A stretch of 33,564 bases of DNA, taken from positions 1-33,564 of the forward strand of contig JARXAG010000074.1 of the NCBI GenBank assembly GCA_029866055.1. Direction: 5' to 3'. The notes under the pieces are model-generated. The model saw nothing but the letters and a program-made list of their open reading frames with translations, was not told where the DNA came from and searched no databases. The position numbers and the translations under genes are program-made. Below are positions 1 through 33,564 of the stretch, piece by piece. Numbering within the stretch: position 1 is the stretch's first letter; each line of letters starts with the position of its first letter. This DNA comes from Burkholderiaceae bacterium (GTDB lineage: Bacteria > Pseudomonadota > Gammaproteobacteria > Burkholderiales > Burkholderiaceae_B).

Positions 1-273
1 GTCGTGTTGCTGTTCTTCCTGCCTTGGTTGGATTACAGCCCTGTCAAATCCATACGCTACCGTCCAGGCTGGCACAAAACACTTTACGGCATTTTCTTTG
101 CCAACTTTGTTGTCTTGGGCTATCTCGGTACACAAGCGCCAACAGACGTCTTTAACTTGCTCTCGCAAATTGGTACGCTCATTTATCTGGGCTTCTTTTT
201 CTTGATGCCTGTCTGGAGCCGTCTCGGAACCTTCAAGCCGGTCCCTGACCGCGTCACGTTCCACGCCCATTGA
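1..273 (+). CDS. petB: Cytochrome b of the bc1 complex, C-terminal fragment (5' end outside window)
   Basis: Only the last 90 codons are present and the reading frame is open at base 1. Cytochrome b is the haem-carrying, quinol-oxidising membrane subunit of respiratory complex III. The fragment has the family's C-terminal pattern: the conserved LPWLD stretch, then two hydrophobic segments (roughly residues 29-45 and 57-73 of the fragment) separated by a GTQAPTD-type loop, ending in a soluble His-containing tail. The bis-haem histidines would lie upstream and cannot be checked. Cytochrome c1 follows after about 20 bases on the same strand, as in petABC/fbcFBC operons, so the two are very probably co-transcribed. 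Family assignment is confident; the symbol follows common betaproteobacterial naming. Confidence 0.93.
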   Translation, partial: VVLLFFLPWLDYSPVKSIRYRPGWHKTLYGIFFANFVVLGYLGTQAPTDVFNLLSQIGTLIYLGFFFLMPVWSRLGTFKPVPDRVTFHAH

Positions 274-298
274 GCTTAACCTAATTTACGGAATGACC

Positions 299-1153
299 AT
301 GATCAAGAAGCTGCTTTGTGCTCTTGCCCTGCTGATCACCTGCAACGCTGCCAGTGCTGCGGGCGGCGCGTTTCCCTTAGATCGCGCACCTAATCGCATC
401 AACGAACTCACGTCGCTGCAAAACGGTGCCAAGCTGTTTGTTAACTATTGCCTCAACTGCCATAGCGCTGCATCCATGCGCTATAACAAACTGAACGACA
501 TCGGCCTGACTGACGAACAAATCCGCACCAGCCTGTTATTTACAGGCGAAAAAGTGGGTGATCTGATGATGGGGTCAGTGGGTATAAAAGATGGCAAGCG
601 GTGGTTTGGTGTGATGCCACCCGACCTCTCTGTGATGGCGCGGGCAAAATCAGTCAATGCGGGTCCAACGGGCTCAGACTACATTTACACGTACTTGCGC
701 ACGTATTATCGTGATACAAGCAAACCAACGGGCTGGGATAACCTTGCGTTTCCCGCCTCAGCCATGCCCCATGTGCTCTACGAGCGTCAAGGACCACGTG
801 AACTCACCACCATCGTGACACACGAGCACCCAGCACCGGGCGGTAAGGGCCCTGCAACCTGGGAGCGCGTCACAACGACGTATGACTCACTCGGTTACGT
901 AACCAGCAAAACCGAGGCGCTCTCAAATTATCGTGGTGCCGCGAGTACCGAGCATCAGTTCAAGAGCCTTGACACCTCGCGTACGTCTGCTTACGACAAC
1001 GATATTGCCGACCTCACAACCTTCTTGACCTGGATGGCTGAGCCTGTTCAACAAAAGCGCAAGCAAATTGGGGTTTGGGTCTTGTTGTTCTTGGGTCTGT
1101 TTTTTGTCGTCGCGTGGCGCCTGAACGCCTCGTTCTGGAAGCACGTTAAGTAG
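299..1153 (+). CDS. petC: Cytochrome c1 of the ubiquinol-cytochrome c reductase complex
   Basis: This membrane-anchored periplasmic c-type cytochrome accepts electrons from the Rieske protein and passes them to soluble cytochrome c. An N-terminal signal peptide (hydrophobic core ending near ASAAGG) precedes a single haem site, CLNCH, about 50 residues in. GVMPPDLS later in the chain resembles the region that supplies structure around the axial Met. A C-terminal TM anchor (IGVWVLLFLGLFFVVAW) ends in a short basic tail, as expected for c1. Length is normal. ATG codons occur at 293 and 299; I chose 299 because MIKKLL is the usual family start and a GGA lies six bases upstream, but 293 is possible. 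A strong intrinsic terminator closes the operon at 1166-1208. Confidence 0.95.
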   Translation: MIKKLLCALALLITCNAASAAGGAFPLDRAPNRINELTSLQNGAKLFVNYCLNCHSAASMRYNKLNDIGLTDEQIRTSLLFTGEKVGDLMMGSVGIKDGKRWFGVMPPDLSVMARAKSVNAGPTGSDYIYTYLRTYYRDTSKPTGWDNLAFPASAMPHVLYERQGPRELTTIVTHEHPAPGGKGPATWERVTTTYDSLGYVTSKTEALSNYRGAASTEHQFKSLDTSRTSAYDNDIADLTTFLTWMAEPVQQKRKQIGVWVLLFLGLFFVVAWRLNASFWKHVK

Positions 1154-1165
1154 CTTTTATTTCAG

Positions 1166-1208
1166 GGCCAGCGTCTGCTCAATGTAGACGCTGGCCTTTC
1201 GTTTTTAT
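1166..1208 (+). terminator. Rho-independent terminator of the pet operon
   Basis: An 11-bp perfect inverted repeat (1166-1176 pairs with 1186-1196, 9-base loop) is followed by a T-rich tract at 1197-1207. It starts 12 bases after the petC stop, so it very likely ends the bc1 transcript and separates it from sspA. Confidence 0.9.
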
Positions 1209-1238
1209 CTGTAGTCATTTTTAGGACGGAAATCCACC

Positions 1239-1850
1239 ATGATGGTCCTCTACTCCGGTACCACCTGCCCCTTTTCACATCGCTGCCGCTTTGTGTTGTT
1301 TGAAAAAGGCATGGATTTCGAAATCCGCGATATCGACTTATTCAATAAGCCTGAAGATATTGCCGTGATGAATCCCTACGGACAAGTGCCAATCTTGGTT
1401 GAACGTGACTTGATCCTGTACGAGTCAAACATCATCAACGAATATATTGACGAACGCTTTCCTCATCCACAGCTGATGCCTGCTGATCCAGTCATGCGTG
1501 CACGTACGCGTTTATTTTTATACAACTTTGAAAAAGAGTTGTTTATTCATGTGGCAGCGCTTGAAGACCGAGCTGTCCGCGCTGATGAAAAGCGCATGAA
1601 CGTCGCACGCGCAGCGGTACGTGATCGCCTGTCGCAGCTTGCACCTTTGCTGCTAAAAAACAAGTATATGCTTGGCGAAGAGTTCTCGATGCTTGATGTC
1701 GCGATGGCACCCTTACTTTGGCGCCTTGACCACTATGGTATCGAACTGCCAAAAACAGCAGCTCCGATTCAAAAATATGGCGAGCGTATTTTTTCACGCC
1801 CAGCCTATATTGAGGCGCTGACGCCCTCAGAAAAAGTGATGCGCCGTTAA
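1239..1850 (+). CDS. sspA: Stringent starvation protein A, glutathione-S-transferase fold
   Basis: SspA is an RNA-polymerase-associated protein with a GST fold that acts in the stringent and stationary-phase response. The N-terminal thioredoxin-like domain (about residues 1-80) carries CPFSHR at the position of the GST active site, followed by the YGQVPILV segment with the cis-Pro and by the YESNIINEYI stretch typical of GSTs. The rest is the all-helical C-terminal domain. Length (203 aa) matches the family. In family members the glutathione site is generally non-functional, so a catalytic role is not assumed. Start is MMVLYSG; the second Met (1242) is equally possible. It lies just downstream of the pet terminator and 11 bases before sspB, the usual sspA-sspB pairing. 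Confidence 0.93.
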   Translation: MMVLYSGTTCPFSHRCRFVLFEKGMDFEIRDIDLFNKPEDIAVMNPYGQVPILVERDLILYESNIINEYIDERFPHPQLMPADPVMRARTRLFLYNFEKELFIHVAALEDRAVRADEKRMNVARAAVRDRLSQLAPLLLKNKYMLGEEFSMLDVAMAPLLWRLDHYGIELPKTAAPIQKYGERIFSRPAYIEALTPSEKVMRR

Positions 1851-1861
1851 TCAACACCGCA

Positions 1862-2326
1862 ATGGCTGAAACCTCTACCAAACCATACATGATTCGTGCA
1901 CTGCACGAATGGTGCACCGATAACGGCTACACGCCTCAAATCGTGGTGCGTGTTGATCAAAATACGATGGTGCCACCTGCACACATCCGAGATGGTCAGA
2001 TCACGCTCAATATTGGCATGATGGCAACCAAGGGTCTCGTCTTAGGCAACGACAGCATCGAGTTTCAGGCGCGCTTTAACGGCGTAACTGAGAACCTGTA
2101 TATCCCGGTTGGCGCGGTGACGGCGCTATATGCGCGCGAAACCGGCGCCGGCATGGGCTTTGAGGTTGAACAGCCTAGCACTGACAATACCCCGGCCACT
2201 AACTCTTCGACGGCTGGTTTTGCAGGCGGTGCGCAGGCACAATCGCCTGAAACTGGGTCACCTTCAACTGCGCCCAGCTCTACGGCTACCGACCCGAAAC
2301 GGCCTACACTCACGATTGTTAAATAG
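1862..2326 (+). CDS. sspB: ClpXP protease specificity-enhancing factor SspB
   Basis: SspB is the adaptor that tethers ssrA-tagged polypeptides to ClpXP. Residues 1 to about 105 form the folded substrate-binding domain; YMIRALHEWCTDNGYTP and a later LYIPVGAVTALYARE strand are characteristic. A low-complexity linker of about 40 residues, rich in Ser, Thr, Ala, Gly and Pro, follows. The protein ends in RPTLTIVK, which matches the C-terminal ClpX-docking peptide known from other SspBs. It starts 11 bases after sspA with no obvious Shine-Dalgarno sequence, suggesting translational dependence on sspA. The long flexible linker with a conserved tip fits the tether mechanism. Confidence 0.93.
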   Translation: MAETSTKPYMIRALHEWCTDNGYTPQIVVRVDQNTMVPPAHIRDGQITLNIGMMATKGLVLGNDSIEFQARFNGVTENLYIPVGAVTALYARETGAGMGFEVEQPSTDNTPATNSSTAGFAGGAQAQSPETGSPSTAPSSTATDPKRPTLTIVK

Positions 2327-2364
2327 CGATATCTCTAGATAAAAAACGTTTGCCATAATTCATT

Positions 2365-2370
2365 TATAAT
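2365..2370 (+). promoter_or_regulatory. Candidate -10 element for tRNA-Thr
   Basis: A consensus TATAAT sits about 50 bases before the tRNA and is followed by a G+C-rich stretch (TCGCCGC), as seen in discriminators of stringently controlled stable-RNA promoters. No good -35 hexamer lies at 16-18 bases; the nearest TTGCCA (2350-2355) is too close. Suggestive only. A small dyad (GTTAGT-TCTC-ACTAAC, about 2384-2399) lies in the leader. Confidence 0.4.
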
Positions 2371-2417
2371 TCGCCGCTCTGTTGTTAGTTCTCACTAACA
2401 CTAGGCTGTAGTAAATT

Positions 2418-2493
2418 GCCGGAGTAGCTCAGTTGGTAGAGCAGCTCACTTGTAATGAGAAGGTCGAGGGTTCGATTCCTTTCTCCGGCACCA
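2418..2493 (+). tRNA. tRNA-Thr, anticodon TGT
   Basis: A complete cloverleaf can be drawn. The acceptor arms GCCGGAG (2418-2424) and CTCCGGC (2483-2489) pair perfectly, the discriminator base is A and the 3' CCA is encoded (2491-2493). The D-arm contains AGCTCAGTTGGTAGAGC and the T-arm has the GGTTCGATTCC motif. The anticodon stem CTCAC/ATGAG-type pairing places TGT at 2451-2453, reading ACA and other Thr codons. Length is 76 nt with CCA. Confidence 0.97.
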
Positions 2494-2509
2494 ATAAGAT
2501 CAACGGCTT

Positions 2510-2536
2510 AGCCCAACTCACAAGGTTGGGCTTTTT
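2510..2536 (+). terminator. Rho-independent terminator after tRNA-Thr
   Basis: An 8-bp perfect stem (2510-2517 with 2525-2532, 7-base loop) runs into a short T tract (2532-2535). It lies 16 bases after the tRNA CCA and isolates it from the downstream four-gene module. Confidence 0.8.
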
Positions 2537-2754
2537 CGTTTCTGCGTATTTGCTCACAAAGACTCAGAAAAAAAAATATCCCATTGATAAGTGATCCTTG
2601 AATTGTGATAATCGGGCATTCCGAATTTTTTCTATCCAGTTCATAGAAGCTTTGCTTTCTCAAAGTTAACCATCGTTATATCAGATACGCAAGCCTGTCA
2701 CAGCCAGTTTGCGAGCTTTCACAGCGACCATGCACTAGCTAGACGCAACACTTT

Positions 2755-3543
2755 ATGACAGAACAATCAACGCTTCGAAGACGGGTTATCCCACTCACCC
2801 TTTTTCCTCTTTTAGGTTTGTGTGCCGTGTTGCTGTTTGCGGCATTGTTAATTTCGTTGCGTCTTGAAAAAACGGTTGCTGACCTAATCGAGCAGAGAGC
2901 TAAGTTAATTACTTCTCAAGTGGTAGAGGTAGCTGAGGGTGGACTACGTTTCGGCATCTCGGTTGTAGATCAGGCTCCTTTAAAAAGAAAGCTAGAGTCC
3001 TTGATTGCCTCGGACAACCAGTTACTGAAAATTAGGGTCATCGGCGATCAAGGCAATCCGATTTTTACGGCTGCGCAGGGTCGCGCCACAAGCGATTTGG
3101 CTTGGCCGACTTTGCGCCGAGCATTAAGCCACGAACCTACTGCGCAGGGCGACCGATACGTCCGATCATGGAGAGACAAAAGCGAGCGGCATGTTTTGAT
3201 ACAGGTACGCGACGCCATGGGGCAAACGGGCGCGATCGTCTGGGTGGTCTACTCTAATGACAGCGCCAGAGCCACGTTTACGCAAACCATAGATCGTTTG
3301 CTAGTCGCTTGTATGTGGATGATTCTTGTGGGTGCACTAATTTTTTCTTTGTTCGTTGCAACAATTTGGTACCCCTGGGAAGAGCACCTTAACACTCATC
3401 AGTCAGCATCACGTACCGCCTCATCCGCGGTTGTAGAAAGTCCTATACCGGGGGTCTCAGTTGACACGGTCATGAAAGAAATTTCTACAGCAGAAAGAGC
3501 ACTCGATGCAATAGAACACAAAATGAGGGGGGCTCAGCCATGA
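2755..3543 (+). CDS. Two-TM periplasmic sensor-like membrane protein, no output domain
   Basis: I do not recognise this as a named gene. Visible architecture: a short basic cytoplasmic N-terminus, TM1 at about residues 11-34, a periplasmic domain of about 145 residues, TM2 at about 183-205, and a 57-residue cytoplasmic tail that ends in a helical, charged stretch. The periplasmic part (GLRFGISVVDQAPLK followed by a strand-rich KIRVIGDQGNPIF segment) resembles the PAS/Cache-like sensing domains of chemoreceptors and kinases. There is no kinase, GGDEF, HAMP or effector domain. The start is bounded by an in-frame TAG at 2740 and has no recognisable Shine-Dalgarno sequence. The stop overlaps the next start (ATGA, 3540-3543). 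Probably a sensing partner of the downstream HAMP-MFS protein; that role is inference. Confidence 0.8.
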   Translation: MTEQSTLRRRVIPLTLFPLLGLCAVLLFAALLISLRLEKTVADLIEQRAKLITSQVVEVAEGGLRFGISVVDQAPLKRKLESLIASDNQLLKIRVIGDQGNPIFTAAQGRATSDLAWPTLRRALSHEPTAQGDRYVRSWRDKSERHVLIQVRDAMGQTGAIVWVVYSNDSARATFTQTIDRLLVACMWMILVGALIFSLFVATIWYPWEEHLNTHQSASRTASSAVVESPIPGVSVDTVMKEISTAERALDAIEHKMRGAQP

Positions 3544-5636
3544 TGTTTCGGCAATGGCGGTTTTGGGTCGGATGCAGCCTGAGTGTCGTGTTAACTGTCG
3601 CAGCGCTAGTTCTTCTGGCCTCGCTTGCTCGGGATTCTGGTTCACGAATGCTCGTCTCAACGCTCGGCGAGAATTCAACAACCATCGGAACGGACATTCG
3701 CCTCAAGATAGGACGCGCCCTGGCTGCTGGAGTTCCACTAGATAAGCTGGTTGGGGTGCAACAAGTATTCGAGGCAGCGCTGGATAACAATCGGGAGATC
3801 TCGTTTTTTGCTTTAGTCAACAGCGACGCTCAAATCCTGACTTTCGCAGCGCGCAACAACGCCACTGCGCTTCAACTGTCACTGATGAAACAAGTCGTCC
3901 AGTTGCAAGAACGTACCGTCCGTAACCTGAAACAGGATGAGTCAGGGGCCCAGGTGAGTTCTAAAATTGGAGAGTCGTTCGCGGCTGTGCGTATGCCAGT
4001 TGCTGAAACACCAGAGGGTGATCCCACGGCCAGCTTGTTCATTGGTTACCCTGAGAACTATATTGACCAGCATGTGAACGCTCTCGCGACTGACGTGGTT
4101 TTCGCTGCGCTCACGGCCGTCGTCTTAGTTTTAGAATTCTTGTGGTTTGCCTCGCAATTAAAGAACGTGCGGGATGTTGGTCGATTTAGGGCTTTTGTAA
4201 GGCGACTGAGTCAGCGGAGTTTTCAATTTCGTGCCCGAATGTCCACTCAGGACTCGATGGGCGAACTCAGTCGCACCCTGGATGTTCGTCTTGATCGGCT
4301 TGCGCAACGCTTCCATAAACTGATGGAGATGATCCAGCAGTCTCCAGCCCGACTTGCAGGGACAACCGGCGCGATGCGAGTCGATATGCTCAGTTTAGGT
4401 CAACGTTTTGGACTAATCGCAGAGCCAAAAGAGTTACCTAGTCCCGTTGACATCGCCCATTTCCGGATCGCCGTTTTTTTAGTCGCCATGTCAGCAGAGA
4501 TGTGTCGGCCTTTTTTTGCTATTTACGCCGGAGATTTAGTCGGCCCAGACAATCTGTCTTCTCAACTGCTGTCGAGTATTCCACTCACTGTTTTTTTGAT
4601 TTTTTGGGGAATTTCTCAGCCTCTTGGCGTCGCAATTTTGAACAGAATGGGGGCTCGACGATGGCTGACGACCGCCGCTGTTATGGTTGGTCTTGGCACT
4701 CTCGGGAGTGCTGCGACGGATAACTGGTACCTCTTGGTTGCGTTGCAGGGTTTGACAGGGTTTTGCTTTGGTTCATTGCTGATTTGTAGTCTTGCATTAA
4801 TGATACGCAGTGGCAGCGGTGGTATGACAGCCTACCTGACCGCTCTGGTTGCCGCCGGTATTTGCGGGTCTGTGATTGGGGGCTTGCTACAAAGTAACTT
4901 TGGATACACGATCGCCTTTATCGTCGCGGCAGCATGCCCATTTTTAGCGATAGGGTTTATGTCCTCGCCAGCCAATCGTGCCGTCAAAAAGGATAGTAGG
5001 CGCCTTTCCCTGGTAGCAACGTTTAAAAACATGCTTAAAGGCAATCTCGTTAGCTTGATTGCTTTGTCTACAATCCCCGCAAGGATGATAACAACAGCTT
5101 TTCTGTTACTAATTGTCCCATTGACTATTATGCAAATGGGCGAATCTGCTGCCGTCGTGGGCCGTCTGATTCTTCTATATTTCTTTGGACTCTTTCTTTT
5201 AGCCGCAAATGCTGAGAGGCTGGCAAGTCACTGGAAAGCCTCTAAAGCGTTTGTCATTGTCGGGGCAACAGTCATTGTGTCGGCCTGCCTCACTGGGCAC
5301 GCTTTAGACGGTATCTGGGGCATGGTGGCAGCCTGCGTGTTACTTGGGGTAGGGCAGTCATTGATGGCGGGCTCACAAGGAAATCTCGCAATAAAAATGA
5401 TGGCCGAGTCAGCGCCGGCGGAGGCCAACCTTGACCTTTCGCTGGGAATCTACCGCTTCTTTGATCGTATTGGTGCCGCCCTTGGGCCCGTCTTTGCCGC
5501 TGTTTTAATTCAACAATATGGGCTGAGAGAGGCGATGCTTTGGATGGCAGTCACTCTGGGGGTTTGTACTCTGGCTTCACTGTTGACCTTTGTGGTCTTC
5601 AAAGGTCGGGGACAGTCGACTGAGGCTTTGACATGA
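3540..5636 (+). CDS. Fusion: periplasmic sensor domain, HAMP-like linker and MFS transporter
   Basis: A 698-residue protein with two joined parts. The N-terminal third is built like a receptor: TM1 at about 8-28, periplasmic domain about 30-182 (GVPLDKLVGV followed by an ISFFALVNSDAQIL strand region, Cache/PAS-like), TM2 about 183-205, then a HAMP-like segment about 206-262 containing the typical DSMGELSRTL motif. From about residue 305 to 690 there is a major facilitator domain with roughly twelve hydrophobic segments and a motif-A-like loop (LNRMGARRWL, about 367-376) between the second and third. HAMP linkers normally pass signals to kinases, cyclases or chemotaxis domains, so joining one to a transporter is unusual. 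It may be a ligand-gated or ligand-sensing transporter. Substrate unknown. Overlaps both neighbours by 4 bases. Confidence 0.85.
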   Translation: MMFRQWRFWVGCSLSVVLTVAALVLLASLARDSGSRMLVSTLGENSTTIGTDIRLKIGRALAAGVPLDKLVGVQQVFEAALDNNREISFFALVNSDAQILTFAARNNATALQLSLMKQVVQLQERTVRNLKQDESGAQVSSKIGESFAAVRMPVAETPEGDPTASLFIGYPENYIDQHVNALATDVVFAALTAVVLVLEFLWFASQLKNVRDVGRFRAFVRRLSQRSFQFRARMSTQDSMGELSRTLDVRLDRLAQRFHKLMEMIQQSPARLAGTTGAMRVDMLSLGQRFGLIAEPKELPSPVDIAHFRIAVFLVAMSAEMCRPFFAIYAGDLVGPDNLSSQLLSSIPLTVFLIFWGISQPLGVAILNRMGARRWLTTAAVMVGLGTLGSAATDNWYLLVALQGLTGFCFGSLLICSLALMIRSGSGGMTAYLTALVAAGICGSVIGGLLQSNFGYTIAFIVAAACPFLAIGFMSSPANRAVKKDSRRLSLVATFKNMLKGNLVSLIALSTIPARMITTAFLLLIVPLTIMQMGESAAVVGRLILLYFFGLFLLAANAERLASHWKASKAFVIVGATVIVSACLTGHALDGIWGMVAACVLLGVGQSLMAGSQGNLAIKMMAESAPAEANLDLSLGIYRFFDRIGAALGPVFAAVLIQQYGLREAMLWMAVTLGVCTLASLLTFVVFKGRGQSTEALT

Positions 5637-6388
5637 TGCTGCTAGATATTCCACCCCTCGCCTTGTCTGGTTCATGCCTGCACTTTTCTCATCGCCTGCT
5701 TGATTGGTCTGATCTTGAGCAGGTACTTGCCTTTCGCCGAGATATTTTTGCAGATATTGCGCCACACTTTCGTGTGCGTATCCCACCCGTTGACGATGTA
5801 CTGACGGACGAACTCAAGTGGTGCGAAAAACACTTACGGCTACCCGGCGTCACGCTTGGAGTGTTTGATGATAATCGACTCATTGCCTATGCCAGTGTTT
5901 TGCTTTCCGTAGGTAAGGGTGTCACTGACGTGTCCCAGTTGTTAGTATTTAACGAAAAAGATCTGCAACGGTCTGCTGAGTTGTCGTCCTGTATGGTTGA
6001 CAAGCACTTCCGCGGTTTGGGGTTGCAGGCTTCTTTGCTACGTTGGCGAATCGAGTTGGCCACCAAACACGAACGCTCATTGTATGTAGGCATGACCGCT
6101 TGCGGCAACTCTTACTCTCTGGGCAATATGCTTGGCGCAGGGATGACCATTCGCTGGGTCGGGCAAATTGCACCGGACCGCTGGTTTCAGGGGCTGATGC
6201 TCGATACACAGAGGCATTCGCAAGTGTGCTGGTCAGATACGTTATCGGCTGATTGGCAGGATTTTGAGGCGCAATTCGATTTATTAGGCCGCGGCTACGA
6301 GGGCGTTTCAATCGAGTTTTTAGAAGGTGCCTTGAATCCTGAGCAATACAAGGTTCGATTTTCAAAGCGTGAAGCGAGCAACACATGA
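5633..6388 (+). CDS. GNAT-family N-acetyltransferase-like protein
   Basis: A 251-residue soluble protein with the GNAT acyl-CoA site: a strand VSQLLVF, then a helix starting with the pyrophosphate loop R127-G-L-G-L-Q132 (the R/Q-x-x-G-x-G/A motif), and downstream G158-NSYSLGNMLGAG170, similar to the Asn/Ser-containing C-terminal segment of these enzymes. GNAT proteins transfer an acyl group from CoA to an amine, small molecule or protein; the substrate cannot be read from sequence. The fold also occurs in acyl-homoserine-lactone-synthase-like and autoinducer-type proteins, which should be kept in mind. Start and stop overlap the genes either side by ATGA, so it is translationally tied to the transporter and the binding protein. 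It may modify the transported ligand or the sensor; both are inference. Confidence 0.75.
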   Translation: MMLLDIPPLALSGSCLHFSHRLLDWSDLEQVLAFRRDIFADIAPHFRVRIPPVDDVLTDELKWCEKHLRLPGVTLGVFDDNRLIAYASVLLSVGKGVTDVSQLLVFNEKDLQRSAELSSCMVDKHFRGLGLQASLLRWRIELATKHERSLYVGMTACGNSYSLGNMLGAGMTIRWVGQIAPDRWFQGLMLDTQRHSQVCWSDTLSADWQDFEAQFDLLGRGYEGVSIEFLEGALNPEQYKVRFSKREASNT

Positions 6389-7437
6389 AGATATGTTGGC
6401 TTTGGTTTATCACAATGATTTGTGGGCTAGCCCATGCCGCACCACATGTGGTCATTGTCACGCCGCGAGGCGATACAAAGATGGAACAAATTTTTGAAGA
6501 AGAATTGGTTCGGCGCATCGGTGCGGTGCGCTTTACTTTGATCGTACCAGACCCAGCAAATCGCGCTTCGATGTCCGAGCTATGGGAAAAAGTTCTTAAA
6601 GAAAAGCCTGACCTGATCTACAGCTGGGGAACTCCGACCACCGTTGCACTAGCCGGTACTTACGAGTGGCCGGTTATTGCAGATATACCGATTGTCTTTG
6701 GGATCGTCGCTGATCCGCTTACTGCAAAATTAGTTAAAAATCTTGAGAGGCCCGCTCGTAATGTTACGGGTACCTCACACCTAGCGCCGTTATCCGTTCA
6801 ATTGCTTGCGCTAAACGAATATCATGCCATCAAAACTTTAGGGGTCGTCTACAACCCCACAGAAGTGAACGCGCGCAACATGGTAGAAAGTCTGAAAGTT
6901 GAGACAAAAAAGATAGGCATGACGCTTGTTGCGGAACCCGTTGGTTTAACCCCAGACGGTCGGCCCGACCCAAAAACGATCTTTGAAAAAGTTGCGCTCG
7001 TAAAAGAGCAGGGCGCCCAATGGCTCTATTTAGGGCCAGATACCTTTGTAAGCTTTACGCATCGCAGGCTGACGACCGACGCGAGCTTAAAAGCTCGTCT
7101 ACCCGCATTCTCAGCGAACGAGAGCGCGATTCGCGATGCGAACGCCCTGCTCGGTCTTTTTTCGCCTGTCGAAAACATGGCTCGTTTAATGGCTTGGAAG
7201 GCGAGCCAAATCCTAACCAATCAAGCAAAGGTTGAGGATATTCCGATAGAGACTTTGCAAAGCTTTTCGGTGTTAGTCAACATGTGTGCCGCAACAGCTT
7301 TGCAACTGTTCCCGCCGCTAGGGTTACTGAATTATGCTGCTGTTAGAGTGCCCCCGGTACCCCAAAACGCTTCTGCCGCTGCTCGAGAGTTGCGAACTCA
7401 GTCTGTGGATCACTGCAAGCCCGTGACTCTCCCCTGA
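6385..7437 (+). CDS. Periplasmic substrate-binding protein, PF04392 (TrpX-like) type, without ABC partners
   Basis: A 350-residue exported binding protein. A signal peptide (hydrophobic to AHA, cleavage probably after residue 18) is followed by two Rossmann-like lobes. VVIVTPRGDTKMEQIF, the DLIYSWGTPTTVAL segment, IPIVFGIVADP and NVTGTSHLAP are typical of the ABC_sub_bind (PF04392) family, in which several members bind aromatic amino acids or similar small ligands. Such proteins are normally followed by a permease and an ATPase; none is here, and the next gene is on the opposite strand. Its ATGA overlap with the acetyltransferase gene ties it to the sensor/MFS genes. It may present ligand to one of the periplasmic sensor domains, as LuxP does for LuxQ; that is inference. 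Confidence 0.85.
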   Translation: MKICWLWFITMICGLAHAAPHVVIVTPRGDTKMEQIFEEELVRRIGAVRFTLIVPDPANRASMSELWEKVLKEKPDLIYSWGTPTTVALAGTYEWPVIADIPIVFGIVADPLTAKLVKNLERPARNVTGTSHLAPLSVQLLALNEYHAIKTLGVVYNPTEVNARNMVESLKVETKKIGMTLVAEPVGLTPDGRPDPKTIFEKVALVKEQGAQWLYLGPDTFVSFTHRRLTTDASLKARLPAFSANESAIRDANALLGLFSPVENMARLMAWKASQILTNQAKVEDIPIETLQSFSVLVNMCAATALQLFPPLGLLNYAAVRVPPVPQNASAAARELRTQSVDHCKPVTLP

Positions 7438-7483
7438 CGTCGAGAGAAAAACGGCGTCACTCGCTCAACAACTAAATAGGCCC

Positions 7484-8971
7484 CTAGGGTGTTGTCCGCG
7501 TCGTTTTAGCAAGCTTCGTCCAAGGCAAGTCGGCTGGGTCGGCAGCCATTGGGCCCGCCGCTTTAGCCACTAAAATATGCGAGGCAATCGGCATAAAATC
7601 GGCCCGAAAGTGATTAGAGCTTTTGACGACCAATACTTTCATCGTTTCGGGATGGACACCCAACATCCGAAATAATTCGCGGTCAAGTAATTGTTTTTTA
7701 CCACTGGTAACGGCAACTAACACGCCTTCAATTTCAAGCAATGCGCAGGCGCCCAGATTAATGCGCGAACCCGTCATCATCGGCCCCTTGAGCGTAACTT
7801 TGCCATCCGACAACGCTTTAACTTTAAAAGTGCCTTGCACAGGGGCATCGCTCAGTTGCCCAGTGAAGGTCGGTACAGCGGTGCCCAACGTTGTTGTGAT
7901 CGAAGCACCCAGCCCTGCCTCATGCGCCATCGTTGCAGCGGCCGAATCAAACAGCAAACCAAGTGCGACTTTACCCGGTAGCCGCCTGCCTGCTCCTTTT
8001 TCAAGAAGGGCTCGCAACAAACCCGTTGTATTGCTGTCGCCACCAGCACCCGGGTTATCTTGTGTATCTGCAAGCATCACTGGTTTTTCATTCGTGTCGC
8101 CCAGCAAACAAGCCCGCTCGACCGCATCGCGGGCTGACAACACTTCAATCTTCCATTGAGTCGGCTCACTCACCTTCTCGTACAGTCGCTGAACCGCCGC
8201 CTCGGCACGCTCACCGTACCCCCAGACCATCGGGGCGCACTCCGCGATATCTGAGGCCGGAAATCCCATGCAAAAGCTCAAACAGGTATCAAACTCACTA
8301 TCGAGATCAAAAATCTCTTCATAGTGCGACTTCGCGGGTTCAAGCCAAGTACTTTGTGCGTTTAGGGCGATGAGGTAGGGCAGACGCCGGTAAGCGATAG
8401 GCTCTCTACTGCCTCGTTTGACCCTTCGCTTCAAGAGTGTTGCCGCAAGCTGCCCTGTCACGGCCATATCCACATGCGGGTAGGTTCGGTAGGCGGCTAA
8501 GGCATCGGCCTGAGCGAGCATGCGATGCGTCACATTTGCATGCAAGTCCAAACTCGCAACGATGGGTAAGTTCGGCCCAACAATCGCGCGTATGCGCGCG
8601 ATCAATTCACCCTCAGTGTCGTCGATATGCTCAGCCACAGCAGCACCGTGCAAGTCGAGATAAACTGCGTCAAAACCACCCAGACGGATTCCTGCAAGGA
8701 TTGAGTCGCTAATGCGCTCAAAGGCATCGCGCGTCACATGCGCGGATGGTATCGCACCACTCCACGATCCCGGTACCAGCTGCCAGCCTTCGAGTCGGGC
8801 CGCCTCGATAAACCCACCGATTGGGATGTTAACGCCGCGCAGACTATCGAGCATCGGTTGGCCTTCAATGAAGGCCACGAATGATTCGCCTCGATTAAAC
8901 GCCGCCCAATCGGCCTTGGTGGGTGCAAAGGTATTGGTTTCGTGCTGATAGCCTGCGACATAAACTTTCAA
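7484..8971 (-). CDS. M81-family metallopeptidase (MlrC-like)
   Basis: Cytoplasmic zinc enzyme of the family founded by MlrC, which cleaves linear peptide intermediates of microcystin breakdown; most relatives have unknown substrates. It opens with AGYQHETNTFAPT, the family hallmark. Counting from the chosen start, the putative metal-site residues H108 (YLDLHGA), D142 and H144 (LDLHANV) and H166 (TYPHVD) keep spacings of 34 and 22 residues that agree with the MlrC residues I remember. The C-terminal half is the MlrC-specific domain. A GTG at 8977 would add two residues but its GAGG is only one base away; the TTG at 8971 has the same GAGG seven bases upstream, so TTG is preferred. No signal peptide. 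Convergent with the four-gene module. Confidence 0.88.
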   Translation of the reverse strand: MKVYVAGYQHETNTFAPTKADWAAFNRGESFVAFIEGQPMLDSLRGVNIPIGGFIEAARLEGWQLVPGSWSGAIPSAHVTRDAFERISDSILAGIRLGGFDAVYLDLHGAAVAEHIDDTEGELIARIRAIVGPNLPIVASLDLHANVTHRMLAQADALAAYRTYPHVDMAVTGQLAATLLKRRVKRGSREPIAYRRLPYLIALNAQSTWLEPAKSHYEEIFDLDSEFDTCLSFCMGFPASDIAECAPMVWGYGERAEAAVQRLYEKVSEPTQWKIEVLSARDAVERACLLGDTNEKPVMLADTQDNPGAGGDSNTTGLLRALLEKGAGRRLPGKVALGLLFDSAAATMAHEAGLGASITTTLGTAVPTFTGQLSDAPVQGTFKVKALSDGKVTLKGPMMTGSRINLGACALLEIEGVLVAVTSGKKQLLDRELFRMLGVHPETMKVLVVKSSNHFRADFMPIASHILVAKAAGPMAADPADLPWTKLAKTTRTTP

Positions 8972-9028
8972 AATCACACCTCAGAGGGTCGCATACCCCT
9001 GAAGTGGCCAAAGGCAACGCGTAAAAAA

Positions 9029-10024
9029 TTAAGCGGCGACGGCAGCCTCGTCTGTGATCCAGCCACTGGCGAGCATTAAATCACGAGTGGGTTGATGCTC
9101 AAGGACTCCGGCCACTTTCATCAGATGCTTTGGGTTAACAATACTTGGCATATCACTTTTTGACAACAGGCCATCTTTCAAAATGGTGTCGCGCGCGATC
9201 GTGATGCAGTCCTCGTCACTTAACCCGAGTTGCCGCAAAGTACTGGTATAGCCACCCATTACGGTCTGCTCATCAAGTGTCAAATAAATATCACAGAAAT
9301 CGACCATTGATTTACCCAGGGTACAACGCAACTCTTCAGTGAGCGAGGCCCAAATATGCCCTAACAGTCGCTGAAAAAAGACCATGTGGCGGCCCTCGTC
9401 CATGACATGCTCTCGAATAATCGTATGCATCTGGCTTTCTGCTGTTTGCCCCTTCGCAATACCGTAAAGCTCTTCAGTGAAGTTGTTTTCTAAAAAGCAC
9501 AACAGCGTCACTTCAGCAAGAGCCTCATTGCCAGGACCAAGTGCCTGCTTGAAATGCTCAAGCGGCGGTTTGCGTGCATTAAAGTCAGCAGGCCCGCCCG
9601 CGTCTTGAACGACTGGCACAATTCCGGTAAAGCGTTTGATATCGGCGAGGCACTCATTTGCCACAAACGCGTGGTACATCTCGTCGGTACCAATCGCAAC
9701 CGCGACGCGTTTTGCCGAATCTGGGAGCTCGATCCCGATGCCAGCACCGGCAAGTTTGCTACACTGCGCCGTGACAAAATCGACCTCAAACGACGAAACA
9801 CCAAGAAACATATTGCAGGCGGCACGGACCGAAAACTCTTGAATTTGTTGTTTGTCGACCGCTTCAAAGCGCTCGTGGCCAGCAAAAGGTTTCAATGGAA
9901 ACACGAACATGTTCTCGGTCTTGATAGACTCAGTCAGCCGGGTGCGGGGCTTTGTGCGTACCGTTGCACGCTTTTCCCATTCGACCAGATAATTATCGCA
10001 GTACGCTTCAAATTCGATCTTCAT
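9029..10024 (-). CDS. AurF-type diiron oxygenase (p-aminobenzoate N-oxygenase-like)
   Basis: A helical, soluble non-haem diiron protein. All seven ligands expected from AurF can be placed with matching spacing: E80 (SSFEVDF), E115 and H118 (DEMYHA), E179 (FLENNF), H206, E210 and H213 (EHVMDEGRH). The intervals E80-E115 (35), E179-H206 (27) and the H-x3-E-x2-H block equal those of AurF E101-E136, E196-H223 and H223/E227/H230 as I recall them. AurF and CmlI oxidise aryl amines to nitro groups; substrates of most homologues are unknown. No biosynthetic genes or dedicated redox partner are adjacent. A TTG at 10039 would add five residues, but ATG at 10024 gives the natural start. No clear Shine-Dalgarno sequence. 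Confidence 0.85.
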   Translation of the reverse strand: MKIEFEAYCDNYLVEWEKRATVRTKPRTRLTESIKTENMFVFPLKPFAGHERFEAVDKQQIQEFSVRAACNMFLGVSSFEVDFVTAQCSKLAGAGIGIELPDSAKRVAVAIGTDEMYHAFVANECLADIKRFTGIVPVVQDAGGPADFNARKPPLEHFKQALGPGNEALAEVTLLCFLENNFTEELYGIAKGQTAESQMHTIIREHVMDEGRHMVFFQRLLGHIWASLTEELRCTLGKSMVDFCDIYLTLDEQTVMGGYTSTLRQLGLSDEDCITIARDTILKDGLLSKSDMPSIVNPKHLMKVAGVLEHQPTRDLMLASGWITDEAAVAA

Positions 10025-10142
10025 TTTTCGACAACTCAAAGAGGTTACACACCACAGCGGGTGAGAGTTTTAGAGGCACAAGGCAGCTCTTTTGAGCAGC
10101 GTGATGCACAGCGAACGCACAATGACCATGCGCCGAGGTTGC

Positions 10143-10171
10143 AAATTAGCATAGCGATCAGCAGCTTTCAA
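10143..10171 (-). promoter_or_regulatory. Candidate sigma-70 promoter for the diiron oxygenase gene
   Basis: Reading the minus strand, TTGAAA (10171-10166) is followed after exactly 17 bases by TAATTT (10148-10143). It points to the diiron oxygenase gene with a leader of about 110 bases. The match is reasonable but untested. Confidence 0.4.
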
Positions 10172-10230
10172 TCGTCGAACCGACAACCGGAGTAGGGTTA
10201 ACAGTAATTAAGAGGGTTTGCGCACAGACT

Positions 10231-10270
10231 AAAAAGGCAAACTCGCCGACTAACGTCGTGAGAGTTTGCC
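10231..10270 (-). terminator. Rho-independent terminator of hppA
   Basis: A 9-bp perfect outer stem (10236-10244 with 10262-10270) encloses a 4-bp inner stem (CGAC/GTCG). On the minus strand it is followed by TTTTT (10235-10231). It sits about 45 bases downstream of the hppA stop. Confidence 0.88.
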
Positions 10271-10314
10271 TCTGCCTACAAAGTAACCCTACTTAGTGAG
10301 ATGGGTCAAGCCAA

Positions 10315-12384
10315 CTAAGCCATGCGAACCATCAGCGGCACAATTAGCAGCGCCACAATATTGATGATCTTGATCAGTGGGTTCACTGCTGGGCCCGCCG
10401 TATCTTTGTACGGATCGCCAACGGTATCTCCAGTCACAGCGGCTTTATGCGCCTCTGAACCTTTACCGCCATAGTGACCTTCTTCGATGTACTTCTTGGC
10501 GTTATCCCATGCCCCGCCGCCTGTACACATCGAGATCGCGACAAACAGGCCCGTCACGATCGTACCCATCAATAAACCGCCAAGCGCTTTCGGACCTAAG
10601 ATCAGGCCCACGGCCACGGGCACCACCACGGGTAAGAGCGATGGAATAATCATCTCTTTAATTGCTGCAGTCGTCAGCATATCAACGGCTTTGTCGTACT
10701 CGGGCTTGCCCGTGCCATCCATGATGCCTTTGATGTCACGGAACTGGCGACGCACTTCTTCGACCACTGCGCCAGCGCAACGACCCACGGCTTCCATCGC
10801 CATCGCACCAAACAGGTAAGGGATCAAGCCACCGATAAACAAGCCAATAATGACCATGTGGTCAGACAGGTCGAAACTGATCTTCAACCCTTTTGACTCA
10901 AGTTGATGTGTGTAGTCAGCGAACAGCACCAAGGCAGCCAAACCAGCCGAGCCAATTGCATAGCCTTTGGTCACGGCTTTCGTGGTGTTACCCACGGCGT
11001 CAAGTGGGTCGGTAATGTCACGGACTGACTGTGGCATACCAGCCATTTCAGCGATACCGCCTGCGTTATCTGTGATGGGGCCGTAGGCATCAAGCGCCAC
11101 GATAATACCTGCCATCGACAACATCGATGTTGCAGCAATCGCAATACCGTAAATGCCGCCTAACCAAAACGCTGCGTAAATTGCCGCGCAGACAAACAAA
11201 ACTGGGTAAGCGGTCGATTTCATCGACACACCCAAGCCTGCGATGATATTCGTGCCATGGCCTTGGCTTGACGCTTGGGCAATGTGTTTAACGGGTGCGT
11301 AGTCTGTGCCGGTGTAATACTCGGTTACCCAGACCAACGCTGCTGTCAGCACTAAGCCCACAACCGTGGCGCCGAACAAGCGCATTTTGGCGCCGGTTTG
11401 AAAGCCAAAGTCGGCCAAGGCATTGTCTGGCATTATCCAGTTTGTTGCGAAGTAAAAGGCAACTAAAGAGATCAGACCTGCAATGATCAAGCCTTTGTAC
11501 AAGGCTGGCATCACGTTTTTCATGCCCGGGGTGGCTTTCACAAAAGAGCAGCCAATGATCGAGGCAATGATCGAAATCCCACCAAGCACCAACGGATAAA
11601 TCACCGCTTCGGCCGTGGCAACTTTAACCATCATCGCGCCCAGCACCATCGTCGCAATTAACGTCACCGCGTAGGTTTCAAACAAGTCAGCCGCCATACC
11701 CGCGCAATCGCCCACGTTATCGCCAACGTTATCAGCGATCACTGCAGGGTTTCGTGGATCATCTTCTGGGATACCCGCTTCGACCTTACCCACCAAGTCG
11801 GCGCCAACGTCAGCGCCTTTGGTAAAAATGCCGCCGCCAAGGCGTGCAAAGATTGAGATCAAGGACGCGCCAAAGGCCAAACCGATCAAGGGATGCAGGG
11901 TTGCCGACAGGTCACCGGCCTTGCCCACTGACATCAAATACATATAAAACACGCCAACACCAAGCATGCCCAAGCCCACCACCAACATACCGGTAATCGC
12001 GCCGCCTTTGAAGGCAACATTGAGCGCCTCATTCATGCCCACCGTTGCCGCTTGCGCTGTACGGACGTTGGCACGCACCGAGACATTCATGCCGATGAAG
12101 CCGCAGGCGCCTGACAACACGGCACCTACCACAAAACCCACTGCGGTCGTGTAATCGAGAAACAGTGCGATCAAAATCGTCAGCACCACGCCCACGATAC
12201 TGATGGTTTTATATTGACGCGACAGATAGGCGCTTGCGCCCTGCTGAATCGCGTCAGCGATTTCCATCATCTTGGCGTTACCGGTACTTTGATTAAGAAT
12301 CCAGGACCTCACTACAAAGCCGTATACGACTGCGAGAACTCCGCAGCCAAGGGCGAAATAGAGGCCCAACTGAATGTTGCTCAT
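10315..12384 (-). CDS. hppA: Membrane-bound proton-translocating pyrophosphatase
   Basis: Integral membrane ion pump that couples hydrolysis of pyrophosphate to cation export. With 689 residues and about 15-16 hydrophobic segments it is of normal size. The catalytic loop is intact: DVGADLVGK, then [30 protein letters not shown], and near the C-terminus a second Asp-rich loop ([18 protein letters not shown]). At the potassium determinant the sequence reads [10 protein letters not shown], with Lys where potassium-dependent enzymes have Ala, so it should be the K+-independent, H+-pumping type. The ATG has TAGGAG nine bases upstream. A strong terminator follows. It is transcribed away from the soluble pyrophosphatase gene, with 175 bases between the two starts. 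Confidence 0.96.
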
Positions 12385-12459
12385 GCTCGAAAACTCCTAA
12401 AGTGTGTTGTCTTAAATCGTTTTTATACGCGGCATTAAGCCGTTTATGACACTGGAAGA

Positions 12460-12474
12460 ACTAGCCCCGCTAGT
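12460..12474. promoter_or_regulatory. Perfect dyad in the hppA-ppa divergent promoter region
   Basis: ACTAGC-CCC-GCTAGT is a perfect inverted repeat with 6-bp arms. It lies in the 175-base region between two divergent pyrophosphatase genes. A smaller dyad, CGGC-ATTAA-GCCG, is at 12430-12442. Either could be an operator; neither is followed by a T tract, so a terminator is unlikely. Function is inference. Confidence 0.35.
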
Positions 12475-12559
12475 ATGTCGCAAAACTTAGAACAGAGGGG
12501 CGCTTTATTTCTTTGTTAACATTAGGGTATTCACCAATCAACCTGCAGCAAACATCCTC

Positions 12560-13102
12560 ATGAGTCTTGACAAAGTCAGCCCCGGAAAAAAACTTCCCGA
12601 ATCCTTTAATGTCATCATCGAGATTTCGATGAACGCCGATCCAATCAAATACGAAGTCGATAAAGAGTCGGGGGCGATCTTTGTTGACCGCTTCATGGGT
12701 ACCGCCATGCACTACCCGTGTAACTACGGCTATATTCCCAAAACCATTGCGGGCGATGGCGACCCAGTTGACGTGTTAGTGATTACTCCCTTTCCCGTCA
12801 TCCCAGGTGTGGTGGTGCGCTGTCGTGCGTTGGGCGTACTTAAAATGAAAGACGAAGCCGGTGACGACGCCAAATTATTGGCTGTCCCCGAAGATAAAAT
12901 CTTGCCGATCTACAGCCACTGGAAGCAAGCTTCGGATATCAACCCGATGCGCCTGAATGCCATTCAGCACTTTTTTGAGCACTACAAAGACCTTGAGCAA
13001 GGCAAATGGGTCAAGGTCGACGGCTGGTACGGTGTCGACGACGCGCACCAAGAAATCCTTGAGGGATTAGAGCGCTACGCCAAAGAAACGCCTTCGGCAT
13101 AA
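12560..13102 (+). CDS. ppa: Soluble inorganic pyrophosphatase (family I)
   Basis: Cytoplasmic Mg-dependent enzyme that hydrolyses pyrophosphate to phosphate and so pulls biosynthetic reactions forward. The family signature [10 protein letters not shown] with its three Asp residues is present, along with [16 protein letters not shown], the YPCNYGYIP active-site strand and the C-terminal KVDGWYG segment. Length of 180 aa is typical of bacterial family I hexameric enzymes. There is no obvious Shine-Dalgarno sequence in front of ATG 12560. The gene diverges from the membrane pyrophosphatase, which competes for the same substrate but stores its energy. A large hairpin separates it from the convergent alcohol dehydrogenase gene. 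Confidence 0.96.
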
Positions 13103-13108
13103 ATCAGG

Positions 13109-13151
13109 CTTCGCGCACCCAGCCGCAACAATGGCTGCAGGGTGCGCGAAG
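13109..13151. terminator. Bidirectional hairpin between ppa and the alcohol dehydrogenase gene
   Basis: A 12-bp perfect stem (13109-13120 with 13140-13151) with an extra 4-bp inner stem (AGCC/GGCT) fills the gap between two convergent stop codons. There is no T tract on either side, so it may act as a weak terminator or 3'-end stabiliser for both transcripts. Confidence 0.65.
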
Positions 13152-13153
13152 GC

Positions 13154-14293
13154 TTACATCGACTGGCGCAGTATTGAAGCGTAATCCTCTGCCGTAGCAA
13201 TACGTGGATTTGTCTTATGGCAGTGGTCTGCCATTGCGCCTTCGCTGATTTTGCCAAACATGTCCTCTGTCACGCCCATGGCAGCTAACCCCGAAGGCAA
13301 ACCAAGACGCTGGTTCATGGCTTTAATTGCGGGGGCCACCTCGGCGCCTTGGCTCAAGCCCATGGCCTGCGCTAAGCGGTCGAGCTTTTTGCCCTTTTGC
13401 ATCGACGCCTCGCTTTGGTTGAACATAATCACGGCGGGCAAAAACATTGCGTTCAGGGTGCCGTGGTGCAAACGAGGATTGATGCCACCTAACGAATGGC
13501 TCAGGCTATGCACGGCGCCAAGACCTTTTTGAAATGACATTGCGCCCTGGGTTGACGCACTCATCATATGAAACCGCGCCTCGCGGTCGTGCGGTTGCTT
13601 AGTGGCACGCTCGATGTGTGCCCAGCCGCGCCATAAGCCGTCTAAGGCAATCCCTTCAGCCGGAAAATTCAAAGCCGAAGACATGAACGTCTCGCAACAA
13701 TGCGTAATTGCATCCATACCAGTCGCAGCAGTGAGCAGCGGGGGCAAATCAAGCGTCAACTCTGGGTCGCAGATCGCCGATCTTGGCACCACATACGGTG
13801 ACAAAATACCCACTTTACGTCCATCATCCAAGATGAGCATCGCGCCACGGCCAACTTCGCTGCCTGTGCCCGACGTTGTTGGAATCGCAATCACCGGTGC
13901 CGTCGCGGCTGTAATACGCGCAACCCCACCCTCAACCGCTGCAAAATGCTTCAAGTCGCCCGTGTGCGTTGCCATCACCGCGACGGCTTTGGCAAGATCC
14001 ATCGCCGAACCACCACCCACGGCGATCAAACCGTCAAATTTACCCTCGCGGTAGATCTTCAACGCATCGCGCGTGGCTGCCTCTGTAGGATTGGGGGGCG
14101 TCTGGTCATAGATACCGACTGCATCAGCGTTTTTTAACTGTGCCAACACCTTATCGATGATGCCCACCGCGCGCACGCCAGCGTCAGTCACAATCATGGG
14201 GCGCTTGATACCGACCCGGTCGCACTCTGACTGCAACAACGCCACCACGCCAAAGTCGAATTGGATTTGCGTGATGTAATTGATCAATGCCAT
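13154..14293 (-). CDS. Iron-containing (group III) alcohol dehydrogenase
   Basis: NAD(P)-dependent metal alcohol dehydrogenase of the Fe-ADH/maleylacetate-reductase superfamily. The N-terminal domain binds the nucleotide (FDGLIAVGGGSAMDLAKA is the GGGS motif; TTSGTGSEVG follows). The helical C-terminal domain carries the metal ligands: Asp and His in ATGMDAITHCCE, and His residues in HSLSHSLGG and LHHGTLNA. The length is about 379 aa. The frame is open upstream, but ATG 14293 has GGAGAG eight bases before it and begins MALINYITQ, typical of the family, so the longer version is rejected. The substrate cannot be fixed; no operon partner lies next to it. Confidence 0.9.
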   Translation of the reverse strand: MALINYITQIQFDFGVVALLQSECDRVGIKRPMIVTDAGVRAVGIIDKVLAQLKNADAVGIYDQTPPNPTEAATRDALKIYREGKFDGLIAVGGGSAMDLAKAVAVMATHTGDLKHFAAVEGGVARITAATAPVIAIPTTSGTGSEVGRGAMLILDDGRKVGILSPYVVPRSAICDPELTLDLPPLLTAATGMDAITHCCETFMSSALNFPAEGIALDGLWRGWAHIERATKQPHDREARFHMMSASTQGAMSFQKGLGAVHSLSHSLGGINPRLHHGTLNAMFLPAVIMFNQSEASMQKGKKLDRLAQAMGLSQGAEVAPAIKAMNQRLGLPSGLAAMGVTEDMFGKISEGAMADHCHKTNPRIATAEDYASILRQSM

Positions 14294-14428
14294 GTTGTCG
14301 CTCTCCGTTGTTTTTAAGTAATTGGAAAGATGATAAAGCATCCAGAACGCTTTGGAGCACCAAAACAATCAGAGTGACAGTACTCTGCACAAGAGTAGAA
14401 TTTGCGTTCGGTTTAAGTGGAGTCGGTC

Positions 14429-14896
14429 GTGGCAAAGATGTTTCGCATCACCCTTTCAGCGGCACTCATGCTCGTCGTAGCAGCGGCGTTATCGCCGAGC
14501 GACACTCAAGCGCAAAGCGGGCTCAGGTTCAACCCTGGCGGCTCGGCGCCCGGCGTGCCCTACTCAACATCAAGCTCAATTTTGGATTTAATGCCTGCCC
14601 CGCCCTCAGAGGCAACGACGCCACCTGAACCAGCCGCTGCCAAGCCTGAGCCAACCGCCGAACCCGCCTCACGCAGCCCTGCTTCAGCAACTGCCGCCAC
14701 AGAACCCGCTGAACCAACGCTTCATCAAGGGTTGTCTCCCGAAAAAGCAAACCCTGCTGCAGGCTTAAGCCCAACACGCGGCGCAGCACCGCCACCGGTT
14801 AGCCCTGAGGCTTCAACTGGCGGGCAGAGCCCGTACCTCGCACCAAGCCCCTACGCGACACCCCGCAGCCCCGGGGGCGGCTTAAGAATACGATAA
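14429..14896 (+). CDS. Small exported protein rich in Pro, Ala, Ser and Thr, function unknown
   Basis: About 155 residues. A signal peptide (MAKMFRITLSAALMLVVAAAL, with a likely cleavage after TQA) is followed by a composition-biased chain of Pro, Ala, Ser, Thr, Glu and Gly with no predicted folded domain, ending in the basic tip GGGLRIR. It is likely periplasmic or surface-exposed and disordered. The GTG at 14429 is chosen as start because GGAG lies six bases upstream; ATG 14438 is the alternative. The signal peptide and an uninterrupted frame support a real gene, but the bias makes homology hard to judge. It diverges from the alcohol dehydrogenase gene. No function is proposed. Confidence 0.6.
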   Translation: MAKMFRITLSAALMLVVAAALSPSDTQAQSGLRFNPGGSAPGVPYSTSSSILDLMPAPPSEATTPPEPAAAKPEPTAEPASRSPASATAATEPAEPTLHQGLSPEKANPAAGLSPTRGAAPPPVSPEASTGGQSPYLAPSPYATPRSPGGGLRIR

Positions 14897-14953
14897 GCAT
14901 CGGCTAAAGCCGTCGCACGTCGCAGCGAATCGCCAGCAGTCACCGGAACTTGC

Positions 14954-15274
14954 TCAGGCTGAACCAGCTGCCCAATCCGTCTGCCAACCGAGCAACTCGG
15001 CCAAGCGCGTTACGACCCACCCTGCCTCGCGCACGCTTACTCCAACATCCGCAATCGTGAGCCCTTGGTAGATGCGTTCAAGCACGTCTGCCTCGGTGAT
15101 GCCAAGCTCCCAGAGCTTGGCGTTGGCCTGCTCAGTCAACATACTGGCCATGTCTTCACAAAAGTCATAGCGCTCGTAGATCACCTCTTTTGTTGCACTG
15201 GGTTTGGTGCGCCCCGGTTCAACAAACAACGCAATGAACGAAGGCGGGATCACGATCTGATTATCATCACTCAT
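14954..15274 (-). CDS. Small conserved protein of unknown function
   Basis: About 106 residues, soluble, no signal peptide or TM segment. It begins MSDDNQIVIPPSFIALF, then a charged helical middle (ERYDFCEDMASMLTEQAN) and an amphipathic end (GWVVTRLAELLGW). Proteins like this seem widespread in Burkholderiales and are sometimes labelled ATPase, but no Walker motif is present and I do not support that name. Its start lies inside the end of the MaoC-type gene (8-base overlap), so the two are translationally coupled. The frame is open further upstream, but the family-like MSDD start at 15274 is preferred. Confidence 0.7.
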   Translation of the reverse strand: MSDDNQIVIPPSFIALFVEPGRTKPSATKEVIYERYDFCEDMASMLTEQANAKLWELGITEADVLERIYQGLTIADVGVSVREAGWVVTRLAELLGWQTDWAAGSA

Positions 15275-15731
15275 GGCTGCGCTTACGCAATAAATACTTT
15301 TGCATGCCTTGCATGACAATCACATCGCTCTGATTGCGGATTTCAGAGTGCATGGTCAAGACACCCGTCGTACGGTTTGGCACCAACTCAGCTACGGTCA
15401 GACTTGAGTACAAGGTATCACCGACAAAAACAGGCTGTAAAAATTTGCTGCTTTGTTCGATAAAAGCCTTCAACGACTCTTCGACCATGTGCGGAAACAA
15501 GCCTGCACCCGCAGCCGTTTGAATCACCACCTGAAACCCGTGCGCCAACATATGCGGCATCCCGTGCGCCCGACAGTATTCAAGGTCGTAATGCACTGGG
15601 TGGTTATCGCCACTCGCCAACGAGAACGCCGCAAATAACGCATCGGTCATCGTGCGCGAGGGCAGATTAAAGCGCTCTCCTACCGCAAAGTCCTCAAAAA
15701 ATCGTTGCTCGCACATTTGATGTTTGATCAT
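15267..15731 (-). CDS. MaoC-like hot-dog-fold hydratase/dehydratase
   Basis: A 154-residue single hot-dog-domain protein of the MaoC/(R)-enoyl-CoA hydratase group. FFEDFAVGERF is the usual N-terminal pattern. ASGDNHPVHYD matches the hydratase motif with its catalytic Asp and His. AHGFQVVIQTAAGAG and FVGDTLYSSLTV are also conserved. It probably hydrates or dehydrates an acyl-CoA or similar thioester; which one is unknown. ATG 15731 has AGGAGA eight bases upstream, so the 47 upstream in-frame codons are not part of the gene. It overlaps the following small gene by 8 bases, forming a two-gene operon. Confidence 0.86.
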   Translation of the reverse strand: MIKHQMCEQRFFEDFAVGERFNLPSRTMTDALFAAFSLASGDNHPVHYDLEYCRAHGMPHMLAHGFQVVIQTAAGAGLFPHMVEESLKAFIEQSSKFLQPVFVGDTLYSSLTVAELVPNRTTGVLTMHSEIRNQSDVIVMQGMQKYLLRKRSHE

Positions 15732-16032
15732 TGTTGTCTTCTCCTGTTCGAACTTAACACCGCGTGTCTGCGCACCAAGCGCAACAAGCATAAGCGTAAC
15801 CGATGGCCATTTCGCGCAAGGATGAACACTAAAACGCACGGATGCTGAGAAACACCCGCTCACGCACCCCAAAGGACTAATTCGGGTTGATTGTGACTAA
15901 AAACTCTGTCAACGTTTGGCTACCTTTTTGTGCGGCGACTGCCCAAGTGTCAAAACACTCGTAGCCACCGATCTCTTCCACCCATCGACCTCCTCTGCCG
16001 ATTTTGAGCCCAAGTCATTCACACCAAACTTT
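15732..16032. other. Divergent intergenic region without a supported gene
   Basis: About 300 bases between the divergent MaoC-type and MscS-type genes. It holds the MaoC Shine-Dalgarno sequence (minus strand, about 15740-15745) and in-frame extensions of both genes that lack good starts. I see no convincing promoter, hairpin or small gene. Confidence 0.5.
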
Positions 16033-17493
16033 ATGAAAACGAATAACCAAACCATCTTTGCGCTTTCACGACCGTTTTTTTTAGCGTTGCTGGCACTCAA
16101 CCTTGGTCTGTTACTTTGGCTAAAACTACTCACGGACAATTTTCTTAGCTGGAACGCCGTTGACTTAAACAAAGAGACTCTGTTTCAGTTGAAGTCTGTA
16201 CTGGCAATTGCCCAATTTGCCTTGGTGGGTCTAAGCCTTGACCAGATTTTGCGCAAAGCGATCATAGGTTTTAACGTCCACTCAGAAAGCAGCCACGTGC
16301 CAGCCATTTTGGTACAAGTGCTCACCGTGACAATTTTCATCGTGACCGGAATCGCCGCTTATATCGGGCTCTACGACCATCACCTGAACTATTTGTTCGC
16401 CTCGATCGGCGCCTTAAGCGTTGGCATCCTCTACATTTTGAAAGATGTGGGGCATCAAGTCATTTGCGGCATCACCCTTCAAGCTGACCGCATCGTCTCG
16501 GTGGATGACTGGCTTGAGGTTAAGGAAGGCGGCGCTACAGAATACCTACAGGTGGTTGAATTGGATTACCGCATGGTGGTTTTGCGAAACGATACTCGAC
16601 AGTTGATCCGGGTATACAACCATCATTTTAGTGAAATGCACTTTATTAACTTGTCCAAGCAAAAACCGGGGGTGGCTGCGCCGCGCAAACTCGAATTTAG
16701 GCTGAGCTCCGCCAATAACCCTGAACGCGTGCTGCGCATCATGGATTTAGCGCTTAAGCACGTCGTTCACCATAACCATGAATTTCTAAATGAGTTTTCA
16801 TGCCATGTCTCGAAAATCGACGAGGGTCGCGTCACCTATTTAATTTGGTACAGAGCCGACATCGACACGGCTCCGTTCGAAACAGAGGGCATTATTTTAT
16901 TAGTCCTATCCCGCTTTTTAAAATCTGCCGGTATCAATCTGAATCGGCTGTTCAACAACCCTGGACACACCAACCACAGCCAAGCACAAACTCGTCTGCT
17001 CGATTGCTATGGACTAGGAATTTTAAAACTGCTCGATAATGAGCAGGTCGTCACGATAGGTCAATCGGTCAGCGTACTGCATTATCATGCCGACCACCAT
17101 TTGATAGAGAAAGGCGCGCAAGAAGACTGGATGTACATCATCTCTGAAGGCTGCTTAGAGGTGAAATTAGCCGATCAAACTGGTGAGATGAAGGTTGTTG
17201 CCACTCTGTGGCCCGGTGACTTTGTGGGTGAAATGTCGATGCTCACGGGCGCACCGCGTGCCGCTGACGTCTTTGCGAAAGCTGACACCGTGCTCGTACA
17301 GATTACCAAAGAGGATATTGCGCCCCTGCTCGACTCTAATCCCAAGTTGGTCAAACAGTTTTCAGATATTTTGGCGCAGCGCGTGGCCCAGAATGAAGTG
17401 TTTGCCAACTCTGACGGCCAATCTGCTCGCGTCGCTGAAGAGTCAAAAAGCATCACTGCAAAAATTTTGAATTTCTTTTTTAAGAAAAACTAG
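16033..17493 (+). CDS. MscS-family mechanosensitive channel with C-terminal cyclic-nucleotide-binding domain
   Basis: A 486-residue inner-membrane protein. Hydrophobic segments lie at about 9-31, 52-72 and 88-112. A pore-helix region (SIGALSVGILYILKDVGHQV, about 124-143) runs into the MscS beta domain (ADRIVSVDDWLEV), and an alpha/beta vestibule follows. From about residue 340 to 460 there is a cNMP-binding domain; the phosphate-binding cassette is visible as GDFVGEMSMLTGAPRAADV with the conserved Glu and Arg. Such channels are proposed to be gated or tuned by cyclic nucleotides instead of, or as well as, tension. The frame is open upstream to a TTG at 15916, but the first ATG (16033, MKTNNQ) is preferred; there is no clear Shine-Dalgarno sequence. 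Confidence 0.88.
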   Translation: MKTNNQTIFALSRPFFLALLALNLGLLLWLKLLTDNFLSWNAVDLNKETLFQLKSVLAIAQFALVGLSLDQILRKAIIGFNVHSESSHVPAILVQVLTVTIFIVTGIAAYIGLYDHHLNYLFASIGALSVGILYILKDVGHQVICGITLQADRIVSVDDWLEVKEGGATEYLQVVELDYRMVVLRNDTRQLIRVYNHHFSEMHFINLSKQKPGVAAPRKLEFRLSSANNPERVLRIMDLALKHVVHHNHEFLNEFSCHVSKIDEGRVTYLIWYRADIDTAPFETEGIILLVLSRFLKSAGINLNRLFNNPGHTNHSQAQTRLLDCYGLGILKLLDNEQVVTIGQSVSVLHYHADHHLIEKGAQEDWMYIISEGCLEVKLADQTGEMKVVATLWPGDFVGEMSMLTGAPRAADVFAKADTVLVQITKEDIAPLLDSNPKLVKQFSDILAQRVAQNEVFANSDGQSARVAEESKSITAKILNFFFKKN

Positions 17494-17539
17494 GCACACT
17501 AGGGTCTTGAGCAAATTCGCACAAACGAAGCGAGGCCCT

Positions 17540-18352
17540 ATGTCGCAAAATCTTCAGACCCACGATATCACCCTTCCTGACGGCGCTTGTTTAAAAGTCT
17601 TTACGCAAGGTGCCGGCACCCCGTTACTGCTAATCAGCGGGCTGGGCGGGGCCGCAGCGTTCTGGAACCCCTGTCTGCCTGCGCTGACCGCTAAGCACCA
17701 GGTAATTAGACTAGACCAACGCGGTATCGGTGCCAGCACGCGCGGTACAGCACCCGTCACCATCGACCAACTGGCCGATGATTGCATTGCAGTGCTTGAT
17801 CATCTTGGGATTCAGTCAGCCATCATTTTGGGGCACTCAACCGGCGGGTGCATCACGCAGGCCATCGCGTTGCGTTCGCCACAACATGCCAAGGCCTGTG
17901 TCTTAACTGGCACCTGGACCAAGCCTAATCGCTACATGCAAGAGCTGTTTAAGTTGCGTAAAGGCCTTTTACGTAGCGACCCGATGGCGTACGCCGTGTC
18001 GGCCACGTTTTATTCACATGAACCAAGCTGGCTCAATGCCAACTGGGGCGCCTTGGATGCCTCGCGTGCCGCGGCGCCTCTGAGCACCACCGCGCAAGAC
18101 ATAGTGGCAGAACGGATCGACGCCATCATGGCGTTCGACAGAAGCGCCGACGTAGCGCGCATCAAAGTCCCTGTCTTGAATATTGGCGCACGCGACGATT
18201 TAATCGTACCCGCTTTTTTGCAAGAAGAACTGGCGGCGCTAATGCACGGCTCAACGTTGCATCTGCTTGAAGACGGTGGGCATTTTTTCCCGGTGACGCG
18301 CTTGGCAGGTTTTACCGGGGCAGTTCTAAACTGGGCCGCTAAAGTGCATTGA
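17540..18352 (+). CDS. Alpha/beta-fold hydrolase
   Basis: A 270-residue cytoplasmic hydrolase. An oxyanion-type segment (LLLISGLGG), LDQRGIGAS, the nucleophile elbow GHSTGG, an acid in IGARDDLIVP and the catalytic His in EDGGHFFP form a complete Ser-Asp-His triad. It resembles 3-oxoadipate enol-lactonase and aminoacrylate-hydrolase (RutD)-type enzymes, but no neighbouring pathway confirms either. ATG 17540 with GCGAGG upstream is preferred to the TTG/GTG-type start at 17507. It follows the channel gene by 46 bases on the same strand and is convergent with a second hydrolase. A 7-bp hairpin (TCCTCCC/GGGAGGA, 18368-18389) lies downstream and may end the transcript. Confidence 0.85.
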   Translation: MSQNLQTHDITLPDGACLKVFTQGAGTPLLLISGLGGAAAFWNPCLPALTAKHQVIRLDQRGIGASTRGTAPVTIDQLADDCIAVLDHLGIQSAIILGHSTGGCITQAIALRSPQHAKACVLTGTWTKPNRYMQELFKLRKGLLRSDPMAYAVSATFYSHEPSWLNANWGALDASRAAAPLSTTAQDIVAERIDAIMAFDRSADVARIKVPVLNIGARDDLIVPAFLQEELAALMHGSTLHLLEDGGHFFPVTRLAGFTGAVLNWAAKVH

Positions 18353-18439
18353 TGTGAGGCGCAGAAATCCTCCCCGTTCAGAGGGAGGAGGAAGCGTACT
18401 AACAACCACATGGGTTCAGAGGACTAGGACCATTAGGCC

Positions 18440-19237
18440 CTACTTGTGGCGACTCAAAAATGACATGAGTAGCTGAGCACAGTGCTCAGCGTAGCCGTCG
18501 CAGATATTGTGCCCAGCGGTATCCACATAGGCGACCTCAGAGCCCTTGATGCGCTGATGCATTTGCTCATAGGCGTCGGCATGTCCGATTGACTCTTTGC
18601 CAGCGGCCACAATCAAAGTGGGACACTTGATGCCCACGAGCTCTTCCATAAAATCATGTGTACACATATGCAACACGAAGCGCGCGATAAAGGCTGGGTC
18701 ATTTGAACCCGCTTGCTCGATAAACCAGGCAACTAATGCGGGATCCGCAGTTTCATCAAAGCGTTCGTGAATGGTGTCAGATAAAAACTTTTTTAAACCA
18801 ATCTGCTGAATCTTTGGGATCCAGGTGGGAGCATGGCTATTTTTCAAACCAGGCGTCGCGCCGTATAACGCAAGTGTTTTGACTCGAGTGGGGTACTGCA
18901 GCGCGAGTTGTTGCGCCACATAACCACCAGCCGAGTTGCCCACGACGTGCGCCTGTTCGCAACCAAGGTGATCCAATAACGCTGCGGCATCATCGACCAA
19001 GTGCTGTAACGAAAAGGCTTGCTCCGAGTGTGGGATCGTCGACTGCCCATGTCCACGCAAATCCATACGGATCACGCGGTAATGCTTCGCAAGCTCTGGC
19101 ACCCAGCTAAACCAGCGCTGCGAATTGCCCATTGCAGCGTGCAATAGAAACACCGTTTGTGGCTTGACCCACGGCTTGGTGAAGTCATCCACGTAGTAGG
19201 CGAGTTTCAGACCGTCCCGATTTAGGTAGTGCTGCAT
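18440..19237 (-). CDS. Alpha/beta-fold hydrolase
   Basis: A 265-residue soluble hydrolase. VFLLHAAMGN carries the HG-type oxyanion region in altered form. MDLRGHGQS, the nucleophile elbow GNSAGG and the catalytic His in DTAGHNICD are clear. The acid residue is probably in the VAAGKESIGHAD segment but is less certain. Substrate unknown. ATG 19237 has AGGA six bases upstream. It lies downstream of a Bug binding-protein gene on the same strand, 157 bases away with a hairpin between them, so co-transcription is possible but not assured. Confidence 0.85.
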   Translation of the reverse strand: MQHYLNRDGLKLAYYVDDFTKPWVKPQTVFLLHAAMGNSQRWFSWVPELAKHYRVIRMDLRGHGQSTIPHSEQAFSLQHLVDDAAALLDHLGCEQAHVVGNSAGGYVAQQLALQYPTRVKTLALYGATPGLKNSHAPTWIPKIQQIGLKKFLSDTIHERFDETADPALVAWFIEQAGSNDPAFIARFVLHMCTHDFMEELVGIKCPTLIVAAGKESIGHADAYEQMHQRIKGSEVAYVDTAGHNICDGYAEHCAQLLMSFLSRHK

Positions 19238-19351
19238 AAAGAATCCTAATAATTGAATGTTTTGCGTATTCGCGTAACCAGCTATTTGATGACTTAGGTA
19301 TCAATGCGTCTGGAGATTGTTGGTGTATCGTCGCGCTGCACTGAACAACTG

Positions 19352-19374
19352 GCGCAGACTGATGACGTCTGCGC
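19352..19374. other. Perfect 8-bp hairpin between the Bug gene and the hydrolase gene
   Basis: GCGCAGAC pairs with GTCTGCGC around a 7-base loop. It lies 20 bases downstream of the Bug-gene stop on the minus strand. With no T tract it may be a weak terminator or an mRNA-stabilising 3' structure that uncouples the binding protein from the hydrolase. Confidence 0.45.
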
Positions 19375-19394
19375 GGGTTGTGCTGTGAGTCGCC

Positions 19395-20375
19395 TTAGTT
19401 TGCCTTGATCCCCGCGGTTTTAATCACTTGGCGCCATTTCTCGATTTCAGTGGTGAGCAACTTGGTATACGCCGCCGGCGGGCCACCCGCCACGTCATAG
19501 CCAAGCGCTGTGACGCGCTCTTTGATCGCCGGGTCGGCCAACACTTGATTGACAGCGGCATTCAATTTTGCAACCACCTCTGGCGGCATCCCAGCGGGCC
19601 CCAACAGACCCCAGTGGCTACTGCAATCCACGCTGGGCAGGCCACTTTCAGCAAACGTCGGTACGTTGGGCAACGCGGCATTACGCTGGGTGCCTGTGAG
19701 TGCGAGTGCGCGCAAGCGCCCTGCCTCAACGGCTTGCCGTACCGAACTAATCCCCGAATACGTCAGCGGCACTTGACCCGCTAGCACCGACGACAACGCC
19801 TCACCCGTACCCTTGTAGGGCACATGGGTGATCGCTATACCCGAAGCGATATTGAACAGCTCACCCGCCATATGTGGTGAAGATCCGTTTCCGCCCGAGC
19901 CATACAACAAGCTTTCTGGCTTGGCTTTGCCTAGGGCAATCAACTCGGCAAGCGTCTGTGCCGGCACCGAAGGGTGCACCACCAAAATCACCGGTGCCAC
20001 GGCCATATGCACGATAGGAGTCAAGTCTTTCATCGTGTTGTAAGGCAGCTCGGTACGCAACCCAGGGTTCACATAAATCGATGAATCGACCATCATCAAG
20101 GTGTACCCGTCGGGCGCGGCTTGCACCACGATTTGAGACCCGATGATGCTCGAAGCGCCCGGTTTGTTTTCAACCACCACCTGCTGCCCCAGTACTTCAG
20201 AGAGCTTTGGGGCAATCACGCGGGCCAGAATATCTGTGCCACCACCGGGCGCAAAGGGGATCACCAAACGCAATGACCTCGTGGGCCAAGTCTGAGCCTG
20301 TGCAAAGGTCGCCGAAAAGAGTAAAAGGGCAGCCAATCCGGTGCGAAGTGCGGTGAGAGCACTGAAACGTGTCAT
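19395..20375 (-). CDS. Bug/TctC-family tripartite tricarboxylate transporter binding protein (first of three)
   Basis: A 326-residue exported solute-binding protein. The signal peptide ends in FAQA (cleavage after about residue 27). Hallmarks follow: LRLVIPFAPGGGTDILAR, a ligand-loop motif, then LGQQVVVENKPGASS, DGYTLMMVDSS, and ITHVPYKGTGEAL. Bug proteins bind carboxylates, amides or amino acids and deliver them to TctA/TctB membrane subunits, which are not in this window. ATG has AAAGGA six bases upstream. It diverges from the Gfo/Idh/MocA gene across 226 bases. Confidence 0.93.
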   Translation of the reverse strand: MTRFSALTALRTGLAALLLFSATFAQAQTWPTRSLRLVIPFAPGGGTDILARVIAPKLSEVLGQQVVVENKPGASSIIGSQIVVQAAPDGYTLMMVDSSIYVNPGLRTELPYNTMKDLTPIVHMAVAPVILVVHPSVPAQTLAELIALGKAKPESLLYGSGGNGSSPHMAGELFNIASGIAITHVPYKGTGEALSSVLAGQVPLTYSGISSVRQAVEAGRLRALALTGTQRNAALPNVPTFAESGLPSVDCSSHWGLLGPAGMPPEVVAKLNAAVNQVLADPAIKERVTALGYDVAGGPPAAYTKLLTTEIEKWRQVIKTAGIKAN

Positions 20376-20601
20376 ATCTGATCCTTTCTGTTAATTTAGA
20401 GTGCCCGACTTAGCTTTTCAGACGCGGTTTACTTTAGAACATCGTCTTTGGCTTTTCAGGCAAAGCCTGCTGAGCGAAGATCAAAACACATTTGACCTCT
20501 GTTGTCATCTGTCATGCTTTATCTCATAATCAATCATCTTATGGGATTTTGCGCGCGACTCACGCGTCCACCCGTTTACTCTGCTTGGTATACAACAAAA
20601 T

Positions 20602-21612
20602 ATGATTCACGCGGCAATTATCGGCATGGGCGTTTGGGGCCAAAACTTGGTCACCAGCGTTCAAGGTTTAAGCCAAGACATCCAGTTTGTCGCCGGCGCT
20701 ACACGCACGCCTGCCAAGGCGAGCGAGTTCGCTGCCCAGTACAAGCTTCGTCTGCTCGACAGCTTTGAGGCTGTGCTGGCTGATCCTTCTATTGACGCGG
20801 TCGTCTTGGCCACGCCGCACTCGATGCACACCGAGCAAATCGTCGCCGCCGCCAAAGCCGGCAAACATGTCTTTTGCGAAAAACCACTTGGTTTAGATCA
20901 CGCCAGCACCCAACGCGCCGCGCAGGCGGCCGCTGACCACAACATTATTCTGGGTGTGGGCTACAACTGGCGCTATCAACCGGCTCTGCAAGAAATTCGC
21001 CGCATGATCGATGATGGTCGTTTAGGTAAGGTGCTACATATCGAAGGTAATTTTTGCGGGCCAAGTGTCTATCGCTTTCCGAAAGGCCATTGGCGCCATG
21101 CGTCTGACGAATCCCCTGCGGGCGGTATGACAGGGCGCGGCGTACACGTCATTGATGCCATGATGTATCTGGCGGGCCCGATCGACCGTGTCACCGCGCA
21201 AAGCTATCGGCTCGCGCAAGACTTTGGTTCAGATGACACCACCTCGATGATGCTGCATTTCACGGGCGGTTCAACGGGCTATTTGGGCACTGTGATCGCC
21301 ACGGCAGAAACCTGGCGCATGCAAGTCTTTGGGTCAAATGGCTGGGTTGAAGTCGGCGATGTCAGTCACTTGCATACTTGGGATCTCACCACTTGTATGA
21401 TCGACCGCAGCAACGTGACCAACAAGCAAAAGCCTGTCACGACAAGCTTTCCAGCCACTAGCACCGAGCGCGCCGAGCTCGAACACTTTGCCGCTTGCAT
21501 CAAAAATAAACAACCGCTCGTCACGCCGGACGGCGATGCCGTTCGCAATGCCGCAGTACTTGAAGCCATTATTCGTTCGTCAACGACGCACACTACCGTG
21601 CAACTCGGGTAA
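20602..21612 (+). CDS. Gfo/Idh/MocA-family NAD(P)-dependent oxidoreductase
   Basis: A 336-residue dehydrogenase. The N-terminal Rossmann fold has AIIGMGVWGQN (GxGxxG-like). CEKPLGLD supplies the catalytic-region Lys of the family's EKP motif. In the C-terminal domain GRGVHVIDAMMYL matches the GxHxxD signature. Family members oxidise or reduce sugars, inositols and related hydroxy compounds; the substrate is not clear here. ATG 20602 has no Shine-Dalgarno sequence. It is followed after 18 bases by a Bug protein gene, so the two are probably an operon and the Bug ligand may be its substrate. Confidence 0.9.
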   Translation: MIHAAIIGMGVWGQNLVTSVQGLSQDIQFVAGATRTPAKASEFAAQYKLRLLDSFEAVLADPSIDAVVLATPHSMHTEQIVAAAKAGKHVFCEKPLGLDHASTQRAAQAAADHNIILGVGYNWRYQPALQEIRRMIDDGRLGKVLHIEGNFCGPSVYRFPKGHWRHASDESPAGGMTGRGVHVIDAMMYLAGPIDRVTAQSYRLAQDFGSDDTTSMMLHFTGGSTGYLGTVIATAETWRMQVFGSNGWVEVGDVSHLHTWDLTTCMIDRSNVTNKQKPVTTSFPATSTERAELEHFAACIKNKQPLVTPDGDAVRNAAVLEAIIRSSTTHTTVQLG

Positions 21613-21630
21613 CTTAGCCCCAAGGATTTT

Positions 21631-22713
21631 ATGTCTGCCTTTCACACGTTCAACGCAGCACCGACCCAGTTGTTTCGTCGCATGCGGCGGCTCTTGGTCG
21701 TCGCTAGCGCCTGTCTTGCGCCTGTCTTCGCGCCGATGGCGCAAACTGCCGATAGTGCTGCAGCGTCAAACTATCCAACCAAACCCATCCGCGTGATCGT
21801 ACCTTCGCCCCCAGGAGGCCCGCCAGACCTACTGATGCGCATCCTTGCCCCCAAACTTTCTGTGTCACTCGGGCAAAGCGTGATCGTCGAAAATCGTCTG
21901 GGCGCCGGTGGCTTAGTGGGCACAGCCTACGTCGCCAAGCTGCCTGCTGACGGCTACACCTGGTTATTCACGACGGCCTCTCACACCAATATCCCCCCCT
22001 TTAACGAAAACGTGACCTATGACTCGGTCAAAGACTTCACCCACGTCACCTTAGCGGCTCAAAATTTTGGCCAAGTGTTGGTCGTACCCGCTGACTCGCC
22101 CGCCAAGACGTTTAAAGACCTCGTCGCGCTCGCCAAGAAAAATCCCGGCAAGCTCACTTACGCCCACGCCGGCCTAGGTACCGCGAGCCATATCCCCGCC
22201 GAGGTCATGAAAAACATGACCGATACCGAGATCTTAGCGGTGCCTTACAAAGGTGTAGCCGAAGCCACAAACGATTTAATCGCTGGGCGCGTTGACATCT
22301 TTTTTGTAGGCACCCAAATCGCACAACAGCACGTGCAAAGTGGTCGGCTTCGCGCGCTCGCTGTGACCGGTGCAAAACGCTGGAAAGGCATGCCCGATAC
22401 GCCCACCTTGCAAGAACTGGGTTTAAAAGACTTCAACGTTGTCAACTGGTTTGGCCTATGGTTACCTGTCAACGCCCCAGCAGCGATTGTGAGTCGACTA
22501 CAAGCCGAAATTGTTAAAGCGGTTGCACAGCCTGATGTCATCGCACAATTCGATACGCTTGGGTTAGAAGGTGTTGGCATGCCTTCGGCTGAGTTCGCAC
22601 TGTTTGTTGCCAAAGAAGCCACCGCCGCCCGAGAAATCGCGCGTAAGGTCGCGCCCCCAGCGATCCAAGTGACCACAACGCCCGCCACCGTGGGTAACGA
22701 GGCAAAAAAATGA
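21631..22713 (+). CDS. Bug/TctC-family binding protein (second of three)
   Basis: A 360-residue exported binding protein. The N-terminus is longer than usual: a basic stretch (RRMRRLLVV) precedes the hydrophobic core, with cleavage probably after APMA. The family motifs are present: IRVIVPSPPGGPPDLLMR (the APGG loop reads SPPGG here), LGQSVIVENRLGAGG, DGYTWLFTTAS and LAVPYKGVAEA. AAGGA lies a few bases before ATG 21631. The gene sits between the oxidoreductase and the deacetylase-family gene, all on the + strand with small gaps, which suggests one operon for uptake and conversion of the same compound. Confidence 0.92.
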   Translation: MSAFHTFNAAPTQLFRRMRRLLVVASACLAPVFAPMAQTADSAAASNYPTKPIRVIVPSPPGGPPDLLMRILAPKLSVSLGQSVIVENRLGAGGLVGTAYVAKLPADGYTWLFTTASHTNIPPFNENVTYDSVKDFTHVTLAAQNFGQVLVVPADSPAKTFKDLVALAKKNPGKLTYAHAGLGTASHIPAEVMKNMTDTEILAVPYKGVAEATNDLIAGRVDIFFVGTQIAQQHVQSGRLRALAVTGAKRWKGMPDTPTLQELGLKDFNVVNWFGLWLPVNAPAAIVSRLQAEIVKAVAQPDVIAQFDTLGLEGVGMPSAEFALFVAKEATAAREIARKVAPPAIQVTTTPATVGNEAKK

Positions 22714-22747
22714 TGGCTTTTACGCACAGCGCCACTGAGACAACTTC

Positions 22748-23641
22748 ATGACCACACCCTCGCTTGAACCTTGGCAGTGGCCTGACACGCACTGGCAAGG
22801 CATTGTGAACCACGTGCGCGCCGGGCGTTCGCTACGCCCGCGTCTTTGGCCTGAAGGCGCACGCTGCGCAGTGGCCTTATCGTTTGACTCAGATCACGAA
22901 ACCAACGAACTACGCGAAGGTGGAGAATCCATTGGCAAATTGTCGCAAGGCCAGTATGGCAATCGCCAGGGTGTGCCACGCATTCTCAATATCTTGAAAC
23001 AACACGACGTGCCCGCCAGTTTTTATGTGCCGGCGGTGACCGCACTGTTATATCCAGACGAACAGCAACGCGTGGTCGCCGAGGGCCACGAGGTTGGTAT
23101 CCATGGCTGGATTCACGAGCGTAACTCTGTGTTGCCCTACGCCGCCGAAAAAGATCTGATGCAACGCAGCTCAGATATCCTAGAAAAAATCACTGGTGTG
23201 CGCCCTGTTGGTATGCGCACACCGTCGTGGGATTTCAGCCCGAATACGCTTGCGCTCACACGCGACATGGGTTTGCTTTACGACTCTTCGCTGATGGCAG
23301 ACGTCGACTGCTATGAATTGCTACTCGATGGCCAAAACACCGGTGTCGTTGAGTTACCGGTTGAATGGATCCGCGACGATGCGGTGTACTTTGGGATGAA
23401 CCGGTTTGCTGGCTTGCGCCCCTACACGCCGCCGGCTGATGTGTTTGATATTTTTAAGCGTGAATTTGATGCGGCTTACAAAGAGGGTGGGCTGTTTCAG
23501 TTAACGATGCATCCGCACATCATCGGGTATCGCTCTCGCATCTGGATTCTTGAAGAGTTGGTTCGCTACATGCGCAGCCTGCCCGGCGTGTGGTTCGCCA
23601 CGCATGCAGATGTCGTACGCTACGCGAAGAAACATGGGTAA
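22748..23641 (+). CDS. Polysaccharide deacetylase (NodB)-family protein
   Basis: A 297-residue protein of carbohydrate esterase family 4, closer to the cytoplasmic PuuE-like branch than to cell-wall enzymes, since no signal peptide is visible. The first metal motif reads LSFDSDHET (two Asp in place of the usual FDDG). The second reads HGWIHER, which matches the H-x3-H motif. MRTPSWDFSPNT is the third conserved block and LTMHPHIIG the last His-containing one. All catalytic elements are therefore present. PuuE-like members deacylate or open small nitrogenous compounds such as allantoin, so the substrate need not be a sugar. It follows the Bug gene by 34 bases. Confidence 0.88.
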   Translation: MTTPSLEPWQWPDTHWQGIVNHVRAGRSLRPRLWPEGARCAVALSFDSDHETNELREGGESIGKLSQGQYGNRQGVPRILNILKQHDVPASFYVPAVTALLYPDEQQRVVAEGHEVGIHGWIHERNSVLPYAAEKDLMQRSSDILEKITGVRPVGMRTPSWDFSPNTLALTRDMGLLYDSSLMADVDCYELLLDGQNTGVVELPVEWIRDDAVYFGMNRFAGLRPYTPPADVFDIFKREFDAAYKEGGLFQLTMHPHIIGYRSRIWILEELVRYMRSLPGVWFATHADVVRYAKKHG

Positions 23642-23727
23642 TTTAGTGGATGCACTGCGTCGAGCCTATCTCGGCGTTGCACAAAATCGAAGCGCTCTTA
23701 GCGCTCATAAAAATAGCAGAGGCTTAG

Positions 23728-25302
23728 ATGGAAGATAATTTTTCAAACTCGCAAACCACTCGTAAAGTTGTGATCGCCACCAAAGCTGGCGTGGTCGCGG
23801 CGCAGCATCGCCGTGCCGCTGAAGTCGGTGCTGCGGTACTTGACGCCGGTGGCGATGCCGTCGATGCCGCGATCGCAACGTCGTTTGCAATCGGCGTTGT
23901 CGAGCCGTGGATGAGCGGCCCTGCTGCCGGTGGCGCAATGGTGCTGTGGCGCGCCAACGAGGCCAAAGCGCGGGTGATTAATTTTGGTTGCCGCTCGCCT
24001 CGCGAGTTAAACCCAGCTGACTATCCCCTGAGTGGCGCCGGCAAATCGTCTGATTTGTTTCCCTGGCCTTCGGTTGTTGATGATCGCAACGTAATGGGCG
24101 CCACCGCTGTCGCTGTGCCCGGTGTTGTCGCAGGCATGGGCTTGGCGCACGAGCACTTTGGCCGTATGCCTTGGCAAGAGCTCGTCACCCCAGCGGCCAA
24201 TCTGGCTGAAGCTGGGTTGTTGGTGGATTGGTATACCACCCTCGTGACCGCAGCAAATGCCCGCGTCTTAGCCAAAGATCCTGATACCGCTGCCATGTTT
24301 TTAGATGATGGTCATTGGCCCATCGCCGGCGACTGGACATCAGTCAACCAGCGACGCTTAAATCAAAAAGCCTTTGCGCAAACACTGAGGCAAATCGCCG
24401 AAGGCGGCGCGCAGGCCTTTTATAAAGGCGACATCGCACAGGCGCTCGCGCGCGACGTTCGCGCAAAAGGCGGCAGCTTAAGCGTTGCAGATCTTGCTGA
24501 CTATAGCGCCGAGATGGTCGAACCCCTCACCCTGAACTATCGCGGCGGTCGTGTGTTTGCCACGCCAGGCCTCACGGGCGGCCCGACCTTTGGTAAAGCA
24601 CTTGAACTGCTGGCACAAGAATTTACACCCGGCGCTGGTGCACCCGACGCGGCAACTTATGCCGGCTTTGCGCGCGCGCTTGATGCTGCGTTTAAATTAC
24701 GCTTTGAACATATGGGCGATCACGAATCACCCAAAGCGCCAGGATGCACCACGCACTTTAGCGTGGTCGATCGTCACGGCAATATGTGCTCGGTGACTCA
24801 AACCTTGCTGTCAATTTTTGGTTCGCGGGTGGTGTCACCCTCAACAGGCATGCTGCTCAACAACGGCATCATGTGGTTTGACCCCGAACCCGGCAAGCCC
24901 AACTCGCTGGCACCTAACAAGCGTTGCCTGGCCAACTATTCGCCAGTGATTGGCGAAGATCGCAAAGGGCGACGCTTTGCAATTGGCGCTTCAGGCGGGC
25001 GCAAGATTTTAGGTACCGTGATGCAACTGACCTCTTTCCTGATGGACCATGGCTTAAGCCTTGAAGAGGCGTTTCATCAGCCGCGCTTAGATGTCAGTGG
25101 TGGGCCGCGTATCACTGCCGATAAAACCTTGCCAGCTGATGTCATGCAAGCCTTGGGCAAGGTCATGCCCGTGGAAGCAGCGCGCAGCACCACCTACCCC
25201 TACGCCTTTGCGTGCCCTGCAGGTGTAATGCGCGACGGCGACCTAAACATGGGCTGCACTGAAATCATGTCGCCCTATGGCGATGCGGTGAGCGGCGGCT
25301 AA
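23728..25302 (+). CDS. Gamma-glutamyltransferase-like Ntn hydrolase
   Basis: A 524-residue proenzyme-type protein. The large-subunit region starts AGVVAAQHRRAAEVG with the GGDAVDAAIATSFA motif. The autocleavage site and new N-terminal nucleophile is T341 in CTTHFSVVDRHGN, matching the TTHYSVVD of known enzymes. SVTQTL and LLNNGIMWFDP follow, and later GASGGRKILGTVMQ. Unlike classical periplasmic GGT it has no signal peptide, so it is probably cytoplasmic, like YwrD-type relatives. It would cleave gamma-glutamyl or related amide bonds. It is 86 bases after the deacetylase gene; the gap holds a small AGCGCT-CTT-AGCGCT dyad (23691-23705). Confidence 0.9.
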   Translation: MEDNFSNSQTTRKVVIATKAGVVAAQHRRAAEVGAAVLDAGGDAVDAAIATSFAIGVVEPWMSGPAAGGAMVLWRANEAKARVINFGCRSPRELNPADYPLSGAGKSSDLFPWPSVVDDRNVMGATAVAVPGVVAGMGLAHEHFGRMPWQELVTPAANLAEAGLLVDWYTTLVTAANARVLAKDPDTAAMFLDDGHWPIAGDWTSVNQRRLNQKAFAQTLRQIAEGGAQAFYKGDIAQALARDVRAKGGSLSVADLADYSAEMVEPLTLNYRGGRVFATPGLTGGPTFGKALELLAQEFTPGAGAPDAATYAGFARALDAAFKLRFEHMGDHESPKAPGCTTHFSVVDRHGNMCSVTQTLLSIFGSRVVSPSTGMLLNNGIMWFDPEPGKPNSLAPNKRCLANYSPVIGEDRKGRRFAIGASGGRKILGTVMQLTSFLMDHGLSLEEAFHQPRLDVSGGPRITADKTLPADVMQALGKVMPVEAARSTTYPYAFACPAGVMRDGDLNMGCTEIMSPYGDAVSGG

Positions 25303-25376
25303 ACCGCTTCTCTCGCCCCCCAGTGCAGCCCAAATGCACCGCTGCCTCGGGGAGCGTCAGCGCACTGTGCCCTGCG

Positions 25377-26690
25377 TCAAACCGCTGGCAGCGACAACTC
25401 GATCCACCGCCCGGTGCGCAGTAAGTGCGCATCTTGCTTGTACGGGGCAATTAGTTGAAGACCAAGCGGCAAGCCCTTGGCCGAGCGCGCGATGGGCACG
25501 GTCAGCGCGGGCAACCCCAGAAAGCTCCAGAGCGCACAAAACACTGGGTCACCCGTAAAGTCTAATCCTTCAGGTGCTTCACCCGTAGCCGGGATTGTGA
25601 GGATCGCGTCAAAGCCTTTAAGTTGTGTCGCTGCATCGGCACGCAGGCGCTGCTGTAAGGCGCGCGCGCCCAGGTAATCAAGCGCAGACCGTGCTCGGCC
25701 TTTTTCAACCAACTCTTTGAGATGCACACTTGAACGCTCGGGGAAGTGCGCAACGTGCTCTTGGTGGATCGCGCCGCCTTCGCACTCAAGCAAACAAAAC
25801 ATCGCGTCGATTCCGGTCCAATATTCATCGGGCAGCGCGAACTCTTCAATGACAGCGCCTTGCGCACGCAGCTGCTTGACGGCATGTTCCATCGCTTGTT
25901 GTTGCTCAGCCGTGACGCGCTCATCGTAGGGTGTACGCAGCCACGCAAGGCGTGGCGCAGCTTGAGGCTCGATGCCCGTATCGGTCTTCATTGGTACGGC
26001 GGGCAACACGATGCTGTCGGGCTCAACCGCGGCTCGATTGCGCAACATATTAAAAGCGTACGCGACGTCATTGACCGATCTGGCAATAAAGCCCACATGG
26101 TCAAGCGACCCGGCTAACGGAAACACGCCTGCGCGCGGTACCGCGCCAAAGCTGGCTTTGAACCCCACCACGCCACAAAAGGCAGCAGGTCGAATCACCG
26201 AGCCAACGGTTTGTGTGCCAAGTGCCAAGGGCACGATACCCGCGCCAACCGCTGCCGCCGAGCCACTTGATGACCCACCTGGGGTATGGCCAGCATGAAA
26301 CGGATTCACCGTTGGACCAGGCTGTCGCCAGGCAAATTCTGTCGTCACCGTTTTACCAAATACCGCAGCGCCCAATTGACGGATATGCGCGACAATCGGT
26401 GCATCGTAGTCAAGCACTTGGTCTGCATAGATCGGCGAGCCGTTGGTCGTGGTGAGCGTGCGCGTCGCAATTAAGTCTTTCACGCCAACAGGGATCCCAG
26501 CCCACTCACCACCGCTGACCGAATCCAACACCTCTTGTGCGGGGGTTCGGGCTACAAAGGCATGCAGCGTAGGTTCACGTTCGTCGGCACGCGCGAGACA
26601 TTGCTGCAAATAGTCTTTGGGCGACAAGCTACCCTCTGCAATCGCACGGGTTGCTGCAAACAGGCCAAGCGGCAATTTATTCGGCTTCAT
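25377..26690 (-). CDS. Amidase-signature family hydrolase
   Basis: A 437-residue cytoplasmic amide hydrolase. The Ser-cisSer-Lys triad can be placed: K71 in PVGVKDLI, S140 in the TPGGSSSGSAAAV signature and S164 in QTVGSVIRPAAFCG; the 24-residue spacing between the two serines matches the family. Relatives range from GatA to broad-specificity amidases and biuret/allophanate hydrolases. There is no GatB/GatC nearby, so a catabolic amidase is more likely than the tRNA enzyme. ATGAG lies seven bases upstream of the start. It is convergent with the gamma-glutamyltransferase-like gene and divergent from the PaiB-like gene. Confidence 0.93.
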   Translation of the reverse strand: MKPNKLPLGLFAATRAIAEGSLSPKDYLQQCLARADEREPTLHAFVARTPAQEVLDSVSGGEWAGIPVGVKDLIATRTLTTTNGSPIYADQVLDYDAPIVAHIRQLGAAVFGKTVTTEFAWRQPGPTVNPFHAGHTPGGSSSGSAAAVGAGIVPLALGTQTVGSVIRPAAFCGVVGFKASFGAVPRAGVFPLAGSLDHVGFIARSVNDVAYAFNMLRNRAAVEPDSIVLPAVPMKTDTGIEPQAAPRLAWLRTPYDERVTAEQQQAMEHAVKQLRAQGAVIEEFALPDEYWTGIDAMFCLLECEGGAIHQEHVAHFPERSSVHLKELVEKGRARSALDYLGARALQQRLRADAATQLKGFDAILTIPATGEAPEGLDFTGDPVFCALWSFLGLPALTVPIARSAKGLPLGLQLIAPYKQDAHLLRTGRWIELSLPAV

Positions 26691-26829
26691 TTTTTATCTC
26701 ATTTCAATCTGTGTACACTGACTTTAGCGCGAACCTCTGTCTCGAGCAATGACAAGGTTATTGCTGTTGAATAAGCGAATCCCTCTCGGGGTCAATCGCA
26801 CCATTTATTTGTAAGTCAGCGAGCCAAAC

Positions 26830-27477
26830 ATGTACAACCCAAAGCACTTTGAACAAAATGACCTGACTGTTGTCGGCGAACTCATCAAACACTTTCCGTT
26901 GGGCACGCTCATTACCCGCGATGGTGAGGCACTTGAAGCCAACCACATCCCTTTTATTCTTGAGGGCGATTTAAGCCCGGGCACCAAGTTAATTGGGCAT
27001 GTGGCCAAAGGTAATCCCGTCTGGCAAACTGCCGACCCCGAAGCCGAGTCGTTATTGGTGTTTCAAGGCCCAAGCGCCTACATCACGCCAAATTGGTATC
27101 CCTCTAAGCTTGAAACCCACAAAGTGGTACCCACTTATAACTACGCTGTGGCACATGTGTACGGTTGGCTCTCAGTCTCGCACGAACCAACTGTTAAGCA
27201 GCAAGTGGTGGCAGATTTAACCGCAAAAATGGAGCTCAGCCGCGACAGCAATTGGCGCGTTACCGATGCGCCCGCTGATTATCTGGCGACGATGCTAGAA
27301 GCGATTGTGGCGATCGAGCTCACCATCATCCGTGTACAAGCAAAATGGAAAGTCAGCCAAAACCGTACTGACTCTGACCGGATGGGGGTCGCGAAGGGTT
27401 TGGCCAGCACCGCAGGCCAAACCGACAGCGATCTGCAAATGGGTCGTATTGTTGGAGCCAGCGGCGGTTTAGGTTAA
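26830..27477 (+). CDS. PaiB-like FMN-binding protein / proposed negative regulator
   Basis: A 215-residue protein with the split-barrel flavin-binding fold of PaiB. MYNPKHFEQND is the standard N-terminus, followed by ANHIPFIL, LIGHVAKGNPVW, SAYITPNWYPSK, VPTYNYAVAHVYG and the C-terminal KVSQNRTDSDRMGVAKGL block, all of which are family features. In Bacillus PaiB is linked to repression of sporulation and protease genes, but in proteobacteria its role is largely unproven, and direct DNA binding should not be assumed. It is transcribed away from the amidase gene; the 139-base gap contains a GTGTACAC palindrome (26711-26718). Confidence 0.92.
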   Translation: MYNPKHFEQNDLTVVGELIKHFPLGTLITRDGEALEANHIPFILEGDLSPGTKLIGHVAKGNPVWQTADPEAESLLVFQGPSAYITPNWYPSKLETHKVVPTYNYAVAHVYGWLSVSHEPTVKQQVVADLTAKMELSRDSNWRVTDAPADYLATMLEAIVAIELTIIRVQAKWKVSQNRTDSDRMGVAKGLASTAGQTDSDLQMGRIVGASGGLG

Positions 27478-27532
27478 CCAAGGCAAGAGGCACGCAGAGT
27501 CGGGCCAACGAACGGCTAGCCCAGCCTTTGAC

Positions 27533-27850
27533 TTACTTGGTGCAGCTAACAGTCGCATGTAACAGCAAGCCGTCGGCTTCATGACCGGGTACGACTTGAG
27601 CGTTGACCACGCGACAACCTGTCACTTTTTCGATGCCCGCGACCTGACGGGCTTTTTGCACCGCGAGGTCTGGCGTGAAGCCACCCTCTTTTCCACCGTA
27701 GGCCTCCCAGCGGTTTTCGCCCAAGGGGATGATGCTGATCTCGCGCTTATCTAAGACCACGATCTGACGAGCAGGGTCGCGGTGGTAATACACGGGGCTA
27801 CCTTGGCAACCTACCAAAAGCAACGCCACAACCGCTACCAAACTTTTCAT
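27533..27850 (-). CDS. Small putative lipoprotein, function unknown
   Basis: A 105-residue protein with a lipoprotein signal peptide: a basic start, a hydrophobic stretch and the lipobox LLVGC, with the Cys at about residue 15. The mature part has no recognised domain but contains two Cys (GCRVV and VSCTK) that could form a disulphide. GGAGAG lies four bases before the ATG. It is convergent with the PaiB-like gene and divergent from the aldolase-like gene. The clean signal peptide, lipobox and ribosome-binding site support a real gene. Confidence 0.8.
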   Translation of the reverse strand: MKSLVAVVALLLVGCQGSPVYYHRDPARQIVVLDKREISIIPLGENRWEAYGGKEGGFTPDLAVQKARQVAGIEKVTGCRVVNAQVVPGHEADGLLLHATVSCTK

Positions 27851-28059
27851 GTCGCTCTCCAGGACGCCTTGCCGCTTGGGGCAAAAATCACGTCAAAAAT
27901 ATCTTTAAGGTTCAAGCATAACGTGGTTTGCGAGAATCACTCGCGGATTTTGTCGCCTTTTGGTATCGTCAATACACAAGCTTTATGAGTTGTATCGCAT
28001 ATGCTGTATCCAAGTGCGTCGTTTCCCCACTAAAAATAACATTTCTGAGGCAAAACATC

Positions 28060-28848
28060 ATGGCAAAAATAGGCGTTTTACAGCTCCCCTCAATGAAGGG
28101 CAAGGTCTCTGATGCCGAATGGCAAGCACGTGTCGACCTGGCCGCCTGTTACCGGCTTGTCGCAATCTATGGTATGGCCGATATGGCTGCCAACCACATT
28201 TCAGCCCGGGTCCCCGGCGAAGAAGGTACGTTTTTGATCAATGCCTACGGCATGATGTATGAAGAAATTACCGCCTCTAGCCTGTTGAAAGTTGATCACC
28301 ATGGCAACATCCTAACCAGCCCAGATTTTGGCGAGCTCAACTACGGATTGAACAAAGCCGGCTCAGTCATTCACAGCGCCATTCACCACGCCCGCGCGGA
28401 TGTCGGTTGCGTGATTCACACCCATAGCTGGGCCTCAATGGCGATTTCTTCGCTTGAGTGCGGTTTATTGCCGCTGACCCAAACCGCGATGCGTTTCTTA
28501 AAAATCTCGTATCACAATTACGAAGGTGTCGTGTTGGATGAGAGCGAGCAAGAGTCTTTATGCAAAGACTTAGGCATGAGCGAAGCCATGATTCTGCGCA
28601 ATCACGGCGCACTGACCGTGGGTCGCACTGTTGGCGAAGCGTTTAACTGGATGCACCGCCTTGAACTGTCGTGTCACGCGCAGCTTGGTGCGATGTCATG
28701 CAATAGCCCGCTTTCAAAAGTGTCGCAAAAAGTGCTGGATGAAACCTGGAACAACTACCAACCTGGCACACGCCGGGCCTATGGCGTGATGGAGTGGCCT
28801 GCTCTGTTACGTAAACTCGACCGTACGGATATTTCTTATCGTGATTAA
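28060..28848 (+). CDS. Class II aldolase/adducin-family protein
   Basis: A 262-residue cytoplasmic protein of the family that includes L-fuculose-phosphate aldolase and ribulose-phosphate 4-epimerase. The Zn-site features are visible: GMADMAANHISARV, then CVIHTHSWAS (two His of the metal site) and ILRNHGALTVGRTVGEAF (third His). Some relatives are decarboxylases or have lost aldolase activity, so the reaction is open. The frame is open upstream to 27928, but ATG 28060, with GAGG upstream, starts a family-like protein and is preferred. Its stop overlaps the next gene's start by 8 bases, which points to translational coupling with a Bug protein. Confidence 0.88.
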   Translation: MAKIGVLQLPSMKGKVSDAEWQARVDLAACYRLVAIYGMADMAANHISARVPGEEGTFLINAYGMMYEEITASSLLKVDHHGNILTSPDFGELNYGLNKAGSVIHSAIHHARADVGCVIHTHSWASMAISSLECGLLPLTQTAMRFLKISYHNYEGVVLDESEQESLCKDLGMSEAMILRNHGALTVGRTVGEAFNWMHRLELSCHAQLGAMSCNSPLSKVSQKVLDETWNNYQPGTRRAYGVMEWPALLRKLDRTDISYRD

Positions 28849-29812
28849 ATCTATCGCTTCGCTATTGTTAAGTTCGGTACTCGGCTGCGCCCTGTCTGCT
28901 CACGCCCAAAACGCCCAAGAGTATCCGAGCAAGCCTGTCAAAATCATTGTGTCGTTTACGGCGGGCGGCACAACCGACATCATCGCGCGTAGTGTTGGTC
29001 TAAACCTTGCCGAGCAACTGAAACAACCATTTGTGATCGAAAACAAGCCAGGCGCAGGTGGCAACATCGGCACCGAAATGGTCGTACGCTCACCGCCCGA
29101 TGGCTACACCGTTACCATTGCTTCGGTCGGGCCGATTGCCATCAACCCGACACTGTTCAAAGATCTGCGCTACGACCCGTTGTCTGATTTGGTGCCCGTT
29201 GTGCTCATTGCCGACGTCCCTAACGTGCTGGTCATCAGCCCCAACTTACCGACTAACACTTTTGCTGAGTTTGTCGCGTACGCAAAAGCTCAACCGGCCG
29301 GCACACTGAATTACTCTTCGACTGGTACAGGTACCTCTTCGCACTTGTCGAGCTATATGTTGATGGACGCTATTGGCGTCGATGCACAACATATCCCGTA
29401 TAAAGGCGCTGAAGCCCTCAATGATTTAATCGCAGGCCGTATCGACTTTATGTTTGCGACAATCCCCTCGGTCATCGCGCAAATTCGGGGCGGCAAGCTG
29501 CGTGCCATCGCGGTCAGTAGCCCCAAGCCCTCGCGCTCATTGCCTGGCGTCCCCACCGTTGCAGAAAATGGTTTTCCAGACTACGCGGCGGGCTCTTGGT
29601 TTGGCATGCTGGCGCCCAAAGGTACGCCGCAAGCGATTATCGACAAGCTAAACAAAGAAGTGAACCTCGCGATGATTCCGCTTGAGCAGCGCTTTATTCA
29701 AGAAGGCGCTGACCCCGTCGGAGGCACCGCCGCGTATTTTCAAGAATTCATTCGCAAAGAGCACCTTAAGTGGAAGAAAGTCGTGATTGATTCAGGTTCG
29801 ATCCCGCGTTAA
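28841..29812 (+). CDS. Bug/TctC-family binding protein (third of three)
   Basis: A 323-residue exported binding protein. GTG start; the signal peptide ends in SAHA (cleavage after about residue 22). Family motifs: VKIIVSFTAGGTTDIIAR, LKQPFVIENKPGAGG, DGYTVTIASVGP, AQHIPYKGAEALNDL. The start lies inside the aldolase-like gene (8-base overlap) and the next gene, a D-2-hydroxyacid dehydrogenase, follows after 10 bases. This tight order suggests its ligand is a carboxylic or hydroxy acid handled by those enzymes. As for the other two Bug genes, no TctA or TctB gene is in the window. Confidence 0.93.
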   Translation: MIKSIASLLLSSVLGCALSAHAQNAQEYPSKPVKIIVSFTAGGTTDIIARSVGLNLAEQLKQPFVIENKPGAGGNIGTEMVVRSPPDGYTVTIASVGPIAINPTLFKDLRYDPLSDLVPVVLIADVPNVLVISPNLPTNTFAEFVAYAKAQPAGTLNYSSTGTGTSSHLSSYMLMDAIGVDAQHIPYKGAEALNDLIAGRIDFMFATIPSVIAQIRGGKLRAIAVSSPKPSRSLPGVPTVAENGFPDYAAGSWFGMLAPKGTPQAIIDKLNKEVNLAMIPLEQRFIQEGADPVGGTAAYFQEFIRKEHLKWKKVVIDSGSIPR

Positions 29813-29822
29813 GGAAGCTGGC

Positions 29823-30836
29823 ATGACAAATATTGTGTTGCAACATCCGGCGCGCATCCTCTTGTCTGACAAAACAGCGCAAGAGCTTGCGCCGCAAATG
29901 AACGACATCCTTGGGGCTGAAGGCTATCAACTGGTGGGCCCAGACGCGATACATGCCGGCACGCAAGATATCGACTTTTGTTTTGTGTCGCGTGATATCA
30001 CCGCCGGCTCAACCAAGCACCAAATCGAAGCCAGTACACAGTATGTCTACGACGCCCTGCTCAAATCCAAAACACTGCAATGGGTGCATGTGCACTCGGC
30101 GGGCGTTGACCGACAAGTATTTCTAGATTTGATGGCGCGCGGTGTGACGGTCACCTCGTCTTCTGGTGCAAGTGCGAGCTTAGTGGCTCAAACCGCTTTG
30201 ACGGGATTGCTGTCACTCGCGCGACGCTTTCCACAGCTCGCAGCCGCCCAGCGTGCCCATGTCTGGGCGCCATTTATGAAAACCGGCCTGCCGCCCGACC
30301 TCGAAGGTCAAACCGCAACGATCGTGGGCTGGGGCCCCATCGGACAAAAGCTCGGCGCCTGGTTGACGGCCCTTGGCTTAAAAATTATCGTCGTGCGTCA
30401 GTCTGCCGCCTCGTTGATTGAGAACACGCGCGTCGTGAGCTTTGATAGCTTTAATCAAATATTGCCAGAAACCGACTGGCTGGTGCTGGCTTGCCCACTC
30501 ACCAAACAAACGACCAACTTAGTCAGCAAAGACGCACTCGCCCTCATGAAGCCCGGCTCGCACATCGTGAATATTTCACGCGGCACCGTGATTGACGAAC
30601 CTGCCATGATCGAGGCCTTGCAAAAGGGGCGCTTAACGGGCGCCTACCTTGACGTGTTTGCGCAAGAACCGTTGCATGTCGACTCGCCATTGTGGGATAT
30701 GCCGAATGTCATTTGCACGCCACACACCTCTGGGTTTTCGGATGCAATCTTGCACCGCATGGCGCAAAAGTTTATTGAAAATCTGGGCTACTGGAAGCGC
30801 GGCGAACCAATGATTAACGTGGCTTCGCTTCGCTAA
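29823..30836 (+). CDS. D-2-hydroxyacid dehydrogenase (NAD-binding)
   Basis: A 337-residue enzyme that interconverts 2-oxoacids and D-2-hydroxyacids. The nucleotide-binding fold is marked by ATIVGWGPIGQKLG (GxGxxG). The catalytic Arg is in NISRGTVIDEPA, the Glu in FAQEPLHVDSPLW and the His in CTPHTSGFS, so the triad is complete. ATG 29823 has AAGGA eight bases upstream; the in-frame start at 29787 inside the Bug gene is less likely. It is the last gene of the aldolase-Bug-dehydrogenase operon. The exact substrate, for example glyoxylate or hydroxypyruvate, cannot be told. Confidence 0.92.
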   Translation: MTNIVLQHPARILLSDKTAQELAPQMNDILGAEGYQLVGPDAIHAGTQDIDFCFVSRDITAGSTKHQIEASTQYVYDALLKSKTLQWVHVHSAGVDRQVFLDLMARGVTVTSSSGASASLVAQTALTGLLSLARRFPQLAAAQRAHVWAPFMKTGLPPDLEGQTATIVGWGPIGQKLGAWLTALGLKIIVVRQSAASLIENTRVVSFDSFNQILPETDWLVLACPLTKQTTNLVSKDALALMKPGSHIVNISRGTVIDEPAMIEALQKGRLTGAYLDVFAQEPLHVDSPLWDMPNVICTPHTSGFSDAILHRMAQKFIENLGYWKRGEPMINVASLR

Positions 30837-30862
30837 ACTCGATTTGACGTACAATTGCTGCA

Positions 30863-30933
30863 CGGCACAACGTTCCAGTCCTCGTGCCGCTCTAAGCCCC
30901 AACACTGTGGGCGCTCGCCTCCAAGGCGTTTTT
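30863..30933 (+). promoter_or_regulatory. Structured 5' leader of rhlE with terminator-like hairpin
   Basis: The leader before rhlE contains an inverted repeat CGGCAC/GTGCCG (30863-30868 with 30884-30889) and then a compact hairpin CGCCT-CCA-AGGCG (30916-30928) followed directly by TTTTT (30929-30933). The latter has the form of an intrinsic terminator, but the stem is only 5 bp. It could terminate the upstream operon or attenuate rhlE. Confidence 0.45.
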
Positions 30934-31003
30934 ACTCCCTGTTCGTCTGCCCCGATTGGAGCCCGCACCCTGTGCAGGCCGGCATGACGATGGAGCTGTT
31001 CTC

Positions 31004-32530
31004 TTGTCTACTACGATGACTTTTGCCGACCTCGGGTTGGCCGATCCCCTTATGCGTGCGATTGCCGATGCCGGTTACACCACGCCAACACCTATTCAAG
31101 CTCAGGCGATCCCGCGCGTGCTTGCTGGCGGCGATTTATTAGCCGCAGCCCAAACTGGCACTGGCAAAACGGCTGGCTTCACGCTGCCCATTTTGCACAT
31201 GCTGCTTACCAAACCTCTTGAAGTACGCAAAGCCGGCCGCCCCCGCGTATTGATTTTGACCCCCACACGCGAACTCACCGCGCAGGTCGAAGAATCAGTC
31301 AAAACCTACGGCTGCCACACAAAAATCTCGTCAATGGTGATTTTTGGCGGCGTCAATATCAATCCGCAAATCTCTGCCCTGCGCAAGCCGATCGACATTT
31401 TGGTGGCCACCCCCGGCCGCCTGCTGGATCACTGCCAACAGCGTACCGTTGACTTATCAGGCGTTGAGATTTTGGTGCTTGACGAAGCCGATCGTATGCT
31501 CGACATGGGCTTTATTCGCGACATCCGCAAGATTCTGGCCTTGATGCCGCGTCAGCGTCAAAACCTGCTGTTCTCGGCAACCTTCTCAGACGAAATCCGC
31601 GAGTTGTCAAAAAGCGTCTTAACAAACGCCACTGAAGTCTCGGTTGCCGCGCGCAACACGACGGCCGAACGCGTTGATCAAACTGTGTATATGGTTAATC
31701 AAGCGCACAAGCGCGACATCTTGAGCCACATCATCAGCGAAAGTGGCTGGCATCAAGTGTTGGTCTTTACACGCACCAAGCATGGCGCAAACCGTTTAGC
31801 TGAAAAGCTCGTCAAAGACGGTTTGTCGGCCTCAGCCATCCATGGCAATAAAAGCCAGGCTGCGCGCACCCGTGCCCTGGATGACTTTAAAAAGGGCAAA
31901 GTTGCCGTGTTGGTCGCCACCGATATCGCCGCGCGCGGTCTCGATATTGATCAACTGCCTCAAGTCGTGAACTTCGAGCTGCCCAACATCCCTGAAGATT
32001 ACGTGCATCGTATTGGTCGTACGGGTCGTGCAGGCGCAGCTGGCTCTGCCATCTCGTTAGTCGACTCAAGCGAGATTAAGTACCTCAAGGCGATCGAGCG
32101 CATCATCAAAAAGACGATCCCTCAATTGCCCGCACCGACAGGCTGGACCGCCTCACCCCCCTCGCCACACGGGGCCGATGACGAAGCCCGCGCCGAGGGC
32201 CGGCGCGACGGTCAGCGTCGCCCACAGCAGCGCTCGGCAAGCCCAAGTGGCTCAGGTGCCGGGGCGCGCCCCGCGCGCTCAGGTCAGGGGCCAAGCAGCG
32301 CACCACGCCGCGACTCGCAGGGCGATAGCCGCTCGGCACCACGTCGTGATGCCCCTGCCGCGGGTGCACGTGCACCCCACAGCGCCGGTGGCGCGGTCAG
32401 AACCGGCACAGGCATGGGTGCTGGTGCTCGTACGGGGCCACGTACTGGTGCACCAAGTGGCTCAGCCCCCCGCAGCCCCAGTGGCGACCAAGCAAATCGC
32501 CCACGTCGTCCGGCTCTCTTTAACAAGTAA
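31004..32530 (+). CDS. rhlE: DEAD-box ATP-dependent RNA helicase
   Basis: A 508-residue helicase that remodels structured RNA, acting in ribosome assembly, RNA decay or cold adaptation. Motifs in order: a Q motif ([11 protein letters not shown]), motif [17 protein letters not shown], motif [11 protein letters not shown], motif [18 protein letters not shown] and motif [12 protein letters not shown]. From about residue 375 the protein is a low-complexity tail rich in Arg, Ser, Gly, Pro and Ala with many RR/RS steps, typical of RhlE-type helicases and likely RNA-binding. The TTG at 31004 has GGAG exactly eight bases upstream and is preferred; ATG 31016 is the alternative. A structured leader precedes it. 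Confidence 0.93.
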
Positions 32531-32541
32531 TTTGCACGCAC

Positions 32542-32564
32542 ACAGGCTGGCTGCGCCAGCCTGT
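32542..32564. other. Perfect 9-bp hairpin between rhlE and prfC
   Basis: ACAGGCTGG pairs with CCAGCCTGT around a 5-base loop. It lies 12 bases after the rhlE stop and ends 13 bases before the prfC ATG, with no T tract. It may terminate rhlE weakly or affect prfC initiation. Confidence 0.55.
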
Positions 32565-32577
32565 AAAATTCGCCACC

Positions 32578-33564
32578 ATGAGTATTCAAACTGAAGTCGC
32601 ACGGCGCCGAACGTTCGCCATTATTTCGCACCCTGATGCCGGTAAAACGACGCTCACAGAAAAGCTGTTGCTTTTTGCGGGTGCGATCCAAATCGCCGGT
32701 AGCGTCAAAGCACGCAAGGCTTCGCGCCACGCGTCGTCAGACTGGATGGAAATCGAAAAACAACGCGGCATCTCGGTTGCCTCGTCGGTCATGCAAATGG
32801 AATACCGCGATTGCGTGATCAACCTGCTTGATACCCCAGGCCACCAGGATTTTTCTGAAGATACCTACCGCGTGCTGACCGCGGTTGACGCGGCCTTAAT
32901 GGTGATTGATGCGGCCAACGGGGTCGAGCCACAAACCATCCGTTTGCTACAGGTCTGTCGCGCCCGCAATACCCCCATCATCACCTTCATTAACAAGATG
33001 GATCGCGAAGTGCGCGAACCGCTTGAACTGTTATCTGAAATCGAACAACACATCGGCATGGATGCTGTACCGTTTTCATGGCCAGTCGGCATGGGCAAGG
33101 CCTTTGGCGGCGTGTTTGATATCCAGCGAGATCGCATGCGTTTGTTTAAATCCGGACAAGAGCGTCGCAATGACACCGGTGACGACTTTATCGACGGACT
33201 CGACAATCCAGAAATTGCCAAGCGCTTTGGCAGCTCTTTTGAGCAAGCCAAAGGCGAGATCGAGCGTATCCAGGCGGCAGCTCCTACCTTTGATCCTGCC
33301 GCCTTTTTAGCGGGCAAACAAACACCCGTGTTTTTTGGCTCGGCGATTAACAATTTTGGCGTGCAAGAAGTGCTTGATGCGCTGGTAGATCAGGCGCCCC
33401 CACCGGGCTCGCGTCAGGCGCTCGAGCGCGTGGTGCACCCCGAAGAGCCCAAGTTCACCGGCGTTGTCTTTAAAGTGCAGGCCAACATGGATCCGGCTCA
33501 TCGTGATCGTGTGGCCTTTGTGCGCGTCAGCTCAGGTAAATTTGAGCGTGGCATGCGGCTGAAA
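32578..33564 (+). CDS. prfC: Peptide chain release factor 3, N-terminal part (3' end outside window)
   Basis: RF3 is the translational GTPase that recycles RF1/RF2 from the ribosome. The window holds 329 codons of a protein that is usually about 530 residues, with the frame open to the last base. The G domain is complete: SHPDAGKTT (P loop), the EKQRGISV switch-I region, [12 protein letters not shown] (switch II), INKMD, and a later GSAINNFG segment. SEDTYR is an RF3-type feature that separates it from EF-G. No Shine-Dalgarno sequence precedes ATG 32578; the bases before it read GCCACC, and the hairpin ends 13 bases upstream. The gene is not broken, only cut by the window. Confidence 0.95.

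Follow-up and report, generated by a model that had tools for sequence, protein, structure and literature searches.

A co-inherited bacterial module of a periplasmic sensor, a sensor-MFS transporter fusion and a PF04392 binding protein, possibly a ligand-gated exporter

A periplasmic sensor protein (gene A), a second sensor fused to an MFS transporter (gene B) and a PF04392-type periplasmic binding protein (gene D) form a co-inherited module, which was found in the window (the whole stretch of 33,564 nucleotides analysed here) together with a GNAT acetyltransferase (gene C). It is possible, although we put the chance somewhat below even, that A, B and D work as one ligand-controlled transport unit, a putative ligand-gated exporter. 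In the window, the genes lie head to tail on the forward strand in the order A-B-C-D (Table 1); the start of each gene overlaps the stop of the preceding one by 4 bases, and all four use ATG as the start and TGA as the stop codon. Comparison with two relatives gave dN/dS values of 0.14-0.24 for all four genes, which indicates that each of them is under purifying selection. The open reading frames, the hydropathy profiles and the family matches confirm the tight four-gene operon (sensor, sensor-MFS fusion, GNAT and PF04392 protein) that was proposed in a preliminary description of this DNA.

Table 1. Genes and protein regions of the module (positions in the window)
Feature	Position	Strand	Description
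Gene A	2755..3543	+	262 aa; TM, PDC/Cache-like periplasmic sensor, TM, short cytoplasmic helix; without output domain
Gene B	3540..5636	+	698 aa; sensor, HAMP-like linker, MFS transporter
Sensor part of B	3573..4151	+	residues 12-204: TM1, A-homologous periplasmic domain, TM2
HAMP-like linker of B	4152..4313	+	about residues 205-258
MFS domain of B	4452..5609	+	about residues 305-690
Gene C	5633..6388	+	251 aa; GNAT
Gene D	6385..7437	+	350 aa; periplasmic PF04392 binding protein, signal-like N-terminus

The distribution of the module was followed by searches with B. A search with B alone matched 21 of 61 genomes, although only part of these matches are genuine B proteins; L017-L022, which are weak matches in six genomes (E 1.7e-5 to 8.1e-4), were left out of the B loci, and L024-L029 are second pieces of loci already counted. 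At 1e-25, the B profile matched 22 of the 399 genomes in the order sample; at 1e-40, it matched 5 of 369 genomes in the class sample and 6 of 299 in the phylum sample, with the window's own genome included in each count. All 22 B genomes of the order were used except G222, which has D and looks like a near copy of G185. A plasmid search with B returned 15 records (11 from Azospirillum, 3 from Nitratidesulfovibrio and 1 from Vibrio), five of which entered the locus set, and none of the 68 records from a further search was added. In total, 51 B loci were collected, and A, B, C, D and signalling domains were mapped in them with our own profiles; these loci are not independent, since 13 come from the window's genus and several others belong to a common family.

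D lies no more than 4 kb from B in 47 of the 51 loci, either adjoining it or with A, the GNAT gene or a SpoIIE gene in between. The four loci without D are two that run into contig ends (L045 and L046), one with room for the gene in which none was found (L111), and one whose B is an MFS protein without a sensor (L077). Run at 1e-45, the D profile matched at 25 places, spread over 21 of the 399 order genomes. Every one of these places is at a B locus, and 23 of them are non-seed matches, the seeds being those of the window and G057. The D clade is thus present in 21 of the 22 B genomes of the order, and G034, the one missing, has a divergent D. These genome searches scored few first-look candidates per genome (at most three for B and five for D, in many cases from a much larger number), and copies away from B may therefore be missed. 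If the genes were mere neighbours, relatives of D and C would be expected elsewhere as well, and the finding that all D matches sit at B loci points to co-inheritance. The expectation that the four families adjoin in many genomes was thus borne out, and the proposed refutation, that homologues elsewhere are not neighbours, failed. A chance neighbourhood of genes with unrelated functions can practically be dismissed in view of D near B in 47 loci, the 25 of 25 D matches at B loci, the purifying selection on the four genes and the co-inheritance in unrelated families. A separate observation is that at L117:893-5003 (G157) B is no longer one open frame but several pieces, and A and D can still be read there.

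The two sensors were compared with each other and with known folds. Hydropathy analysis places two TM segments in A (15-33 and 183-201) and two in the N-terminal part of B (12-30 and 186-204), the latter followed by a multi-TM region from residue 310. A matched none of the Pfam families above threshold, the Cache families included. By hhalign, A aligns with the first ~200 residues of B at a probability of 96.9 and an E-value of 1.9e-10, from which it follows that A and the N-terminal sensor of B are homologous. The predicted structure of A has a mean pLDDT of 67.4 (moderate confidence), and the order of elements in this model (helix, two strands, helix, three strands) is what we take to be a PDC/Cache domain. 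Foldseek searches with the model matched the sensor domains of WalK/YycG, KinD and CitA; the target TM-scores are 0.59-0.63 for WalK/YycG (7dud and 4ywz) and 0.62 for CitA (2v9a), with E-values of about 1e-3 to 8e-3, and roadblock-type proteins (p14/MP1 and MglB) match at E-values similar to those of the sensor domains. The top match was a WalK-YycH integrative model (E 2.1e-8). In B, the Cache assignment is based on the homology to A and on one sub-threshold sCache_3_2 match; the predicted structure of B was unusable (mean pLDDT 33.9).

Another finding is that the module carries its sensors in pairs. A separate A gene stands beside B in 37 of the 51 loci, among them L075, L079, L090 and L092, in which the B sensor shows up only at the N-terminal end of a single long B match and has no A-profile match of its own. 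In nine loci (L043, L078, L093, L095, L097, L099, L114, L115 and L116), two tandem sensors precede the MFS domain in a single B polypeptide, and these loci have no separate A within 2.5 kb of B; additional A-like sensor stretches are found at a greater distance in L093, L097 and L099, where they adjoin a SpoIIE gene. The sensor side is cut by a contig end in L094, L096, L110 and L111. With the sensorless L077 set aside, at least two sensors are present in all 46 loci open to judgement. Gene fusions are a classic sign of two proteins working together, and the tandem-sensor fusions, taken with the separate A genes, argue for an association of A and B. The preliminary description had assigned ligand reception to one or both periplasmic sensors. 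A and B do both contain sensors, which are homologous; a heteromeric sensor, putatively formed by A and the N-terminal part of B, is better supported than the looser wording, given that both sensors are found in one polypeptide in nine loci, and the fusions are taken here as evidence, not as proof.

Between the sensor and the transporter of B lies a linker, for which the same description had proposed a HAMP domain. For the N-terminal half of B in the window, Pfam gave no HAMP match, and in only one of 12 B-family members the Pfam model gave a match below threshold (E 0.0067). On the other hand, when the B-family profile was compared with receptors that carry a genuine HAMP domain, and which are neighbours of the module in relatives, TM2 and the linker (window residues 166-257) aligned at a probability of 94.5 and an E-value of 7.8e-8. 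The HAMP assignment thus holds by profile-profile comparison and stays sub-threshold by Pfam. Two acidic residues in TM2 of B, ahead of the linker, are strongly conserved: E199 in 40 of 40 members and D185 in 39 of 40.

The C-terminal part of the window's B matches MFS_1 with an E-value of 2.8e-22. The nearest solved relatives of this domain are VMAT/VAChT, NorA, EmrD, EmrB and EfpA (best E 9.2e-11; distant), which are exporting proton antiporters. Motif C, in TM5, is an antiporter signature, and a motif C-like stretch (CGPSIGG or CGAAIGG) occurs in many members of the B family, with CGSVIGG in the window. The arginine of motif B, in TM4, appears as a feature of DHA transporters in part of the text of PMC10425836. 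This TM4 arginine is present in 47 of 50 B-family members. In the window clade (the window, L032 and L033), Gln403 takes its place, and a leucine replaces Gln418 of the family, the common residue being kept in 47 of 50 members. This implies that the H+ coupling may be altered or lost in the window clade. Searched as a single sequence against NCBIfam, the window's B gave weak matches, all far below cut-off and with exporters and importers or exchangers mixed: 2A0115 aromatic acid/H+ symport (E 0.0016), 2A0111 oxalate/formate antiport (E 0.001) and the exporter FslB (E 0.00066). The MFS domain is a putative antiporter-type exporter, nearest, though distantly, to the drug:H+ antiporters.

D matches PF04392 with an E-value of 4.5e-23 (82.4 bits against a cut-off of 25.9), and its hydropathy profile shows an N-terminal signal-like segment only. 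The nearest structures, all distant, are 3lkv, 6hni and 3lft. These structures hold Phe, Tyr and Trp according to part of the text of PMC6816091. The TrpX model gave the window's D 88.5 bits, below its cut-off of 390. Within the D family, E160 and N162 are each conserved in 43 of 44 proteins and E246 in 40 of 43. Two residues of CD0873 were placed on D by reading the alignment, for which the shift from chain to paper numbering had to be inferred: Glu-263 of CD0873 aligns with Asn245 of the window's D, one residue ahead of the conserved Glu246, and Tyr-279 aligns with Val262, which is Val in the window clade and Tyr in 35 of 43 D proteins. D is thus a putative binder of a ligand of the aromatic-amino-acid class, as a weak pointer from distant relatives, and the Val at the Tyr-279 position suggests that the ligand of the window clade may differ. 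On the Nitratidesulfovibrio plasmid, the genes annotated as ABC transporter substrate binding protein and MFS transporter overlap, and the D encoded there is a distant PF04392 member (E 2.8e-7). The window's genome also encodes a second PF04392 protein (G000:C9:14683-15543), which at 258.6 bits is a far better match to the family than the D of the module.

C scores 20.1 bits against Acetyltransf_1, just under the cut-off of 20.7, and shows no TM segment in its hydropathy profile. GNAT proteins of the C subfamily were present in 12 of the 51 loci, Azospirillum included (32% identity to the window's C over 168 residues), and were not found in the other 39. A, B and D are thus the core of the module, and the GNAT is a recurrent optional part. 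The GNAT had at first been seen in L032 and L033 only, and the idea of a one-off passenger was ruled out by its recurrence at other B loci. With the C profile at 1e-12, seven places were found in seven of the 399 order genomes, all at B loci; since all seven matches are seeds of the profile and at most seven candidates were scored per genome, the test says only that nothing else scored in the 399 genomes reached 1e-12. The best PDB matches of the GNAT profile are serotonin/arylalkylamine N-acetyltransferase (E 2e-5, weak), and further weak matches are yncA and the phosphinothricin and aminoglycoside 6'-acetyltransferases. Weak as they are individually, the pointers from D, the MFS domain and the GNAT agree and suggest aromatic amino acids or amines as the putative cargo or ligand.

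Several other features of the window were recorded. A gene on the reverse strand at 7484-8977 converges on the module and encodes what is presumably an M81/MlrC-like peptidase; a copy at least 90% identical stands beside the module in L032 and L033, and a counterpart in G015 (90%) has no module alongside. A tRNA-Thr gene lies at 2418-2493. With a view to a possible mobile island at this tRNA gene, the locus was compared with G015, which gave neither wider synteny nor a tRNA; a phage search for the module gave no match at the sensitivity applied. The gene at 15916-17493 (forward strand) encodes a membrane protein with a C-terminal region resembling a cyclic-nucleotide-binding domain (weak profile match at 17101-17394); its sequence resembles that of an MscS-type channel to which a cNMP-binding domain has been fused. 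Three look-alikes of Bug/TctC-type periplasmic binding proteins were noticed by eye amid metabolic genes, at 19395-20375 (reverse), 21631-22713 (forward) and 28841-29812 (forward), and no TctA/TctB pair for them was noticed by eye in the window.

Signalling genes were searched for both in the window and near B in its relatives. In the window, our profiles for kinases, SpoIIE and cyclases gave no match, no response regulator was seen by eye, and a SpoIIE search of the window's genome gave no match. In the relatives, a kinase, SpoIIE phosphatase or cyclase gene lies near B in 18 of the 51 loci, one of which has two of these kinds: six loci carry a divergent gene whose product combines a Ser/Thr kinase with dCache and HAMP, seven a SpoIIE phosphatase, and six a cyclase, in five cases joined to dCache. 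Nine of these signalling-neighbour proteins were assigned with Pfam and the remainder with our own profiles; these loci are not independent, as four genomes of a single family account for the six kinase loci and one genus contributes three of the cyclase loci. In 33 loci, the window included, the flank examined holds none of the three, some flanks being shortened by contig ends. The absence of kinases, cyclases and response regulators noted in the preliminary description thus holds for the window, whereas those 18 loci do have a kinase, SpoIIE or cyclase gene. In the 22 B genomes, SpoIIE gave 57 matches; seven are at B loci, each being the best of its genome, and in G033 and G386 it is the sole SpoIIE of the genome. 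A profile of the dCache-HAMP receptor (A8) gave 12 full-length matches below 1e-50 in the same genomes, of which ten are at B loci, eight of these ten being the profile's own seeds; the four non-seed full-length matches divide into two at B loci and two elsewhere (G314:C8 and G423:C2), and four weaker partial matches lie away from B loci. The dCache domains of the partner proteins were inspected by eye for an amino-acid motif, and no clear match to it was seen.

Further neighbours were observed in single groups of loci. The richest module (L097:113-9177) runs in one direction and comprises a two-sensor B, D, a GNAT, an alanine racemase, two more sensor proteins and SpoIIE; an alanine racemase gene lies near B in 4 of the 51 loci. 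In seven genomes of the same genus (L035, L036 and L038-L042), a gene of one family lies behind the distant copy of the module, on the opposite strand; the member of this family in L035 matches Formyl_trans_N. A family of ABC transporter genes lies near the module in L042, L088, L089 and L091; the L088 member (L088:9371-11233) is a fused ABC_membrane-ABC_tran protein of exporter type, and the other three are its homologues.

Based on the results presented above, a mechanism for the putative ligand-gated exporter may be proposed. Once D, a soluble periplasmic protein, has caught its ligand, which may be alpha-amino-acid-like, it would dock on a platform of two sensors, A and the N-terminal one of B. 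The resulting change would travel along TM2 and the HAMP-like linker of B to open or close the MFS domain of the same polypeptide, which, as an antiporter-type pump, would export the ligand or a compound made from it. Where the GNAT is present, it may N-acetylate the cargo or the ligand in the cytoplasm, and in other lineages a neighbouring receptor that has a kinase or cyclase as its output, or a SpoIIE phosphatase, probably reads the periplasmic state as well. In its boldest form, which we regard as doubtful, the module would represent a new class of receptors that have a transporter as effector and would be the first binding-protein-dependent MFS system, with a heteromeric Cache-like sensor pair that is loaded by D and gates the pump through HAMP, with ligands resembling aromatic amino acids or arylalkylamines, and with the kinase, PP2C phosphatase and cyclase as swappable outputs. 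Transporters are usually controlled through their amount; the tandem-sensor fusions and the co-inheritance suggest instead a direct control of a pump by a receptor, and also a binding protein that works with an MFS carrier. To our knowledge, binding proteins are paired with secondary or ABC carriers in ABC, TRAP and TTT systems only. Its spread over lineages is wide enough, and its parts are sufficiently clear, to make the idea testable in culturable bacteria.

The direction of transport may be the reverse of that proposed. In a binding-protein-dependent MFS importer, D would deliver its ligand for uptake, and A with the B sensor would be a docking platform, like the small membrane subunit of TRAP systems. 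The co-inheritance of D with B would suit such an importer, as would the weak match of B to the aromatic acid/H+ symporter model, and the loss of the motif B arginine in the window clade would fit a changed coupling. We nevertheless consider it unlikely, since the MFS domain groups with exporting antiporters, most of the family keeps both the motif B arginine and the motif C-like stretch, and a HAMP-like linker would be superfluous for docking; we also know of no binding-protein-dependent MFS. The glutamine in place of this arginine is a difficulty for proton-coupled export in the window clade, and it leaves room there for an importer as well as for a transporter that acts mainly as a sensor.

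In the latter case, that of a transceptor, the MFS domain would mainly sense and signal, as in UhpC, an MFS protein that acts as a sensor and signalling module; the output would be the neighbouring kinase, phosphatase or cyclase, and net transport would be secondary or absent. The 18 loci with such a gene in the flank, the seven of 57 SpoIIE matches that lie at B loci as the best of their genomes, and the ten of 12 full-length dCache-HAMP matches at B loci (eight of them seeds) are in line with this. It is, however, improbable in our estimate: the other 33 loci, the window's among them, show no such gene in flanks that are in part shortened by contig ends, SpoIIE was not found in the window's genome, only two of the four non-seed dCache-HAMP matches are at B loci, and in B it is the MFS domain itself that occupies the output position of a HAMP receptor. 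A pairing of a GNAT with an antiporter-type MFS is common in detoxification, and no member of the GNAT subfamily turned up away from the module in the order sample, all matches being seeds of the profile. If the module served this purpose, D would only set the amount of ligand for the sensors, and a toxic amine or amino acid analogue would be cleared by the MFS protein and also inactivated by the GNAT. That is quite improbable, given that the GNAT, not found in 39 of the 51 loci, is no core component and that the alanine racemase near B in four loci points to amino-acid metabolism, not to drug clearance. The ligand-gated exporter thus remains our tentative reading.

No description of this set of genes was found among the papers listed by searches of an open-access collection, and no named system found there contradicted the earlier statement that none is known with this set. 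Among known systems, TRAP and TTT transporters likewise combine a periplasmic binding protein, a secondary transporter and a small membrane protein; in the present module, however, the transporter is a DHA-near MFS protein, a Cache-like sensor takes the place of the small membrane protein, and PF04392 is the family of the binding protein. Membrane subunits of the DctM/DctQ or TctA/TctB type are absent, the membrane protein being MFS_1 and A being unmatched by families. The PF04392 family is shared with ABC systems such as TrpX/CD0873, and in the TrpXYZ operon the PF04392 protein is accompanied by an ABC permease and an ATPase. In the window's module, in contrast, no permease or ATPase was recognised by eye among the ORFs of window positions 1-12000, and the 25 order-sample matches of the D clade all stand beside B.

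LuxP-LuxQ and TorT-TorS, which are binding-protein-dependent receptors with HAMP and a kinase output, resemble the module in joining a periplasmic binding protein, a periplasmic sensor and HAMP; in B, however, a transporter and not a kinase follows the HAMP-like part, and two homologous sensors occur together. UhpC-UhpB and CbrA are transporter-kinase systems, in which, as in the module, sensor and transporter modules lie within one system. CrbS is described as another transporter-kinase system in part of the text of PMC5715377. In these systems, input comes from the transporter and output from the kinase, whereas in B the sensor stands before the HAMP-like part and the MFS domain after it. 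The DHA1-type MFS exporters VMAT, NorA and EmrD are the nearest solved relatives of the B transporter domain, and B differs from them in its N-terminal receptor of ~300 residues and in the binding-protein gene that lies near it in 47 of the 51 loci. In general, the parts of the module belong to known families, and the combination of a receptor, a HAMP-like linker and an MFS transporter with a binding protein fits no type of system known to us.
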